A stretch of DNA of 64,000 nucleotides from Sphingomonas sp. 28-63-12 (GTDB taxonomy: Bacteria; Pseudomonadota; Alphaproteobacteria; Sphingomonadales; Sphingomonadaceae), in contig NCGD01000007.1 of NCBI GenBank assembly GCA_002281535.1, forward strand, positions 32,814 through 96,813. Reading direction: 5' to 3'. Below the pieces are notes generated by a model. The model saw only the letters and a list, made by a program, of their open reading frames with translations, did no database searches and had not been told where the DNA came from. The translations under genes and the position numbers were made by a program. Positions 1-64,000 of the stretch are shown one piece after another. Positions within the stretch are counted from its first letter, which is position 1; every line of letters starts with the position of its first letter.

Positions 1-2
1 TC

Positions 3-614
3 CGGCTCAGCCCCGCGCCGGCGCTCAGCAAGCTGCTCGCCGGGACGATCGAGCTGCATCTGTTCGATCGCGGCTATGTCGGGCTCAATTTGCAGGAGGA
101 CGGCAGCGGCAACCTCTGCCTCGCGGTCCACCGGTCGCGGCTCAACGAGGCCGGCGGCCCGGAAGGATTGTTGCGCGCGCTGGCCGCGGAATCGCCGGCG
201 CTGGCCGAGCGGCTGGCCTGGCGTCAGCCGGGCGCAATCGATGCGGTGGCCAATGTGCCCTATGGCTGGCGACAGCGCGTTGGCATTGCGGGGCTGTTCC
301 GGCTCGGAGACCAGGCCGGCGTGATCCCGTCGCTGGCGGGTGAGGGAATGGGCATCGCCATCGCCAGCGGGATTCGCGCGGCCCAGGCCTTTGCCCAAGG
401 CGGCCCCACAGCGTCGGTTGGCTTTCAGCACCGGCTCGCCCGCGATCTGGTTCGCCCCTTGGGGGTAGCCGGGCTGATCCGCGCCGCTGCCGAGCACCCG
501 GCGGCGGCGCGCCAGCTTGTGGCGCTCGCTAAAAAAGCACCAATCATGATCGAGATCGCCGCCCGGCTGACCCGGATCAATCATTCGCCGATTGACGCGC
601 CGCGCGCGGCATAA
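3..614 (+). CDS. FAD-dependent oxidoreductase, C-terminal part (5' truncated by window edge)
   Basis: The reading frame is open from the first bases to the TAA at 612-614, so this is the last 203 residues of a gene starting outside the window. The segment [20 protein letters not shown] is the C-terminal FAD-contacting GD motif of p-hydroxybenzoate-hydroxylase-fold flavoproteins (geranylgeranyl-reductase-like group). It is followed by a helical tail. The N-terminal Rossmann motif that would define the subfamily is missing here, so substrate and pathway cannot be named. The gene ends just before msrB on the same strand. Confidence 0.75.
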
Positions 615-627
615 GATGCTCGGTAGC

Positions 628-1038
628 ATGGACCATCTTACCCTCTCCGAAGCCGAATGGCGCAAGAAGCTGTCGCCCGAAGCCTATCATGTCCTGCGTG
701 AAGCCGGGACCGAACGCGCCTTTTCCGGTCGCTATAACGACAACAAGGCCGATGGCGTCTATCGCTGTGGCGGTTGCGGGCTCGAGCTGTTCGACAGCGC
801 CGACAAATATGATTCGGGATCGGGCTGGCCAAGCTTCAACCAGCCGATCACACCCGCCAATGTTACCGAACATCGCGACGACAGCCACGGCATGACGCGG
901 ATCGAAGCGCGCTGCACCCGCTGTGACGGCCATCTGGGCCATGTCTTCCCCGATGGCCCGCCGCCGACCGGCCTGCGCTATTGCATGAATTCGCTCTCGC
1001 TCGATTTTCGGTCACGTGGCAGCAGCGAGACCAGCTGA
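628..1038 (+). CDS. msrB: Peptide-methionine (R)-S-oxide reductase MsrB
   Basis: Reduces the R-epimer of methionine sulfoxide in proteins, repairing oxidative damage. The 136-residue product is full length for a single-domain MsrB. It has the two zinc-binding CxxC pairs (CGGC near residue 47, CTRC near 95), the SGSGWPSF substrate motif and the catalytic cysteine in RYCMNSLSL near residue 118. The start is set at ATG 628 ([11 protein letters not shown]), where family similarity begins; ATG 616 is an in-frame alternative and neither has a clear ribosome binding site. The PBP gene follows 44 bases later. Confidence 0.95.
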
Positions 1039-1082
1039 CCGCTTGTGAGCGGATCGGATACACTGTATTCCGCCCGTTCTTC

Positions 1083-3227
1083 ATGGCAAACCTGTCCTTT
1101 CCCAACATCCCGCCCGTCTGGCGTAAACGGCTTCTGCTGGCGGCGCAGATTTGCGGCGGGCTGTTTGTGCTCGGTCTGGTCGGGCTGATTACGGCTGTCT
1201 ACGTCGCCAAGGCGCAGCTGCCGAGCTTCGACGAGCTGAAATCATCCCCCAACGGCCAGACGATCCGCGTCCATGCCGCTGATGGCACCGTGATCGTCTC
1301 ACTGGGGCCAAGCTATGGCGACTGGCTGTCCTATGACCGCATCCCGCAGGTGATGCGCGATGCGACGATTTCGGTGGAAGACCGGCGTTTCCGATCGCAT
1401 CCCGGTGTCGATCCGATCGCACTGCTGCGGATCACGCGCTTTGCCATCGCCAATCATGGCAATGGCCGGCGCCTTCAGGGTGCATCGACGATCACCCAGC
1501 AAGTCGCGCGCACGATCTTCCTGTCGAACCGCTATACATTCGGCCGCAAACTGCGCGAAATGGTGCTGGCGCTGGCGCTGGAACGCCAATTTACCAAGGA
1601 CCAGATACTCGAGCTTTACCTGAACAAGGTCTATTTCGGCGGCGGTGCCTATGGCATTGATGCAGCGTCACGCCGCTTTTTCGGCCATAGCGCCGAACAG
1701 CTGACCTTGTCCGAAGCCGCCGTCATCGCCGGTCTGGTCAAGGCCCCATCGCATTATTCGCCGACCGCAGACGCCGAGGCTGCGATCGGTCGCGCCGGTG
1801 TCGTGATCGGCGTGATGCAGGAAACCGGCGCGATTACCGCTGAACAGGCCGCCGCCGCTGATCCGTCCTCGGTCAAGCTCGCGCCCGAACCGAAGCAGAA
1901 CAGCGTGCGCTATTTTACCGATTGGGCGCTGCCGCAGCTTGAAACGCTGATCGACGAGACGACCCGCCCGTTGGAAGTCTGGACCACGCTTGATCTGCCG
2001 ATGCAACGCGCTGCCGATGAGGCGATCCGGGCTGCAGCGCCGAAAAACGCCCAGGGCGCACTGGTCGCGCTCGATCGCGACGGGGCGGTCCGATCGATGG
2101 TGGGCGGCAAGGATTATGTCGCGTCGATCTATAACCGGTCGACCCAGGCGGTCCGCCAGCCGGGATCGTCGTTCAAATTATTCGTCTATCTCGCCGCGCT
2201 CGAAGCTGGACATCGCACCGACGAAAAGATTGTCGACGAACCGATCACCATCAACGGCTGGACCCCGCGTAACAGCTCGGGGCGCAATGCCGGTGAGGTC
2301 ACGCTGCGCAATGCTTTTGCCTATTCGATCAACACCGTTGCTGCAAAGCTGGGCGAGGAAATCGGCTTTTCGACAATCGCTGACATGGCCCGTCGCTTTG
2401 GTATCACCACCCCGGTCGATACCCATCCCGCGATGGTGCTGGGCACCTCCGACGTCCGGCTGATCGACATGACCCGCGCCTTTGCATCGGTCGCCAACAA
2501 GGGCGTGGCGGTAACACCTTATGGCATCACCAAAGTGACGGCGAATGGCGTGACCATCTATGCACATGAAGTGGACCGGTCGCAGGTGCTGGTCGCGCCG
2601 AGCATCGCCGCGCAGATGACCGATCTGTTGCAGACTGCAGTCAACACCGGCACTGGCCGGGCCGCGCAGATCGGCCGCCCCGTTGCCGGCAAGACCGGCA
2701 CGACGACATCCAACAAGGATGGCTGGTTTCTGGGCTTTTCGAGCGGCCTGACCACTGGCGTGTGGATGGGTCGCGACGATGCGCGCACCGTGCCCGGCCT
2801 GCAGGGCGGGACCGCCCCCGCGCGCGCCTTTGCCGCCTTCATGAAGGTCGCGGTCGCCCGTCGGCCGGTCGAGCAATTTGAAACCGCAGTCACTTTGCCC
2901 GACGAAGCCGCAGCGCTCGACGAGCAAAGCTATTTTGGTCAGCCGGACAATGGACTGTTCGTCGATGAAAATGGCGACCCGGTCGATCCCGGCGCCGCGC
3001 CGCCACGCGATGGCAGCATGGTCAACCCCGATGGTGGCCCGATCGAGGGCGATCGCCCTGCCGGCGAAGGCGGGCCCATCCAGCCCAATCCGCAGCTCGA
3101 CCAGGCCTGGCTAGACCGGGTTCTTGGCCGGTCGTCTGGTCCTCGCCCGGGGCCACCGCCGGCACCAGTGCCGACCCGGGCGCCACCGCCGCCCGAGCGG
3201 CTTCAGGAACCGCGCCCCAACCAGTGA
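1083..3227 (+). CDS. Class A penicillin-binding protein (PBP1A family, transglycosylase/transpeptidase)
   Basis: Polymerises and cross-links peptidoglycan from lipid II at the outer face of the inner membrane. The 714 residues contain an N-terminal transmembrane helix (about 14-40). The GT51 glycosyltransferase motifs follow: EDRRFRSHPGVD near 98, GASTITQQ near 133, KLREMVLALALE near 155 and ELYLNKVYFGGG near 176. The transpeptidase motifs are SSFK near 361, YSIN near 415 and KTGT near 537. The C-terminus is a proline-rich tail. The start at MANLSF is preferred over the longer frame because the extension overlaps msrB and the helix then lies at the usual distance from the start. The 3' end overlaps the convergent metallopeptidase gene by 25 bases. 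Confidence 0.95.
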   Translation: MANLSFPNIPPVWRKRLLLAAQICGGLFVLGLVGLITAVYVAKAQLPSFDELKSSPNGQTIRVHAADGTVIVSLGPSYGDWLSYDRIPQVMRDATISVEDRRFRSHPGVDPIALLRITRFAIANHGNGRRLQGASTITQQVARTIFLSNRYTFGRKLREMVLALALERQFTKDQILELYLNKVYFGGGAYGIDAASRRFFGHSAEQLTLSEAAVIAGLVKAPSHYSPTADAEAAIGRAGVVIGVMQETGAITAEQAAAADPSSVKLAPEPKQNSVRYFTDWALPQLETLIDETTRPLEVWTTLDLPMQRAADEAIRAAAPKNAQGALVALDRDGAVRSMVGGKDYVASIYNRSTQAVRQPGSSFKLFVYLAALEAGHRTDEKIVDEPITINGWTPRNSSGRNAGEVTLRNAFAYSINTVAAKLGEEIGFSTIADMARRFGITTPVDTHPAMVLGTSDVRLIDMTRAFASVANKGVAVTPYGITKVTANGVTIYAHEVDRSQVLVAPSIAAQMTDLLQTAVNTGTGRAAQIGRPVAGKTGTTTSNKDGWFLGFSSGLTTGVWMGRDDARTVPGLQGGTAPARAFAAFMKVAVARRPVEQFETAVTLPDEAAALDEQSYFGQPDNGLFVDENGDPVDPGAAPPRDGSMVNPDGGPIEGDRPAGEGGPIQPNPQLDQAWLDRVLGRSSGPRPGPPPAPVPTRAPPPPERLQEPRPNQ

Positions 3228-3877
3228 AGCGCGGCACCATGGCGCCGCAGCCAGATCCTGGCGATTGCCGCGTCGTCGCCGACAAGGCGGTCAACCAGCG
3301 CATGGAAATCGGGGCTGTGGTTCATCTGCAATCGATGCGCCACTTCATGCGCCACTGTCGCCCGCCGCACCCGATCGGGCATCAGGATCAACCGCCAGCT
3401 ATAGCGTATCACCCCGTTCGACGCGCAGCTCCCCCAGCGACCGCGCGGATCGCCGATTGCCACCCGGCTGATGCTGACCCCCAGTCGCACCGCAAATTCC
3501 TCGGTCTCGCGGCTGAGCTGCGCGAGCGCCTCGCGCTTGAGCCAGGCGGTAATCCGGCGCGACAGTCCCTCGATCGGGCCGCCGCAATGCAGGCTATCGC
3601 CGATCCGCGCGATCCGACGGGAAGCGGTTTCGTCCCAGACGATGGTAACGGTCGCATCGCCGATCGGAATCTGCGCACCGGGGGCGAACGGGCGCGGGAC
3701 CGGCAGTTTGGCGCGCTGTTCAGCAATCCAGTCGCCATGATCTTCGGCCCAACGCAAGGCCGGCGCTAGCGCCGCGCGCTTCGGCAGCGTCAGCCGGACG
3801 ATACCGGTTGCCGGATCGACGCTTAATCGGGCGCGGCGCGCACCCGGATGGCGAACGACCTCGATGCCGCCGCTCAT
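3203..3877 (-). CDS. YgjP/SprT-like M48-type zinc metallopeptidase (DUF45)
   Basis: A 224-residue protein with the zinc motif HEVAH at about 177-181, followed by NHSPDFH, which supplies the further histidine typical of the YgjP-like domain. The middle segment with RGRWGSC is also characteristic of this family. No signal peptide is visible, so a cytoplasmic location is likely. The cellular substrate of this family is not established. Its ATG overlaps the TGA of the upstream YcgN-like gene (ATGA), which suggests translational coupling. Confidence 0.85.
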   Translation of the reverse strand: MSGGIEVVRHPGARRARLSVDPATGIVRLTLPKRAALAPALRWAEDHGDWIAEQRAKLPVPRPFAPGAQIPIGDATVTIVWDETASRRIARIGDSLHCGGPIEGLSRRITAWLKREALAQLSRETEEFAVRLGVSISRVAIGDPRGRWGSCASNGVIRYSWRLILMPDRVRRATVAHEVAHRLQMNHSPDFHALVDRLVGDDAAIARIWLRRHGAALHWLGRGS

Positions 3878-4317
3878 AATTCCTGATCGATTAGGTGATG
3901 CTCCAGCTCGCCGGCATCATCCTCCGATATCGTCCGGCCCCGCACCGATTTGCCGGCACGGTGGATCGAATCGCGATCGCCCGAGACCAGATAATGCCAG
4001 GCCGGCAGCGGCAGGCCATCTTCGCGCAGACGATAGGCGCAACTGCTCGGCAACCAGTCAATCTCGGCGAGCTTGGCGGGCGTCAGGCGGACGCATTCGG
4101 CAACATAGGCGTGGCGGTGCTTGTAATTGGAGCACAAGGCGGTGGTCCGATCGAGCAGCCGACACGAGACGTTGGTCGGCAACAATTCGCCGGTTTCCTC
4201 ATCCTCCAGCTTGTGGACGCAGCATTTGCCACAGCCGTCGCACAGTGCCTCCCATTGGGCGCGATCGAGCTTGTGGAGCGGCGTGTCTTCCCAGAATTTG
4301 CCGCTCATCGTGCCCAT
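3874..4317 (-). CDS. YcgN-family cysteine cluster protein (UPF0260)
   Basis: A 147-residue protein that starts with KFWEDTPLHKLDRAQWEALC, the typical UPF0260 opening. The clustered cysteines CDGCGKCC and later single cysteines (SCRLL, ALCSNY, AECVRL, SSCAYR) match the YkgJ/YcgN zinc or iron cluster pattern. Biochemical function is not known for the family. The gene overlaps the end of the upstream SCO gene by 13 bases, and its stop overlaps the start of the metallopeptidase gene, so the three leftward genes look like one operon. Confidence 0.88.
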   Translation of the reverse strand: MGTMSGKFWEDTPLHKLDRAQWEALCDGCGKCCVHKLEDEETGELLPTNVSCRLLDRTTALCSNYKHRHAYVAECVRLTPAKLAEIDWLPSSCAYRLREDGLPLPAWHYLVSGDRDSIHRAGKSVRGRTISEDDAGELEHHLIDQEL

Positions 4318-4907
4318 CGCTTAAGCTCGGCGACAATCTCGGCCGGGGTCTTGTCCTGGGGCAGGAGCGCCAGTGGCTTGCCATCGGGCCCGAACAGATA
4401 GGCCAGCCGGCTGTGATCGACGATATAGCCGCCATCGGGGCGTTTGGGCTGGGCTTGCGAATAGATTGCGAACTCGTCCTTCACCGCCTTGATTTCCGCC
4501 GGGCTGCCGGTGAGCCCGACCAGTCGGGGGTGAAAGGCAGTGACGAACTGCTTGAGCACCGCTGGCGTATCACGCGCTGGATCGACGGTGATGAAGATCG
4601 GCACCACCCGCGCCGCCAGCGCCGGATCGCTCTTTTCCAGGCTGTGCATGGCCAGCGCGATGTTCTGGACGTCGACCGGGCACACGTCCGGGCAATAGGT
4701 ATAGCCAAAATAATAGATGCGATATTGGCCGGCAAAGTCGGCATTGCTGACCCGCTTCCCATCCTGATTGGTCAGCGTGAAGGGGCCGCCGATGCGCGCC
4801 CCGGCCAGTGGCGGCCGCGCAGTATCAGCCCCGCCAGCGCCGGGGGAACAGGCCGCCAGCATCACCGCGGTGAGGAGCGCAGCGGTGAAGCGCAATTTCT
4901 CGTTCAT
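4305..4907 (-). CDS. SCO1/SenC family copper-binding lipoprotein
   Basis: Thioredoxin-fold copper chaperone, in other bacteria linked to cytochrome oxidase CuA assembly or copper homeostasis. The 200-residue form starts at MNEKLRF. It has a lipoprotein signal ending LAAC (Cys20), a copper-binding CPDVC (Cys72, Cys76) and the third copper ligand His165 in VDHSRLAYLF. An in-frame ATG at 4922 would add five residues. The gene is the first of a leftward run with the YcgN-like and YgjP-like genes. No oxidase subunits are nearby, so the client is unknown. Confidence 0.92.
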   Translation of the reverse strand: MNEKLRFTAALLTAVMLAACSPGAGGADTARPPLAGARIGGPFTLTNQDGKRVSNADFAGQYRIYYFGYTYCPDVCPVDVQNIALAMHSLEKSDPALAARVVPIFITVDPARDTPAVLKQFVTAFHPRLVGLTGSPAEIKAVKDEFAIYSQAQPKRPDGGYIVDHSRLAYLFGPDGKPLALLPQDKTPAEIVAELKRWAR

Positions 4908-4991
4908 GGCAGAGCCAGCCATGATCTGTTATCGCTTGTCGCGCAAGTGGTGCGCCGCACCATGGCGGAACAACAGGGATATGATGCGATC

Positions 4992-5609
4992 ATGAAAATG
5001 ATGATTCGGTTGGCAGCGATCGCGGTGCTGGCGATGATGGGCAGCGCCATGGTGGGCAGCCCGGCTGCGGCGCAATTCGCTCAGTCGGCCGGGGCAAAGT
5101 TTCTCGAAGCGGTCAAGGAAGAGAAGAATAACGACGTCGTCGCCGCGCTCAGCGCCAGCGGGACCACCGTCGTCAACACCCGCGATTTTTCGACCCGCGA
5201 AACGGCGCTGCACATCGTCGCGAAGCGGGGGGATCTGCTCTACACACGCTTCCTGCTGCAAAAGGGCGCTGACCCGAATTTGCGGGATGCCAAGGGCAAT
5301 ACGGCGTTGATGGTCGCCGTCAGCGGCGGCTTTGGCGATCTGATTGCACCACTCGTCGCGGCCAAGACCAATGTGAATCAGGGCAATGACAGTGGCGAAA
5401 CACCGCTGATCCGCGCGGTGCAGCGGCGCGATGTGGCCATGATCCGCGAATTGCTCACCGCTGGCGCCGACCCGGACCAGGCCGATTCCCTCGCCGGCAA
5501 GTCGGCACGGATTTACGCCAATGAGGACGAACGAACGCCCGCGCTCGCGCGCCTCTTCGCCGATATCCCCAAGCGTGACCGGCGCGCCGTCGCCGGCCCG
5601 ACGCTGTGA
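4992..5609 (+). CDS. Secreted ankyrin-repeat protein
   Basis: A 205-residue protein beginning MKMMIRLAAIAVLAMM with a signal peptide ending near SPAAAQ, so it is predicted periplasmic. The mature part has three to four ankyrin repeats, with recognisable units ETALHIVAKRGDLLYTRFLL, KGADPNLRDAKGNTALMVAV, GETPLIRAVQRRDVAMIREL and LTAGADPDQADS. The same frame is open far upstream, but that part is antisense to the SCO and YcgN genes and has no protein character. The start was chosen because it gives a proper signal peptide. Its partner is unknown. Confidence 0.85.
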   Translation: MKMMIRLAAIAVLAMMGSAMVGSPAAAQFAQSAGAKFLEAVKEEKNNDVVAALSASGTTVVNTRDFSTRETALHIVAKRGDLLYTRFLLQKGADPNLRDAKGNTALMVAVSGGFGDLIAPLVAAKTNVNQGNDSGETPLIRAVQRRDVAMIRELLTAGADPDQADSLAGKSARIYANEDERTPALARLFADIPKRDRRAVAGPTL

Positions 5610-5626
5610 CCAGCGTCTGAACCGCG

Positions 5627-6124
5627 CTAACCGAGCATCTCGGCATCCGGATCTATGGCCAGGATCAGCCGCCGGCCCGCGCGCCGCGCAAAGGCCAGGG
5701 TTTCGCGCTTGCGGGCGGGCGCTGATAATGGCGTGCTATAGGCTTCCCGCACGATCATCGCATCATAGCGATCGGCGACGATAATGCCTGTACGTTCGGG
5801 CAGGAAGGCAGGCCCCGCCAGCGGCGTGATATCGAAACCGTTCGGCACTGCCCAGTAATAGCGGTCGCAATGCGCCAGGTAATCGCCCCATTTGCCATCA
5901 CCGAGCAAATCCGCGCGCGACGTTTTGATCTCGACGATGACAATCCCACCGCGCGCATCGATCGCCATCAAATCGGCGCGGCGCCCGCCATCGAGCGCCA
6001 CTTCGGCGATCGTCACCAGATCATGGCGGAGCAACAGCCGGGTGACACCGCGTACGACATCGGCCGCCACCAGGGCACGCGCTGCCGGGTCCTGCAATGC
6101 GGCGGGGGACAGTTGATCAACCAT
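5627..6124 (-). CDS. mmcB: MmcB family DNA repair protein
   Basis: A 165-residue protein matching the alphaproteobacterial MmcB family, a predicted PD-(D/E)XK-type nuclease linked to mitomycin C survival in Caulobacter. The core IVIVEIKTSRADLLGDGKW carries the E-x-K active-site pattern, preceded by RRADLMAID. It lies alone on the minus strand, convergent with the ankyrin gene 17 bases away. A perfect alphaproteobacterial LexA box lies immediately upstream (6136-6150), so SOS control is strongly indicated. Nuclease activity itself is a family-level prediction. Confidence 0.9.
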   Translation of the reverse strand: MVDQLSPAALQDPAARALVAADVVRGVTRLLLRHDLVTIAEVALDGGRRADLMAIDARGGIVIVEIKTSRADLLGDGKWGDYLAHCDRYYWAVPNGFDITPLAGPAFLPERTGIIVADRYDAMIVREAYSTPLSAPARKRETLAFARRAGRRLILAIDPDAEMLG

Positions 6125-6135
6125 CCCCCGGCCTA

Positions 6136-6150
6136 GAACATTACACGAAC
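6136..6150 (-). promoter_or_regulatory. LexA (SOS) box upstream of mmcB
   Basis: On the minus strand the sequence reads GTTC-GTGTAAT-GTTC, an exact match to the alphaproteobacterial LexA operator GTTC-N7-GTTC. It ends 11 bases before the mmcB ATG (6124), in the position of the core promoter. LexA control of mmcB is known in Caulobacter, which agrees with the placement. Confidence 0.9.
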
Positions 6151-6194
6151 GAAATAAAGAGGGCGTCGCGCAGTGGAGTTCGGCTCAGCGCCAC

Positions 6195-6872
6195 TCAGCG
6201 GTAGAAGATGTGCCCGCCGATTGCCGCGACCCGCGTCAACCGCCAGCCTGGCGAAACGCGACGGGCGTGGAAATAGAGTGCGTTGGCGACCGGGCTCTCC
6301 CAGGCCTTGTCCATCGCCACCTGGGCGATGGCGAGCGCTCGGCGATAGCTGGCATTGCCATGGGCGATGCTCGGCATATGGCCGCCGCGAACGAACGAGA
6401 ATTGGCCGCGCTGGGTAACTACCGAGCAGATCGAGCTGGGAAAGCGGCCCGACGTGGTGCGGTTCATGACAACCTGGGCAACCGCCAGCTGGCCCGCAAG
6501 CGATTCGCCCTTGGCCTCGAAATAGATCGCGCCTGCCAGGCAGGCGAGATCACCATCGACGCTGTCGGGCACGGGTTGCGCATCAATCGCAGCGGCGAGC
6601 GTCGCATAGGCACGCTGCGCATCGGCTGCGCTGTCGAGCGTTGCCTCCTGGTCATCGTCACTGGCAATGGACTGAGTCAGCCCCGATGCGGCGGGCGGGG
6701 GAACCAGGGCAGGCGTCGGAACGTTGGCTGGGGTAGAATGATCATAGGCCGACAGCGATGTCGTGATGACCGATCGGTCCGGCTCGATCGCGAACCCCGG
6801 GGTGCCAGACCCGGCAAGGCTCGTCGCACAGAAGACCGCGATGATGATCGCGGCACGAAGAGAAAACTGCAT
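6195..6872 (-). CDS. Cell wall hydrolase (SleB domain), exported
   Basis: A 225-residue protein with an N-terminal signal or anchor (MQFSLRAAIIIAVFCATSLA). A low-complexity Ala/Pro/Thr linker runs to about residue 100. The C-terminal SleB/Hydrolase_2 domain starts at LACLAGAIYFEAKGE, with the expected catalytic glutamate in the FEAKGES segment, and continues through AQVVMNR and CSVVTQRGQFSFV. SleB-type proteins are lytic transglycosylase or amidase-like peptidoglycan enzymes. It is monocistronic, with about 157 bases upstream for a promoter. Confidence 0.88.
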   Translation of the reverse strand: MQFSLRAAIIIAVFCATSLAGSGTPGFAIEPDRSVITTSLSAYDHSTPANVPTPALVPPPAASGLTQSIASDDDQEATLDSAADAQRAYATLAAAIDAQPVPDSVDGDLACLAGAIYFEAKGESLAGQLAVAQVVMNRTTSGRFPSSICSVVTQRGQFSFVRGGHMPSIAHGNASYRRALAIAQVAMDKAWESPVANALYFHARRVSPGWRLTRVAAIGGHIFYR

Positions 6873-7029
6873 TGAAACTGCTGATTATGCGGTTGGTGCG
6901 CGGTGATGATCGCCGTCAATGGCACCATCCCGGGCTTACCCCCCGACTGCGTCACTGGCCGATATCGCACATCCGCCAGCACAACGCGTTTTTCGAAGCG
7001 CCGTCCTCTCGTTGTGCAGCGCGACATAG

Positions 7030-7371
7030 TCAAGCGAGCGCAATCGTTTCAGCGGCGAACCGTTCCGCATCCGCGATGTCCAGTTCAACAACCCATAAAT
7101 CGGGATCACGCGCCCGGCGCCGTTGCCAATAATCGGTGATCGGACCGGGATCGTCGCCGGCAGGGCCAGATACCGCCATCAGCTCAACCAGCCCCGATGG
7201 CCCGATGGCGCGTTCTAACACTTTGAATTTCTTGCCTTTGTGGCAGGTAATGACCAGAATGGCCCCGGCCTGTGGGTCACCCTTGGCAAGCACCATCGCC
7301 ATTCCGCCGGCATCGTTGATTTGCCGCAGCAGCGCACCGATCAGCGTGCCACTGGGCAACCGATCGCTCAT
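7030..7371 (-). CDS. DUF1491 family protein
   Basis: A 113-residue protein with the DUF1491 features: RLPSGTLIGALLRQINDAGG at the N-terminus, then VLAKGDPQAGAILV, and a C-terminal ITDYWQRRRARDPDLWVVEL. The family is small, alphaproteobacterial and has no assigned function. Its start codon overlaps the stop of the upstream thioesterase gene (ATGA), so it is co-translated with that gene and ptsN. Confidence 0.85.
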   Translation of the reverse strand: MSDRLPSGTLIGALLRQINDAGGMAMVLAKGDPQAGAILVITCHKGKKFKVLERAIGPSGLVELMAVSGPAGDDPGPITDYWQRRRARDPDLWVVELDIADAERFAAETIALA

Positions 7372-7838
7372 GCCGGCCGGTAGCCAGGCAGGCTGGCCAG
7401 CGGAATGCGGGATCGCATGAAGGTGCCGGTTCCCCGCGCGACCTCCTCTCCACTGACGTCAATCAGCCGGGCATCGGCGATCAGCACCCGGCGCTGGCCG
7501 CTGATCCAGCGCCCCTCGGCAGTGACCATGCCCTCCGTCATCGGGCGGGTGAACAGCAGGTTAAAGGCGGTCGTCAGCAAGAATCGATCGGTGACCAGGC
7601 TGTTCGCCGCGTAAAAGGCGGCATCGTCGAGCATTTTGAAATAGCTGGTGCCATGCGCGGCGCCGCCGGCGTGATAATAGCGCGAATCGAGCATGAATTC
7701 GATTCGCGCGATCCCGCTTTCCGGAATGGTCAGGTGTGATTCGAACAGCTGGTTGATCGGAGCTGCCGCATAGAGCGATTCGAGCGCCCGAAAATGCGCC
7801 TCGGCGCCTTCGGCTGGTAGCGCTGAGTCAGGCCGCAT
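7368..7838 (-). CDS. PaaI-type hotdog-fold thioesterase family protein
   Basis: A 156-residue single hotdog domain. The segment YYHAGGAAHGTSYFKMLDDAAFYAA matches the active-site loop and following helix of PaaI-like acyl-CoA thioesterases, with D in MLDDAAF at the place of the usual catalytic acidic residue. The start MRPDSALPAEG at 7838 is used; a longer frame runs back antisense through ptsN and is not coding. It overlaps the end of ptsN by 11 bases. The natural acyl-CoA substrate is unknown. Confidence 0.85.
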   Translation of the reverse strand: MRPDSALPAEGAEAHFRALESLYAAAPINQLFESHLTIPESGIARIEFMLDSRYYHAGGAAHGTSYFKMLDDAAFYAANSLVTDRFLLTTAFNLLFTRPMTEGMVTAEGRWISGQRRVLIADARLIDVSGEEVARGTGTFMRSRIPLASLPGYRPA

Positions 7839-8298
7839 CGCGCGCTTCGTCACCGGTCCACAGCGCATAAAGCGCATCGGGTGAGCCGGCCCCGCGCAAC
7901 TTGGCGACAAAGCCGCGATCCCGCAGCCGCCGCGATACCCGCGCCAGCGTCTTGAGGTGATCGGCACCCGAATCGGGCGGCGACAACAGCGCAAACACGA
8001 TATCGACCGGTAAATCGTCGATCGCCTGGAAATCGATCGGCTGGGCGAGGTGCGCAAACACCCCGATCACCCGATCGAGCCCGGCAAGCTTGCCGTGGGG
8101 AATGGCGATCCCGCCGCCAAACCCCGTCGAGCCGAGCCGCTCGCGATCGCCAAGGACCGTGATGATCGCCTTCGCATCGAGCCCGTGTGCTTCCGCCAAT
8201 ATGGGCGACAATTGTTGAAACAGCGCCTTTTTATTGGACGCCGCCACGTTATTGAGCACGGTATCGGACAGCAGCAAATCACTGAAGTTGATCATCAT
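7828..8298 (-). CDS. ptsN: PTS IIA-like nitrogen-regulatory protein PtsN (EIIA-Ntr)
   Basis: The terminal phospho-acceptor of the nitrogen phosphotransferase system, which in proteobacteria modulates potassium transport and the stringent response. The 156-residue protein has the phosphorylated histidine in GGGIAIPHGKL and the family segment VFALLSPPDSGADHLKTLARV. The start at 8298 (MMINFSDLL) has GGAA just upstream. It sits downstream of hpf, the same linkage seen in the rpoN-hpf-ptsN cluster of many proteobacteria, although rpoN is not in this window. Confidence 0.93.
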   Translation of the reverse strand: MMINFSDLLLSDTVLNNVAASNKKALFQQLSPILAEAHGLDAKAIITVLGDRERLGSTGFGGGIAIPHGKLAGLDRVIGVFAHLAQPIDFQAIDDLPVDIVFALLSPPDSGADHLKTLARVSRRLRDRGFVAKLRGAGSPDALYALWTGDEARDAA

Positions 8299-8384
8299 GG
8301 TTCCACAGCGCAGCATCGGCGGCGCTTGACGCGCACGATGCAACGGTCGCGCCGCATAACGCCGATTGGGCGCGAGTGAAAGCG

Positions 8385-8966
8385 TCAGCTGACGCGCTGC
8401 GGCTCAACCCAACCGATCGTGCCGTCACCTCGTCGATAGACCATGTTATACGCGCCGGTGCCGCTGTTGCGGAACAACAAGGCGGTGGTGTTGCGTAAAT
8501 CGAGCATCATCACGGCATCGGATACGCTGGCATCGGGCACGTCGACGCGCATTTCAGCGACGATTGCAGGGAAATCCTGGGCTTCGGTTTCGGAATCTCC
8601 TTCGCTGAACAGCGTGTAGCCCGCATTATCGGCCTGCGTGTCGTGGCCGTTGCTGGCCTGGGCGCTGTGCCGGTCCTTCAGGCGGCGCATATAACGACGC
8701 AGTTGCTTTTCGATCTTGTCGGCCGCGCCGTCAAAGGCAAGGTGCGCCTCCATCGCATCGCCGCGGCCCTTGAGCACCAGGCCCTGCATGACGTGCGCGA
8801 CGATATCGCACGTAAAACCGTTGTCATGGGGGCCACGGCCCAGCGTGACATGGGCGGAAATCGCGCGCGCGAAATATTTCTCGGCAATCCCCTGGAGTCG
8901 GTCGTCGACACGTTGCCGCAGCGCTTCGCCTGTATCGACCTGATGGCCTGAAACGCGGATGTCCAT
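8385..8966 (-). CDS. hpf: Ribosome hibernation promoting factor, long form
   Basis: A 193-residue HPF/RaiA protein. The N-terminal S30AE domain (MDIRVSGHQVDTGEALRQRV to about residue 105) binds in the 30S A and P sites. The C-terminal domain, containing AVMMLDLRNTTALLFRNSGT, is the dimerisation module that makes 100S ribosomes in long-HPF organisms. The ATG at 8966 is preceded by a strong GAGGAGG at 8970-8980, which rules out the in-frame ATG at 8981. ptsN lies 86 bases downstream. Confidence 0.94.
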   Translation of the reverse strand: MDIRVSGHQVDTGEALRQRVDDRLQGIAEKYFARAISAHVTLGRGPHDNGFTCDIVAHVMQGLVLKGRGDAMEAHLAFDGAADKIEKQLRRYMRRLKDRHSAQASNGHDTQADNAGYTLFSEGDSETEAQDFPAIVAEMRVDVPDASVSDAVMMLDLRNTTALLFRNSGTGAYNMVYRRGDGTIGWVEPQRVS

Positions 8967-9024
8967 GTCTTTCCTCCTCAATATGGGCTGCCGGGAACCA
9001 GCTGCCCGCTTACGCTCATCAACT

Positions 9025-9708
9025 CTAAACCAACGACCCCCACAGTGGATTGTTCACACTTTCCAGGAATTTGCCGTGCCGCAGCGCCTCGTCCGGGCTG
9101 ACCGAAAAAATCCGCTGAGGCCGCACCACGCTGGGTGATGCCGGGGCCATCGGCGCGCCTGTGTCAACGATGTCGCTGACCAGAGTCAGCCCGATCTGGC
9201 GCCCCCCGGTCAGCTCGACATAGACTTGCGCGAGCAATTGGGCATCCAGCAGCGCCCCGTGGAGAACCCGATGACTGCGATCGATCCCAAAGCGCGAGCA
9301 CAGCGCATCGAGCGAATGCTTGGCCCCCGGGTGGCGAGTGCGCGCCATGGCGACGGTGTCGATCATTCGGTCAAGCGAGAGGATCGGGCGGCCGCTGCGC
9401 TTCAGTTCGCCGTTCAGAAAGCCGAAATCAAAACTAGCATTGTGCGCGACGAGCGGGCTGTCACCGAGAAATTCGAGCAATTCGTCGCAGTGCGCGGCGA
9501 ACAACGGCTTATCGGCGAGGAAGGCATCGCTCAGACCGTGGATCGCCTGGGCTTCGGGGGCCATGGGCCGTTCCGGGTGAAAATAGGCATGGTAGGTCTT
9601 GCCCGTCTCGACGCGGTTGAACAGTTCGACGCACCCGATTTCAACCAGCCGATCGCCATTGGAAAAACTGAGGCCGGTCGTCTCGGTATCAAAGACAATC
9701 TCGCGCAT
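9025..9708 (-). CDS. dnaQ: DNA polymerase III epsilon subunit (3'-5' proofreading exonuclease)
   Basis: A 227-residue DEDDh exonuclease. The Exo I motif is VFDTETTGL, Exo II is HNASFDFGFL, and Exo III has HRVLHGALLDAQLL with the catalytic His and Asp. The C-terminal tail would bind the alpha subunit. It is the last gene of the leftward origin-proximal operon ppsR-maf-aroE-coaE-dnaQ, eight bases after coaE. Confidence 0.95.
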   Translation of the reverse strand: MREIVFDTETTGLSFSNGDRLVEIGCVELFNRVETGKTYHAYFHPERPMAPEAQAIHGLSDAFLADKPLFAAHCDELLEFLGDSPLVAHNASFDFGFLNGELKRSGRPILSLDRMIDTVAMARTRHPGAKHSLDALCSRFGIDRSHRVLHGALLDAQLLAQVYVELTGGRQIGLTLVSDIVDTGAPMAPASPSVVRPQRIFSVSPDEALRHGKFLESVNNPLWGSLV

Positions 9709-9716
9709 AACCCTTG

Positions 9717-10310
9717 TTATTCACCCCTTGGGGCCAACAGGCAAGCGATCACCGCACGCACTGCTTCCCTGGTTTGATCGATCGGCACATCGGTGGCGAT
9801 GATGAAATCGGCGCGCGCGCGCTTTTCCGCATCCGGGGTTTGCCGCGCCAGAATTGCCGCCAGGCGATCGCTCGACTGGCCGGGCCGGGCAAGCACGCGT
9901 TCGCGCTGCACGGCTGGCGCGGCCGAAACGACCGCGATCTTGTCGACCCGCGCTTCCCCGCCGGTTTCGAACAGCAGTGGAATATCGAATACGACCAGCG
10001 GTGAGGCCGCTTGCGCCGCCAGAAATGCCGCACGTTCGACGCCGACCGCTGGATGAACGATCGCTTCCAGGCGCTTCATCGCCGGATCATTGCCGAACAC
10101 CGCCGCCCCCAGCATCACCCGATCGACTCCCTCGGGCCCGGTCGTCCCGGGAAATGCCGCCTCGATCGCCGGCACAAGCTTCCCTCCCGGACCCTGCAGT
10201 CGGTGAACCGCCGCGTCGGCATCGAACACCGGCACGCCCTGCTCAGCGAACAGCGCCGCCACGGTCGATTTGCCCATCCCGATCGATCCGGTAAGGCCGA
10301 GCGTGATCAC
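9717..10310 (-). CDS. coaE: Dephospho-CoA kinase
   Basis: Catalyses the last step of coenzyme A synthesis, ATP-dependent 3'-phosphorylation of dephospho-CoA. The 197-residue protein opens with the P-loop GLTGSIGMGKST and has the DADAAVH substrate motif and the VFDIPLLFE segment of the CoaE family. Its ATG overlaps the aroE stop codon, placing it in the tightly packed ppsR-maf-aroE-coaE-dnaQ operon. Confidence 0.95.
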   Translation of the reverse strand: MITLGLTGSIGMGKSTVAALFAEQGVPVFDADAAVHRLQGPGGKLVPAIEAAFPGTTGPEGVDRVMLGAAVFGNDPAMKRLEAIVHPAVGVERAAFLAAQAASPLVVFDIPLLFETGGEARVDKIAVVSAAPAVQRERVLARPGQSSDRLAAILARQTPDAEKRARADFIIATDVPIDQTREAVRAVIACLLAPRGE

Positions 10311-11116
10311 GCCAGCAACGCGCGCAGCGAGTCGTCATCATCGCGCGGCGGCTCGATGCCGAACAGGATTTCAAACGCCAGTGCCGCCTGGCCGATCAGC
10401 ATCTCGAGCCCATCAACCGTATCGAGATCGCGCGCCCGCGCGGCGGCCAGCAGCGGCGTTTCAAGCGGTGCATAGACCAGGTCATAGACGATCGCATCGG
10501 CGGGCAGCGGGGACAGGTCGATCACCAGCGGCGATTGGCCGATCATGCCAAGCGAACTGGCATTGACCAGCAAGGCAGCTGGCGGCAGGGGCGCGCCAAG
10601 CGGCAACGCCGCGCCTTTCAGGCCAAAACTCGCCAACAACCCCGCCGCCTTCAGGACATTGCGGTTGAGGATGGTGACATGGCCAACCCCGATCCGCGAC
10701 AAGGCAAACAACACGGCACGCGCCGCGCCGCCGGCGCCGATTACCACCACCGATGCGGTGGAGAGGTCGACCCCGGCGATCGGCGCATAAAAGCCGGCGG
10801 CATCGGTATTCGTCCCGAAGCAAACCCCCTGCTCGTCGCGCGCGACCGTGTTGATCGCACCGATCGTGGCGCGAATTCCTCCCGGATCGGCAACATGGTC
10901 GAGCGCGGCAATTTTGTGCGGCACGGTAATATTGCAGCCGCGCCACGCCGGATCGGTACGTCGGGCTTCGAAATAGTCGGCCAGCCCCGCAGGGGTGACG
11001 TGGCAGATACGATAATCGGCATCATGGCCCAGCGCCTTGAGCCAGAAACCGTGGATCAGTGGTGACTTTGAATGCGCGATCGGATCACCGATCACCTCGG
11101 CATAGGGTTGTGTCAT
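10307..11116 (-). CDS. aroE: Shikimate dehydrogenase
   Basis: NADPH-dependent reduction of 3-dehydroshikimate in aromatic amino acid synthesis. The 269 residues include the shikimate-binding SKSPLIHGFW, the catalytic-lysine motif NITVPHK, the nucleotide-binding GAGGAARAVLFAL and a C-terminal GLEMLIGQAALAFE. Both ends overlap neighbouring genes by four bases (maf upstream, coaE downstream). Confidence 0.95.
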   Translation of the reverse strand: MTQPYAEVIGDPIAHSKSPLIHGFWLKALGHDADYRICHVTPAGLADYFEARRTDPAWRGCNITVPHKIAALDHVADPGGIRATIGAINTVARDEQGVCFGTNTDAAGFYAPIAGVDLSTASVVVIGAGGAARAVLFALSRIGVGHVTILNRNVLKAAGLLASFGLKGAALPLGAPLPPAALLVNASSLGMIGQSPLVIDLSPLPADAIVYDLVYAPLETPLLAAARARDLDTVDGLEMLIGQAALAFEILFGIEPPRDDDDSLRALLA

Positions 11117-11709
11117 GACGTCATCAGTCCCCGAAGCCGCAAATAGCCGAGCACCGCAACCAGCGGCATGCCCAGAATTGTGAAATGATTGCCCTCGATC
11201 CGATCAAACAGCTGCACGCCGATCCCTTCGATCCGAAAACACCCGACACAGCCGGCAATCGCTGGCCATTCCTGATCGAGATAACCATCGATGAAGCCTG
11301 ACGACAGCGGACGCACTGTCAGGCGCGCGGTATCGACGCTCCGCCATACCGGCCGGCCATGTTCGGCGATCACCGCCGCGCTGATCAGCTTGTGTGTACC
11401 CCCCGCCATCGCGTGCAGATGATGCGCTGCCTGCGCCCGGTCGATTGGCTTATCAAGGATGGTGCCGTCGGTCAGCACCATGATCGAATCGCTGCCCAGG
11501 ACGAACGCCCCGGGGTTGGCCTGCGCGATCTTCACGGCCTTTAATTCGGCCAGGGCATCGGCAATGTCGCGGGGCGGGCGGCCCGCTGCCTGCAGCGCTG
11601 CTTTGGTGGATTCCTCGTCGACATGCGCGGGGAGCGCGAGATAATCCACCCCCGCTGAATCGAGCATCGCGCGCCGTGAAATGCTCTGCGACGCCAGGAT
11701 CAGCGTCAT
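11113..11709 (-). CDS. maf: Maf family nucleotide pyrophosphatase
   Basis: House-cleaning pyrophosphatase acting on non-canonical or modified NTPs. The 198-residue protein begins with the family signature LASQSISRRAMLDSAG, then DEESTKAALQAAGRPP, and has the catalytic VLGSDSIMVL segment. It is fused by four-base overlaps to ppsR upstream and aroE downstream. The same gene pair next to hemE is found beside the Caulobacter origin. Confidence 0.92.
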   Translation of the reverse strand: MTLILASQSISRRAMLDSAGVDYLALPAHVDEESTKAALQAAGRPPRDIADALAELKAVKIAQANPGAFVLGSDSIMVLTDGTILDKPIDRAQAAHHLHAMAGGTHKLISAAVIAEHGRPVWRSVDTARLTVRPLSSGFIDGYLDQEWPAIAGCVGCFRIEGIGVQLFDRIEGNHFTILGMPLVAVLGYLRLRGLMTS

Positions 11710-12518
11710 TGATCACTCGCCCGGTCATTAACCAGCGCGATGATCGCCGCGGCGGTCTCTTCGATCGATCGGCGGGTCACGTCAATCACGGGCCAGCCAT
11801 TATCGGCAAACATCCGCCGCGCAAACGACACTTCATGGGTGACCGATTCCTGATCGACATAAGCCGTCTCTGGCGCCTGATTGAGCGACAACAGCCGATT
11901 GCGCCGGACCTGGATCAACCGATCGGCGCTGGTCGTCAGCCCGACGACCAGCGGGTTCTTGAGCGTGAACAGCGCAGGTGGCGGCGGCACCTCGACGACG
12001 ATCGGGATATTGGCGGTTTTATACCCACGATTGGCGAGATAGATCGCCGTCGGCGTCTTTGATGATCGCGACACGCCGGCCAGGACAATATCGGCTTCTT
12101 CCCATTCCTCCGGGCCAATCCCGTCATCATGCGCAATGGTGTAATGGATCGCTTCGACCCGGGCGAAATAGGCGGCATCGAGCATATGCTGCCGGCCGGG
12201 GCGCGCTTTGGCCTGCTGGCCGAGCAACCCCGACAAGGCATCGGTCACCGAATCGAGCGGCGCAACCGCGGACAGGCCAAGTGCGCGACACTGCGCCTCC
12301 AGCGTTCGCCGGGTTTGCAGATTGACCAGGGTGAACAATACCAGCCCGGGATTTTGCGCGATCTCCTGCACGATCCGTTCGAGATGCGCTTCGCTGCGCA
12401 CCATCGGCCAGAAATGGCGGATCGTTTCAACATCGTCATATTGGGCAAGCGCGGCCTTGGCGATGTTCTCGAGCGTCTCGCCGGTCGAATCCGACAGCAA
12501 ATGAAGGTGGAGCCGCAT
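11706..12518 (-). CDS. Pyruvate, phosphate dikinase regulatory protein (PPSR/DUF299 family)
   Basis: A bifunctional serine/threonine kinase and Pi-dependent phosphorylase that switches PPDK or PEP synthase. The 270-residue form starts MRLHLHLLSDSTGETL, the usual family N-terminus. It has the P-loop GVSRSSKTPTAIYLANRGYK and the C-terminal RRSIEETAAAIIAL. The longer frame upstream to 12650 crosses the origin-like region and is not conserved-looking. This gene, once called duf299, flanks the replication origin opposite hemE in Caulobacter, as it appears to do here. Confidence 0.92.
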   Translation of the reverse strand: MRLHLHLLSDSTGETLENIAKAALAQYDDVETIRHFWPMVRSEAHLERIVQEIAQNPGLVLFTLVNLQTRRTLEAQCRALGLSAVAPLDSVTDALSGLLGQQAKARPGRQHMLDAAYFARVEAIHYTIAHDDGIGPEEWEEADIVLAGVSRSSKTPTAIYLANRGYKTANIPIVVEVPPPPALFTLKNPLVVGLTTSADRLIQVRRNRLLSLNQAPETAYVDQESVTHEVSFARRMFADNGWPVIDVTRRSIEETAAAIIALVNDRASDQ

Positions 12519-12800
12519 CAGCGGGAGGGTTCTGTGGACAACATGGGCAAAAGGGCTAGCGCAACCCGGCGCCAGCGCCAAGCGTGGGGCAGGCGGTTGA
12601 TAAACCGCCATTCGTCCACAAAGCCATCGACAGGCCAATGATCGATCCACATGCTGTGGATATCGTGCATGCTATTTCCCCCTATAAGGGCGATCGGAGC
12701 ATCTGGCCGCAGCCACCTGTTGGCATTATCGGGATTGCACCATAAGCCCCGCTATCAACGGTGCCATCACATCAACATCCTTTTATAGATTCTTTTTTAG
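12519..12800. other. Putative chromosomal replication origin (oriC) between ppsR and hemE
   Basis: No gene fits this gap. DnaA-box-like 9-mers lie at 12533-12541 (reverse TTGTCCACA), 12612-12620 (TCGTCCACA), 12643-12651 (CGATCCACA) and 12655-12663 (reverse ATATCCACA). The first and last are one mismatch from TTATCCACA, and the last two form an inverted pair. A 7-bp stem with GATA loop is at 12592-12609. The end at 12780-12800 is AT-rich (unwinding candidate) and contains a GANTC site (GATTC, 12788-12792). The flanking order hemE/ppsR-maf-aroE-coaE-dnaQ equals that around Caulobacter Cori. Promoters for hemE and ppsR must also lie here. Confidence 0.75.
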
Positions 12801-13853
12801 ATGAAGAGCAGGAGAGAGACGCTGTCCGACCAAAAGCCGTTGCTGGCGACACTGCGTGGCCAACGCCAGACTATTCCACCAATCTGGCTGATGCGCCAAG
12901 CGGGGCGGTATCTGCCTGAATATCGGGCATTGCGGGCCGCAAAGGGTGGATTTCTCGATCTCGTCAATGACAGCGATTCCGCGGCCGAGGTCACAGTGCA
13001 GCCGCTGCGGCGTTTCGGTTTTGATGGGGCGATCCTGTTTTCGGATATCCTGATGGTCCCGTCGGCCATGGGTCAGCAGCTCAGCTTCGGTGTCGGTGAA
13101 GGGCCTGCATTAACGCCCCCGCTGATCGATACGGCGCTCGCCGCGCTTGTCGCCGTGCCGGCTCGGCTCGATCCCGTCTACGCGACGGTGCGCAAGGTCG
13201 CCGCAATGCTCGATCCGCACACGACCTTTCTTGGCTTTGCAGGGAGCCCCTGGACGGTCGCCACCTATATGGTCGCTGGCCATGGCAGCAAGGATCAGGC
13301 AGAGACCCGCCGCTTCGCTTATCGCGATCCCCAGGCCTTTGGCGCGATCATCGATGCAATCACGACATTGACGATCGACTATATCGGTCAGCAGATCGAG
13401 GCCGGGGTCGAGGCGATCCAGTTGTTTGACAGCTGGTCGGGCAGCCTGTCGCCCGCGCAGTTCGAACGCTGGGTGATCGCCCCCAATGCGGCGATCACAG
13501 CGGCCTTGCATGCCCGCTATCCCGATACGCCGGTAATCGGCTTCCCCAAGGGCGCTGGCGCGAAGCTTGCGGCCTATGCGCGCGAAACCGGTGTTGATGC
13601 GATCGGGCTCGACGAAACGCTTGACCCGGCCTGGGCTGATGCGACGTTGCCGGCAGGCATGCCGGTCCAGGGCAATCTCGATCCGCTGGCCCTGATCACG
13701 GGTGGCGAGACGCTGGCGATCGCGATCGATCGGGTATTGGCCGCGTTCCCCGAACGGCCGCATGTCTTCAATCTCGGTCATGGTATTTTGCAGGACACGC
13801 CGATCGCCCATGTCGATCAGCTGTTGGCGCGTGTTCGCGGGGCAGCGGCATGA
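12801..13853 (+). CDS. hemE: Uroporphyrinogen decarboxylase
   Basis: Converts uroporphyrinogen III to coproporphyrinogen III in haem synthesis. The 350-residue protein has the N-terminal signature PIWLMRQAGRYLPEYRALR with the two substrate-binding arginines, ILFSDILMVPSAMG with the catalytic aspartate, and C-terminal FNLGHGILQDTPIAHV. An AGGAGAG element lies 10-16 bases into the frame rather than before the ATG, so the true start could be a little further in. It is the first gene to the right of the putative origin, and its stop overlaps the hemJ start by four bases. Confidence 0.95.
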   Translation: MKSRRETLSDQKPLLATLRGQRQTIPPIWLMRQAGRYLPEYRALRAAKGGFLDLVNDSDSAAEVTVQPLRRFGFDGAILFSDILMVPSAMGQQLSFGVGEGPALTPPLIDTALAALVAVPARLDPVYATVRKVAAMLDPHTTFLGFAGSPWTVATYMVAGHGSKDQAETRRFAYRDPQAFGAIIDAITTLTIDYIGQQIEAGVEAIQLFDSWSGSLSPAQFERWVIAPNAAITAALHARYPDTPVIGFPKGAGAKLAAYARETGVDAIGLDETLDPAWADATLPAGMPVQGNLDPLALITGGETLAIAIDRVLAAFPERPHVFNLGHGILQDTPIAHVDQLLARVRGAAA

Positions 13854-14305
13854 CCGGCTGGCTCGGCAATGCCTATCTCTGGGTCAAGGCAGCCCATCTA
13901 ATCTTCGTTATCTTCTGGATGGCGGGCCTGTTCATGCTGCCGCGTTTCCTGGTCTATCATCAGGAAGCTGTGCCGGGATCGCCGGAAGCGGCGGTGTGGA
14001 CCGAAAGGGAGCACAAGCTGCGATCGATCATCCTCACCCCCGCGATGATTATTGTCTGGGTGCTTGGCCTGATGCTCGCGGCACAGCGCGGGTTGTTCAA
14101 CGGGGTGTCGGGCCTGGGCTGGCTGCACATTAAGCTGCTGCTCGTGGTTGGCTTGACGGGCTATCATGGCTATATCGCCGGCTACTCCAAAAAACTTGCA
14201 GCGGGAAAAGAGGCGCTTACCGGGCGCCAGCTGCGTCTGCTCAACGAAGTCCCCGGCATTGCTGCTGCCATCATCGTGATCCTGGCGATCGTTCAGCCTT
14301 TCTGA
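13850..14305 (+). CDS. hemJ: Protoporphyrinogen IX oxidase HemJ (CopD-like membrane protein)
   Basis: A 151-residue four-helix membrane protein of the HemJ family, which oxidises protoporphyrinogen IX to protoporphyrin IX in bacteria lacking HemG or HemY. The first helix carries the family motif KAAHLIFVIFWMAGLFMLPR. Further motifs are REHKLRSIILTPAMI and HIKLLLVVGLTGYHGYI with conserved histidines. The four-base overlap with hemE, a gene of the same pathway, supports the assignment. Confidence 0.93.
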   Translation: MTGWLGNAYLWVKAAHLIFVIFWMAGLFMLPRFLVYHQEAVPGSPEAAVWTEREHKLRSIILTPAMIIVWVLGLMLAAQRGLFNGVSGLGWLHIKLLLVVGLTGYHGYIAGYSKKLAAGKEALTGRQLRLLNEVPGIAAAIIVILAIVQPF

Positions 14306-14459
14306 AGCCGGCTTGACTTGAGCCGTCGGCCCGCTTACCTCCGGATCAGTCACCACGCGCGGTTCCGTGCCGTGCGTCGGCTCTTCCTTCCAGCATCGTC
14401 GCGTTTTCGTTTCGCAGACTGACGCTCTCCCCCAAACCGTTACGACCGGAACGATCGCC

Positions 14460-15716
14460 ATGCATCTTGCAGACCTGAAAAAGAAGAAACCGGCTGAATT
14501 GGTCGAAATGGCTGAATCGCTTGGGATCGAGAGTGCATCGACGCTGCGCAAGCAGGATCTGATGTTTGCGATCCTGAAGATTCAGGCCGAAAATGGCGAG
14601 CAGATCATGGGTCTGGGCACGATTGAAGTGCTGCCTGACGGTTTCGGTTTCTTGCGCAGCCCAGAGGCCAATTATCTCGCTGGCCCCGATGACATCTATA
14701 TTTCGCCCAACCAGGTGCGCAAATTCGGTTTGCGGACCGGCGACACGGTCGAGGGCGAAATTCGCGGGCCCAAGGATGGGGAACGCTATTTTGCGCTGGT
14801 GCGACTGACATCGGTGAATTTCGACGATCCCGATGCTGTCCGCCACCGAGTCAATTTCGACAATCTGACGCCACTTTATCCCGATGAAAAATTGACGCTC
14901 GATCCGCAGGATCCGACCGTTAAGGACAAGTCGGCCCGCGTCATCGATATCGTCAGCCCGCAGGGCAAGGGCCAGCGCGCCCTGATCGTTGCGCCACCAC
15001 GGGTCGGCAAGACGGTGCTGCTGCAGAACATCGCCAAGGCAATTACCGACAATCATCCCGAAGTGTTCCTGATCGTGCTCCTCATCGACGAGCGGCCGGA
15101 AGAAGTGACCGACATGCAGCGCAGCGTGAAGGGTGAGGTGATCTCTTCCACCTTTGACGAACCCGCCCAGCGCCATGTCCAAGTCGCTGAAATGGTTATT
15201 GAAAAAGCCAAACGCCTGGTCGAGCATAAAAAGGATGTCGTGATCCTGCTCGATTCGATCACGCGCCTCGGCCGGGCCTACAACACCGTTGTGCCGTCTT
15301 CGGGCAAAGTACTGACGGGTGGTGTGGATGCCAATGCCCTGCAGCGGCCAAAGCGCTTCTTCGGTGCGGCCCGCAATATCGAGGAGGGCGGCTCGCTCTC
15401 GATCATCGCAACGGCATTGATCGATACCGGCAGCCGCATGGACGAAGTGATCTTCGAAGAATTCAAGGGCACCGGCAATTCAGAAATCGTGCTCGATCGC
15501 AAGGTAGCCGACAAGCGCATCTTCCCGGCGCTCGATGTTGGCAAATCGGGCACCCGTAAGGAGGAATTGCTGGTCGACAAGGGCAAGCTCTCCAAAATGT
15601 GGGTGCTGCGCCGAATCCTCATGCAGATGGGGACGATCGATGCGATGGAGTTCCTGCTCGACAAGATGAAGGACTCCAAGACCAACGAGGATTTCTTCGA
15701 CTCGATGAACCAGTAA
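14460..15716 (+). CDS. rho: Transcription termination factor Rho
   Basis: Hexameric RNA-dependent ATPase that terminates transcription. The 418-residue protein starts [20 protein letters not shown] (Rho N-terminal domain). It continues with the RNA-binding cold-shock-like domain ([18 protein letters not shown]), the Walker [13 protein letters not shown] near residue 178 and Walker [11 protein letters not shown] near 260. The 154 bases upstream have no gene and could serve as a promoter and leader; Rho leaders are often autoregulated, but I see no specific element. Confidence 0.97.
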
Positions 15717-15734
15717 GTTACCGCCCAGGGAGAC

Positions 15735-16433
15735 ATGAGCATGCTGGCATTGATGGCCGCCGAACCGATGTCGATGGCCTATCTTTGGCAGCATATCCTC
15801 GCCGATTTCGCCAATATCGGCACCACCTCGGCGCTGATTGCGTTTGGCACTGTGGTGCTGCTCGATATCGCGCTGGCCGGCGATAATGCGATCGTGGTCG
15901 GGGCGCTCGCCGCCGGGCTGCCGGCCGCACAGCGGAAGCAAGTGATCTTCATCGGCATTATCGCGGCGCTGGTTTTGCGGATCATCTTTGCGATTGGCGT
16001 GCTGTACGGGCTGGAGAGCTTCAAACATTACGGTCTGGTGTTGGGCGGCGGTTTGCTGCTGCTGTGGGTGGCGTGGAAGATGTACCGTGAGCTGCGGCCG
16101 CACACCGGGGCGGCTGAGGACGATCTCGGTGGTATTCACCCGCCTAAAAGCTTCCTGGCGGCGGCCTGGGCGGTCGCGCTGGCCGATGTGTCGATGAGCC
16201 TGGACAATGTCCTGGCGGTTGCCGGCGCGGCGCGCCAGCACCCCGGCATCATGGTCATCGGGTTGATCCTGTCGGTGGCGCTGATGGGGATCGCCGCCAA
16301 CGTCATCGCCAAATATATCGAACGCTATCGCTGGATCGCCTGGTTCGGTCTAATCGTCATCGTCTATGTCGCTGGCCGGATGATCTATGAAGGCTGGTTC
16401 GATATCCAGCCGATGGTACAGGCGATCATCTAG
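15735..16433 (+). CDS. TerC family integral membrane protein (YjbE-type)
   Basis: A 232-residue protein with about seven hydrophobic helices. The two TerC motif repeats are present: LLDIALAGDNAIVVGALA early and LADVSMSLDNVLAVAGAA later, each with the paired acidic and Asp-Asn residues that bind metal. TerC-type proteins export manganese or other metals, in some bacteria at sites of secretion. The start has AGGGAGAC just upstream. It follows rho by 18 bases and overlaps the convergent ogt by four bases. Confidence 0.88.
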   Translation: MSMLALMAAEPMSMAYLWQHILADFANIGTTSALIAFGTVVLLDIALAGDNAIVVGALAAGLPAAQRKQVIFIGIIAALVLRIIFAIGVLYGLESFKHYGLVLGGGLLLLWVAWKMYRELRPHTGAAEDDLGGIHPPKSFLAAAWAVALADVSMSLDNVLAVAGAARQHPGIMVIGLILSVALMGIAANVIAKYIERYRWIAWFGLIVIVYVAGRMIYEGWFDIQPMVQAII

Positions 16434-16918
16434 ATAAGGCGCTCGGCATCGACAGCACCATAGCGCTGCTCGTGCGCGAGCAGCCACGCCTTGGTGGCTG
16501 GGCCTTCACCGCCCGAATAGGCGCCGAGTATGCCGCCAGCGGCAAGAACACGGTGGCAGGGCACGATGATCGGCAACGGATTGCGGGCACAGGCCTGGCC
16601 GATTGCGCGCGGGCTTGAATTAAGGCTGCGGGCAAGCGCACCATAGCTCAGCATATTGCCATAGCTGATCGCCATAATCCCGGCACGCAGCACGGCGCCG
16701 CGCGGGCTGGCGATCGGCACCAGCGGTAGATCGAACAGCTGACGCTCGCCGGCGAACCATTGGTCGATCTGGCGCGATGCTGCCTGCAACAGCGTTGACG
16801 TTCCACGTGAAACGGTCCGATCGCGCTCGATCGTCACAGATTCAAGGGCGTCCCCGGCCGCGACCAGGCGGATGGTGCCGATGGGCGTTGCGATAATGGT
16901 CTGTTCACGCGCATACAT
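16430..16918 (-). CDS. ogt: Methylated-DNA--[protein]-cysteine S-methyltransferase
   Basis: Suicide DNA repair enzyme that removes alkyl groups from O6-alkylguanine. The 162-residue form starts at MYAREQTIIATP and has the acceptor cysteine in IIVPCHRVLAAGG (Cys121). The helix-turn-helix segment GNMLSYGALARSL and the Asn hinge before PLPIIVPCHR fit the Ogt/AdaC class. The long upstream frame is antisense to the next gene and is not coding. A parS-like palindrome lies inside the gene at 16799-16814. Confidence 0.9.
   Translation of the reverse strand: MYAREQTIIATPIGTIRLVAAGDALESVTIERDRTVSRGTSTLLQAASRQIDQWFAGERQLFDLPLVPIASPRGAVLRAGIMAISYGNMLSYGALARSLNSSPRAIGQACARNPLPIIVPCHRVLAAGGILGAYSGGEGPATKAWLLAHEQRYGAVDAERLI
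16799..16814. promoter_or_regulatory. parS-like ParB binding site 1
   Basis: CGTTCCACGTGAAACG, 13 of 16 positions equal to the consensus TGTTTCACGTGAAACA, with the CACGTG core and outer GTT/AAC intact. It lies inside ogt. One of four such sites between 16.8 and 21.0 kb. Confidence 0.7.
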
Positions 16919-16972
16919 GATGATGGGTATGCCGGGCAGCCGGGCAATGCTCAAGTGGAGGTGGACCCCAGC

Positions 16973-17206
16973 ATGAAGATCAATGTCGAAGTAGAATGTT
17001 CGCCTGAGGAAGCGCGCCGGCTGATGGGCCTGCCCGACTTCACCCCGGTCCACGAAAAATATATCGCCACGCTGACCGAATCGATGGACGGCCATGTTAA
17101 ACCCGAAATGCTTGAGGCGGTCATGCGGAGCTGGGCGCCCATGGGTGAGGCCGGCATGAATTTCTGGCGCCAGTTGTTTGACGGGTCCGTGAAGCCGAAA
17201 AGCTGA
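16973..17206 (+). CDS. Small conserved protein, DUF6489-like
   Basis: A 77-residue acidic protein starting MKINVEVECSPEEARRLMGL and containing PDFTPVHEKYIATLTESM, then MRSWAPMGEAGMNFWRQLF. I recognise this as a short sphingomonad family, recalled as DUF6489; the family number is from memory. GGAGG lies about ten bases before the ATG. It is divergent from ogt and ends four bases before the mnmE start, so the two are probably cotranscribed. Function unknown. Confidence 0.75.
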   Translation: MKINVEVECSPEEARRLMGLPDFTPVHEKYIATLTESMDGHVKPEMLEAVMRSWAPMGEAGMNFWRQLFDGSVKPKS

Positions 17207-17210
17207 TCGC

Positions 17211-18503
17211 GTGAACGCCAATACCGACACGATTTTCGCGGTGGCGAGCGGGCAGCCGCCGGCGGCGATTGCGATCATGCGGATCAGTGGCCCCGGGGCA
17301 ATGACGGCGGCTGCGCGGCTGGCGGGCAAGCTGCCGCCGCCCAGGCAGGCTGGCCTGTGTGCGCTGCATGATCCTGAAACCGGGATGCTCCTCGACCGCG
17401 CCATCGTCCTGACCTTTCCGGGCCCGAACACCGCCACCGGGGAAGATCTGGCCGAACTCCACCTTCATGGTGGCCGGGCCGTGATCGCAGTAGTTACCGG
17501 TGCACTGGCGTGCATGGCTGGCCTCCGCCCGGCTGTCGCCGGTGAATTTACCCGCCGCGCCTTGATGGCGGGGCGGATCGATCTGGCGGCGGCGGAAGGA
17601 TTGGGCGACCTGCTCATGGCGGAAACCGAGGGACAGCGCCGCGCGGCAATGGCCGCAGTCGATGGGATTGTCAGTCGCGCGGTTGGTGGTTGGGGTAGCC
17701 GACTCGTCGGTATTGCCGCCCATGTCGAGGCGATGCTCGATTTTTCTGACGAGGATGATGTTGAGGAAATGCCAATCGACGCCGTCCAATCGGCAGTGGC
17801 GGGGTTGGCGGGCGATATTGCGCAAGTCTTGGCCGCGCCGCCGGTCGAACGGCTGCGCGACGGGGTGCGCCTCGTGCTCGCTGGCCCGCCCAACAGCGGC
17901 AAATCGACATTGCTCAATGCGCTGGTCGATCGCGATGCAGCGATCGTGTCGCCGATCGCCGGCACCACCCGTGATCGGATCGAGGCGCCGATCATTCGGG
18001 ACGGGATCGCCTATTTGGTAACCGATACGGCCGGGCTGGCCGTTACGACGACTGATCCAATTGAGGCGATCGGCATCGATCGCGCCCGGCAAGCAATGGC
18101 AGCAGCTGATATCCTGCTCTGGCTGGGCGACGATCCTCCCCCGGGCGGGCAACCGGCGCTGTGGCTTTGGCCTCGGGCGGATGACAGGGGCTCGATGCCG
18201 CCGAGCGACCGGTTGGCGGTTTCAGCGCTTCGCGGTGCGGGGATGGCAGTTTTATGGACAGAAATCGCCAATGCGGCAATGGCCTTGCTGCCACGCGACG
18301 ATCAGCTGGCGCTCAACCAGCGGCAACGGCTGCTTTGCCAGACGTGCCAGGCCGCATTGGTGGCGATTGCCGGGGAACAGGATCTGCTGATCATCGCCGA
18401 ACAGCTCAGGCTGGCGCGGCAGGCGCTCGATCGGGTCACCGGCACGACCGATGTCGAGGCGATGCTTGACGCGCTTTTCGGCCAGTTTTGCATCGGCAAG
18501 TAA
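17211..18503 (+). CDS. mnmE: tRNA uridine-5-carboxymethylaminomethyl modification GTPase MnmE
   Basis: Works with MnmG to modify the wobble uridine of certain tRNAs. The 430-residue protein starts with GTG. It has the N-terminal formyl-THF-binding domain (IFAVASGQPPAAIAIMRISG), a helical domain, and an inserted G domain with GPPNSGKSTLLNALVDRD near residue 224 and DTAGL. The C-terminal CIGK holds the essential cysteine. mnmG follows on the same strand, with a parS-like site in between. Confidence 0.95.
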   Translation: MNANTDTIFAVASGQPPAAIAIMRISGPGAMTAAARLAGKLPPPRQAGLCALHDPETGMLLDRAIVLTFPGPNTATGEDLAELHLHGGRAVIAVVTGALACMAGLRPAVAGEFTRRALMAGRIDLAAAEGLGDLLMAETEGQRRAAMAAVDGIVSRAVGGWGSRLVGIAAHVEAMLDFSDEDDVEEMPIDAVQSAVAGLAGDIAQVLAAPPVERLRDGVRLVLAGPPNSGKSTLLNALVDRDAAIVSPIAGTTRDRIEAPIIRDGIAYLVTDTAGLAVTTTDPIEAIGIDRARQAMAAADILLWLGDDPPPGGQPALWLWPRADDRGSMPPSDRLAVSALRGAGMAVLWTEIANAAMALLPRDDQLALNQRQRLLCQTCQAALVAIAGEQDLLIIAEQLRLARQALDRVTGTTDVEAMLDALFGQFCIGK

Positions 18504-18519
18504 TGTTTCACGTGGAACG
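18504..18519. promoter_or_regulatory. parS-like ParB binding site 2
   Basis: TGTTTCACGTGGAACG, 14 of 16 positions equal to the parS consensus. It begins directly after the mnmE stop codon, in the 56-base gap before mnmG. Confidence 0.75.
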
Positions 18520-18559
18520 CTTTTGACTTAGCGGCGCGCACGACCTAGCGACCACAGCC

Positions 18560-20398
18560 ATGGACTATGAAGTCATCGTGGTAGGCGGCGGTCATGCCGG
18601 TACCGAAGCGGCGGCGGCGGCAGCGCGGCGCGGCGCACGCACCGCGTTGATCAGCTTTGATCCGGCGCGCATTGGGGCGATGTCCTGCAATCCCGCGATT
18701 GGCGGGCTCGGCAAGGGCCATCTCGTCCGTGAAGTCGATGCCTTTGACGGGCTGATCGCGCGTGCGACCGATGCGGCGGGCATTCATTATCGCATGCTCA
18801 ATCGCAGCAAAGGCACGGCAGTGCAGGGGCCGCGCGTCCAGGCCGATCGCCGCCTTTATGCCGATGCGATCCAGCAGATGCTCAGCATGCAGCCGGGATT
18901 GACCATCATCGCGGGAGAGGCAGCCGGGCTGATCGTCGATCAGCACCAGCTCGGCGGGGTATTGCTAGCCGATGGGCGTCGACTATCAGCGCGCGCGGTG
19001 GTGCTGGCGACGGGGACATTCCTGGGCGGCCGGCTTTTTTGTGGCGACACACGCGACGCTGGCGGCCGCTGGGGGGAGCGTGCGGCAACGGCGCTCGGCG
19101 AACAGTTACGCGCGCTCGCGCTGCCGATGGCGCGGCTCAAGACGGGAACGCCGCCGAGGCTCGATGGCCGAACGATCGATTGGGGCCAGCTCGCCGAGCA
19201 GCATTCGGACGCTGATCAATGGACGATGTCGCCGATCAGCACTGCGCGCGCCTTGCCGCAGCTGTTTTGTGCGATTACTCGGACCAACGCTAGGACCCAT
19301 GCGATTATCCGCGGCGGACTGGATCGTTCGCCGCTGTTCAGTGGTGCGATCGGCGCCGCCGGGCCGCGATACTGTCCGTCGATCGAGGACAAGGTTCACC
19401 GCTTCGGCGATCGTGATGGCCATCAGATCTTCCTCGAGCCAGAGGGGGTCGACGATCATCTCGTCTATCCCAACGGCATTTCTACCTCGCTGCCGGCGGA
19501 TGTGCAGGCGGCGATGATCCGCTCGATCGAGGGGCTGGAGCGTGCTGTGATCGTGACGCCGGGCTATGCCGTCGAATATGATCATATCGATCCCCGTGCG
19601 CTTGATACCTCGCTTGAACTGCGGGCGCTCCCGGGCCTGTTTTGCTGTGGGCAGATCAACGGCACGACGGGCTATGAGGAGGCAGCCGGCCAGGGGCTGC
19701 TGGCGGGCCTCAACGCCGCTGGCAGATCATTGGAGCTGGCGCCCGTCATTCTCGATCGGGCGAGCAGCTATCTTGGCGTCATGATCGATGATCTGGTGCT
19801 TCATGGCGTCACGGAACCCTATCGGATGCTCACGGCCCGTGCCGAATATCGGCTGCGCCTGCGCGCCGATAATGCCGAGTCTCGCCTTGGTACCGCCGCG
19901 CTGGTAGCCGGGTGCCTGGGACTGGAACGCCAAACCCGCCTGGCGGCACGGACCGCCGAGCGGGCGGTGATTGAGCGCGCCTTGGAAGCGTCACGGCCAA
20001 GCAAGGCGCTGGCCGATCTGGGTGCCCCAATTGTCGATGACGGCGGCGTGCGCTCGGCCTTTGAATGGCTGCGCTTCCCGGGCGTATCGCTGGCCCATGT
20101 CGCCCCGGACGTGGTAACGCGCCATGATCCAGCTTTGCTTGCCGAGATCGCCGAGAATGCGCGCTACGCCCCCTATCTCAACCGCCAGGAGAGCGAAATC
20201 ACCCAATTGAGGCGCGAAGAATCCCTGCCGTTGCCCGCCGATCTCAACTTTGCCGCCATCCCGGGCCTGTCGACCGAGATGATCGAGCGGCTGACCACGG
20301 CGGCACCCGGGTCGCTTGCCGCCGCCGGGCGCATTCGGGGGATCACCCCGGCCGCCTTGTCGGCCATCCTTCTCCATGCCCGGCGCCTGGCGGCATGA
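18560..20398 (+). CDS. mnmG: tRNA uridine-5-carboxymethylaminomethyl modification enzyme MnmG (GidA)
   Basis: FAD-dependent partner of MnmE. The 612 residues open with the dinucleotide motif [20 protein letters not shown] and contain [20 protein letters not shown] and the family segments [17 protein letters not shown] and [20 protein letters not shown]. The C-terminal helical domain binds MnmE and tRNA. The gene ends in a four-base overlap with rsmG. Confidence 0.96.
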
Positions 20399-21009
20399 CC
20401 GAAGACGAAGCGCGGCGTTGGATTAACGCCTGTTTCGATGTTTCACGTGAAACATTGCTCGTGGAGCTCACAGCGCTCATTGTCGCTGAGGCAGCGAATC
20501 AGAATCTGGTATCGGCATCGAGCCTGGAGTCGCTCTGGACCCGCCATATTGTCGATTCGGCCCAGCTGATTCCGTTGGCAGCGCGGCATCCTGGAAGTTG
20601 GATCGATATCGGCAGCGGGGCGGGTTTTCCCGGGCTGGTCGTGGCGATTCTCACGGATCGACCGGTCACCTTGATCGAACCGCGCCGGAAGCGCGCGCAA
20701 TTTCTCGAACGTGCCGTCGCCGTGCTGCAATTGGGAGCGCGCGTGACGGTGGTGGCTGCCCGTGCCGAGCAATATCAGGCGAAAGCCGCGGTTATTTCCG
20801 CACGGGCGGTGTCTGCCGTACCGGAATTGCTGACCTCGGCGGCGCATTTGTCCACAACAAAGTCGCTGTGGCTGTTGCCAAAAGGGCCTCGGGCGTTGGA
20901 AGAGGTGGAAGCTGCCCGCCGGACGTGGCATGGATCGTTCCACGTGGAACAGAGCATAACTGAAGCAAGCTCGCTGATCATCACTGCAAAGGGTGTTGCC
21001 CGACGATGA
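20395..21009 (+). CDS. rsmG: 16S rRNA (guanine-N7) methyltransferase RsmG (GidB)
   Basis: SAM-dependent enzyme that methylates G527 of 16S rRNA. The 204-residue protein has the SAM-binding loop [18 protein letters not shown] and the [20 protein letters not shown] segment of the family. It overlaps mnmG and parA by four bases at each end. The gene contains two parS-like palindromes (20439-20454 perfect, 20936-20951), so ParB binding sites are embedded in its codons. Confidence 0.95.
20439..20454. promoter_or_regulatory. parS: Perfect parS site (ParB binding) 3
   Basis: TGTTTCACGTGAAACA, an exact 16-bp palindrome identical to the widely conserved chromosomal parS sequence. It lies in the first codons of rsmG, about 7.8 kb from the putative origin and about 0.55 kb from parA. 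Confidence 0.95.
20936..20951. promoter_or_regulatory. parS-like ParB binding site 4
   Basis: CGTTCCACGTGGAACA, whose inner 14 bases GTTCCACGTGGAAC form a perfect palindrome; 13 of 16 positions match the parS consensus. It is near the 3' end of rsmG, 55 bases before parA. Confidence 0.75.
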
Positions 21010-21797
21010 AATGCATTGCGATAGCGAATCAGAAGGGCGGCGTCGGCAAGACGACAACCGCGATCAATTTGGGCACAGCGCTGGCCGCGACGGGTATGCG
21101 CGTGCTGCTTATCGATCTCGATCCGCAGGGAAATTGTTCAACCGGGCTCGGTATCAACCGTGCCGATCGCGACCGCTCCTCCTATGACTTGCTGATTGGC
21201 GAGGCCGCGCTCGAAGACAGCTATATCCCGACCAAGGTGCCCAATCTCGATATCGTCCCGGCCACGGTCGATCTGTCGGGCGCCGAAATCGAGCTGGTGG
21301 AGTTTGACGAGCGCACCCACCGGCTCGACAAGGTGTTTTCGCGCGCCAGTGATCGCTGGGACGTGGTGCTGATCGATTGCCCGCCGTCGCTGGGGCTGCT
21401 GACGATGAATGCGATGGTTGCGGCAGATTCGCTGCTGGTCCCGTTGCAATGCGAATTTTTCGCGCTGGAAGGGCTCAGCCAGCTGCTCAATACCGTGGAG
21501 CGGATCCGCACCCGGTTCAATCCCGGCCTGTCGATCCTCGGGGTGGCATTGACCATGTATGATCGTCGCAACCGGCTGACCGAACAGGTCTCCGAGGATG
21601 TCCGTGCGGTGCTGGGCAAGGTGGTGTTCGATACGGTGATTCCGCGCAATGTCCGCCTGTCCGAAGCACCCAGCCACGGCCTGCCCGCGTTGATCTATGA
21701 TCATCGTTGCTCGGGGTCGGAGGCCTATATCGCGCTCGCGCGCGAACTGATCGCCCGTTTGCCCAAGACCGCCCCGAGAGACGTGATCGCCGCATGA
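21006..21797 (+). CDS. parA: Chromosome partitioning ATPase ParA (Soj)
   Basis: A 263-residue Walker-type ATPase that moves ParB-parS complexes along the nucleoid. The deviant Walker A is QKGGVGKTTTAINLGTALA (residues about 9-27). Also present are LLIDLDPQGN and the Walker B region VVLIDCPPSLGLLTMNAM. No N-terminal DNA-binding domain is present, as expected for a chromosomal ParA. It overlaps rsmG and parB by four bases, forming an rsmG-parA-parB unit. Confidence 0.97.
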   Translation: MKCIAIANQKGGVGKTTTAINLGTALAATGMRVLLIDLDPQGNCSTGLGINRADRDRSSYDLLIGEAALEDSYIPTKVPNLDIVPATVDLSGAEIELVEFDERTHRLDKVFSRASDRWDVVLIDCPPSLGLLTMNAMVAADSLLVPLQCEFFALEGLSQLLNTVERIRTRFNPGLSILGVALTMYDRRNRLTEQVSEDVRAVLGKVVFDTVIPRNVRLSEAPSHGLPALIYDHRCSGSEAYIALARELIARLPKTAPRDVIAA

Positions 21798-22705
21798 CCC
21801 AGGAAACAGCGCCCACCACCGCCGCCACGATCCGCAAGGCCCGGCCCGGCCTTGGCCGCGGGCTGAGCGCGTTGATGGGCGATATCCAGCGCGAGGAGCC
21901 CGTCGCTCCCGGCGCGGTAACCACCCCCGGCCTGCGGATGCTGCCGGTTGGTTCGCTCACCCCGCATCCCGGCCAGCCACGCCGGCGGTTTGACGAAGCA
22001 GCGCTCGATGAACTCGCCGCATCGATTGCCGCGCGCGGCATGATCCAGCCGATCGTGGTGCGTCCCTTGGGCAAGGGGTTCCAGATCGTTGCTGGCGAGC
22101 GCCGCTGGCGGGCTGCCCAGCGGGCGAGGCTCCATGAAGTACCTGTTATTATTCGTGATTTCGATGATGCTGAAACGCTCGAGGTCGCGCTTGTCGAGAA
22201 TATCCAGCGCCAGGATCTCAACGCCATCGAAGAGGCTGAGGCCTATGCCCGGCTGGTCGGCGATTACGGCCATACCCAGGAAGCGCTTGCCAAGATCGTC
22301 CATAAATCACGCAGCCATGTCGCCAATCTGATGCGCCTGCTCGAACTGCCGGCGCCGGTTCAGGCGCTGGTGGTCGATGGTCAGCTTAGCATGGGCCATG
22401 CCCGGGCGATGATCGGTGCTGCCAATGTCGAGGCGCTTGCCCGCGATGTGATTGCCAAGCAATTATCGGTGCGCGAGACCGAGAAATTGGCCCGTGCGGC
22501 TAAGCCGGCCAATGGGCGCGGCGATCGCACGGCCGGGCAGGGGCCCGATCATGACATCGCCGCGCTCGAACATCAGCTGGGCGATTTGCTTGGCCTGTCG
22601 GTCCGGATCGCGTTCAGCGCTAAGGGGGGCACCCTGACCCTGGGCTATTCGACGCTTGATCAGCTCGACATGATCTGCCAGCGGCTGAGCGGCGACAAGC
22701 TTTAG
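21794..22705 (+). CDS. parB: Chromosome partitioning protein ParB (Spo0J)
   Basis: CTPase and parS-binding protein. The 303-residue form starts at MTQETAPTTAATIRKARPGL, overlapping the parA stop by ATGA. The N-terminal segment RPGLGRGLSALMGD binds ParA. The CTP-binding motif GERRWRAAQRA is near residue 101 and ENIQRQDLNAIEEA is near 135. The helix-turn-helix contains KSRSHVANLMRLLELP and the C-terminal dimerisation domain follows. The longer frame upstream is antisense-like within parA and is excluded. It converges on holA with a four-base overlap. Confidence 0.96.
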   Translation: MTQETAPTTAATIRKARPGLGRGLSALMGDIQREEPVAPGAVTTPGLRMLPVGSLTPHPGQPRRRFDEAALDELAASIAARGMIQPIVVRPLGKGFQIVAGERRWRAAQRARLHEVPVIIRDFDDAETLEVALVENIQRQDLNAIEEAEAYARLVGDYGHTQEALAKIVHKSRSHVANLMRLLELPAPVQALVVDGQLSMGHARAMIGAANVEALARDVIAKQLSVRETEKLARAAKPANGRGDRTAGQGPDHDIAALEHQLGDLLGLSVRIAFSAKGGTLTLGYSTLDQLDMICQRLSGDKL

Positions 22706-23721
22706 CGCGGCGATCTGCCGGCACGGGCGACCGCGAGGCACGCTGCCTCGGCCAAAACTTGCCCTGCCGTTGCCGATGACATGATCGCTCGTTCGGCCTG
22801 GCGCAGATGGTCAATCGCCCCGCTCAGCTTTTTCGGCGTCCAGTGGCGCAGCGCGCGCCCGGTCGCTGCCTTTTCCTTGAAGAATACCCGGGGGCCCTCG
22901 ATCACGCTGGCGATCGCCGCGCCGGCGGCAACCTCGGCCTGGAGTTCGGCCAGCGTCATCAGCCGACGCACAAGGCCGCGCATCAGCGGGATCGGTGACA
23001 CACCGGCTTCGTTGAGTCGCGCCAGTTCGCCCCCCAGCCGCGCGGCATCACCGGCAATTGCTGCATCGATGGCCTGCGCCATTTCCGCTTCGCCCAGATC
23101 CGCCCCAATCGCATCAATGGCACTGTCATCAAGCGTGGTCGGCCGCTCGGGGGCGGCGTCGAGATAGAGCGCGATCTTCTCGATCTCGCGCGTTAGCACT
23201 GCGCGATCGCCGCCGCTCGCGGCAAACAGCCGGCCAGCAGTGCCGCCGCTGGTGCGCAGGCCATGTTCGCCGGCAATGGCGGCGGCAAGTCGATCGGCAT
23301 CCGCCGCCTCGGGCGGATAACAGGCAAAGCTCATCGCATTGCCGGCGGCCAGCGTGAGTTTGACGACTTTGCCGGAGGATTTGAGCGTCGGCGCGATCGC
23401 GACCACCGGATTGCCCGCCTGTTCGGCAGCCAGCAGGATCGTGATGGCGTCATGGCTCTCCTCGCCAAGCGCCGTCACCCGGATATGCCGGGCGCCGCCG
23501 AACAGCGACAGGGAGGCCGCCTCGGCAGCCAGCCGGCCGGGATCGCCTTTGAGCATTGCCCCGTCGAGATCGATTCGCTCGGCATCAGGGCCCATTGCGC
23601 GCGCCAGCCGCAGCGCAAGATCGCGCGCGCCGGATTCATCGGGGCCATGCAACAGGTAAAAGCGGATCGCCGGATTGGCGCTGTCGAGCGCCTGACGAAG
23701 CTGATTCGCGCTGGCCTTCAC
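22702..23721 (-). CDS. holA: DNA polymerase III delta subunit
   Basis: Clamp-loader delta subunit that opens the sliding clamp. The 339-residue protein begins [20 protein letters not shown], with FYLLHGPDESGARDLALRLA marking the degenerate AAA+ fold and SLSLFGGARHIRVT typical of HolA. The C-terminal collar domain is present. It is the last gene of the leftward unit DUF3576-leuS-lptE-holA; its ATG overlaps the lptE stop. Confidence 0.92.
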   Translation of the reverse strand: MKASANQLRQALDSANPAIRFYLLHGPDESGARDLALRLARAMGPDAERIDLDGAMLKGDPGRLAAEAASLSLFGGARHIRVTALGEESHDAITILLAAEQAGNPVVAIAPTLKSSGKVVKLTLAAGNAMSFACYPPEAADADRLAAAIAGEHGLRTSGGTAGRLFAASGGDRAVLTREIEKIALYLDAAPERPTTLDDSAIDAIGADLGEAEMAQAIDAAIAGDAARLGGELARLNEAGVSPIPLMRGLVRRLMTLAELQAEVAAGAAIASVIEGPRVFFKEKAATGRALRHWTPKKLSGAIDHLRQAERAIMSSATAGQVLAEAACLAVARAGRSPR

Positions 23722-24245
23722 GATCCGGGCGGGCTCGTCCGTTCGGCATAAAGCGCCATGCGGGCGATGATCTGATCGGCGACGATGGCCGAAAGCCGCT
23801 CGAGCGCGGTGTCCTCGGCGGCAATCGTTGCATATTCCGATCCGACGACATCGACGCCGGCATCGGAGCCCGCGGTCGCATCGAGCAGCACGGCGCCATT
23901 GGCCAGATCGATCAGTTGATAGCGGGCGCGCAAGGTGCGGCGCTCACGCGTGATCGTATCGTCACTGCGCACACCAAGCCCGATGATCTTGTCGTCGAGC
24001 TTGATTTCAAGCCGATAGAGCGGCGTATTGCCCCGGGTGTTGGCGAGCCGATCCTTGATCGCATTGCCGACCAGATACCCCGCCTTGCCCTCGATCGGCG
24101 CGACCTCGACTTGGGCCAGGGCCATCGCGACACGGCCGCTGCCACCGCCGGCATAGAGCGGATGCAGGCCGCAGCCGGCCAGCGGCACTGCCAGCAGGGC
24201 AAGCATCGGGGCGAGCAGCAGGGCCGGGGAGCGCACGCGGTTCAT
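23718..24245 (-). CDS. lptE: LPS-assembly lipoprotein LptE
   Basis: Outer-membrane lipoprotein that plugs the LptD barrel in lipopolysaccharide export. The 175-residue product has a lipoprotein signal ending [12 protein letters not shown], the classic LptE N-terminus, followed by the SLBB-like alpha/beta fold. It sits between leuS and holA with four-base overlaps, the conserved leuS-lptE-holA arrangement of proteobacteria, which strengthens a call on a divergent sequence. Confidence 0.9.
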
Positions 24246-26764
24246 GCGACGAGGTTCACGAGTCGATCGGGCACCACGATTACCTTTTTAGGAGCAGACC
24301 CGTCCAATATGCGCTGCACATGGGCATTGGCCAGCGCCATCGCTTCCAGCGCCTCGCGCGAGGTGCCCTTGGCCACGCGCTGCGTGTCGCGCAGCTTGCC
24401 GTTGACCTGAAAGGCGATGGTCACTTCGTCCTCGATCAGCAGCGCCGGGTCGACCACCGGCCAGGCCGCATCGGCGATCAAGCCCTCGCCACCCATCGCT
24501 GCCCAGGCCTCTTCGGCCAGATGCGGGACCATCGGCGCGACGAGTTTCAGCAAGTCGCGCAGCGCGGCTGTGCGCGAAGCCGACGGCGCCGATTTTTCGA
24601 TGACATTGGTCAGGTCATAGATGCGGGCGACCGCCTTGTTGAAGCTGAGCGCCTCGATGTCCTCGCCAATCGCCGCAATCGTCTGGTGGAGCTTGCGGTC
24701 GAGCGCGGCATCGCGCCCTTCTCCGGCACCCTCTGATTGCAACAGTCGCCATAGCCGCTGGACGAAGCGCCAGCAGCCCTCGATGCCCGATTCGGTCCAG
24801 GGCAAGTCGCGCTCGGGCGGGCTGTCGGAAAGCATGAACCAGCGCACCGCATCCGCGCCATATTGTGCGACGATCGGCTCGGGATCGATCGTGTTCTTCT
24901 TGGATTTGGACATTTTCTCGACGCGACCGATCGTCACCGGGCCGCCGCCGTCGAGTTCATGGGCAAAATCCGCTTCGCGTACGACCTCATCGGGTGAAAG
25001 CCACGCACCTTCCGCAGACTTGTAAGTCTCGTGCGTCACCATGCCTTGCGTGAACAGTCCGGCAAAGGGCTCGGCCACATCGAGCTGGCCGATATGCTGG
25101 AGCGCGCGCGTCCAGAACCGCGCATAGAGCAGGTGCAAAATCGCATGCTCGACCCCGCCGATATATTGCCCGACAGGCAGCCAGCTTTCGGCCTCGGCCT
25201 TGTCGAACGGCTTGTCCTTGGGCTGGCTGGCGAAGCGGATGAAATACCAGGATGAATTGACAAAGGTATCGAGCGTGTCGGTCTCGCGCCGTGCCGCTGC
25301 GCCGCAGGTCGGGCAGTCGACATGCTTCCAGCTCGGGTGGCGATCGAGCGGGTTGCCGGGAATGTCGAAGCTGACATCCTCGGGCAGCACCACTGGCAAC
25401 TGATCGCGCGGCACCGGCACCGCGCCGCACGCGTCGCAATGGATAATCGGGATTGGCGTGCCCCAGTAACGCTGGCGGCTGACGCCCCAATCGCGCAGCC
25501 GGAAGATCGTGCGGCCAGTGCCCCAGCCTTCGCCTTCGGCGCGCTGGATCACGGTGCGCTTGGCATCCTCGATATCCATGCCGTCCAGGAAATGCGAATT
25601 CACCAGCGTGCCGGGGCCGGTATAGGCGGTTTCGCCGGCAAAAATCGGCGATTCCTGATCGCCATCGGAGACGACACGGGTTACCGGCAACGCATATTTC
25701 CGCGCGAAATCCAGATCGCGCTGGTCATGCGCCGGCACCCCGAACACTGCGCCGCTGCCATAGTCCATCAGCACGAAATTGGCGATATAAACGGGCAATT
25801 GCCATGTTGAGTCAAAGGGATGCGTGGCGGTCAGCCCGGTGTCGAAGCCCAGCTTCTCCTGGGTCTCGATCTCTGCGGCGGTCGTGCCGCCCTGACGGCA
25901 GCGCTCGATGAACTGCGCGGCAGCCGGGTCGCGCGCAGCGGCGGCCTGCGCGATCGGATGATCGGCAGCGACCGCGACGAAACTTGCCCCGAAAATCGTA
26001 TCCGGTCGCGTCGTGAACACCTCGACAGCATCGCCACCCGACAGCGCAAAGCGAAAGGCCAGGCCCTGGCTGCGGCCGATCCAGTTCTCCTGCATCAGTT
26101 TGACCTTGTCGGGCCAGGCGTCGAGGCTGGAGAGCCCGTCGAGCAATTCGTCGGCGAAATCGGTGATCTTGAGGAACCATTGGCTCAACTTGCGGCGTTC
26201 GACCAACGCGCCCGATCGCCAGCCGCGCCCGTCGATCACCTGCTCATTGGCAAGCACGGTCATGTCGACCGGGTCCCAATTGACCGCCGATTCGCGTCGA
26301 TAGACCAGCCCGGCGGCGAAAAGGTCAAGGAACAGCGCCTGCTCATGCCCGTAATAGTCGGGCTCGCAGGTCGATAATTCACGCGACCAGTCCAGCGCAA
26401 AGCCGAGCTGCTTGAGCTGCCGCTTCATGTTGGCGATGTTGGCACGGGTCCAGGCGCCGGGATGGACGCCTTTTTCCATTGCGGCATTTTCAGCCGGCAT
26501 GCCGAACGCGTCCCAGCCCATCGGGTGGAGCACGTCATGGCCGATCATGCGGCGATAGCGCGCCAGCACGTCGCCCATCGTGTAATTGCGGACATGGCCC
26601 ATATGGATGCGCCCCGATGGATAGGGGAACATCTCAAGCACATAGGAACGCAGGCGGTTATCGTCGCCCAGGGCCGTACCGGCCTTGACGGCAAAGGTCT
26701 GGCGTTCATCCCAGATTGCCTGCCAGGCCGCGTCCGCCTTCAGCGCGTTGAAGCGCGACGCCAT
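24242..26764 (-). CDS. leuS: Leucyl-tRNA synthetase
   Basis: Class I synthetase of 840 residues. The HIGH signature is [16 protein letters not shown] and the KMSKS signature is [13 protein letters not shown]. The editing domain (CP1) and the zinc module ([20 protein letters not shown]) are visible. The ATG at 26764 ([20 protein letters not shown]) is preceded by AAGGAA at the right spacing and replaces the longer frame that starts in the upstream gene. It follows the DUF3576 gene by ten bases. Confidence 0.97.
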
Positions 26765-26774
26765 GATTGTTCCT

Positions 26775-27209
26775 TCAGCCAGCGATGGCGGCGCGCCGCA
26801 GGTCACGGGCCCGCGTCAGAATGATGTCTTCCAGCTTCTGCGCGGTCGCGGCGCGGACCGGCGCATCGACCCATTGGCTGTTCCGGTTGATCTGCCGCAG
26901 CACGACGACGCGCAACGCATCAGCGCGCAGATCCTGGTCGAGGATCGAGATCGTCACCTTCATCCTCTCGGCCGGTGAGGCGGGGTTGGCGTACCAGTCG
27001 CTGACGATCACGCCGCCGTTCGAATCGGTCTGCAGCAGCGGCATGAAGCTGATCGTGTCGAGCGAGGCCCGCCACAAATAGCTGTTGACGCCAATCGTCG
27101 TGATTTGCGAGGCAGCAAGATCAGCGCGGGGGTGGCCCTTGCCGCCACCGCATGCAGCGAGCGGCAGGACAAGCGAAACCACGAATGCGGTGCGCAACAG
27201 GCGGGTCAT
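26775..27209 (-). CDS. DUF3576 lipoprotein
   Basis: A 144-residue predicted lipoprotein with signal [20 protein letters not shown] followed by GGGKG. The mature domain ([50 protein letters not shown]) is the DUF3576 family found upstream of leuS in many alphaproteobacteria. Function is not known; an envelope role is inferred from the lipobox and its linkage to lptE. Confidence 0.87.
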
Positions 27210-27411
27210 CGGCTATTCCCTGGACGAGTGTAAGACAGTTGGTGGGCATCTATAGATGGTATGGCGCAAGCCGCAAGCGCGGGCGCTTCAGTGCGGGTAT
27301 GCCGGTGGATTGTGGGCGGATTGCAACACTCTCTCCACAAAGTGAATCCAGGCGATGGTATGGCTGGCGGGAATGATGACAGTCCCTATAGGAGAAAGTA
27401 GAGGGGTTATT

Positions 27412-28140
27412 GTGAACAAGCGCCGAATCATCGCTGTGAACATTCTGGGGGCGCTTGTCGTCGCCGGTCTGGTTGCGCCGGCGATTGGCGCGACGGAGGC
27501 GGGCCGCCAGCTCACGCCGAGTGAACCTGCCCTGGTCAGCCGCAGCATTGCGACCTTCACTCCGGCATCGGCCGATCCAAAGCTCGCTGCCTTGCTGGCG
27601 CGCAGCGGCCTTGATGATACCGATTTCCGATTCACGCCGTCCGAGTCGCGCCGCAATGGCAGCCGCTCGGTTACCGTTGCCGTGCGCGCGCGGTCGTCGT
27701 TGGTATCGCGTGAAGCCCAGCGGCTCGGCTCGGTCGAACTCCGGCCGGATTCGACGATCGGCCTGGCGCCGATCGCTTATAATCTTGGCGTCTCGGTCGG
27801 CTGGAAGCGCTTTGCCCTGTCGGGCGATGTCGCGCGGATCGATCTGGCCGGCCTGCCGGGCAGCCGCGAATCAGTTGATGTCGGCGTGAGCTATACCGGC
27901 AAGCGGGCTTCGGCGCGGTTGCGGGCGACCGCAGATCGGCCGCTTGGCGACACCCCCAAGTTGGTGGCGGACGATCCCAGCGTGGCGATCGACGTCGGCG
28001 GCTCCTACTCGCTGTCGCGCCATATCGATTTGACAGCGGGCGTCCGCTACAAGCGTGAGAATAACAACCGGCTCGAACGGTTGACCGACAATCGCCGGGA
28101 TAGCCAGGCGGTCTATATCGGCACCGCGCTGCGCTTCTAA
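27412..28140 (+). CDS. Predicted outer-membrane beta-barrel protein of unknown family
   Basis: The GTG at 27412 has GAGGGG nine bases upstream and opens MNKRRIIAVNILGALVVAGL, a signal peptide with a cleavage site near PAIGATE. The 242-residue mature part alternates polar and hydrophobic residues in strand-like stretches (SVTVAVRARSSLV, NLGVSVGWKRFALSGDVARI, VDVGVSYTGKRASARLRAT, HIDLTAGVRYKRE). It ends AVYIGTALRF with a C-terminal phenylalanine, a mark of barrel proteins. I do not recognise a named family. It has its own promoter gap of about 200 bases upstream. Confidence 0.65.
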   Translation: MNKRRIIAVNILGALVVAGLVAPAIGATEAGRQLTPSEPALVSRSIATFTPASADPKLAALLARSGLDDTDFRFTPSESRRNGSRSVTVAVRARSSLVSREAQRLGSVELRPDSTIGLAPIAYNLGVSVGWKRFALSGDVARIDLAGLPGSRESVDVGVSYTGKRASARLRATADRPLGDTPKLVADDPSVAIDVGGSYSLSRHIDLTAGVRYKRENNNRLERLTDNRRDSQAVYIGTALRF

Positions 28141-28697
28141 AGCGCGCCCGGCCCGGTTCTGTCCGGCGCTAGCCAGGCATCGATCGCTGCCCATCCCTCA
28201 AAGCCTGCCGGTGCCAGCCGCCTGAGGCTGCGCGGCCCTGCCCCGCCCAGGGCAATCGCACGGCCCGGCACGAGCGTCGCCAACGCCGCTGCTCGAACCG
28301 CCCCCAACATCCGCGCGCCGGGATGAGAGCGGGTCGCGAACACCGGCGATATCAGGATCGCGTCGGCCCCCGCCCTTCCACCGGCAATAACCTCGCGGCG
28401 ACCATGCGCTGGCCAGCTCCTGATCCCCGGCAGGCGATGCGGCGAACGCCCGTGAAACCCGTCGGCCCTCACCCCGATTTTGTCTTCGCCCGCCAGTAGC
28501 AGGATCAGCCGCCGCCGCCGCGCAACGCGCCTGATCGCCACGAACAATGCCCGGCGTGCTTTCCGACCGAGGCCATAATGTCGAAAGATCACGCCGCCGC
28601 CGGGGGGCACGCGCTCGAGCGCAGGCCAGAGTGCGTCGCCCATCCGCTCGTCCGTCATCAGCCAAATTGTCGGAATCCGGGGGTGACGGGTGTGCAT
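28137..28697 (-). CDS. Thiamine phosphate synthase-like protein (ThiE/TenI family)
   Basis: A 186-residue TIM-barrel protein. RIPTIWLMTDERMGD near the start, ALFVAIRRVARRRRLILLLAG and the phosphate-binding GRAGADAILISPVFATRSHPG plus AIALGGAGP match the ThiE/TenI pattern. No other thiamine genes are nearby, so a TenI-type or moonlighting role is possible. The start used gives a 21-base gap to the divergent YggS gene; a longer frame runs antisense through that gene and is rejected. Confidence 0.72.
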   Translation of the reverse strand: MHTRHPRIPTIWLMTDERMGDALWPALERVPPGGGVIFRHYGLGRKARRALFVAIRRVARRRRLILLLAGEDKIGVRADGFHGRSPHRLPGIRSWPAHGRREVIAGGRAGADAILISPVFATRSHPGARMLGAVRAAALATLVPGRAIALGGAGPRSLRRLAPAGFEGWAAIDAWLAPDRTGPGAL

Positions 28698-28718
28698 CGG
28701 CCTGCCTATAGCACGCCG

Positions 28719-29387
28719 ATGCACGACAGTGATCCCATCGAACGCCTCGCCGAAGTCCGCCAAGTCATCGCCGGCGCAGCCGCCCAGGCGGGGCGCCCGG
28801 CGGGCGATGTCACGCTGATTGCTGTTTCGAAAACCCATCCCGTCGACGCGATTCGTCCGCTGATCACCGCCGGCCAGCGCGCTTTTGGCGAAAATCGCGT
28901 GCAGGAAGCCGAACAGAAATGGCCGGCGCTGCGCGCGGAGATCCCGGGGCTCGATCTGCACCTGATCGGTCGGCTGCAATCGAACAAGGCAGAGGCGGCG
29001 GTGGCACTGTTCGATTCGATCCACGCTGTCGATCGGTCGTCGCTGGTTACCGCACTCGCGCGGGCAATGGACAAGCTTGGCCGGCGCCCCAGCTGTTTCT
29101 TGCAGGTCAATATTGGCGACGAGCCGCAAAAGGGCGGGGTGCCGACTGCGTCGCTCGCCGCCCTGGTTGCCGAGGCACGGCTGGCCGAGCTACCGCTGTC
29201 CGGGCTGATGTGCCTGCCGCCTGCCGATGGCGAAGCCGCCCCCTATTTCGCGCTGCTCGCCAAATTGGCGCGTGATCACGGGCTGGCCGGGCTGAGCATG
29301 GGCATGTCGGGCGATTACGCCACGGCGGTCGCGATCGGGGCGACCCATGTCCGGGTGGGCAGCGCGTTGTTCGGGCAACGCGGATGA
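28719..29387 (+). CDS. YggS family PLP-binding protein (PLP homeostasis)
   Basis: A 222-residue single-domain PLP-binding TIM-barrel protein of the YggS/PROSC family. The PLP lysine is in TLIAVSKTHPVDAI. FGENRVQEAEQKWPAL, HLIGRLQSNKA and MGMSGDYATAVAIGATHVR are diagnostic, the last forming the phosphate site. These proteins keep free PLP low rather than act as enzymes. The stop overlaps the HAD gene start by four bases. Confidence 0.93.
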   Translation: MHDSDPIERLAEVRQVIAGAAAQAGRPAGDVTLIAVSKTHPVDAIRPLITAGQRAFGENRVQEAEQKWPALRAEIPGLDLHLIGRLQSNKAEAAVALFDSIHAVDRSSLVTALARAMDKLGRRPSCFLQVNIGDEPQKGGVPTASLAALVAEARLAELPLSGLMCLPPADGEAAPYFALLAKLARDHGLAGLSMGMSGDYATAVAIGATHVRVGSALFGQRG

Positions 29388-30046
29388 AATTTGCCGGCAT
29401 CATCTTTGATTTCGACGGGGTGCTGATCGACAGCGAATTTGTCGGCAACCGCCAGATTGCGGCCTATCTCAGCCGCGTTGGGCACCCCACCACCGTCGAA
29501 CAGTCGATGGCGCAGTTCATGGGGCTGGCCGACCGGGATTTTCATGCCGCCGTCGAACGCTGGATCGGCGGCCCGCTGCCCGATGATTTCCACACCGCGC
29601 GCGCAGCGGAGGATCTGCGGGTCATGACCGAAGGGATCGATCCGATTGCGGGCGCCATCGCCTTCGTCGAATCGCTGCCGGCACGCCTGCCAAAGGCCAT
29701 CGCCTCGTCGAGCTCGACGCGCTGGATCAGCCGCCATCTCGATCATATCGGCCTGCGCGATCACTTCGGCGACATGATTTTCAGCGGCAAGGAGCATGTT
29801 GTGCGCGGCAAGCCTGCGCCCGATCTCTATCTCCACGCTGCGGCGGCGCTTGGGGTCGCGATCGAGGACAGCGTCATCCTGGAAGATTCGCCGGTCGGCG
29901 CCACCGGGGCGGTGGCGTCGGGTGCCTATGTCATCGGGCTGTGCGCGGGCACCCATTGTGGGGGGGGTCATGAACAGGTGCTTCGCCAGATCGGGGTGAG
30001 CGCCATCGCGCATGATTTTGCCGAGGTCGCCCGGCTAATCGCCTAG
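29384..30046 (+). CDS. HAD family phosphatase
   Basis: A 220-residue haloacid-dehalogenase phosphatase with motif [14 protein letters not shown], motif [10 protein letters not shown], the lysine in [10 protein letters not shown] and acidic motif [14 protein letters not shown]. The insertion after motif I fits the beta-phosphoglucomutase/GPH-like group. The substrate cannot be told from sequence. It is translationally coupled to the YggS gene and converges on ribA with a four-base overlap. Confidence 0.9.
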
Positions 30047-31101
30047 AATTCGTGGCCGGTGCGATCCCGCTTGGTGGCCAGATAGCGTTCATTATGCGGA
30101 TTGGCGGGCAGCTTATGCGGCACGCGCTCGGCCACCCGGATGCCGGCCGCTTCAAGCTGGGAAACCTTTTGCGGATTATTGGTCAGCAAGCGCACTGATC
30201 GCTGGCCAAGCAGCGCCAGCATCCGCGCTGCCACTGCAAAATCACGCGAATCGACCGCAAAGCCCAGCCGCGTATTGGCGTCGACCGTATCGAAGCCCTG
30301 ATCCTGGAGCGCATAGGCACGCAGTTTGTTGATCAGGCCGATGCCGCGGCCTTCCTGGCGCAGATACAGCAGAATTCCCCAGCCGCTTGCCGCAATCGCG
30401 CTGATCGCGGCGTTGAGCTGCGGCCCGCAATCGCATTTGAGGCTGCCGAGCACATCGCCGGTCAGGCATTCGCTGTGCAGCCGGACCAAGGGCGCTTTGC
30501 CGTCGGGGGTACCGATCAGCAAGGCGACATGCTCGCCCGGCATTTCGGGGGTACGAAAAGCGACGATCTCCGCCGATTCGGCGCCTGCAACCGGCAAGCG
30601 GGCCCGCGCGGCAATCGTCAGCCGCACGGCATCTTCATGCCGATCGATATCGGCCGGGGCGATCACCAGATCGGCGCTGCCGCCGGGAATCACGAAAAAG
30701 GCCGGCAATATGCCCGCCAATGTCGCCAGCCGAAGGGCGGCCATGGCGGCCGGCCGATCGTCGATCTCGGTGGCACGATACGGGCCCTTTAGCGGCGTCT
30801 GCAAATCGAACTGCGGGTCGGCCAGTGCGGTGGCGGCGTCGAAATCGAGCCAGGCAACGCGCTCGATCATCACCGGGCATTCCGGCGCCGCGGCGGGGGC
30901 CTGGTTTGACAGCTTGAGCGTTACCGCGCGGCCCGACGAGATCAGCACCGGCGCGGTGCGGGCGGGGTCGAACGCCGCCAGCCGCCCGGCATCGGCGGTC
31001 TCGATCGCCAGCAGCGCCAGCGTACCGCTATCGGTGCGAATCGCGACAGGCCAGCCGCGGCGCAGCGAATCGATCGCCTGGGCCACGGCGCGGGCGCTCA
31101 C
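30043..31101 (-). CDS. ribA: GTP cyclohydrolase II with degenerate N-terminal domain
   Basis: First step of riboflavin synthesis from GTP. Of 352 residues, the last 200 are the GCHII domain: the zinc cysteines in [18 protein letters not shown], the [20 protein letters not shown] motif and TNNPQKV. The first 150 residues look like a decayed DHBP-synthase-type domain in which I cannot find the RibB catalytic motifs. The start is set at GTG 31101, which overlaps the xth stop (GTGA); there is no ATG in a sensible position. Confidence 0.9.
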
Positions 31102-31892
31102 AGCGCAAACTCGGTCATGATCGGGATATGATCCGATGGCTTCAGCCAGTTGCGCGCGTCTTCGAAGACGTGATGGGCGGTGGCTGTGTCGGCGACGTCG
31201 CTGCTGGCCCACATATGGTCAAGCCGCCGGCCGCGATCCGATGCCGCCCAGTCCTTGGCGCGGTAGCTCCACCAGGTGAACAGCCGCGCCGGGGGCGGCA
31301 CGAACTTGCGGCCTAGGTCTACCCAGTTGCCGGCGGCCTGCAGCCCGGCCAGCGCTGCAACCTCGATGGGGGTGTGGCTGACCACGTCGATCAGCTGCTT
31401 GTGGCTCCAGACATCCGATTCGAGCGGCGCGATGTTGAAATCGCCGACCAGCAAAGTCGGGCCAGCCCGTGATTCGGACCAACGCGTCATCCGGTCGAGA
31501 AAATCGAGCTTCTGGCCGAATTTCGGGTTGGCTTCGCGATCGGGCACATCGCCGCCAGCCGGGACATAGACATTTTCCACGCGCAGCCCGTTATCGAGTC
31601 GCACGCCGATATGCCGTGCCTCGCGATTTGCCTGCCAGTCGAATCGGTCGTCTTCGTGCAGCGGCAGTTTGCTGACGATCGCTACGCCGTGATGCATGCG
31701 TTGGCCGTGCAGCGCGATATGCGTGTAGCCAAGCGATCGGAACACGCTGTCGGGAAAATCGCCGTCGATTACCTTGGTTTCCTGCAGGCACAGGATGTCG
31801 GGCACCGCCTCGCGCAGGAAGCGGGTGACGATATCGATCCGGAATCGTACCGAATTGATGTTCCAGGAAGCAATCTTGATCGTGTCAGCCAT
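31098..31892 (-). CDS. xth: Exodeoxyribonuclease III
   Basis: AP endonuclease and 3'-phosphodiesterase of base excision repair. The 264-residue protein has [21 protein letters not shown] with the metal-binding glutamate, [10 protein letters not shown] with the catalytic Asp and Asn, and the C-terminal SDHIPIM with the catalytic Asp-His. It overlaps ribA by four bases. Confidence 0.95.
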
Positions 31893-31973
31893 GCGGCGAT
31901 GTAGCCTCGCGATCGTGCCTTCGCTAGCCTGCCGTGCCGATCGCTGCGACAGCGACGCTGCCAGGCAAGGAAA

Positions 31974-32005
31974 GGCCCTCGCTCCGGGGGCATGGAACGA
32001 GGGCC
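31974..32005 (-). terminator. Rho-independent terminator after lolA
   Basis: On the minus strand, GGCCCTCG pairs with CGAGGGCC, extended by a T-G wobble and TCC/GGA to a 12-bp stem around an 8-base loop, followed by TTTCCTT. It lies about 125 bases after the lolA stop and would end the ftsK-lolA transcript before xth. The rest of the 238-base gap shows no gene. Confidence 0.7.
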
Positions 32006-32130
32006 GACCTAGCGTTCGTCACGCAGGCGGAATGGAACAAAAGCCGGGTAACAGGGGGGAAATCCCGGCGGCGTCCCATTCGCCATCGCTGTTTAGCGCG
32101 GCAAACCTGTCGGCAATATGAATGGAAACA

Positions 32131-32745
32131 TCAGTTTCGCCCGCCGGTGACCGTCGGGTCCCGCCAGCGAAACGCATTGTCGGCAATCGCGCCGTTAAAC
32201 TGCTGATGCGAAAGCCGAATCGTCGTGCGATTATTCTGGGCATCCAGCGCAACCCAGCCCTGCAGCATCAATCCCCCCGGTGCCGCCGTGTTGCGGACGA
32301 ACACCAGGGTGATTTCGCCATATTCGGGATGGCGTGGATCGCGCGCCTCGACGGAAATCGCCCGGGGATCAGCGCTCGGCACCACCTTGGCAAAACGGGT
32401 CGCGTCCTTGCTGGGGTCGAGCAGCACGCCCAATGGCGAATTGCCGATCGGCCAGCGTTGCTTCTGGCGTACCGAATAATCCAGGAACCACAAGGCTTTG
32501 CCGTCGCCAACGATCAGGAACGGTACGCCCTTCTCATATTGGAAACGGATCTTGCCGGGCTTTTTCAGCGTCAGTACGCCGTTCAGCGTCTTGCCGTTGC
32601 GGTCGGTCTGGCTGAAATCGGCAGTCAGGCTTTCGACCGAGCGGAGATGATCCTGCACCTGCGCCAGCGTACCGGTCGCCGGCGCGGCAGCGGCGATGGG
32701 AATCGCCAGCATCAGGGGCAGCGCAAGAAGGGGCCTAAAGGTCAC
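32131..32745 (-). CDS. lolA: Outer membrane lipoprotein carrier protein LolA
   Basis: Periplasmic chaperone that ferries lipoproteins to the outer membrane. The 204-residue form begins at GTG 32745 with signal peptide VTFRPLLALPLMLAIPIAAA. It has VESLTADFSQTDRNGKTLNG, GKIRFQYEKG and LWFLDYSVRQ, typical LolA segments. The longer frame upstream reads through a dispersed repeat and is rejected. The ftsK-lolA-xth order is common in this group. Confidence 0.9.
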   Translation of the reverse strand: MTFRPLLALPLMLAIPIAAAAPATGTLAQVQDHLRSVESLTADFSQTDRNGKTLNGVLTLKKPGKIRFQYEKGVPFLIVGDGKALWFLDYSVRQKQRWPIGNSPLGVLLDPSKDATRFAKVVPSADPRAISVEARDPRHPEYGEITLVFVRNTAAPGGLMLQGWVALDAQNNRTTIRLSHQQFNGAIADNAFRWRDPTVTGGRN

Positions 32746-32913
32746 GCAATCAATCTCCGGGTAACATGCGGGGGAGGAGCGGGCTGGTTGCTCGGCGGCG
32801 CTTGTCGGCCATGGGGCTTGAACTCGCGGTGAACCAGCCCGGTTCCTGATATCACTATCAACGTCCTTCCCTTCGCGGCTGGAGTCGATTTCAGTCAGGG
32901 TGAACCAGCTTTT

Positions 32914-33016
32914 GTACCCTGGCGAAAGCTGGGGTCCAGGGCCGCCTGGCATGGCGCTTGGGGCCCTGGGCTTACGCTTTCGCGGGAGAACGATTTCACC
33001 AAAAGGAAAACGACCC
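32914..33016 (-). repeat. Dispersed intergenic repeat, copy A
   Basis: About 103 bases that align almost end to end with the reverse complement of 47046-47151. Shared blocks include AAAGCTGGGGTCCAG, CGCTTTCGC and GGAAAACGAC. It abuts the ftsK stop codon. Translated in one frame, such repeats give the spurious PAKAGVQ-type peptides often seen in proteobacterial annotations. Confidence 0.8.
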
Positions 33017-35310
33017 TAGAGCGGCCGGCCTTCCTGATCCATCAACACTTCGCGGCGACCGACATGGTCGGGGCGCGAAACCAGCCCGTCCTTCTCCATC
33101 CGCTCGATCAGCCGGGCCGCGCTGTTATATCCGATTCGCAACTGGCGCTGCAGCCAGGAGGTCGACGCCTTCTGGCTCTCGGCGACGAGCTGGCGGGCAT
33201 TGCGATATTGCTGGTCCTCGGCCGAATCTTCGCCATCGGGGGCGCCGTCCAGCGCAAACCCGTCTTCTGGTTCTTCGGTGACCGACTGGATATAATCGGG
33301 CTGGCCCTGGCCGCGCCAGTGATTGGCCACCGCCTGAACTTCATCGTCCGACACGAACGGGCCGTGGACGCGCGCAATCTGCTTGCCGCCGGGCATGTAA
33401 AGCATGTCGCCACGCCCCAGCAGCTGTTCGGCCCCCTGCTCGCCCAGAATCGTGCGCGAATCGATCTTGGAGGTGACGTGAAAGCTGATCCGCGTCGGCA
33501 AATTCGCCTTGATCACCCCGGTGATGACGTCGACCGAGGGGCGCTGCGTCGCCATGATCAGGTGGATGCCCGCCGCGCGCGCCTTTTGCGCGAGGCGCTG
33601 GATCAGGAATTCGACTTCCTTGCCCGCCGTCATCATCAGATCGGCCAGCTCGTCGACGATGATCACGATCTGCGGCAGCGGCTGGAAATCGAGCTGCTCT
33701 TCTTCATAGATCGGCTGGCCGGTTGCGGGGTCATAGCCGGTCTGTACCTTGCGGCCGAGCGGCTGGCCCTTGGCCTTGGCGGCGCGGACCTTGTCGTTGA
33801 ACGAGGCCAGGCTGCGGACGTTGACCGAGGCGAGCATCCGGTAGCGATCCTCCATCTGCTCGACCGCCCATTTCAGCGCGCGCACCGCCTTGCCGGGCTC
33901 GGTGACGACGGGCGCGAGCAGATGCGGGATATCGGCATACATCGACAGTTCGAGCATCTTGGGATCGATCATGATCATCCGGCACTGATCGGGCGTGAGC
34001 CGATAGAGCAAAGACAGGATCATGCAGTTGAGGCCAACCGACTTGCCCGATCCGGTGGTGCCGGCGACAAGCAGATGGGGCATCGGCGCCAGATCGGCGA
34101 TTACCGGATCGCCGGCGATGTTCTTGCCCAGTATCAGCGGCAGCTGGCACGCCTGATCCTCGAAGCTCTGGCTGCCGACCAGTTCGTGGAGGTTGACGGT
34201 CTCGCGCTTGGCGTTGGGCAGTTCGATGCCGATCACGCTGCGCCCGGGAATCGTCGCGACTCGCGCCGAAATGGCGGACATGTTGCGGGCAATGTCATCG
34301 GCAAGCTGGATCACCCGGCTCGCCTTGATGCCGCTTGCCGGCTCCAGTTCATACATGGTGACGACCGGCCCGGGGCGGACCTCGACGATATTGCCCTTCA
34401 CATGGAAATCGTCGAGCACCGATTCGAGCAGCCGGGCATTGCGCTCGAGCGCTGCCTTGTCGATCACGGGGATGCTGCTCTTGGGCGCGGCCTTGAGCAG
34501 GTCGAGCGGCGGCAGCCGATAATTGTCGCGCAGATCCAGCGATGCCTGCTTGGCACGCGGCTTGGCAATCGAGGGCGCCACCGCCCGATCGGCGATCACC
34601 GGGCTGGGCCGGGTCTCCGGCGCGGCGACGGCGCGCGGGGCGGGCTTGCGGGCCGGCGGCGCCGGGTCATCGGCGAGCAGCTCGGGCATCGCTTCGCCGC
34701 TGCGCGGGGCGGGCAGCCGGAACTGCCATTGGCGGTCGCGCAGGTCGACATCATAGCTGAGCGCATAGACCAGCACGCCGCCCAGCCCGGCCAGCAGGCC
34801 AAGGCCGCGCCCGGCCCATAATATCGCGGTCGGATCGCCGAGCTGCGCGGTCCCCCAGCGCAGCAGGCCGGCGACGCCCAGCCCTACCGCGCCGCCATAG
34901 CCGGCCGGCAGCGCATTGACGGCGCTCGACGAAACAAAGGTCAGCGCCGTCGCCATCAGCGCGGTGCCGGCAGCGCCTTTCGCCACCATCCAGCCCCAAC
35001 GCCCCAGCGGAATATCGCGCCACAACCGGCTGGCGAGCACCAGGCCGAACGGCAGCATCAGGACCACCGGCCAGCCCAACAGCGCGAGCAGGGCATCGGC
35101 CACCATCGCGCCCGCGCTGCCGACGATATTCCCCGCCGGGCCGGCGGCGGCGGTGCTGAGCGAGGGGTCGCCCGGCCGGTAGCTGATCAGGCTCGCGGCG
35201 ATCAGCAGCACCAGCACCACAATCAGCATCGCGCCGATCAGGGCGCCGCTGCGTCGGGCTCCGTGTCGCACGGTTTCGCGCCAAAGGGGCGATTGCGCCT
35301 GGCTCGCCAT
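33016..35310 (-). CDS. ftsK: DNA translocase FtsK
   Basis: Septum-located motor that clears and aligns chromosome termini for dimer resolution. The 764-residue protein has about four to five transmembrane helices in its first 170 residues, a short proline/alanine-rich linker and the motor domain with Walker A GTTGSGKSVGLNC near residue 415. Motor signatures VDELADLMMTAGKEVE and LIMATQRPSVDVITG follow. The C-terminal gamma winged helix (STSWLQRQLRIGYNSAARLI) reads KOPS sites. The start at MASQAQSPLWR is used. The linker is much shorter than in E. coli FtsK. Confidence 0.95.
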   Translation of the reverse strand: MASQAQSPLWRETVRHGARRSGALIGAMLIVVLVLLIAASLISYRPGDPSLSTAAAGPAGNIVGSAGAMVADALLALLGWPVVLMLPFGLVLASRLWRDIPLGRWGWMVAKGAAGTALMATALTFVSSSAVNALPAGYGGAVGLGVAGLLRWGTAQLGDPTAILWAGRGLGLLAGLGGVLVYALSYDVDLRDRQWQFRLPAPRSGEAMPELLADDPAPPARKPAPRAVAAPETRPSPVIADRAVAPSIAKPRAKQASLDLRDNYRLPPLDLLKAAPKSSIPVIDKAALERNARLLESVLDDFHVKGNIVEVRPGPVVTMYELEPASGIKASRVIQLADDIARNMSAISARVATIPGRSVIGIELPNAKRETVNLHELVGSQSFEDQACQLPLILGKNIAGDPVIADLAPMPHLLVAGTTGSGKSVGLNCMILSLLYRLTPDQCRMIMIDPKMLELSMYADIPHLLAPVVTEPGKAVRALKWAVEQMEDRYRMLASVNVRSLASFNDKVRAAKAKGQPLGRKVQTGYDPATGQPIYEEEQLDFQPLPQIVIIVDELADLMMTAGKEVEFLIQRLAQKARAAGIHLIMATQRPSVDVITGVIKANLPTRISFHVTSKIDSRTILGEQGAEQLLGRGDMLYMPGGKQIARVHGPFVSDDEVQAVANHWRGQGQPDYIQSVTEEPEDGFALDGAPDGEDSAEDQQYRNARQLVAESQKASTSWLQRQLRIGYNSAARLIERMEKDGLVSRPDHVGRREVLMDQEGRPL

Positions 35311-35447
35311 CTGCGTTGTCCTCAACCAATGTACGCTTGATGTTCCACAATCGCGCGCCACGAGTCCGGCGTCAAGGCTGTCGCCATCGCTACCGTCCTT
35401 GGGCGGGGGAATTGGCAGCATCGCCCGGCGCCGCTAGGAGGGCTGTC

Positions 35448-36665
35448 ATGGACCAAGCGGATGTGATTATTTTGGGCGGCGGCCTGGTCGGCTGCAGTCT
35501 CGGGCTGGCGCTGGCGGCGCATGGCATCACCACGATCATCGTCGATCCGGCGGATCCCGCGGTCACGCTCGCCGCCGGTTTCGACGGCCGCGCCTCGGCG
35601 ATTGCCAGCGCCAGCCACCGGATGCTCGATGCGATTGGCGTCGGTGCCGCGCTGGCCGGCACCGGCTGCCCGATCGAATCGATTCGCGTCAGCGACGGGC
35701 TCGCGCCCGGCGCCCTCGATTTCGCGCCGGCAGAGGCTGATGGCGCGCTCGGCACGATGTATGAAAACCGGCTGTTGCGGACGGCGCTGCATCAGGCGGC
35801 GGCGGCGCATCCGGCGATCGATCTGCGGATGCGGACTCGCGCGGCCACGGTCGATCGCGGTGCCGCCGGGGTGCGGATGACGCTCGATTCGGGGGCGGAG
35901 ATCGCCGCCCCGCTGATGATCGCCGCCGAAGGCCGTAATTCACCAACCCGCGCCGCCGCCGGCATCAAGGTCGCGCACTGGCAATATCACCACAATGCGA
36001 TCATCACCGCTTTTGATCACGCCCGGGCGCACAATAATTGCGCGTTCGAGATTTTCTATCCCGCCGGGCCCTTCGCGATTCTGCCCTTGCTGCCCGTCGA
36101 TGGCCGCAATCGGTCGGCACTGGTGTGGACGGTCAGCGAGCGCGATGCGCCGGGCATGCTCAAACTGGGCGATCGCGGTTTCCTGGCCGAAGCCGAAAAG
36201 CGGATGGGCGGGTTTCTGGGCCCGCTCAGCAATCTCGCCCCGCGCTCGACCTATCCGCTTGGCTTTCACCACGCCGCGCATATCACCGCCGAACGGCTCG
36301 CGCTGGTGGGCGATGCAGCGCACGGCATCCACCCGATTGCCGGCCAGGGCCTCAATCTGGGCTTTCGCGACGCGGCGACGCTTGCCCAGGTGCTGGTCGA
36401 GGGCAAAAGGCTGGGGCTCGATCTGGGCGATCCGCAACTGCTCGATCGTTATGAACGCTGGCGCGGGCTCGATACGCTGATGGTGGCAATGGCTACCGAC
36501 ACGCTCAATCGGCTGTTCGGCGTCCCGGGCAAAACGGCCAGTGCGGTGCGCCGTTTCGGCCTTGGCGCGGTCCAGGCGATCCCCCCGCTCAAGGCGCGCT
36601 TCATGGCCGAAGCGCGCGGCGAAAGCGGCGATTTACCCAAACTGCTGCAGGGTGAGATGGTCTAG
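35448..36665 (+). CDS. UbiH/UbiF/COQ6-type FAD-dependent hydroxylase
   Basis: A 405-residue flavin monooxygenase of the ubiquinone-ring hydroxylase family. The Rossmann motif is VIILGGGLVGCSLGLALAA, the mid motif is NRLLRTALHQAA, and the C-terminal FAD site is LALVGDAAHGIHPIAGQGLN. TAGGAGG lies eight bases before the ATG at 35448. Which ring position it hydroxylates cannot be decided from sequence alone. It is divergent from ftsK with a 137-base gap. Confidence 0.9.
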   Translation: MDQADVIILGGGLVGCSLGLALAAHGITTIIVDPADPAVTLAAGFDGRASAIASASHRMLDAIGVGAALAGTGCPIESIRVSDGLAPGALDFAPAEADGALGTMYENRLLRTALHQAAAAHPAIDLRMRTRAATVDRGAAGVRMTLDSGAEIAAPLMIAAEGRNSPTRAAAGIKVAHWQYHHNAIITAFDHARAHNNCAFEIFYPAGPFAILPLLPVDGRNRSALVWTVSERDAPGMLKLGDRGFLAEAEKRMGGFLGPLSNLAPRSTYPLGFHHAAHITAERLALVGDAAHGIHPIAGQGLNLGFRDAATLAQVLVEGKRLGLDLGDPQLLDRYERWRGLDTLMVAMATDTLNRLFGVPGKTASAVRRFGLGAVQAIPPLKARFMAEARGESGDLPKLLQGEMV

Positions 36666-37021
36666 GAAACGAGTCGCAGCTGTCGCCGATCGCGAGCGTG
36701 AATAAACCCATGGTTGGTCAACGACGGATTAGCGCTCAGGATTGCCATCCGATCAGCCACCGCAACATGGGTAATATAAACCACCCGCGTCAGCGAACGA
36801 CTAGGATCGCACAGGAACTTTATGATGTATTTATCATAAAGGCAGACGGTTAATTCGCCATATTCCGGATGAGTTTCCCGACGAATTTCAGTAATTCCTG
36901 CAGCACTCCGGCATCCCGACTGTCCGTGACGAGCCAATATATCATATATTTGGCGCTTAGTGCCGGCATTGATTGAGCAATCTTTCCATCGATTGGTTAC
37001 GAGTGCAAAGGACACAGCCAT
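36662..37021 (-). CDS. Hypothetical protein of AT-richer islet (119 aa)
   Basis: No family recognised. The 119-residue protein has no signal peptide or membrane helix; the centre (HPEYGELTVCLYDKYIIKFL) suggests a small alpha/beta domain. Its codons are visibly richer in A and T than those of the neighbours, including runs such as TTTATCATAAAGG on the plus strand. The ATG shares one base with the stop of the upstream 203-aa gene (TAATG), so the two are coupled. It overlaps the end of the UbiH-like gene by four bases. Its origin is probably horizontal. Confidence 0.6.
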   Translation of the reverse strand: MAVSFALVTNRWKDCSINAGTKRQIYDILARHGQSGCRSAAGITEIRRETHPEYGELTVCLYDKYIIKFLCDPSRSLTRVVYITHVAVADRMAILSANPSLTNHGFIHARDRRQLRLVS

Positions 37022-37632
37022 TATTTGGTTCTCCTGACTACAATATGATCGATCAACTCTATGAGTTCATCGACCAAATCGGCTAGTGCTTGGGCAGCAT
37101 AGCTTGCATTGTCGACTGCTGGTTCAGTAGAAACTTTCCGTTCGTCCGGCCAAAATCCTAATTCCGGACTTCGATGTTCGGTAACTGTCTTGCCGAGCGC
37201 AATCAATAGCCGCCGCATATCGTCCTCAGCACTATTTGCTTGTTCAATCATCCGTGACAAAAGAAGATACAACTCTGGAGGGACAGCTTTGGTCGTTAGT
37301 TGGGCGAGAATTAAAGAAAAGACGGTCGTCATTTTAATCGGTCGGGGTAGATCGACCTCGACCTCGCCACGATCAAGCGCTTGGGCTACATCCGAAACAG
37401 CTTCTTGATACTGTCGTAGGGACTCGAGGAAATCTTTTGCCAGAGCTCGCAGCCGAAGCAGCAGAGCATCGATCTCGCTTACTTCCCGCAATTGGTCTGC
37501 AAGGCGCTCGCGTGCGCGCTCCTCACGGTCGAATTTACCTTGGATTAAAACAAATGCGCCGCCGCCCACGGCCAGCAAACCGCTGACTAGGCTTTGCCAG
37601 TGATCCAGTAAGGCAACAAAGGACGCAGTCAT
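37021..37632 (-). CDS. Hypothetical membrane-anchored coiled-coil protein of AT-richer islet (203 aa)
   Basis: No family recognised. One transmembrane helix is predicted at about residues 13-32 (WQSLVSGLLAVGGGAFVLIQ). It is followed by a charged helical stretch (GKFDREERARERLADQLREV) and a mostly alpha-helical cytoplasmic part to an acidic LADLVDELIELIDHIVV end. The topology resembles small membrane-anchored sensors or effectors, but nothing identifies a function. Base composition is AT-richer than the flanks. First gene of a two-gene unit. Confidence 0.65.
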   Translation of the reverse strand: MTASFVALLDHWQSLVSGLLAVGGGAFVLIQGKFDREERARERLADQLREVSEIDALLLRLRALAKDFLESLRQYQEAVSDVAQALDRGEVEVDLPRPIKMTTVFSLILAQLTTKAVPPELYLLLSRMIEQANSAEDDMRRLLIALGKTVTEHRSPELGFWPDERKVSTEPAVDNASYAAQALADLVDELIELIDHIVVRRTK

Positions 37633-37677
37633 TAGTCGAGCTTATCGACCGAATATGCCTTCGCCTAGCTCCCAATC

Positions 37678-37896
37678 TTAGGCAATTCGCCGCGCTTCCT
37701 CCACCAGCATCACGGGCACGCCGTGCCGGATCGGATAGGCAAGCCCGGCGGCGTCGGAAATCAGTTCCTGCGCCGCCACATCGTACCGGAGCGGGGTCCG
37801 GGTGGCGGGGCAGACCAGGATCGACAACAGCCACGGATCGATCGGCATGTCGCCGCTCCCCGTCGCGTTGCCCATCTTGCCCCCCGCCACAGTCAT
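37678..37896 (-). CDS. Trm112 family protein
   Basis: A 72-residue Trm112/YcaR-like protein with the motif [20 protein letters not shown] and C-terminal [20 protein letters not shown]. Only one cysteine of the usual zinc set remains. In eukaryotes Trm112 activates methyltransferases; the bacterial role is unclear. The ATG at 37896 overlaps the stop of the LON-domain gene; an in-frame ATG at 37848 with a GGGGAG site upstream is an alternative start. Confidence 0.85.
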
Positions 37897-38519
37897 TGCA
37901 GCGTGACCGAATCCTCGCCGTCATGCCGGCCGAAAAACTGCATCAGCTGGACGATCAGCTCGGCGCGATCCTCCAGATTGGCCGATTCGAGCAACGCCTG
38001 CTTGGCCGCCACGTCGAATGGGGCGATCTGCGCCACGCCGTTGACCAACGATTCGTCGTCCAGCCGGCCAACCGCTTCCCAGTCGACGGCATAGCCCTGC
38101 AGATCGGCAAAGCGCCGCGCCTCCATCTCCAGCGCGGCCCGGCCTGATAGCGACAATATCTCCTGGCCATCGGCGATCGGCATCAATTCCGCCTCGACCT
38201 GGCGAAACGGCGTCGCCACCTCAAGCTCGCGGACGATCCGGAACAGCGACAGCCCCTCCAGCACCAGATTATAGCGGCCATCGTCGAGCATCTCGAACTG
38301 GCCGATCTTGCCGACACAGCCGATCTGGAACAGCGGCGGCGGATTACCCTCGGCGCGTGGCTGGACCATGCCGATCCGCCGGTCGCGTGCCATCGCGTCG
38401 CTCATCAACGCCTTGTAGCGTTCCTCGAAGATGTGCAGCGGCAAATGCATACGCGGGAACAGCAGCGCGCCGGGCAGCGGGAAGACCGACAGGCGGGTGG
38501 TGGTGCGGGCGATGGTCAT
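37893..38519 (-). CDS. LON peptidase substrate-binding domain protein
   Basis: A 208-residue stand-alone LonN (PUA-like) domain without protease or ATPase parts. [20 protein letters not shown] is the typical opening, followed by [20 protein letters not shown]. The role of these proteins is unknown; substrate recognition is inferred from the Lon relation. It is coupled by four-base overlaps to the thioredoxin-TPR gene upstream and the Trm112 gene downstream, a trio also seen in other alphaproteobacteria. Confidence 0.9.
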
Positions 38520-39427
38520 CCGAACAGGATCGCCGACAGGCGCCGCCGCTGCGCCGATACCCAGGGATCTTCCAGGCCAACGACGTCGAACAATTTCAGC
38601 AGTCGGTGCCGCGCCGCGCCCTCGTGCCAGTCGCGCTCGTCGGCGATCATCGCCAGCAAGGTGTCGGCGGCGGCATCGCGGTCCCCCGCGGCCATCTGCC
38701 CGCCGGCCAGCGCGTAGCGTGCGGCCATGTCTTGCGGGTTGGCGGCAACGCTGGCGGCAAGCCCGGCCAGATCGTCAACCGGCACCGCCTCGCGCGCCAG
38801 CGCCAGCGCCGATTGCGCGCGGCCGATCTCGGGTAGCTTGGCGATGTCTTCGGGCAGCGCGGCGATCGCCGCCTCGGCATCGTCGGCGCGCCCGCACGCC
38901 ACCAGCGCGCGAATCCGGCCCGACAGCACGCCCGGATGATCGGGGGCCAGCTCGATCAGCTGGTCGAAGATCGTCAGCGCGCGCGCGCCATCGCCATCGG
39001 CCAGCACCTGCTCGGCCATTGCCAGCAGCGGTTCGATTTCGGCCTCGGCCTGCGCTTCCTCGCTCTCGATCGGCAGCTGGCGCAGCAACTGGTCGATCAT
39101 CGTCCGCAGCGCCGATTCGGTCCGTGCCGGCGTCATGTCGGCGACCAGCTGGCCCTGGAACATCGCATAGACGGTCGGGATCGACCGGATCTGGAACTGC
39201 GCGGCGATGAACTGGTTCTTGTCGGTGTCGATCTTGGCCAGCACCACGCCCTTGTCGGCATAAGCAGCGGCAACCTTTTCCAGCAACGGCGTCAGCGCCT
39301 TGCACGGCCCGCACCATTCCGCCCAGAAATCGATCACCACCAATTTGGTCATCGACGGTTCGACGACATCGCGGCGGAATGCCTCGATCGCCTCGCGTTC
39401 AGCGGTGCTCATGCCCAGAGTAGCCAC
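38516..39427 (-). CDS. Thioredoxin-TPR protein (CnoX/YbbN-like)
   Basis: A 303-residue fusion of an N-terminal thioredoxin domain with intact active site WCGPC (Cys39, Cys42) and a C-terminal TPR region (about 130-300). E. coli CnoX has the same layout but lacks the redox CxxC pair; here the pair is present, so both holdase and redox roles are possible. No signal peptide, so cytoplasmic. First gene of the leftward trio with the LON-domain and Trm112 genes. Confidence 0.9.
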   Translation of the reverse strand: MATLGMSTAEREAIEAFRRDVVEPSMTKLVVIDFWAEWCGPCKALTPLLEKVAAAYADKGVVLAKIDTDKNQFIAAQFQIRSIPTVYAMFQGQLVADMTPARTESALRTMIDQLLRQLPIESEEAQAEAEIEPLLAMAEQVLADGDGARALTIFDQLIELAPDHPGVLSGRIRALVACGRADDAEAAIAALPEDIAKLPEIGRAQSALALAREAVPVDDLAGLAASVAANPQDMAARYALAGGQMAAGDRDAAADTLLAMIADERDWHEGAARHRLLKLFDVVGLEDPWVSAQRRRLSAILFG

Positions 39428-39612
39428 GTATTGCTCCTGCGCCGTGTCGGCGAAAAATGAATGAGCGCCTTATGTGGGTGGTCGGCGGGGGAAGCCAAGC
39501 CTTTTTGATGGCCAGGCCCCATGCTGCGTATCCGGGCTTGCCGTTCCGGAAAGCCGATGCTAACAGCCCGCCCTCACCCGGTCCGCGACGCACGCGGGCC
39601 TATGGCGCCAGA

Positions 39613-39687
39613 GCGGGCGTAGCTCAGGGGTAGAGCACAACCTTGCCAAGGTTGGGGTCGAGGGTTCGAATCCCTTCGCCCGCTCCA
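39613..39687 (+). tRNA. tRNA-Gly (GCC)
   Basis: A 75-base cloverleaf including an encoded CCA. The acceptor stem GCGGGCG (39613-39619) pairs with CGCCCGC (39677-39683), the discriminator is T and CCA follows. The anticodon loop is TTGCCAA closed by CAACC/GGTTG, giving anticodon GCC for glycine. The T arm contains GGTTCGAATCC. Confidence 0.97.
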
Positions 39688-39779
39688 GCCGTTGATCCCG
39701 AATTCTTGTCGGGCACCAGCGGCACTGATGGCGGCCCGGCTGCTGTCGCATCGCTAACAGCCGGTTTCGCCCCCCCGTC

Positions 39780-40721
39780 CTACAGCTTTGCAATCCCCAA
39801 TGCCGCCGCCTCGCTTTGCAACCTGGCGGCTGCCGCCGGATTGGCAGCGATCGCATCGGCCAGCGCGCGCGATGCCTTGGCATTTTCGCCCAGCGTCTTG
39901 CGGCTGCGCATCAGCATCACCCAGCCATCAATATTGCCCGGATTGGCGCGCAGCTTGGCCTCGAGCTGGCCGACCATCTGTTGCGCCATCATGTCCTGCT
40001 GGCTCGGCGTCAGCGCGGCGGCTGCGCGCATTTGTTCGGGCGATGGCCCGGGAATCGCCGCCCCGCCGGCCAGCGCGCCGGCCATGGTCGGGTGGCTGGC
40101 GGCGGGCGCCAGCTTGGCAAGCGGCGCGGTCACGTCGATCTTGTTGATCTTGGCGACCTGGGTGATCGTGCGCCGCAGATCATTTTCCCAGGTCGCGCCC
40201 GGCGGGGTGTCCTTCAACAGCGCCAGCCAGTCGTTGATCGCGCCCTGATGGTCGCCGCTCAAATCGCGGGCGACGGCGGTGAAATAGCGGCTGCGCGGGT
40301 CCTTGGGATCGATCGTCAGCGCCTTGCGAAACGCGGTCAGCGCGGCCGGCGGCATCGGATCGCGCGGGCTGGCCATCACCCGGGCCTCGCCAAGCGCCGA
40401 CCAGATATCGGCCCGGCCCGGTGCGGCGACGCTGCCCTTTTCCAGTGCGACAACCGCCTCGTCAAACCGGCCCTTGGTAAACAGCGCGTCCCCCAACGTG
40501 GCCCAGGCATTGCCGTCACCCGGGGAGGCCTGAGCGCGCGCCTGCAGCGTCTCGATTGGCTGTGGCTGAGTCGCGATTGTCCCCGTTTTGGCCGCCATTT
40601 TGGCCACGGGCGCGGTGCCATTTGCCTGGATCATCGAATATCCAATCGCCAGAATCAGCGCCACAGCGGCCGCGCCCAGCAGCCATTGTCCTCTTACTAC
40701 ACCATTATTTTTTGTATTCAT
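39780..40721 (-). CDS. TPR protein resembling cytochrome c biogenesis factor CcmI/CycH
   Basis: A 313-residue protein with one N-terminal transmembrane helix (WLLGAAAVALILAIGYSMI) and a periplasmic TPR domain (NAWATLGDALFTKGRFDEAV, ADIWSALGEARVM). C-terminal repeats include GNIDGWVMLMRSRKTLGENA. This is the layout of the CcmI/CycH C-terminal module, which delivers apocytochromes to the haem ligation machinery; the usual two-helix CcmI-1 region is reduced. It is divergent from the cytochrome-rich operon by 141 bases, so a link to that system is plausible. No other ccm genes are present. Confidence 0.75.
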   Translation of the reverse strand: MNTKNNGVVRGQWLLGAAAVALILAIGYSMIQANGTAPVAKMAAKTGTIATQPQPIETLQARAQASPGDGNAWATLGDALFTKGRFDEAVVALEKGSVAAPGRADIWSALGEARVMASPRDPMPPAALTAFRKALTIDPKDPRSRYFTAVARDLSGDHQGAINDWLALLKDTPPGATWENDLRRTITQVAKINKIDVTAPLAKLAPAASHPTMAGALAGGAAIPGPSPEQMRAAAALTPSQQDMMAQQMVGQLEAKLRANPGNIDGWVMLMRSRKTLGENAKASRALADAIAANPAAAARLQSEAAALGIAKL

Positions 40722-40862
40722 GACTCACCCGTTGCGCGTCCCTGGAAGGGGTGACGCGACCTGTCTCGCATGGTAGGGCATGGCCTGTTGCGGTAAAGCG
40801 CATTTCTGTTTCGGCATCCAGGCGGGGGCTTGGCTGGTACCGGTTTTGGGGGGACACTGACG

Positions 40863-43319
40863 ATGGTGGATCGCGTTCGAGTCGCGATAATCGGCTCGGG
40901 TCCTGCGGGATTGAGCGCGGCTGCACGGGCGGCCCAGCTCGGGCTTTCGCACGTCCTGCTCGAAAAGACCGACCATCTTTCTGATACGATCTACAAATAT
41001 CAGAAGGGCAAGCACGTCATGGCGACGCCCAGCAAGCTGGTGCTGCGCTCGGATCTCGATTTCGATGCCGGCAAGCGCGAAGTCATCCTGAAGACGTGGG
41101 ACGAACAGGCCGTCGGCAACAAGGTCAACGTCCGCTATCGCAGCGAAGTGAAGGCAATCACCGGCGAACGCGGCGATTTCGCCCTGGCGCTCACCGATGG
41201 TACCGTCATCAACGCCGAATGCGTGGTGCTGGCGATCGGCACCCAGGGCAATCCCAATCTGATGCGCTGCGCCGGCGCTGACTTGCCGCATGTCCAGTAT
41301 CAGCTCGATGATCCGGGCGAATATGTCGATGAACATATCACCGTGATCGGGTCGGGCGATGCCGGAATCGAAAATGCGCTCGGCCTCGCGGCTGACAAGG
41401 CGCAGGGCAATGTCGTCACGATTCTCAATCGTTCGGCCGATTTTGCGCGTGCCAAAAGCGCCAATGTCAAATTGCTCAACGAAGCGGCCGATCAGGGCCG
41501 GGTGATCGTCCGGCTCAACACCACGCCGGGCGAAGTGCGCGAAGACGAATTGCTGCTCGAAACCCGCGACGGCACAGAGACGATCAAGTGCGACCGGATC
41601 ATCGCGCGCATGGGCTCGGCCGCGCCGCGCGCCTTTATCGAATCCTGCGGCATTGAATTCACCAGCGCCGATCGCGAAGCCTTTCCGAAATTGTCGCCTG
41701 AATTCGAGACCACCAAGCCGGGCATTTTCGTCATCGGCGCGCTGGCGGGCTATCCGCTGATCAAGCATTGCATGAACCAGGGCTATGACGTGCTCGAGTT
41801 CATCAACGGCAACACCACGCTCAAGCCCGCCGATGAACCTTTGCTCGAAGCCAAGTTCGAGGCGTTCAAGAAGATCCGCCGCTCGGTCGACGAATGGCTG
41901 GAGCTGCTGCGCACCAACATCAGCATCCTCAATGAGCTGTCGCCGCTGCAGATGCGCGAATTCGTGCTCGATTCCGAAGTGCGCCCCTACAAGGCGGGCG
42001 AGGCGATCATCAAGCGCAACGAGCCGGGATCGTCGCTGCTCTGCATCGCGCAAGGCTCGGTGCTGGTCGAGGTCAACCCGGCCGATCCGAAGGTCACCAT
42101 TCCGATCCCGCAAGGGTCGATCTTTGGCGAGGTCGGGCTGATCTCGGGCCGTCGCCGTGGCGCCACGGTGCGGGCGGGCACCGATTGTATCATCGTCGAA
42201 GTGTCGCGCACAGCTGCGCTGAAGCTGATGGCGTCGGTGCCGGCGGCCAAGCGCGCGGTCACGCGTATTTCAGTCGAACGGCAATTGCTGCAGATGTTCA
42301 AATCGGGGCTGCTGGCGAGCGATCTGGTCGAGCTGCTCGATACCCATGAAATCGTCAATGTCCGCGCCGGTGAGGCGATCATTACCGAAGGCGAGGCCAG
42401 CGACGATGTGTTCGTCATCCGCATCGGCAGCATGATCGTCGAGAAGAATGTCGCCGGCAAGCCGGTGTTCCTCTCCTATCAGCCGGCCAGCACCTATGTC
42501 GGCGCGCTGTCGCTGCTGTACGGTGGCCGGCGGACCAAGACGGTGCGTGCCGCGGTGAAGTCGGAAGTGATCAAGCTGCAGGGCGCGGCGTTCCGTCGCC
42601 TGCTCGAGGCCAAGCCGGCGCTGATGGAAAAGGTCCGCGCCGACATGGCCGGGACGCAGAATGTCCACGCCTTTGTCGAAAGCCGCAAGGACAGCCACTC
42701 GGAAGTCTTCAACGTCCATTCCGAAACTGCGCGTTTCCTGGTCGATAACGGGATCGGCGAGGCGACCGACGTGTTGCTGATCGACGAAAAGCTCTGCATC
42801 GGCTGCGACAATTGCGAAAAGGCCTGCGCCGACAGCCATGAAGGACTGTCCAGGCTCGATCGAGAAGCCGGCAAAAGCTACGCCCACCTCCATGTCCCCA
42901 CCAGTTGCCGCCACTGTGAACATCCCCACTGCATGGCCGATTGCCCCCCCAACGCCATTCAGCGCGGCTCAAACGGCGAAGTGTTCATCGAAGACACGTG
43001 CATCGGTTGTGGCAATTGCCAGCGCAACTGCCCTTATGGGGTAATCCGGATGGAAGCCCGGCCGCCTGTCAAGCCTGGCCTGCTGAGTTGGATGATGTTC
43101 GGCAAGGGCCCAGGGCCCGGCGAGCCGTCGAAAAAATGGCGCTACAAACATGCGACACCAGGCGTTGATGTGCCGAAAAAGGCCGTAAAGTGCGATATGT
43201 GCTCGTCGATCAAGGGTGGGCCCGCCTGCGTGCGTGCTTGCCCGACGGGGGCGGCGATCCGGATCGCGCCGGAAAGCTTCCTGACGATCGCCGGCTTGCA
43301 AGAGGAGGACCGGTCATAG
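40863..43319 (+). CDS. FAD/NAD(P) oxidoreductase - two cyclic-nucleotide-binding domains - four-cluster ferredoxin fusion
   Basis: An 818-residue cytoplasmic electron-transfer protein. Residues 1-320 are a two-dinucleotide-fold flavoprotein (AIIGSGPAGLSAAARAA and TVIGSGDAGIENALGLA) without a redox CxxC, so it is not a thioredoxin reductase. Domain two (about 355-465) is a cNMP-binding fold with IFGEVGLISGRRRGATVRA, which keeps the phosphate-binding Glu and Arg. A second cNMP fold (about 480-575) has YVGALSLLYGGRRTKTVRA and lacks the FGE. Residues 640-805 carry sixteen cysteines in four 4Fe-4S motifs, as in DmsB/NrfC-type subunits. The ATG at 40863 follows GGGGGGA. It heads the operon with the b-cytochrome gene. 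Confidence 0.88.
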   Translation: MVDRVRVAIIGSGPAGLSAAARAAQLGLSHVLLEKTDHLSDTIYKYQKGKHVMATPSKLVLRSDLDFDAGKREVILKTWDEQAVGNKVNVRYRSEVKAITGERGDFALALTDGTVINAECVVLAIGTQGNPNLMRCAGADLPHVQYQLDDPGEYVDEHITVIGSGDAGIENALGLAADKAQGNVVTILNRSADFARAKSANVKLLNEAADQGRVIVRLNTTPGEVREDELLLETRDGTETIKCDRIIARMGSAAPRAFIESCGIEFTSADREAFPKLSPEFETTKPGIFVIGALAGYPLIKHCMNQGYDVLEFINGNTTLKPADEPLLEAKFEAFKKIRRSVDEWLELLRTNISILNELSPLQMREFVLDSEVRPYKAGEAIIKRNEPGSSLLCIAQGSVLVEVNPADPKVTIPIPQGSIFGEVGLISGRRRGATVRAGTDCIIVEVSRTAALKLMASVPAAKRAVTRISVERQLLQMFKSGLLASDLVELLDTHEIVNVRAGEAIITEGEASDDVFVIRIGSMIVEKNVAGKPVFLSYQPASTYVGALSLLYGGRRTKTVRAAVKSEVIKLQGAAFRRLLEAKPALMEKVRADMAGTQNVHAFVESRKDSHSEVFNVHSETARFLVDNGIGEATDVLLIDEKLCIGCDNCEKACADSHEGLSRLDREAGKSYAHLHVPTSCRHCEHPHCMADCPPNAIQRGSNGEVFIEDTCIGCGNCQRNCPYGVIRMEARPPVKPGLLSWMMFGKGPGPGEPSKKWRYKHATPGVDVPKKAVKCDMCSSIKGGPACVRACPTGAAIRIAPESFLTIAGLQEEDRS

Positions 43320-44197
43320 CCAGTCGCGCCGACGCTCGCGCTTCGCGCCGCCAGCAACGTACTGCTGAGCACGAAGGATTCCTGCGCTATGCTGGTTTCC
43401 GTTGGCTCAAGCTGTCATTGATTCTCAGCGCGACCGCGCTGCTCACCTATATGCTGATCGATATTCGGCCGCGGCCCAATGGTGGTAGCTGGTATGGCTA
43501 TACCCTTGGCACGATCGGCCTGGTGCAGATCCTGTGGCTGACGATGCTCGGCGTGCGCAAACGGGCAATGACGAGCGGCCGCTGGTCGCTCAAGGCCTGG
43601 ACGAGCGCACATGTCTATCTGGGGTTGAGCCTGATCGTCATCGCGACGTTGCACACCGGTTTCCAGTTTGGCTGGAACGTCCACACGCTGGCCTATGCGC
43701 TGATGATGGTGGTGATCCTGTCCGGGATCTGGGGCGTAAGTGCCTATGCGACGATCCCGTCTTCGCTGAGCAGTAACCGTCAGTCGATGACCGAAGGGCA
43801 GATGCTCGAATCGATCCGGTCGGTTGATCGGCAACTGCACGATGCTGCACAGCCGCTCGACGCCGATATGTCGCGGCTGGTGCTGGCCTCCCTTGAACAG
43901 GATCCATTTGGCGGCGGCCTGTTGGTGCGGCTATCGGGTCGGGACCGGCGCTGCGCAACTCAGCGTGCCTATCGTGCGGTGCGGCAGCTTTCGTCCGAAC
44001 AAGCCGATGGCAGCGCCACGGTGATCAAGCGGGTCGACGAGCTGCTGGATCGGAAAAAGGCGGCACTCGGCCAATTGCGGCGGCATTTGCGCCTAAAGGC
44101 GCTGCTGGAGCTTTGGCTGTACGTCCATGTCCCGGTGACATTCATCCTGATCGCTGCGCTGACCGCGCATGTCGTCAGCGTCTTCTTCTACTGGTGA
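43316..44197 (+). CDS. Multi-pass membrane b-type cytochrome-like protein
   Basis: About 293 residues with five predicted helices. Helix three has His-X13-His in SAHVYLGLSLIVIATLHTG. The last helix has His-X13-His in YVHVPVTFILIAALTAHVVS. Two helices with this spacing would hold two stacked b haems, as in ferric-reductase or NOX-type cytochromes. A soluble loop of roughly 120 residues separates them. The start is odd: a strong AGGAGG (43303-43308) sits seven bases before ATA 43316, which overlaps the upstream TAG; the frame is also open back to GTG 43190. I use ATA as the best-placed site. It probably passes electrons from the ferredoxin fusion to periplasmic cytochromes. Confidence 0.72.
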   Translation: MASRADARASRRQQRTAEHEGFLRYAGFRWLKLSLILSATALLTYMLIDIRPRPNGGSWYGYTLGTIGLVQILWLTMLGVRKRAMTSGRWSLKAWTSAHVYLGLSLIVIATLHTGFQFGWNVHTLAYALMMVVILSGIWGVSAYATIPSSLSSNRQSMTEGQMLESIRSVDRQLHDAAQPLDADMSRLVLASLEQDPFGGGLLVRLSGRDRRCATQRAYRAVRQLSSEQADGSATVIKRVDELLDRKKAALGQLRRHLRLKALLELWLYVHVPVTFILIAALTAHVVSVFFYW

Positions 44198-44204
44198 GCG
44201 CGGC

Positions 44205-46025
44205 ATGAAACCCTTTTTGATTCGGCGCATCAGCACCACTGCCGATGGCCGCGAAATCGTCCGCGATGCGCCGGCGACCCGCGATCTCGTGCTGGTTGGT
44301 CGCGCCGCGACCAATGATATTGCGTTGCCGGATCTGGGGGTTGATCCCGAACATCTGCAGATCGAGCATAGCAGTGATGGCCGGGTGCTGGTGACGGCGA
44401 CGGGCAGCAACGGCTTCCTCGTCGGCCGGCGCCGCCGCAAACAGGCTGTGATCGATCCCGATCAGGGTGGTGATATCGGCCTGGGCGGCCACCGCATCAC
44501 GATGACGCGCGATGTCGGCGGCGAAATTGTGCTGACGGTGCAGCGCATCGCCGCGATTTCAAAGGCGGCAGAGGAGCGCGATGAGACCAAGGCGTTCTCG
44601 CTGCGCGGGCTGATCCCGGCCAAGCGCGGGACGGCCTGGGCACTGGCGATCGCGGTCCTGATTGGCTTTCTGGCCATTCCTGTCTGGGCGGCGTTTCAGA
44701 AGCAGCATCACGATGCGCGCACCATCTATGCCGCCAAGAGCGACACAAGCTGGTCGAGCGGGCCGCTCAGCCAGGCGCATCATGCGCTCGAGGGCAATTG
44801 CGAAGCCTGCCACAAAAAGGCGTTCGTCTCGGTCCGCGACGAAACGTGCCAGTCCTGTCACAAGGACGTGCATGACCATGCACCGCCCGCCCGGCTCGGC
44901 AAGGCACGGGCGACGCCCGGTTTTGGCGGCCAGATATTGGTAAATGTCGCCAAGGCATTTGGCAAAGAAGGGCCCGGCTCGTGCGTTGCCTGCCACACCG
45001 AGCATGAAGGCGCGGGGCCCATGCCGGCGACAGCCCAGGCTTTTTGCAGCGATTGCCATGGCACCCTCAACCAGCGGTTGACCGATACCAAATTGCCCAA
45101 TGCCGCCGATTTCGGCACTGAGCATCCCCAATTCCGGCCCTTGATTGCCATGGTGCCGGGCGCCAAGCCGGTGATGGTCCGCGCCTCACTCGATACCAAG
45201 CCGATGGACGATAGCGGTCTGAAGTTCACCCACAAACTGCATCTCGATGCCCGCGGTGGAGTCGCCGCGATGGCGCGCAGCCTGAAGGGCAGCAAGGGCT
45301 ATGGCGATGTCCTGGTTTGCGCCGATTGCCATACGCCCACCGCAGATCGCACCCGCTTCCTGCCAGTCGACATGGAAAAAAACTGCCAAGCCTGCCACAG
45401 CTTGGCGTTCGATAAGGTCGGCGGCACCACGCGCACGCTGCGGCATGGCGATACTGCCCAGATGATCGCCGATCTGCGCGCCTTTTATCGTTCGACCAGC
45501 CCGGCTAGGCCGATCAATCTAGGCGGTATGGAGCGGCGGCGGCCCGGCATTTATGCGGAAGGTCAGACGTATAGCGCCTATTTCGGCGCGGTTGGCGCCC
45601 GAGGCTCGGCAGGTGACGCCGCAGTGCGCGCGGTCTTCTCTCCCGGCGGTGCCTGCTATGATTGCCATCTGGTCAAACCGCCGGGTGCAGGTGCGCCTGA
45701 TTGGTCGGTGGTCCCGGTCAATCAGCCAATGCGCTACATGATGCATGGCTGGTTTGATCATAATGCCCATGCGACAGAAACGTGCGCAAGCTGCCACGCC
45801 GCGGCGAAGTCCACCAAGGCGACTGACTTGCTCCTGCCTGGGCTAAAATCCTGCCGAAGCTGCCATGGCGGTGAAGCGTCTGCAGCCAAGGTCCCCTCGA
45901 GCTGCGCGATGTGCCATAGCTACCACGCCAAGCAGGATGCGCCGTGGAAGCCACAGCATGACGGCGCGCCGTCCAGCCCGTTGCTGATGGTACCGAAGCC
46001 GGGCGATACGGCGTCGCTAAACTAG
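44205..46025 (+). CDS. FHA-like domain / transmembrane / decaheme c-type cytochrome fusion
   Basis: A 606-residue protein. Residues 10-105 look like a forkhead-associated domain (VLVGRAATNDIALPDLGVD, later ATGSNGFLVGRR), but the canonical Ser-x-x-His is replaced, so phosphothreonine binding is uncertain. One helix (about 143-165, GTAWALAIAVLIGFLAIPVW) follows, then a periplasmic part with ten CXXCH haem motifs (CEACH, CQSCH, CVACH, CSDCH, CADCH, CQACH, CYDCH, CASCH, CRSCH, CAMCH). The FHA part would face the cytoplasm. The ATG lies eight bases after the b-cytochrome stop. This would take electrons from the membrane cytochrome. Confidence 0.88.
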   Translation: MKPFLIRRISTTADGREIVRDAPATRDLVLVGRAATNDIALPDLGVDPEHLQIEHSSDGRVLVTATGSNGFLVGRRRRKQAVIDPDQGGDIGLGGHRITMTRDVGGEIVLTVQRIAAISKAAEERDETKAFSLRGLIPAKRGTAWALAIAVLIGFLAIPVWAAFQKQHHDARTIYAAKSDTSWSSGPLSQAHHALEGNCEACHKKAFVSVRDETCQSCHKDVHDHAPPARLGKARATPGFGGQILVNVAKAFGKEGPGSCVACHTEHEGAGPMPATAQAFCSDCHGTLNQRLTDTKLPNAADFGTEHPQFRPLIAMVPGAKPVMVRASLDTKPMDDSGLKFTHKLHLDARGGVAAMARSLKGSKGYGDVLVCADCHTPTADRTRFLPVDMEKNCQACHSLAFDKVGGTTRTLRHGDTAQMIADLRAFYRSTSPARPINLGGMERRRPGIYAEGQTYSAYFGAVGARGSAGDAAVRAVFSPGGACYDCHLVKPPGAGAPDWSVVPVNQPMRYMMHGWFDHNAHATETCASCHAAAKSTKATDLLLPGLKSCRSCHGGEASAAKVPSSCAMCHSYHAKQDAPWKPQHDGAPSSPLLMVPKPGDTASLN

Positions 46026-46037
46026 GAAGCGTAGCGT

Positions 46038-46886
46038 GTGTTGATTGCCCAGATTACCGATCTTCATGTCGGTTTCGTGCCGGGTGATCCCGATGAGCCC
46101 AATTGCCAGCGACTGGCGACAGTGCTGGCGACGTTGATCGACGGGCCGAATCGCCCGGATCTGCTGATGGTGACGGGTGATATTGCGGACAATGGCGACG
46201 AGGATAGCTATGCGCGGGCGGCAACGATCCTCGCGCGGTGCCCATTTCCAGTCTACCCCTGCCTTGGCAATCATGATGACCGGCGCCATTTCAGCCGCTA
46301 TTTTCCGCAAGTGCCGTTTCGCGACGGCTTTGTGCACTATACCGTCCGGCTCGACGGGCTGCGGCTGATCGTACTCGATACGCTCGAGCCCGGCCGGCAT
46401 GGCGGGGGTTTTTGCGCAACGCGTGCCAGTTGGCTGCGCGCCCAGCTTGATGCCGATCGCGATACGCCGACGGTGATTGTGATGCATCATCCGCCGTTCG
46501 ACGCCGGCATCGCATGGATGTCCGGAGGCGTCGACGAGCCTTGGGTCAGGCGTTTTAAGGCCGCGATCGAGGGCCATGGCCAGCTTCGGGCAATCTGGTG
46601 CGGGCATCTCCACCGGCCGATCGCCGCAGCATGGCACGGCGTGACGGTAACCGTGTGCCCCGCTAGCGCGGCCCAGCTAGCGCTCGATCTCCGTCCGATC
46701 GATCCTGAGCTGCCCGATGATCGACCGATGATTGTCGCTGATCCGCCAGGCTATGCGCTCCACCGCTGGCAGGACAATCAGCTCGTCAGTCTGTTCGACA
46801 CCGCCGAGGCGCATGGTACGCTCGCCCGTTTCGACGCCGGACTTCAGCCACTGGTGCGCCATCTGGCCCAAGAGCGCGGCGCCTGA
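46038..46886 (+). CDS. CpdA-like class III cyclic nucleotide phosphodiesterase / metallophosphoesterase
   Basis: A 282-residue calcineurin-fold phosphoesterase starting at GTG 46038. All metal motifs are intact: QITDLHVGF, VTGDIADNG, CLGNHDDRRHF, VMHHPPFDAG and WCGHLHRPI. This set matches the CpdA/Icc group that hydrolyses cAMP. It lies 12 bases after the FHA-decaheme gene. With a cNMP-binding redox protein at the head of the same operon, degradation of the ligand of that protein is a natural reading; substrate specificity is inferred, not shown. Confidence 0.88.
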   Translation: MLIAQITDLHVGFVPGDPDEPNCQRLATVLATLIDGPNRPDLLMVTGDIADNGDEDSYARAATILARCPFPVYPCLGNHDDRRHFSRYFPQVPFRDGFVHYTVRLDGLRLIVLDTLEPGRHGGGFCATRASWLRAQLDADRDTPTVIVMHHPPFDAGIAWMSGGVDEPWVRRFKAAIEGHGQLRAIWCGHLHRPIAAAWHGVTVTVCPASAAQLALDLRPIDPELPDDRPMIVADPPGYALHRWQDNQLVSLFDTAEAHGTLARFDAGLQPLVRHLAQERGA

Positions 46887-47226
46887 AGCACCAGGCCTCA
46901 GCCTAGAACAAGATGACATTTGCTTGAAGCATCCCGGTCCGTTCGTTTCGAGCGCAGTTGAGAAGCCCTTGCGCAGCGCAGTCGGCCTGTTTCTCGATTT
47001 CGCTCGAAACACACGGGCCGAGGCAAAGTCATCGGCGCCCAACCTTTAGAGTCGTTTTCCCGTTGGTGGAATCGCGCTCCTGCGAAAGCGGTTGCCCAGG
47101 GTCCCAGGTGCGGTTCTCGACGGCGCTGGACCCCAGCTTTTGCTGGGGTAAAAGCGCGGGGCCAACCAAACTGCAATCGCCTCTAGCGATCACTGATCAA
47201 AAAACCGGGCCCGGCGCCCGCCGGGA
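46887..47226. other. Intergenic region between two convergent cytochrome operons
   Basis: 340 bases without a convincing gene. The right half holds copy B of the dispersed repeat, including a perfect ACCCCAGC-TTTT-GCTGGGGT hairpin (47130-47149) that could help end transcription from either side. Short frames here are repeat-derived. I see nothing else in the left part. Confidence 0.6.
47046..47151 (+). repeat. Dispersed intergenic repeat, copy B
   Basis: About 106 bases matching the reverse complement of 32914-33016, the same element in opposite orientation. It carries an 8-bp hairpin, ACCCCAGC/GCTGGGGT, with a TTTT loop at one end. The left end aligns with the part next to the ftsK stop in copy A. 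Confidence 0.8.
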
Positions 47227-50200
47227 TTACTTCCCAGGCAATTTCATCGGTGCCCGCCATGCTGTCATGTCGACCTCGTCGCTCACCTTATAGGGCGTTC
47301 CCCGGCTGGTGAGGAACAGCTTTTCCATTTCCGGCCGCGTAAAGGGGCGCGACCCGAGCCGACCGAAGACGGCGATCTGGCCACCGGTTTCATCAACCGC
47401 CCGATCACGATCGAGTCCCTTTGACAGCGCCAGCGCCGGTGATGGTGTCTTCGCCCAGGCAATCAGCTCGGGCTTGGGCTGGGGGGAGAAGCCATAGAAA
47501 TTGGGCTGGCTTGCCGGCGATGTCAGCTGGAGCACCTTCAGGCCGTTGCGGCCATCGGCGACATAAGCGAACAGCGAGGCATTGGTGCTGCCGACGATCA
47601 CGTCCTGCGCATCGTTCAGCTGACCGTCGAGGGTCACCTTCTGGTACATCACTGGCCGGGTCGGGTTGGTTACGTTGACGATGGCGAGGCCATCGGCGCC
47701 AGCCGCGACATAGGCATATGTCCGCGCGACATAGAGCCGGCGAGCATTGGCGAGCGATATCGTGCCCGATGGCACCGCGACCGGATTACGCAGCTGGGTC
47801 ACGTCGAACAATTTCACGCCATCGGCATCGGTGACCCAGAGATAGCGGAACTGGATCGCGCTGGCGCGGGCATCCCTCATCGGGCGCACCGCGGCGAGCT
47901 TGGGGTGGAGGGGGTCGGACAGGTCGACGACCACCAGGCCGACATCGGCGGTGATATAGGCGACCTGGCCAGCCAGGATGATATGCCGCGCCCCCTTCAG
48001 GACGCCATCTTCGTTCCAGGTAACGGCGCGCTTCAGGAAATTGTTCTGGAAGTTGCCATCGGCCATCGTCTCGACGTTAACGAGGATCAGACCCTCTTCC
48101 GCATCAGTGATGGCAGCATAGCTATAGATCGGGAAGAAGGCCTGTTCCTGATTGATCTTGCGGAGTTCGGGCGTGCTGCGGAGTGGGTTGATCGGCTGGT
48201 CGGTCGGCAACGCCATGCAGGTCGCGTTGCTGCTGGCGACATGCGTATCGTGGCCGAGCGGCGAGAAGGGCGCCGTCAGGATACGCTCCGACACGCTCTT
48301 GTTGGCAATCGACGCCACGTCATAGACGCGAAAGCCGCCACGCCCTTCGGCAACATACATATATTCGCCGCGCATTTGCAGGCAGTTAACGGAATCGGCG
48401 GTGCCCTGAACGATGTTGCGGAACTCCTCCATCGCGTGGGTTTCGCCCGATAGGTGCTTATCGAAGGTCTTGCCCCGCACCCAGTTCTTCAGCTCGCGTT
48501 TGTTGCGCTCGACATGCTGCTTCCAATAATCCGGGAAGGCATATTTCTGGAGATAGGAACCGATTACCGTCTGGGGTTCGTCCCATTCGGTTACGCGCAC
48601 AGCCTCAAAGCCGCCGGCCAGACCGGTCCAGGCATTCAGCCCGACAAAGTTGACCGAATTTGTGCCGAGCAGCAGCAGTTGGGCCATGATCGCATTGTTA
48701 TCGTCCTTCTTGGACAGATGGCAGTCGCTGCAGGTCTTGGTCTCGGTGGTCCGCACGGTGTGCGGGAAGTGGGGCGCAAAGGCCTGGCTCGAAAAGCCGA
48801 TGCCGCTGATCGGCGGCTGCTGGATATAGATACGCTCGCGGTTGACGTTGGTGGATGACAGGATCAGCGCCGAGGTACTGCGCACCGGGGTGGTGACATT
48901 GCCCTTGGTCGTCATTCCCTTGCCGAGCTGGAACATGTCATCGCGTGCGACCTGCGGGTTATAGGTCGCGAAATTGCGGGTTTCCTCCCCCTCGAAATGG
49001 TGGCTGCTGGTCTTCCAGTTTGCCTCGATCGGCAAATGGCAGCCGCCACAGCTCGTGGTCCAGCTCAGATGGCAGGTGAAACAAGTGACAGAATCTTCGC
49101 CATGCGCGCGCTCGCCCGGCAGCACGCCGGGCCCAAACGCGAAATTGCCGTCCTCGCCGCCCAGCTTGCTCATCAGCTTGGCGCGCGCGGCCTTGGCATT
49201 GAAATAGGGGCTGGCGGGATCGACGCTGTCTTTGACGAGGTGCACATCCCATTCGATTTTCGGGTCGACCAGCGATCGCTGGACGAGCTTGCGGCGCCCG
49301 CCATCGGTGGGGATCCATTCGAACCGGCGCTGGCCATCGGGATTGCGCAGCAACGACAGGTCGTTGCCGCCCGGTCGGGCGGCCGGGCCCGAGGTGCGCA
49401 GCGTTGGATAGGCATCGGCGGTGCCGTGGCAATCCTTGCAGCCAATCTCGACCGCATTGGCAACCTCACCATAGATCAGGCCATTGCCATGGCTGTCCTG
49501 CGCAAAATGGCAATCGGCGCATTGCAGGCCCTTTTCGGCATGGATATCCATCAGATGGACGGCCTTGCCGGGGTTGGTCCCGGGCGGAACAAACTTTGGC
49601 TCGTCCTTTTTGCGCCATTTCTCGGGATCGTCATTGGCGACGATCTTGCCCTCGGCATCGAGCAGATTGCCCTCGCGGTCGCGCTTGAAGATCCCCCGGA
49701 AATTCCAGCCATGGCTGTGATAATCCGCGAACTGGGTGTCTTTCAGTTTCGGGTTGAGATCATAGACGTTGCGCAGGAAATCGGGGTCGCCCCAGTTGCC
49801 GCGGACGGCAGCAGCTTCGGGATTGCGATCGTTGACCTCACGGACTTCGGCGGCAGTCGGGTATTTCTGCTTCTTCGGCCACATCGAGGGCGCGTCGGAT
49901 TCATAATCCCACATGGTATAGCCAAGGTAGGAATTCAGGAAGATGTTGGGCTGGTGCATGTGGCAGCTCATGCACTGCGATGTCGGGATAGAGCGCGTGA
50001 AGCTGTGGCGCAGCGGATGGCCGCTTTCCTTCATGCCGGGCTGAACGAGTCCGCCATGGCCTGCAGGCGCATGCTCTTCGGCCTTGGCATCATGGCCGCC
50101 GCTGTCCGCCATCTTGGCGGCGATGGTCGGATCGACGCTTGCCGATTGCCCGTCGCGGCCAAATTGCGCGTAGATCAGGCTGTGGCGGGGTTCGCGATCA

Positions 50201-51243
50201 TTGGCGTAAACCACATGACAGCCGGTGCAGCCTGATCCGCGATAGTCGCCTGGCTGCTCGTTGGTGCCCATGAACCACATCAGCGGATCGTTGAGGCGGG
50301 TCTTGTGGATATTCAGCACCGGAATCGCCACGCGCAGGCCCGTGCCCGGGCCGCGGTTGGATTGCTTGATGTCGGGGCGCCCCGGTTCTTCCAGCCGCTG
50401 AATCTGGCCCAGCGAGTTGGGCAGGCCGACTTCGGCGAAATTGGTATTGATGTTGCGGCCGCCGCGCTCGAACACGCGGAAGATGTCGCCCGGCGGGATG
50501 ACCTGCCATGTCGGCAAAGGATAAAGCGCCGCGAGCGCGCCGCGCTTGGCCTCGGCATCGGTCACCGTGCCCGGCGGTGAGCCCGGGGACACGATCTTGG
50601 CGGGCTCGCCGTCTTCGGTATAGGCCTCGCCAAAAATGTAGTTCTTGAACGGGACGACGCCGTTATTATACGCGGCCCCGCCCCACAGCATTGCCCCCGA
50701 CGCCATGATTGACCGCTCAGCGGCTTCGATGGTCTCGATATGGCAGGCCCCACAGGATTCGCGGGCGACGCGGTAGTCACCGGGGTTCACGAAGCGGATA
50801 TATTCCGGCGCTTCACGGTTGAGCAATGTGTAGCTGCGCTTGGGATTGGCCGAGCTGGGATAGTTCCAGCTATGCGGGAGGCGCGGCAGAACATGCGCCT
50901 GATCGCGCGCGGTCACATAGGCGGCATCGTCAAAGCCGTGGCTCGGATCGCCTTTGATCGATGCATTGCCGCCATGGCAATCGGTACAGCCCAGCATCAC
51001 GGCCGGGGTCGCGTGCATCGATGGCTCGTCGGTGCGGGTATGGCACGAATAACAGCCTTCCGATTTACCCGCGACCATCGCCGCTGTCTGGCTCATCGGG
51101 GCCGGCGGAGTGTCGAGATAGACCCGCGCAACCGGCTTTTCGGCATCATTGGCATAGAGGATGGCGGCCGGCAGCATCAGCGCTGCGAACACCAGCAGCA
51201 GCCAGCTGGCAGCCCGGGCGGAAAGAGCAGCGCGTGTCGGCAT
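47227..51243 (-). CDS. Large exported decaheme c-type cytochrome with C-terminal LVIVD-repeat propeller
   Basis: A 1,338-residue protein with a signal peptide (SARAASWLLLVFAALMLPAA, cleavage near YANDA). Ten CXXCH motifs spread over residues 64-840: CYSCH, CTDCH, CGACH, CTGCH, CMSCH, CADCH, CKDCH, CFTCH, CGGCH and CSDCH. The last third (about 960-1240) has LVIVD-type repeats such as VAYITADVGLVVVDLSDPLH and TYAYVAAGADGLAIVNVTNP, likely a beta-propeller. The ATG at 51243 overlaps the barrel gene stop by one base (TGATG). The protein is probably extracellular or periplasmic and linked to the barrel; the electron acceptor is unknown. Confidence 0.88.
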   Translation of the reverse strand: MPTRAALSARAASWLLLVFAALMLPAAILYANDAEKPVARVYLDTPPAPMSQTAAMVAGKSEGCYSCHTRTDEPSMHATPAVMLGCTDCHGGNASIKGDPSHGFDDAAYVTARDQAHVLPRLPHSWNYPSSANPKRSYTLLNREAPEYIRFVNPGDYRVARESCGACHIETIEAAERSIMASGAMLWGGAAYNNGVVPFKNYIFGEAYTEDGEPAKIVSPGSPPGTVTDAEAKRGALAALYPLPTWQVIPPGDIFRVFERGGRNINTNFAEVGLPNSLGQIQRLEEPGRPDIKQSNRGPGTGLRVAIPVLNIHKTRLNDPLMWFMGTNEQPGDYRGSGCTGCHVVYANDREPRHSLIYAQFGRDGQSASVDPTIAAKMADSGGHDAKAEEHAPAGHGGLVQPGMKESGHPLRHSFTRSIPTSQCMSCHMHQPNIFLNSYLGYTMWDYESDAPSMWPKKQKYPTAAEVREVNDRNPEAAAVRGNWGDPDFLRNVYDLNPKLKDTQFADYHSHGWNFRGIFKRDREGNLLDAEGKIVANDDPEKWRKKDEPKFVPPGTNPGKAVHLMDIHAEKGLQCADCHFAQDSHGNGLIYGEVANAVEIGCKDCHGTADAYPTLRTSGPAARPGGNDLSLLRNPDGQRRFEWIPTDGGRRKLVQRSLVDPKIEWDVHLVKDSVDPASPYFNAKAARAKLMSKLGGEDGNFAFGPGVLPGERAHGEDSVTCFTCHLSWTTSCGGCHLPIEANWKTSSHHFEGEETRNFATYNPQVARDDMFQLGKGMTTKGNVTTPVRSTSALILSSTNVNRERIYIQQPPISGIGFSSQAFAPHFPHTVRTTETKTCSDCHLSKKDDNNAIMAQLLLLGTNSVNFVGLNAWTGLAGGFEAVRVTEWDEPQTVIGSYLQKYAFPDYWKQHVERNKRELKNWVRGKTFDKHLSGETHAMEEFRNIVQGTADSVNCLQMRGEYMYVAEGRGGFRVYDVASIANKSVSERILTAPFSPLGHDTHVASSNATCMALPTDQPINPLRSTPELRKINQEQAFFPIYSYAAITDAEEGLILVNVETMADGNFQNNFLKRAVTWNEDGVLKGARHIILAGQVAYITADVGLVVVDLSDPLHPKLAAVRPMRDARASAIQFRYLWVTDADGVKLFDVTQLRNPVAVPSGTISLANARRLYVARTYAYVAAGADGLAIVNVTNPTRPVMYQKVTLDGQLNDAQDVIVGSTNASLFAYVADGRNGLKVLQLTSPASQPNFYGFSPQPKPELIAWAKTPSPALALSKGLDRDRAVDETGGQIAVFGRLGSRPFTRPEMEKLFLTSRGTPYKVSDEVDMTAWRAPMKLPGK

Positions 51244-53099
51244 CAATAGCTCACGATAAGGTTGGCCAGGATCGAGTAGTAAAGTCGATTCCGGTTGTTG
51301 TTAGCGAACAGGTCGCGAAAGCCGGCGCCGGGGACGAGCACCGCGCCCGAAAGTCGCCCGACGATGTTCTGGGTTGCCTTGGGCCGCCAGATGATCGCCG
51401 ATGACAGATCATAGCCGATCGATTTGGGAATGCTGCCCTCGACGCGCAGCGCCTGAAGGGTTTCGGTGGTCGCAAACCACAGATGATTGGCGTTGACCGA
51501 AACCCGCAAGGTCGGCTTCAGATCGAAATCGATACCGACGCCAAGCAGTGCGGTACCGGGGTTGTTGAAGTTCGACTGTCCCTGTTCCTTGCTGGTCCGC
51601 AGCGAATTGAGGATGCCATTGCGCCCGTTCAGGGCGATCGCGCGGCCACCGCCGGCGAAGGGAATGGTCTGCCGGATCCAATAGCTGGTGTCGGCGCCAG
51701 CGAAGATCGGGTTTTCGAAGATCGCGTCAAAACCGGTTTCAACATTGTCGAAGGGCTTGTTGTCACCGCTGGCATAGAGCCCCGAGGCGCGGATACGGAT
51801 CCAGTTGCGATCATAGCTCAGCTCGGCAGCGCCAAAATAACCCCTGATCTGCGCGGGCTTGCTGGTGAAGAAATTGTTCCGGTCCTGCCCCAGCGCGCCA
51901 TAGATTGACGCGGTCAGGTTCAGCCGACCAAGCCGGCCGTCGACATTATAGCCCAGGTAGACGACATCATAATCGCGCCCGCGCAAGTCACCGATCAGGG
52001 CAGGGCGGACAGGAAAGCCGTTGGTATCTACTTCGATCCGACCGCCCTCGCGGTTGAGATTATAGACCGCGGTGATCTGGCTGGTCAGGCCGGGAAACAG
52101 GAAATCCTGGCGATAGACATTGGCCACGAAGACGAAATCGTCGCGCGGCCGCTTGAGGACGCTGTTCAGACCCGAATTGGTGTCCTTTTCCAGCCGCCAG
52201 AAGGCGGCGAGATTGAACTGAAAGCGGTTGTCGTCGCGGTTGCCGAAGAAACGGATGCCGAGCTGCTGGTCATTGAACAGAAAGCCGCGAAAATCGCTCT
52301 GGAAGGGCTGGATGCCAACACGGATCGATTCGAAATCATAACGATCAGAGGTGTTGCGCAAATGATAGTCGACGAAGAGTTCCTGCACGCCGACAAAGGC
52401 ATCGGTGCGCACGGTGCCCTTGCTCGGCTGGACATACAACACGCGGCGTTCGGGTACCGAGACATGGTTGAGGTTGAACGCCAGCGCGATGCGATATTCG
52501 ATCTCGGGCGGCTTGAAGGCCGTCGATCCCTTGACCAGCGACGCGCCAATGATGAACGTCTGCGAGTAAACCTGGCTGGTATCGCCCCCAAACACGTCTG
52601 AGCTGCCCGGACGCTCGGTGGTTTGCACTCCAACCGGAATCGGGAAGCTGCGCGGCTCGATTACGCTGTCGCTCACCGCACTCAGCGTGAAAAACCAGTC
52701 GTCGCCATGAAGCGGCAGCCAGGGCAGCTTCTTCACATCGATCGGGCGATCTCCCTTCAGCGTGTTCTGGTGATACGGATCGAGCCAGCGCTCTTTGACC
52801 ACGCCTAGCGATTCGATCAGGCGCCAGCGATCCGGCAAGGGAATCTGGTCGGTCGGAAACGCCTCGGGCCGGGGCGCGCGGACGGCACCGGGATTATTCT
52901 GGGTAATCGGTTCGGGCAGGGGCTTTTCAAAGCCCGGACGCTTGCGCCCCTCAAGCGTTTCGTTTGGCTCGACGTCCGCCGTCGGCGCCGCTTGCGGCGC
53001 TGCCGGCGGCGCCTGCAGCTGGGGTTTGGGCTCGGGCGGGGCAGACTGTTCAGCGCCGCTAGCGGCCGTAATCAGCCCGAGAAAGAGCATCGCCGCCAC
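51243..53099 (-). CDS. Predicted outer-membrane beta-barrel protein of cytochrome conduit
   Basis: A 618-residue protein with a short signal peptide (AAMLFLGLITAASG), a proline-rich N-terminal stretch to about residue 60, and from about residue 140 alternating amphipathic strands (FNLAAFWRLEKD, DFVFVANVYRQDFLFPG, LNLTASIYGALGQ, WIRIRASGLYASGD). It ends SILANLIVSY with a terminal aromatic. I do not recognise a named porin family. It starts with GTG directly after the upstream TAA and ends in a one-base overlap with the decaheme gene. Sitting between cytochrome genes, it is a good candidate for the outer-membrane sheath of a porin-cytochrome complex. Confidence 0.78.
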   Translation of the reverse strand: MAAMLFLGLITAASGAEQSAPPEPKPQLQAPPAAPQAAPTADVEPNETLEGRKRPGFEKPLPEPITQNNPGAVRAPRPEAFPTDQIPLPDRWRLIESLGVVKERWLDPYHQNTLKGDRPIDVKKLPWLPLHGDDWFFTLSAVSDSVIEPRSFPIPVGVQTTERPGSSDVFGGDTSQVYSQTFIIGASLVKGSTAFKPPEIEYRIALAFNLNHVSVPERRVLYVQPSKGTVRTDAFVGVQELFVDYHLRNTSDRYDFESIRVGIQPFQSDFRGFLFNDQQLGIRFFGNRDDNRFQFNLAAFWRLEKDTNSGLNSVLKRPRDDFVFVANVYRQDFLFPGLTSQITAVYNLNREGGRIEVDTNGFPVRPALIGDLRGRDYDVVYLGYNVDGRLGRLNLTASIYGALGQDRNNFFTSKPAQIRGYFGAAELSYDRNWIRIRASGLYASGDNKPFDNVETGFDAIFENPIFAGADTSYWIRQTIPFAGGGRAIALNGRNGILNSLRTSKEQGQSNFNNPGTALLGVGIDFDLKPTLRVSVNANHLWFATTETLQALRVEGSIPKSIGYDLSSAIIWRPKATQNIVGRLSGAVLVPGAGFRDLFANNNRNRLYYSILANLIVSY

Positions 53100-55061
53100 T
53101 TAAAGTCCCTCGCAGACATCTTGTGCCGCCGTGTCGAGGAACGGCGCAAACGGGCAACCTACATAGCGCAACCGGACTTTGGCATCGCCGAGGTCGACGA
53201 CCACCTGGTCAGACCGGATTGCCGCTGGTGCGTGGTTGATCCCGCCGAGCCGGGCGGCGGCATTGGCCACGCCCAGAAAGCCAATCATGTCATCTTGATC
53301 GATACCGTCACCGGAAACGCCGATCCCGCCGATCAGCTGGTTGCCACGATAGACCGGAAAGCCGCCAGGGAAGATCTGCAACCCGTTGGCCAGTCGATTG
53401 AGTCCCGGTGTCGTCGTCGGCAATCGGGTGCAGCCCCGCGCGGTATCATTGGTATTCCCCGCGACGAACAGCAGATGTTCGGCCAGATTCTGCAGGATCA
53501 GCGAGGATTGCAGGCCGGTTGCAAACGGGTTGAACTGATCAATCGCCGGCGACAATGGTCCCGGCGGCCGCCCGATCTCCCCGTCGGGAAAATAGGGCCG
53601 CTCGAGCAGGCCGACAGCGCGCACGCCATAGGCGACCGTGCCCGTCAACGCCGTCGGGTCATTCAGAAAGGCCCGAAAGCGCGGGACATAGGCGCGCACA
53701 TTATCGGTCGGATCGGCGAGCATGTCGGCGCTGGCGCGGGCATGCGAAAAGAACATTGCCGTTCGCGCCTTTTGCAGGCTGACATCGGTACCGAACACGG
53801 GCGCGTCGGGTGCGCGCACCACGCCGAGCACGGCGCCGTTGGTATCGACCAGGCTGATCGATACCTGCGCGCGGCTATCGAGCGGCTGGCGGATCGATCC
53901 GCGCGCGCGGCTCATGATCGTAAAAGCCTGCTCCAGCATTGTCCGGGCTTCGGTGGCGGTAATTGCAGGGATGCCGGTCTCGGTGCCGCCGCGGATCGGG
54001 AAGCGATCCGTCCCTGCACCGTCCGACAGCACAAAGGCGTCGCGATTGGAGAATTCGGCTGCTGCCGCTGGCCGGATACCTGATGCCTCGGTGCCGTAAA
54101 CCGCGCCGGGAATGATTGGGCCACTCGTATAGCCACGGACGGCAAGGAAATTGCCGGTGCTGCTGAGCGTTACAAAATCCGGGGTTGCGCCGGTATGGAC
54201 AAAGGCCGACGGCGCGGCATCGCTATACCGCAGGAATGTCCCGTCGAGGGAGATTCGGTTCGCCCGGATCGTGTCAGGGGCATCGAAGCCAATCGTGCCG
54301 GCCAGCGCAATAAATTCATCGTCGCTGTTATCGAGATCGAGAATATTGGTGTCGGAGCCATAAATGCCGTCTGACATGACGCCGATGCCGCCGACCAGCA
54401 CGCCGTTCTTGTAGAGCGGAAAGCCGCCCGGATCGGCCGAAAGCCCCAGTGGCGAGCGTTTCGGGCCGATCAGCGCGCTCGAGCCGCCAGTGCCGAAGCG
54501 TGTATTGAGATCGGAGCAGGGCAGCGAGCTGAACTGCACTCCATAAAGCTTGCCGCTTTCCAGGCCCGCTGTCGTCGGTGCTGGCGGAAAATGTTCCTGG
54601 ACGATCATGCTGGCGGTGCGCGTCGAAAAGGCATTGCCGCCGCTCGACAGATAGGCGCCGGTCACCGCCTTGGCGATCGCGGCGACCGATGATGGCACGG
54701 GCAGGTTCTGCGCGTCGGTATTGATCCCATTGGGCGCCGGGTCGGTAAAGGTCGTTGCCCGCGCCCCGGTCATCGAAAAGACCGTAAGGACGTTGCCGAC
54801 CCGGTCGGTGACCGCGATGACGGCCGGCTTGTTGCGGGCCTTCGCCTCAAAGATCGCGCCGGCAAGGATTGCCTGAACGTCACTGATGCTCAGTGATTCG
54901 GCGGCCGGCACGGCATAGACGCTGCTCGGGGTCGGGCTCGCCGAAGGGCTGGGCGACGGCGTCGGCGCATTCACCGCGCTGCTCGTGCCGCTGCCGCCGC
55001 TGCACGACGCCAGGATCAGCGCGCTGCTGGCGACCAGGGTGGTGGTAAAGCGCGGACGCAT
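53100..55061 (-). CDS. Lipoprotein with two GlcG/HbpS-like (haem-degrading/haem-binding) domains
   Basis: A 653-residue predicted lipoprotein (ALILASCSGGSG, cysteine near residue 20) with a Ser/Pro linker. Two GlcG/HbpS-type units follow: the first around 58-245 (SDVQAILAGAIFEAKARNKP to GGFPLYKNGVLVGGIGVMSD), the second around 375-605 (ATEARTMLEQAFTIMSRARG to GGFPVYRGNQLIGGIGVSGD). The paired glycine-rich segments show an internal duplication. HbpS-like proteins bind haem and iron in other bacteria. The ATG shares a base with the upstream pentaheme stop (TGATG), and its TAA is followed at once by the barrel gene start. Confidence 0.82.
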   Translation of the reverse strand: MRPRFTTTLVASSALILASCSGGSGTSSAVNAPTPSPSPSASPTPSSVYAVPAAESLSISDVQAILAGAIFEAKARNKPAVIAVTDRVGNVLTVFSMTGARATTFTDPAPNGINTDAQNLPVPSSVAAIAKAVTGAYLSSGGNAFSTRTASMIVQEHFPPAPTTAGLESGKLYGVQFSSLPCSDLNTRFGTGGSSALIGPKRSPLGLSADPGGFPLYKNGVLVGGIGVMSDGIYGSDTNILDLDNSDDEFIALAGTIGFDAPDTIRANRISLDGTFLRYSDAAPSAFVHTGATPDFVTLSSTGNFLAVRGYTSGPIIPGAVYGTEASGIRPAAAAEFSNRDAFVLSDGAGTDRFPIRGGTETGIPAITATEARTMLEQAFTIMSRARGSIRQPLDSRAQVSISLVDTNGAVLGVVRAPDAPVFGTDVSLQKARTAMFFSHARASADMLADPTDNVRAYVPRFRAFLNDPTALTGTVAYGVRAVGLLERPYFPDGEIGRPPGPLSPAIDQFNPFATGLQSSLILQNLAEHLLFVAGNTNDTARGCTRLPTTTPGLNRLANGLQIFPGGFPVYRGNQLIGGIGVSGDGIDQDDMIGFLGVANAAARLGGINHAPAAIRSDQVVVDLGDAKVRLRYVGCPFAPFLDTAAQDVCEGL

Positions 55062-56461
55062 CAGCGCAGGCTCCGGATGCTGCGCACAGCGCTGGCGAGC
55101 GCGGTACGGAATTCGGGGGGGCGATAGCCATTGGGCTCGCGGACGGCCGCATAAGCCCGGTTGATGTCGGCGCGAATGCCGGCGGCGGCGCCGATCGTGA
55201 CCCGGCCCTGTTTGACCAGCGCATTGAGCAGCGAATCGATTGCCATCACGGCCTGAACTGACCCTTCATAATCGGTGAAGCGCGGTGCCGAGCTTGGCCC
55301 GGCGATCGAATCGACAATTGCAAAGGCGGTATCGCTCGTGCCGGTTTGTGCTGACAGGGCGGAGGCCAGCGCGCTTGCCGTTGAGGCGAGGCGGACGGCG
55401 GCCGCGACCGACAGGCTGCGGCTTCCCGCCATGGCGAGATGAAAGGCGCGCGCATCCTTGTCGAACCGGGTCGCCAACGCTGGCGATGTGACCCGCGCCG
55501 CTGCCGAGAGCAGGATCATATTCTCGTCGTTGAACGGCGGCATGCCAGCCGGGATCGGGCGGCCGGGGTTGGTTTCCCAGGTTTTTACCCGGTCCTCCTG
55601 ATCGAAGATGCGCCGGTGGCAGCTGTGGCAATCGAGAAAATAAAATTCGGGAAAGGCACCCTCGGTGCCCAGGCCCGGATCGGCATAAAGCGTCAGCGCA
55701 CGATTGACCGCCATTGCCTGGCCGACCGCCCAGAGCCGAACATTGTCGGTCCGGCCCTTGCGCGCGGCATAGTCGCTATCTTCGTTGTGATGCTGCTGCA
55801 GCGTCGAGAACAGGTCGAGCTCGAAATTCACGCGCGGATGGCCAGCGGCCATGATCCGGTGGGTGACGAACTGGCCCGGCCGCTTGCTGCCATAATGACA
55901 ATCAAGGCACAGGCCGGCGCGCACGCTGGCTCGTTCAAGCGGGATCATGCCACGGGCGACATTATCGCTGTGGCTAGCGCCAACCGCATAATGAGATGCG
56001 ATCCAGCCGCCGGCCGGGCCGTGGCAGGCCTCGCAGCCGACGCCGTCCTTGGTCAGGAAGCGGGCGCCGGTTGCGCCATTGGTTGGTGTTGCATGGCAGC
56101 CGAGACAGGCCGGTGCGCTGGTCGGGTCGCCCATCCCCAGCGTCGCCGTTATCTGCCGCGCGCGCTGCCCGAGCAGCACCGAAAAGGCGCGGCTATGCGC
56201 GCCCGCCTGGCTGGCAGGATCTTGCCAGCGCATCAATTCATCTTGCCGGACCACGGCGCCATCGGCTTCCATCCGCCCATGGCAGGTAGAGCCGGCGCAG
56301 CTGGCGACGCCTTCAAAGCGCGAACTGCCTTCGCTCGGCGCCGCACCGGCACGCGAGCCGGCGACGCCGATCGACAACGCACACATCGACAGGAAAAGAA
56401 CAAATAGCGCTGCAGCCGGCCTGCCCGCGCGACGGGCGCCGATGCGATCCCCCGAATTCAT
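55061..56461 (-). CDS. Pentaheme c-type cytochrome, cytochrome c554-like
   Basis: A 466-residue exported protein with signal ALFVLFLSMCALSIGVAG. It has four CXXCH motifs (CLGCH, CEACH, CLDCH, CHSCH) and one CX4CH (CAGSTCH) near the start of the mature part. The run HSRAFSVL...CLGCHATP...GVGCEACHGPAGGW...CLDCHYGSKRPGQF resembles cytochrome c554-family modules. The C-terminal 180 residues lack haem motifs and look helical. The ATG at 56461 follows GGGGGGA. First gene of the leftward operon pentaheme-HbpS-barrel-decaheme; no promoter was picked out with confidence. Confidence 0.88.
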   Translation of the reverse strand: MNSGDRIGARRAGRPAAALFVLFLSMCALSIGVAGSRAGAAPSEGSSRFEGVASCAGSTCHGRMEADGAVVRQDELMRWQDPASQAGAHSRAFSVLLGQRARQITATLGMGDPTSAPACLGCHATPTNGATGARFLTKDGVGCEACHGPAGGWIASHYAVGASHSDNVARGMIPLERASVRAGLCLDCHYGSKRPGQFVTHRIMAAGHPRVNFELDLFSTLQQHHNEDSDYAARKGRTDNVRLWAVGQAMAVNRALTLYADPGLGTEGAFPEFYFLDCHSCHRRIFDQEDRVKTWETNPGRPIPAGMPPFNDENMILLSAAARVTSPALATRFDKDARAFHLAMAGSRSLSVAAAVRLASTASALASALSAQTGTSDTAFAIVDSIAGPSSAPRFTDYEGSVQAVMAIDSLLNALVKQGRVTIGAAAGIRADINRAYAAVREPNGYRPPEFRTALASAVRSIRSLR

Positions 56462-56568
56462 GCAGCGTTTCCCCCCTTCATCGCCGGACAAAATGTCACG
56501 GCGCCTCGCTTTGGACGCGTGCAACCCCGCTACCGATGTTGCCCCAATTACGCCCGATCGAACAGCAA

Positions 56569-56594
56569 AAATTATCCCACCCCTGGGACAATTT
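56569..56594 (-). terminator. Inverted repeat after aldehyde dehydrogenase: terminator or operator
   Basis: AAATTATCCCA and TGGGACAATTT, 10 of 11 positions complementary, around CCCC. On the minus strand the hairpin ends in ATAATTTTT, so it can act as an intrinsic terminator 16 bases after the aldehyde dehydrogenase stop. It is also about 107 bases before the cytochrome operon start and could be an operator. Confidence 0.6.
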
Positions 56595-56609
56595 AGCCAA
56601 TTACCGCCA

Positions 56610-58046
56610 TTATAGCCGCCGCCGGATAACCAGATTTCGAATCTCGGTCATGTCTTCCATCGCAAAACGAATACCTTCGCGACCCAGCCCAGAATCCTTC
56701 ACGCCGCCATAGGGCATGTTATCTACGCGGTAGCTTGGTACGTCGCCAATGACCACCCCGCCAACGTCGAGTCGGTCCCACGCATCGAGCGCCTTGAACA
56801 GATCGCGGGTGAAAATACCGGCCTGTAGGCCGAATTTACTGTCGTTCACCTCATCCAGCGCCGCGTCGAAATCGGAAAATTTGCTGAGCAGCGCGACCGG
56901 GCCAAAGGCCTCTTCGCGATAGACGGCGCAGTCGCGGCCGACATTCTCGAGCAGTGTCGCCTCGAGCATCGCGCCGGTGCGCTTGCCGCCGCATAGCAGG
57001 CGTGCACCGCTTGCCACCGCGTCCTGTACCCAGCCATCCAGGCGGGTCGCTTCACCGACCGATATCATCGGGCCGATAAAGGTGGCACGGTCCTTGGGGT
57101 CGCCCGCGATCAGCGTGCTGGCACGCGCGACCAGCCGGTCGCGCAGGACATCATAGATATCGGCATGGATGATGATCCGCTGCACGCCGATGCAGCTCTG
57201 CCCTGATTGATAAAAGGCACCAAAGGTGATGCGCTCGACCGCGTCGTCAAGATCGGCATCTTTGTCGACGATCACGGCGGCGTTGCCGCCGAGTTCGAGC
57301 ACAACCTTTTTCTTGCCGGCCTTGGCTTTTAGCGCCCAGCCCACGCCGGGTGACCCGGTGAAGCTCAGCAGCTTGAGCCGCTCATCCTCGGTGAACAGGT
57401 CAGCACCCTCGCGGTGCGCAGGCAGGATCGAAAAGGCGCCTTCGGGCAAGTTGGTCTCGGCGAGAATCTCGCCCATGATGATCGCCCCCAGCGGCGTGCG
57501 GCTTGCCGGCTTCATCACAAAAGGGCAGCCGACCGCGATGGCGGGCGCAATCTTGTGCGCAGCCAGGTTGAGCGGGAAGTTGAACGGCGAAATAAAGCTG
57601 CACGGGCCGATCGGCACGCGCTTCCACATGCCCTGATAGCCGCGCGCACGCGGTGAAATGTCGAGCGGCTGGACCTCGCCCGTCATCCGCACGCTTTCTT
57701 CGGCCGCGATGCGGAAGGTATCGATCAGCCGGGTGACTTCGCCCTCGGCATCCTTGATCGGCTTGCCCGCCTCGACACACAGCGCATAGGCCAGTTCGTC
57801 GAAGCGTTGCTTGAAGCGATCGACGCAGTGCTGCAGCACCGCCTGGCGCTCATAAGCCGCCAGTCGTGCCATTGGCTCGGCGGCCCGCACCGCGCCGGCA
57901 ATGCCCGCGTGGATCGTGGCTGAATCGGCCTGCGCCACACGAAAGGCGACTTCGCCGGTGAATTTGTCGGTCACCGCCAGATCGGTGTTGAGCTGCACCG
58001 CCTTGTTGTTGAGGTACAGCGGATAAACGGACTGGAGCATGGTCAT
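56610..58046 (-). CDS. NAD(P)-dependent aldehyde dehydrogenase
   Basis: A 478-residue ALDH-superfamily protein. Motifs are SPFNFPLNLAAHKIAPAIAV, KPASRTPL with the cofactor lysine, SFTGSPGVGWALKAKAG, the general-base glutamate in VVLELGGNAAVIV and the nucleophile in QSGQSCIGVQRIII. The C-terminus has MPYGGVKDSGLGREGIRFAM. The set resembles glyceraldehyde-3-phosphate or lactaldehyde-type ALDHs (GapN/ALDH11/21-like). The substrate is not assigned. It lies 45 bases after the acetolactate-synthase-like gene and is probably cotranscribed with it. Confidence 0.9.
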   Translation of the reverse strand: MTMLQSVYPLYLNNKAVQLNTDLAVTDKFTGEVAFRVAQADSATIHAGIAGAVRAAEPMARLAAYERQAVLQHCVDRFKQRFDELAYALCVEAGKPIKDAEGEVTRLIDTFRIAAEESVRMTGEVQPLDISPRARGYQGMWKRVPIGPCSFISPFNFPLNLAAHKIAPAIAVGCPFVMKPASRTPLGAIIMGEILAETNLPEGAFSILPAHREGADLFTEDERLKLLSFTGSPGVGWALKAKAGKKKVVLELGGNAAVIVDKDADLDDAVERITFGAFYQSGQSCIGVQRIIIHADIYDVLRDRLVARASTLIAGDPKDRATFIGPMISVGEATRLDGWVQDAVASGARLLCGGKRTGAMLEATLLENVGRDCAVYREEAFGPVALLSKFSDFDAALDEVNDSKFGLQAGIFTRDLFKALDAWDRLDVGGVVIGDVPSYRVDNMPYGGVKDSGLGREGIRFAMEDMTEIRNLVIRRRL

Positions 58047-58091
58047 CGGGTAAGCCTCTCCCCCGCCCGGTATCGGGCGGGGATCATGGGA

Positions 58092-59735
58092 TCAGACGGC
58101 GGCGCTGAGCTGCTTGATATCCTTGTTGAGGATCTGGTCATTTTCGGAATAGTCGACCGGGCAGTCGATCAGGTGGACGCCGGGCGTCTCCAGGCAATGC
58201 GCTAGCAGCGCCGGCAGCCCGTCGGCATTCTCGACACGGTGGCCGATCGCGCCATAGCTTTCGGCATATTTGACGAAATCGGGATTGCCATAGGTCAGCC
58301 CGAAATCCTTGAACCCCATATTGGCCTGTTTCCAGCGGATCATGCCATAGCTGTTGTCGTTCAGGATCAGCACGGTGATGTTGAGCTTCAGCCGGACGGC
58401 GGTCTCCATCTCCTGGCTGTTCATCATGAAGCCGCCATCGCCGCAGATCGCCATCACCTTGCGGTTGGGATAGACCATCGCCGAGGCCATCGCCGAGGGA
58501 AGCCCCGCGCCCATTGTTGCCAGCGCGTTGTCGAGCAGCACGGTGTTCGCCTGCCGCGCGGGGTAATTGCGCGCAAACCAGATCTTATAGACGCCGTTAT
58601 CCAGGCAGATCACGCCGCTCGGCGGCATCGCTTCGCGGATCTTCCGGACCAGATAGGGCGGAAAGATGGGGAAGCGGGCATCGCCATCGAGCGAGGCGGT
58701 ATGGGCGACTTCAGCCGCGCGTGCCTTGGACATGAAATCGAAATTCCACCCGCCCTGCGGCATGATGTCTTCCTTGATCTGCCAGATCGCGTTGGCGATA
58801 TCGCCGATCACTTCGATTGACGGGAAATAGACCGGATCGACCGAGGCGGTGTTGGTGCTGATATGGATCACCTCGGTGCCGCCCTGCCGCATGAAGAAGG
58901 GCGGCTTTTCGATCACGTCATGGCCGACATTGATGATCAGATCGCTGTGCTCGATCGACCGGTGGACGAAATCGCCCGATGACAATGCCGCACAGCCCAG
59001 GAATTTGGGGTGGGTCTCGTCGATCACGCCCTTGCCGAGCTGGGTGGTGACGAAGGGGATGCCGGTCTTTTCGATGAACTGCATCAGCATCCGGCTGGTC
59101 ATCGTCCGGTTCGCGCCAGCGCCGATGACGAGGACGGGCGATGTGGCCGCCTCGATCCGGGCGACGGCGGCGCGCACAGATTTGGGATCGGCCGTCGGTC
59201 GGCGGACCAGGCTGCGCTTCAGCGGCACGCTGTCTGTCTGCTCGTCGGCGATGTCCTCGGGGAATTCGATATGCGTGGCGCCGGGCTTTTCTTCCTCGGC
59301 CAGGCGAAACGCCTCACGCACACGGCTCGGGATATTGTCTGACGAGGCAAGCTGGTGGGTATATTTGGTGATCGGCCGCATCATGTCGACCACGTCGAGG
59401 ATCTGGAATCGGCCCTGTTTGCTTGATTTGATCGGCTTCTGGCCGGTCACCATCAGGATCGGCATGCCGCCCAGATTGGCATAGGCAGCCGCCGTGACCA
59501 GGTTGGTTGCGCCCGGCCCGAGTGTTGCAAGGCACACGCCGGTCTTGCCGGTATGGCGGCCATAGGTCGCGGCCATGAAGCCGGCGCCCTGTTCATGGCG
59601 GGTCAGGATCAGCTTGATGCTGGCCGATCGCGACAAGCTGTCGAGAAAATCGAGATTTTCTTCGCCCGGCACACCGAACACATATTCAACGCCTTCTTCT
59701 TCAAGGCATTTAATGAACAGATCCGACGCCTTCAT
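58092..59735 (-). CDS. Thiamine-diphosphate enzyme, acetolactate synthase large-subunit type
   Basis: A 547-residue TPP enzyme. The N-terminal catalytic glutamate is in VFGVPGEENLDFLD (Glu25). LTRHEQGAGFMAATYGRHTG binds substrate or cofactor, and the TPP motif is ICGDGGFMMNSQEMETAVRL through LNDNSYGMI. The start at MKASDLFIKC has GGGGGA eight bases upstream. No regulatory small subunit is adjacent, and the pairing with an aldehyde dehydrogenase suggests a catabolic (AlsS-like) or other 2-oxoacid role rather than branched-chain biosynthesis; this is inference. Confidence 0.85.
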   Translation of the reverse strand: MKASDLFIKCLEEEGVEYVFGVPGEENLDFLDSLSRSASIKLILTRHEQGAGFMAATYGRHTGKTGVCLATLGPGATNLVTAAAYANLGGMPILMVTGQKPIKSSKQGRFQILDVVDMMRPITKYTHQLASSDNIPSRVREAFRLAEEEKPGATHIEFPEDIADEQTDSVPLKRSLVRRPTADPKSVRAAVARIEAATSPVLVIGAGANRTMTSRMLMQFIEKTGIPFVTTQLGKGVIDETHPKFLGCAALSSGDFVHRSIEHSDLIINVGHDVIEKPPFFMRQGGTEVIHISTNTASVDPVYFPSIEVIGDIANAIWQIKEDIMPQGGWNFDFMSKARAAEVAHTASLDGDARFPIFPPYLVRKIREAMPPSGVICLDNGVYKIWFARNYPARQANTVLLDNALATMGAGLPSAMASAMVYPNRKVMAICGDGGFMMNSQEMETAVRLKLNITVLILNDNSYGMIRWKQANMGFKDFGLTYGNPDFVKYAESYGAIGHRVENADGLPALLAHCLETPGVHLIDCPVDYSENDQILNKDIKQLSAAV

Positions 59736-60066
59736 GCGATAATCCCCCATTGAACCATGTCTGGGCCGCAGCTTAAATATTGCCCTGCTGCCGCCCCAAC
59801 CGCCCCCCCGTTGCCACAAAACGGGGCGGCCCGCACCCCAGTTTGGCAATCTTGTTACCCATCACGCGTGCCGCACGAGAATAACAACCGTCTTTCCCGC
59901 CGGTTAGCCGCGCTGCACCGGTAAATATGCCCGAAATGCGGCGTCCCGCTCTAGCCAAGGCCCGCAATCTGCGGAAATAGGGCGTCCGGGCGAAGACAAT
60001 AAACCGCGACTCGATCTGGCGATCGCCGCGCGAAAAATCGCCGATGTTCAATGGGGGAGAGATTCT
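59736..60066. other. Divergent promoter region between the TPP-enzyme gene and gdhA
   Basis: 331 bases with no gene. A CCCCGTT-GCCACAA-AACGGGG hairpin at 59806-59826 lies on the leader side of the TPP-enzyme gene. A GGGGGAGAG ribosome binding site (60053-60061) precedes gdhA. I did not find convincing -35/-10 pairs or a known operator by eye. Confidence 0.55.
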
Positions 60067-61422
60067 ATGGCTACCAATGATCATGTCGACCTGTCCGTGT
60101 TCATGGAGGGCGTCAAGAAGCGCAATGTCGGGCAACCGGAATTCATCCAGGCCGTGCAGGAAGTTGCGCAGGATATTTATGAATTCATCGCCGACAAGGA
60201 AGCCTACCACCATTATCAGATTCTGCGGCGGATCGCCGAACCCGATCGGATCATCTCGTTCCGCGTCTGCTGGGAAGACGATAACAACAACATCCGCGTC
60301 CAGCGCGGCTGGCGCGTCCAGAACAACAATTCGATCGGTCCGTACAAGGGCGGGATTCGCTTCCACCCCTCGGTCACCGAGAGCGTTCTGAAATTTCTCG
60401 CCTTTGAGCAGACCTTCAAGAACGCGCTGACCGGCCTGCCGATGGGCGGCGGCAAGGGTGGCGCAAATTTCAACCCCAAGGGCAAAAGCGACCACGAAGT
60501 GATGCGCTTCTGCCAGAGCTTCATGACCGAGCTTTATCGCCATGTCGGCGCCGATGTGGATGTCCCTGCTGGTGATATCGGCGTCGGGGCGCGTGAAATC
60601 GGCTATATGTTCGGCCAATATAAGCGGATCACCAACCAGTTCACTGGCGTGCTAACGGGCAAGGGGCTGGAATTTGGCGGCTCGCTGATCCGCACCGAGG
60701 CGACCGGCTATGGCGCGGTCTATTTCCTCCAGTCGATGCTCAAGGCCAAGGGCAAGGAGCTTGCCGGGATGACCGCGGTGATTTCCGGATCTGGCAATGT
60801 CGCCACGCACGCCGCGGAAAAGGTGACCCAGCTGGGCGGCAAAGTGCTGACGCTCAGCGACAGCGAAGGCTTTGTCCATGATCCGGAGGGTATCGGCCAG
60901 GACAAGATCGATTGGGTCAAGGCACACAAGACCAAGCGGCGCGGCCGGATTTCTGATTACGTCAAGGAATATCCCGGTGCGACCTTCCATGCCGGCAAGA
61001 CCCCCTGGGGCGTGGCCTGCGACGTCGCGCTGCCCTGCGCCACCCAGAACGAGTTGCTGGGCGACGATGCGCGTACGCTGGTGGCCAATGGCTGCATCGC
61101 GGTTGCCGAAGGCGCCAACATGCCGACCACGCTCGAAGGCGTCCACGTCTTCAAGGATGCCCGGATCATGTTTGCGCCGGGCAAGGCCGCCAATGCCGGT
61201 GGCGTTGCCGTCTCCGGCCTGGAGATGAGCCAGAACAGCGAGCGCCGCGCCTGGAAAGTCGCCGATCTGCAGCAGCAATTGTTCGACATCATGGAGGGCA
61301 TCCATGAACGCTGTGTCGAGCATGGCCGCGGTAGCGATGGCTATATCGATTATGTCAAAGGCGCCAATATCGCTGGCTTCAAAAAGGTGGCCGATGCCAT
61401 GCTGGCGTTCGGCGTCGTCTGA
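60067..61422 (+). CDS. gdhA: NADP-specific glutamate dehydrogenase
   Basis: Interconverts 2-oxoglutarate plus ammonia and glutamate. The 451-residue hexameric-type GDH has IGPYKGGIRFHPSV, the catalytic-lysine region LTGLPMGGGKGGANFNPKGK, DVDVPAGDIGVGAREIGYMF and the Rossmann segment VISGSGNVATHAAEK. The segment ALPCATQNELLGDDARTL is typical of NADP enzymes. It has a strong ribosome binding site and is divergent from the TPP-enzyme gene. Confidence 0.96.
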   Translation: MATNDHVDLSVFMEGVKKRNVGQPEFIQAVQEVAQDIYEFIADKEAYHHYQILRRIAEPDRIISFRVCWEDDNNNIRVQRGWRVQNNNSIGPYKGGIRFHPSVTESVLKFLAFEQTFKNALTGLPMGGGKGGANFNPKGKSDHEVMRFCQSFMTELYRHVGADVDVPAGDIGVGAREIGYMFGQYKRITNQFTGVLTGKGLEFGGSLIRTEATGYGAVYFLQSMLKAKGKELAGMTAVISGSGNVATHAAEKVTQLGGKVLTLSDSEGFVHDPEGIGQDKIDWVKAHKTKRRGRISDYVKEYPGATFHAGKTPWGVACDVALPCATQNELLGDDARTLVANGCIAVAEGANMPTTLEGVHVFKDARIMFAPGKAANAGGVAVSGLEMSQNSERRAWKVADLQQQLFDIMEGIHERCVEHGRGSDGYIDYVKGANIAGFKKVADAMLAFGVV

Positions 61423-61744
61423 TCCAAAGCTGCCCCATCGCCGTCATCCCGACAAGGGATGGCGGTGATGGCGCTGATGTGGCGTGTGCCCCGATATCGG
61501 TATCAGCCTGCTTGATCGCGCGATCGGCAGCGGCGATACGAACGCGGCTTAAGAGGCGCTACGATGATCTTAGGATGGCGCCGAACCGTCTTGAATAGAG
61601 ACGATGGCGCGCGGGCTGGTGACGATGCTTGCCGCGCCATGGTTTCGGCTCTATCAACGAATTTCGAACGTTTTTGATAGCTTTGGGCACAAATGACTGC
61701 TTGACGTATTTGTATCCGAGCGAGCTGCGGGGGGTGGCATCGCT
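61423..61744. other. Intergenic region between gdhA and the exoprotein gene
   Basis: 322 bases. A hairpin CCGTCATCCC-GACAA-GGGATGGCGG (61441-61465, one G-T pair) lies 18 bases after the gdhA stop and could end its transcript, though no T-run follows. The later part is AT-richer and should hold the exoprotein promoter. A 67-codon minus-strand frame here shows no protein features. Confidence 0.5.
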
Positions 61745-64000
61745 ATGAAATCCTTGACTCAATTGCCGGAACGGCCGGCCCTGTTGAGGTCAAGCTTCAG
61801 GCTGTGCGCGAGCTTTTCGCTGCCCTTGCTGCTTGCCTATCCCGCAGCGGCGCAGTCGATCGCCGATCCGGCGGTCCGAGTCGGCGCGGCCACGTTCACC
61901 GGCCTGGGCACCAATAATATCCAGGTCACGCAAAGCTCGGCCAAGGCAGTGATCGATTGGCGCGCCTTTTCGGTCGATGCCGGATCAACGGTCAGCTTTG
62001 CCCAGCCCAATGCCAATGCGATCGCGCTCAATCGCATCACCGGGCTTGATGAAACGCGGATCGACGGGTCGCTGGTCGCCAATGGCCAGGTCTGGTTGCT
62101 CAATCCCAATGGCGTGCTGATCGGCGGCGCAGGCCGCGTTTCGGCGGGTGGCTTTCTGGCCACCACACATGCGCTGAGCAACGAGGATTTCATCGCCGGC
62201 CGCTATGGTTTCGATGGCAGCGCCGCAACTGGCAGCGTCATCAACTACGGCCAGATAACGACAGCGCAGGGCGGCTATGCCGTGCTGGCGGGCAACAAGG
62301 CCGCCAATGCCGGCCTTGTCATGGCGCGGCTGGGCAAGGTCGTGCTCGGGGTAGGTAAGGGTTTTGTACTCGATCTGGCCGGGGACAAATTGCTGTCGTT
62401 CAGCGTCACGCAGCCGCTGGAATTGGTGGCGACAAGCGGTGCGCTGGTGGAAAATGCCGGCGCGCTGGTGGCAAGCGGCGGCGACGTACTGCTGACCGCG
62501 CGATCGGCGAGCGACGTGATCGGTGGCGTTATCAACACCTCCGGGGTGATCGACGCGACCAGCGTCGGTACCCGGAATGGTCAGATCGTGCTTGATGGCG
62601 GCACAGTCGGGACGGTTGTTGCGGGCGGCCTGATCGACGCCAGCGGCATGGCGGCCGGCGAAACGGGCGGCGCGGTTAAGATTTTCGGGCGCGATATCAT
62701 CATTAGCTCGGGTGCGTTGGTCAACGCCCGTGGCGATGCAGGCGGCGGCACGATCAACGTCGGTGGCGGCTGGCAGGGCGCGGCGGTCGATGGCTATAGC
62801 AATGCCGTTCGAACCGCTTTGCTGTCGCACGCCAATCTCGATGCGAGCGCTAACACCACCGGCGATGGTGGCACGGTCACCCTCTGGTCCGATGCCAATA
62901 ATGGGCAGTCCATGACGATTGCCGATGGCGGGATCTTTGCCCGTGGCGGATCGCGCAGCGGCAATGGCGGCCGGATTGAGACATCGGGCCACTATCTGTT
63001 CAGCGCAAATGCTTATGGATCGGCCGCAGCCGCCAATGGCTTGGCCGGTACCTGGCTTTTCGATCCGTATAACGTCGAAATCGTTGCGGCCGGCACCGCT
63101 AGTGGGAGTAGTATCGCCTCCGGGATTGTTAATCCCGGATTTGAGGACGGATTCACCGGATGGTACACCTATGTAGCCGCCACTAGCGGTACGGCGTCAG
63201 GAACAGTACAGACAGTTACCAGCGCAAATTTCGGCGGACAGCAAGTAACATCACAAGTTTCGCCTAGTGGAAATTTTGCATTATTCACGGCAAATCTCGT
63301 CGCCAACTCAGGCAATAATTATGCCTACGGAATTGCGTATCAAGATTTCCAAGGCGTTGTCGGCGACAAGCTGAATGTATATTTTAATACCTATCTCGAT
63401 AACGCCAACTTCACCGCGTCGGGGGGGTATTCCGACGGCTATTTTTACCTTTATGATTTTACGGGTGGACAATATGTAATCGTGGACCCCCACCAGAACA
63501 CAAGTACAATGGGATGGGTTAATTACGATGTTACTCTGGCTACTACTGGCCAATATCAAATTTATTCGCGCGCTTATATATCAAATGGTTCAAGTAACAC
63601 TGTTGCAACAAGCGTGCAGACCGCCTTTGAAATTGGCTCAACGGGCGGGTCGCCAACCAGCGCTGGCGGTTTCGCCGACGTTGCTGGCACCCAGGTCTGG
63701 ACACCAACGGGCACAGGCTCAAAGATCGATGCGGGCCAGATTACCGGCTTTCTGAACGCCGGCACCAATGTCCAGATCACGACCGGTTCGGCGGGAACCG
63801 GCAGTGAGGCGGGCAATATCACGGTCAATGCCGCGATCGCCAAAACGAGCGGTGCCACTGCCAGTCTGCAGCTCGATGCGGCCAACGCTATTGTCGTCAA
63901 TCAGGCGATCAGTTCGTCGTCGAACGCGCTCAATGTGATCCTGAACGCGGGCGCGGGCGGAATCACCCTTGGCGCGGGGGTCAACACCAATAGCGGGGCG
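61745..64000 (+). CDS. Two-partner-secretion exoprotein (filamentous haemagglutinin N-terminal domain), 3' truncated
   Basis: The frame from ATG 61745 is open to the window end (752 residues so far). It has an extended signal (about 1-37, to YPAAAQS). The TPS domain follows: VIDWRAFSVDAGSTVSFAQP, then NRITGLDETRIDGSLVANGQ and WLLNPNGVLIGGAGRVSAGG, with the NPNG motif that guides export through a TpsB pore. From about 220 on there are beta-helix-like repeats (GALVASGGDVLLTARSA, GGTINVGGGW). Between DPYNVEIV (about 440) and the resumed repeats (TPTGTGSKIDAGQITGFL, about 648) lies an AT-richer inserted module with NPGFEDGFTGWYTY. The partner transporter is not in the window. Confidence 0.85.
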   Translation, partial: MKSLTQLPERPALLRSSFRLCASFSLPLLLAYPAAAQSIADPAVRVGAATFTGLGTNNIQVTQSSAKAVIDWRAFSVDAGSTVSFAQPNANAIALNRITGLDETRIDGSLVANGQVWLLNPNGVLIGGAGRVSAGGFLATTHALSNEDFIAGRYGFDGSAATGSVINYGQITTAQGGYAVLAGNKAANAGLVMARLGKVVLGVGKGFVLDLAGDKLLSFSVTQPLELVATSGALVENAGALVASGGDVLLTARSASDVIGGVINTSGVIDATSVGTRNGQIVLDGGTVGTVVAGGLIDASGMAAGETGGAVKIFGRDIIISSGALVNARGDAGGGTINVGGGWQGAAVDGYSNAVRTALLSHANLDASANTTGDGGTVTLWSDANNGQSMTIADGGIFARGGSRSGNGGRIETSGHYLFSANAYGSAAAANGLAGTWLFDPYNVEIVAAGTASGSSIASGIVNPGFEDGFTGWYTYVAATSGTASGTVQTVTSANFGGQQVTSQVSPSGNFALFTANLVANSGNNYAYGIAYQDFQGVVGDKLNVYFNTYLDNANFTASGGYSDGYFYLYDFTGGQYVIVDPHQNTSTMGWVNYDVTLATTGQYQIYSRAYISNGSSNTVATSVQTAFEIGSTGGSPTSAGGFADVAGTQVWTPTGTGSKIDAGQITGFLNAGTNVQITTGSAGTGSEAGNITVNAAIAKTSGATASLQLDAANAIVVNQAISSSSNALNVILNAGAGGITLGAGVNTNSGA

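Follow-up and report, generated by a model that had tools for sequence, protein, structure and literature searches.

The genes of the locus

The window analysed is a 64,000-nucleotide stretch of DNA from Sphingomonas sp. 28-63-12, in which four co-directional genes on the + strand, here called A, B, C and D, occupy positions 40863-46886. The original prediction had read them as an operon for cyclic-nucleotide-gated transmembrane electron transfer, and the four-gene observation itself is confirmed, as the open reading frames lie at these coordinates and Pfam recognises domains in them.

Gene A (40863..43319, + strand) encodes a protein of 818 aa with four parts, delimited by Pfam and alignment of 87 A proteins. 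A YpdA/Bdr-like FAD/NAD(P) part with two dinucleotide-binding sites (residues 5-307; 40875..41783) is followed by a PKA-R/PKG-like cyclic nucleotide domain, cNMP1 (374-457; 41982..42233), a second such domain, cNMP2, known from the alignment and with approximate ends (about 490-600; 42330..42662), and a HycB/HydN/DmsB-like domain with four 4Fe-4S motifs, seen in family profiles and alignment (about 636-800; 42768..43262). The Pfam matches are Pyr_redox_3 (1.6e-30), cNMP_binding (5.7e-27, two stretches) and Fer4_7 (4.3e-12). With these matches the predicted composition of A is upheld by invariant ligands, as the 16 Cys residues of the 4Fe-4S motifs and the tested Gly residues of the FAD and NAD(P) sites are the same in all 87 proteins. 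The NAD(P)-binding part has R190 and F194 in 87/87 and K198 in 86/87, which we take to be an NADPH-type motif. In cNMP1 residues G422, E423, R432 and T435 are invariant (87/87), the phosphate-binding-cassette Glu and Arg of cNMP receptors among them. In cNMP2 R557 is found in 87, E548 in 86 and A559 in 84 of the 87, and it is the A protein of the window that has Ala548 in place of the conserved Glu, with Lys at 559.

With regard to known proteins, the flavin part of A is like the bacillithiol disulfide reductase YpdA/Bdr (124.7 bits to TIGR04018; best solved relative 7a7b), but it falls below the family cut-off (339.9) and the Cys of the Bdr GGGPCG motif is replaced, by Ala in 81, Gly in 4 and Ser in 2 of the 87 proteins. 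The NADPH flavoprotein-HydN fusions AegA and YgfT also carry a HydN-like four-cluster domain and a pyridine-nucleotide flavoprotein in one chain, and residues 638-802 of A match AegA in a family profile search (7.3e-20). However A scores only 70.6 bits against the AegA cut-off of 1003, and it differs in its YpdA/Bdr-like flavin part, in the tandem cNMP domains between the other two and in having the membrane partner B; its domain order is the reverse of that in AegA/YgfT. By its NCBIfam scores (HydN 61.9 bits, cut-off 260; DmsB 57.6 bits, cut-off 214.1) the 4Fe-4S domain resembles the HydN/DmsB four-cluster ferredoxins but is not a member of either family. Tandem cNMP domains with a Glu/Arg phosphate-binding cassette recall the PKA regulatory subunit, PKG and CRP, but in A they are fused to an oxidoreductase and do not act on a kinase or on DNA.

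Gene B (43316..44197, + strand) encodes a membrane protein that, from Pfam and conservation, is a probable di-haem cytochrome b. As predicted it has two H-X13-H helices, and their four His residues (99/113 and 271/285) are conserved in 83/83 B proteins. It is 293 aa long if it starts at the ATA at 43316, which overlaps the stop codon of A; ATG, GTG or TTG was not found near the conserved start in the window. The idea that B is reached from A by programmed frameshifting was set aside, because no slippery heptamer was seen by eye at their junction and most relatives have a usual codon at or near the start of B. The Pfam match to Ni_hydr_CYTB (8.7e-07, 29.3 bits) is just under the cut-off of 30.1. 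Profile searches against solved structures gave no match for B, nor for the proteins N1 and N2 described below, and a fold search with a structure model of B brought up nothing of significance (lowest E 0.18); the structures listed for the model look like generic helical bundles, and we have no confident structural relative for it. Formate dehydrogenase-N and Hyb-type beta and cytochrome b pairs are similar in that a four-cluster ferredoxin adjoins a di-haem b membrane subunit, but the B match is borderline and no molybdenum or nickel subunit is present among the scanned neighbours.

Gene C (44205..46025, + strand; 606 aa) encodes, as predicted, a fusion of an N-terminal FHA-like domain, one transmembrane helix and a decahaem region. 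The Pfam matches are Cytochrome_C7 (2.9e-13), Cytochrom_c3_2 (5.9e-13) and FHA (7.2e-06), and in 79/79 proteins the c-type region keeps ten sites for haem attachment along with another ten His residues; the sites are all CXXCH in 78, the exception (L041) having nine CXXCH and one C-x4-CH. The FHA-like part fares less well: phosphothreonine-binding FHA domains usually have the motif S-R-x-H, and in C the GR is kept (79/79) and the His nearly so (78/79) but the Arg is found in 0/79 and the Ser in 3/79. Gene D (46038..46886, + strand; 282 aa) encodes a calcineurin-like phosphoesterase (Pfam Metallophos 1.8e-18) with the metal motifs D-x-H, GD, GNHD, H and GHxH in 69/69 proteins. It had been called CpdA-like, but its score is higher with SpdA (131.6 bits, cut-off 400) than with CpdA (65.1 bits, cut-off 225), and under both NCBIfam cut-offs. 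No family assignment by cut-off was obtained for B or D, nor for N1 or the flavin part of A. The conservation counts for B, C, D and N1 leave out sequences shorter than 70-80% of the reference and those truncated where a locus ends (for C these are L071, L073 and L115).

A second block, on the - strand at 47227-56524, has four genes. N1 (47227..51246) is by Pfam and family profiles a decahaem c-type cytochrome with LVIVD repeats and a leader-like N-terminus, and ten CXXCH are present in 40 of 42 near-full-length sequences. The further His residues of both C and N1 may be haem ligands, as their conservation suggests. N2 (51243..53099), which adjoins N1 in the window and in relatives, is a probable outer-membrane beta-barrel with an AlgE-like fold in a structure model of low confidence (pLDDT 58). 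N3 (53100..55061) is an HbpS-like, haem-binding protein by Pfam with a lipoprotein-like leader, and N4 (55061..56524) is a c554-like tetra/pentahaem cytochrome, also by Pfam, with four CXXCH and one C-x4-CH. On the other side of A is U1 (39780..40721, - strand), a divergent TPR protein of the CcmH/CycH type (cytochrome c biogenesis) by Pfam, present at 75/80 named loci. A filamentous-haemagglutinin-like ORF, named by eye (61745..64000, + strand), is cut by the contig end and its membership is uncertain.

Conservation of the cluster and a proposed electron path

The gene cluster is conserved in sphingomonads and some other bacteria, judged by the sequences sampled. Gene A is present in 75/199 sampled genomes of the source's family and in 15 of a phylum sample of 398. 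Among the best 80 named relatives' loci B is beside A in 77 and C in 76, and A-B-C are together wherever the available sequence reaches far enough; in distant relatives (44-57% identity) they are together in 5/6 wide loci. A lack of conserved linkage in relatives would have counted against the original prediction, and the linkage is kept. In genomes G132 and G251 A and B are fused as one ORF, and a second A copy in G100 (L042) has no recognisable adjacent B or C. D is found at 68/80 named loci and is absent from L066, L101 and L120 despite enough room. A plasmid search gave 12 Sphingobium records, so the cluster sometimes sits on large secondary replicons.

N1 and A occur in the same 7/100 relatives, and in the phylum sample the 11 genomes with N1 are all among the 15 with A, the other four being distant A genomes without a recognisable N1. 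N1 accompanies A even where the two are unlinked (G491, G312 and G445). The four genes of the original prediction are thus real and linked but not the whole of the system, since N1-N4 also belong and A-D make up its inner-membrane half only.

We think it probable that A-B-C and N1-N4 work together as a single system that transfers electrons across the envelope and is controlled by cyclic AMP. NAD(P)H would be oxidised at the flavin of A, and as A is without the Bdr active-site Cys the electrons would go through the four clusters of its HycB/DmsB-like C-terminal domain and on to the pair of b haems in B. From B they may pass, directly or via quinone, to the membrane-anchored decahaem protein C, and C and N4 could then carry them on to N1. 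Together with the barrel N2, N1 would sit at the outer membrane or span it, and there reduce an acceptor that is on the cell surface or beyond it. The outer-membrane placement of N1 and N2 is suggested by fold and leader, and with the AlgE-like model of N2 at low confidence passage across that membrane is put forward as a proposal.

It could instead be that A-B-C serves as the regulated part, driven by NAD(P)H, of a reductase system in which N1/N2 is the dedicated terminal enzyme for one compound, such as a metal oxyanion, haem or an organic oxidant, and not a general conduit. Of the named families N1 scores best with ExtM, which belongs to selenite/tellurite operons (59.8 bits, well short of the 800-bit cut-off), N3 is HbpS-like and the model of N2 does not point clearly to a wide barrel of the conduit kind, all of which fit a dedicated enzyme. 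However the ten CXXCH of N1 suit a wire at least equally, and no catalytic-type haem motif was identified in N1 by eye; we consider this reading to be on the unlikely side.

Class III cyclases and the cyclic nucleotide domains

In the family sample (n=199) a class III cyclase is present in 75/75 A-positive and 14/124 A-negative genomes (Fisher 7e-41), or by genus in 38/38 and 10/53 (1e-16), but the genomes are not independent and these p-values are overstated. Within the source's genus the figures are 7/7 and 4/54, and a further 12 A-negative genomes, ten of them from genera that also hold A-positive species, have no cyclase. For the control gene pair pufLM a cyclase is present in 24/38 genomes with it and 65/161 without, and this association is absent among A-negative genomes.

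In at least 33 of the 75 family genomes with A a cyclase gene is no more than 40 kb away from it, as against about 3 (mean 3.1 of 75, assuming random placement and a 3.4-Mb genome) expected as chance neighbours. Only 6/80 named loci have one in flanks of up to 10 kb, so the claim of linkage rests on the wider distances. Outside the family all seven genomes with A have cyclases (7/7), and in four of these the distance to A is about 25 kb or less. The system is not the sole setting for cyclases, as one is present in 14 A-negative genomes of the family and in 10/39 A-negative genomes from other families of the order.

The cyclases appear to be of the adenylate type. Lys decides substrate choice in class III cyclases, and the pattern DKF[IV]GDA, which covers the metal Asp region and the adenine-type Lys, is found in 9/10 cyclases (L148-L156), the one without it (L157) being from an A-negative genome. 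Pfam finds CHASE2 and cyclase domains in 3/3 tested. We suggest that such a membrane cyclase would make the signal on an extracytoplasmic cue, and that phosphoesterase D would reset it. As the two PKA-R-like domains lie between the flavin and Fe-S parts of A, we propose that electron passage from flavin to clusters is switched on, or off, when cAMP binds.

There is the alternative that the cNMP domains are structural and no valve, that cAMP acts, if at all, via a transcription factor, and that the cyclase belongs with secretion-like genes. In several relatives N4 and the cyclase are separated by FhaC-like and very long ORFs, and in G582, G619, G491 and G312 the cyclase adjoins such ORFs and may serve them; the lack of E548 in the window's cNMP2 also favours this reading. 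However the ligand Glu and Arg of cNMP1 are never lost and the Glu of cNMP2 is lost once, a cyclase is present in every A-positive genus, and in G554, G449, G493, G019 and G030 it is inside the cluster with no very long ORF between it and N4/U1, which makes the alternative distinctly unlikely. The predicted cAMP control of the system is well supported by genomics. As to the valve of the original prediction, the co-occurrence with cyclases speaks for it, and the altered cNMP2 pocket of the window and the sub-threshold scores of D against it. That cAMP from an envelope-sensing cyclase binds the tandem receptor in the NAD(P)H dehydrogenase, and so allosterically switches electron export to outer-membrane multihaem cytochromes, we put at a little short of an even chance.

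Direction of flow and comparison with known systems

The original interpretation holds in part. Its path from NAD(P)H via FAD, Fe-S and b haems to c haems fits the invariant ligands, the A-B-C linkage and the single A-B ORF, but the ligand sets leave direction unfixed. Inward flow, from an extracellular or periplasmic donor through N1/C, B, Fe-S and FAD to yield NAD(P)H, could be used by a phototroph, and the window genome has pufLM, but it is very improbable, as with most donors it would run uphill with no site for energy coupling, and family searches of nine proteins brought up no enzyme that oxidises a donor.

Among the nearest known systems are the Mtr and porin-cytochrome systems of Shewanella and Geobacter, which also have an inner-membrane entry, periplasmic multihaem proteins and a barrel with a large multihaem cytochrome. 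They differ in that electrons here would enter by way of an NAD(P)H flavoprotein with Fe-S clusters and a cytochrome b, and not CymA (family searches of A, B and C gave no NapC-type match), that N2 models as AlgE-like, and that the entry enzyme has a cNMP receptor in the same chain. MtrB-type barrels are wide, with about 26 strands, a width that the low-confidence model of N2 does not clearly show. Control by cAMP-CRP in Shewanella is transcriptional. If the proposal holds, a soluble second messenger would gate the chain on the enzyme itself and not only via gene expression.

The cluster is seemingly undescribed so far: among the titles and abstract openings listed in a literature search there is no publication joining these parts, those listed being on electron transfer in other settings or on unrelated topics, and a term search of the text of PMC11475568 found no sphingomonad names.

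Multihaem trans-envelope electron transfer would, if the proposal is right, extend to a large and environmentally common bacterial group, and such export would occur in bacteria not regarded as electroactive. The sphingomonad family is mostly aerobic. A likely target would also have been found for the class III cyclases of the family, as most of the cyclase-bearing genomes sampled there (75/89) carry the A system.

Genes A to D and their cofactor residues

The four genes of the original prediction, A to D, are present as described there, on the + strand. A (40863-43319) encodes a single chain with a flavoprotein part, two cyclic-nucleotide-binding domains (cNMP1 and cNMP2) and a four-cluster 4Fe-4S tail of HycB/HydN/DmsB type. 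The flavoprotein part (residues 5-307) is of the two-dinucleotide-binding kind and is nearest to YpdA/Bdr. B, a membrane protein ending at 44197, has two H-X13-H helices and a borderline match to Ni_hydr_CYTB. C (44205-46025) combines an FHA-like domain with one TM segment and a decahaem region, and D (46038-46886) is a calcineurin-like phosphoesterase.

Residues of A were counted in 87 proteins, one from the window, 80 from the named loci and 6 from distant loci. None of the 16 cluster Cys varies, nor do the tested glycines of the FAD and NAD(P) sites. R190 and F194 are present in all 87 and K198 in 86, and these three resemble the NADPH motif of thioredoxin reductases. At the position of the Bdr Cys all 87 have Ala, Gly or Ser, so that the flavin part is unlikely to reduce disulfides in the Bdr manner and the clusters would be the natural exit for its electrons. 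In B the four His are kept in all 83 sequences, and in D the metal motifs in all 69. For C, leaving out three proteins cut by contig ends (L071, L073 and L115), all 79 sequences have ten sites for haem attachment and ten more conserved His, the number required for ten bis-His haems; all ten sites are CXXCH in 78, and L041 has nine CXXCH and one C-x4-CH. In none of the 79 does the FHA part have the Arg expected in a pThr motif, which makes this part more likely to be a docking domain.

The nearest solved relatives of the cNMP domains are PKA regulatory subunits and PKG, and their location, with the flavin part on one side and the clusters on the other, suggests a possible PKA-like hinge. G422, E423, R430, R432 and T435 of cNMP1 and R557 of cNMP2 are present in all 87 proteins and E548 of cNMP2 in 86, the window alone having lost it (E548A). 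The window also has A559K, at a position that is Ala in 84 of the 87; both changes are within 42504-42539. These counts indicate that the A family retains both pockets and the window copy probably one.

B apparently starts at ATA, in tcATAGcc after AAGAGGAGG, and would thereby overlap the A stop (43301-43330). The same tcATAG is found in genomes G043 and G047, with ATC in G019, and 72 of the 78 A/B junctions examined have an in-frame ATG, GTG or TTG near this point. It is possible that B has a near-cognate, translationally coupled start common to close relatives. In G132 and G251, A and B form a single open frame.

Linkage and the N1-N4 block

A scan of genome contigs gave at least 555 stretches encoding a relative, and the best 80, with 64-79% identity to the window, are the named loci. 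B is present in 77, C in 76, the divergent CycH-like gene U1 (39780-40721, - strand) in 75 and D in 68. The DNA of the three loci without B ends within about 140 bases of A, and that of the single locus with B and no C ends just past B, so A-B-C is kept wherever there is sufficient DNA. All three are also together in five of six wide distant loci (44-57% identity), those of G472, G252, G464, G132 and the C96 copy of G100; the sixth is a second A copy in G100 (L042), with neither B nor C recognisable beside it. The linkage expected for the four genes is seen for A, B and C in most of these loci but not universally for D, which is truly absent from at least L066, L101 and L120.

The predicted gene set was also incomplete, as it lacked the half encoded downstream of D on the - strand (47227-56524). 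This comprises N1, a decahaem LVIVD cytochrome, N2, a probable barrel (modelled as AlgE-like with low confidence, pLDDT 58), N3, HbpS-like with a lipoprotein-like leader, and N4 (55061-56524), with four CXXCH and one C-x4-CH. The last is kept in 5 of 5 aligned sequences, and N4 may perhaps carry five haems. In the distant genome G464 the order, on one strand, is A-B-C-N3-N2-N1-N4, and G472 has A-B-C-N4-(a dehydrogenase)-N3-N2-N1. N1 was found in 44 and N2 in 39 of the 80 named loci, within flanks of up to 10 kb.

At E <= 1e-60 N1 is present in 7 of 100 relatives, exactly the seven with A, and in 11 of 398 genomes of the phylum, each of them one of the 15 that have A. At this threshold N1 is lacking from four A genomes (G100, G132, G251 and G252), which are among the five most distant. 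N1 and A are on different contigs in G491, and several hundred kb apart on the same contig in G312 and G445, and this co-occurrence even when unlinked argues for a common function. In G047 and G049 (L025 and L028), where A, B and C were found, N1 is in two and three open frames respectively, due to either decay or assembly error.

Cyclases and the proposed electron path

As a cNMP receptor needs a cyclase, we searched for PF00211. Of the 100 relatives, the 7 A-positive genomes all have it; among A-negative genomes it occurs in 4 of 54 from the genus, but also in 10 of 39 from other families in the order. In 199 genomes of the family (completeness at least 90%; A at E <= 1e-100), A is in 75 and PF00211 in 89, which include 75 of 75 A-positive versus 14 of 124 A-negative genomes, although related genomes are not independent tests of this association. 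By genus (n=91), all 38 A-positive genera are within the 48 that are cyclase-positive. A further search of twelve A-negative genomes of seven genera found a cyclase in none, and ten of the twelve are from genera also holding A-positive species (g1, g29, g30, g32 and g257). The control, pufLM, is likewise patchy (one sub-cut-off match, in G592, was dropped) and its associations are about equally weak with cyclase (24/38 pufLM-positive vs 65/161, p 0.018) and with A (21/38 vs 54/161, p 0.016). When A-negative genomes are taken alone, pufLM and cyclase show no association (3/17 vs 11/107, p 0.41).

A cyclase lies within 40 kb of A in at least 33 of the 75 A-positive genomes, with about 3 expected at random. 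Outside the family all seven A genomes have cyclases; in G100, G357, G464 and G472 a cyclase is no more than about 25 kb from A, and that of G464 is the only one in its genome. The adenylyl-type Lys pattern is present in 9 of 10 cyclases read (eight from A-positive and two from A-negative genomes), and all three scanned have CHASE2 + cyclase architecture. Two CHASE2 class III cyclases are encoded in the window genome, L149 (G000:C31:22484-24727) and L148 (C7:93970-95913), both off the window contig, which ends at base 64000 and so does not show whether they are linked to A.

The best-supported reading is that NAD(P)H drives electrons along a cAMP-gated path from cytoplasm through inner membrane to outer-membrane multihaem cytochromes, and the parts, conserved ligands, linkage and co-occurrence are the observations that support it. 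Electrons from NAD(P)H would enter in the cytoplasm and move outward, B would pass them to C, with or without quinone between, and N1 would be the multihaem endpoint at the outer membrane, a step for which the basis is a low-confidence model. cAMP, as the presumed ligand of A, would open or close the path. Against this reading, cyclases are found also without A, D is not universal and one A copy stands alone. Some cyclases could also serve other genes of their cluster, as FhaC-like ORFs and very long ORFs adjoin the cyclase in G582, G619, G491 and G312. In the window genome, C7 shows weak similarity (25-45% identity) to the genes f10, FhaC-like and f14 found in such clusters, and a putative filamentous-haemagglutinin-like ORF (61745-64000) is cut by the end of the window contig.

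Existing annotation and plasmids

With regard to annotation, the PLSDB entry for Sphingobium herbicidovorans pMSHV names genes A to D 'cyclic nucleotide-binding domain-containing protein', 'hypothetical protein', 'cytochrome c3 family protein' and 'metallophosphoesterase', and those of the second block 'multiheme c-type cytochrome', 'hypothetical protein', 'heme-binding protein' and 'cytochrome c family protein'. In the limited set of papers searched, none had both 'cyclic nucleotide-binding domain' and 'multiheme'. A-B-C-D and N1-N4-type genes are on a 959-kb S. herbicidovorans plasmid typed as conjugative (NZ_CP020539.1, L123), and A is on 11 more large Sphingobium replicons. The window genome has pufLM reaction-centre genes (G000:C26:30350-32013), and the organism may therefore be an anoxygenic phototroph.
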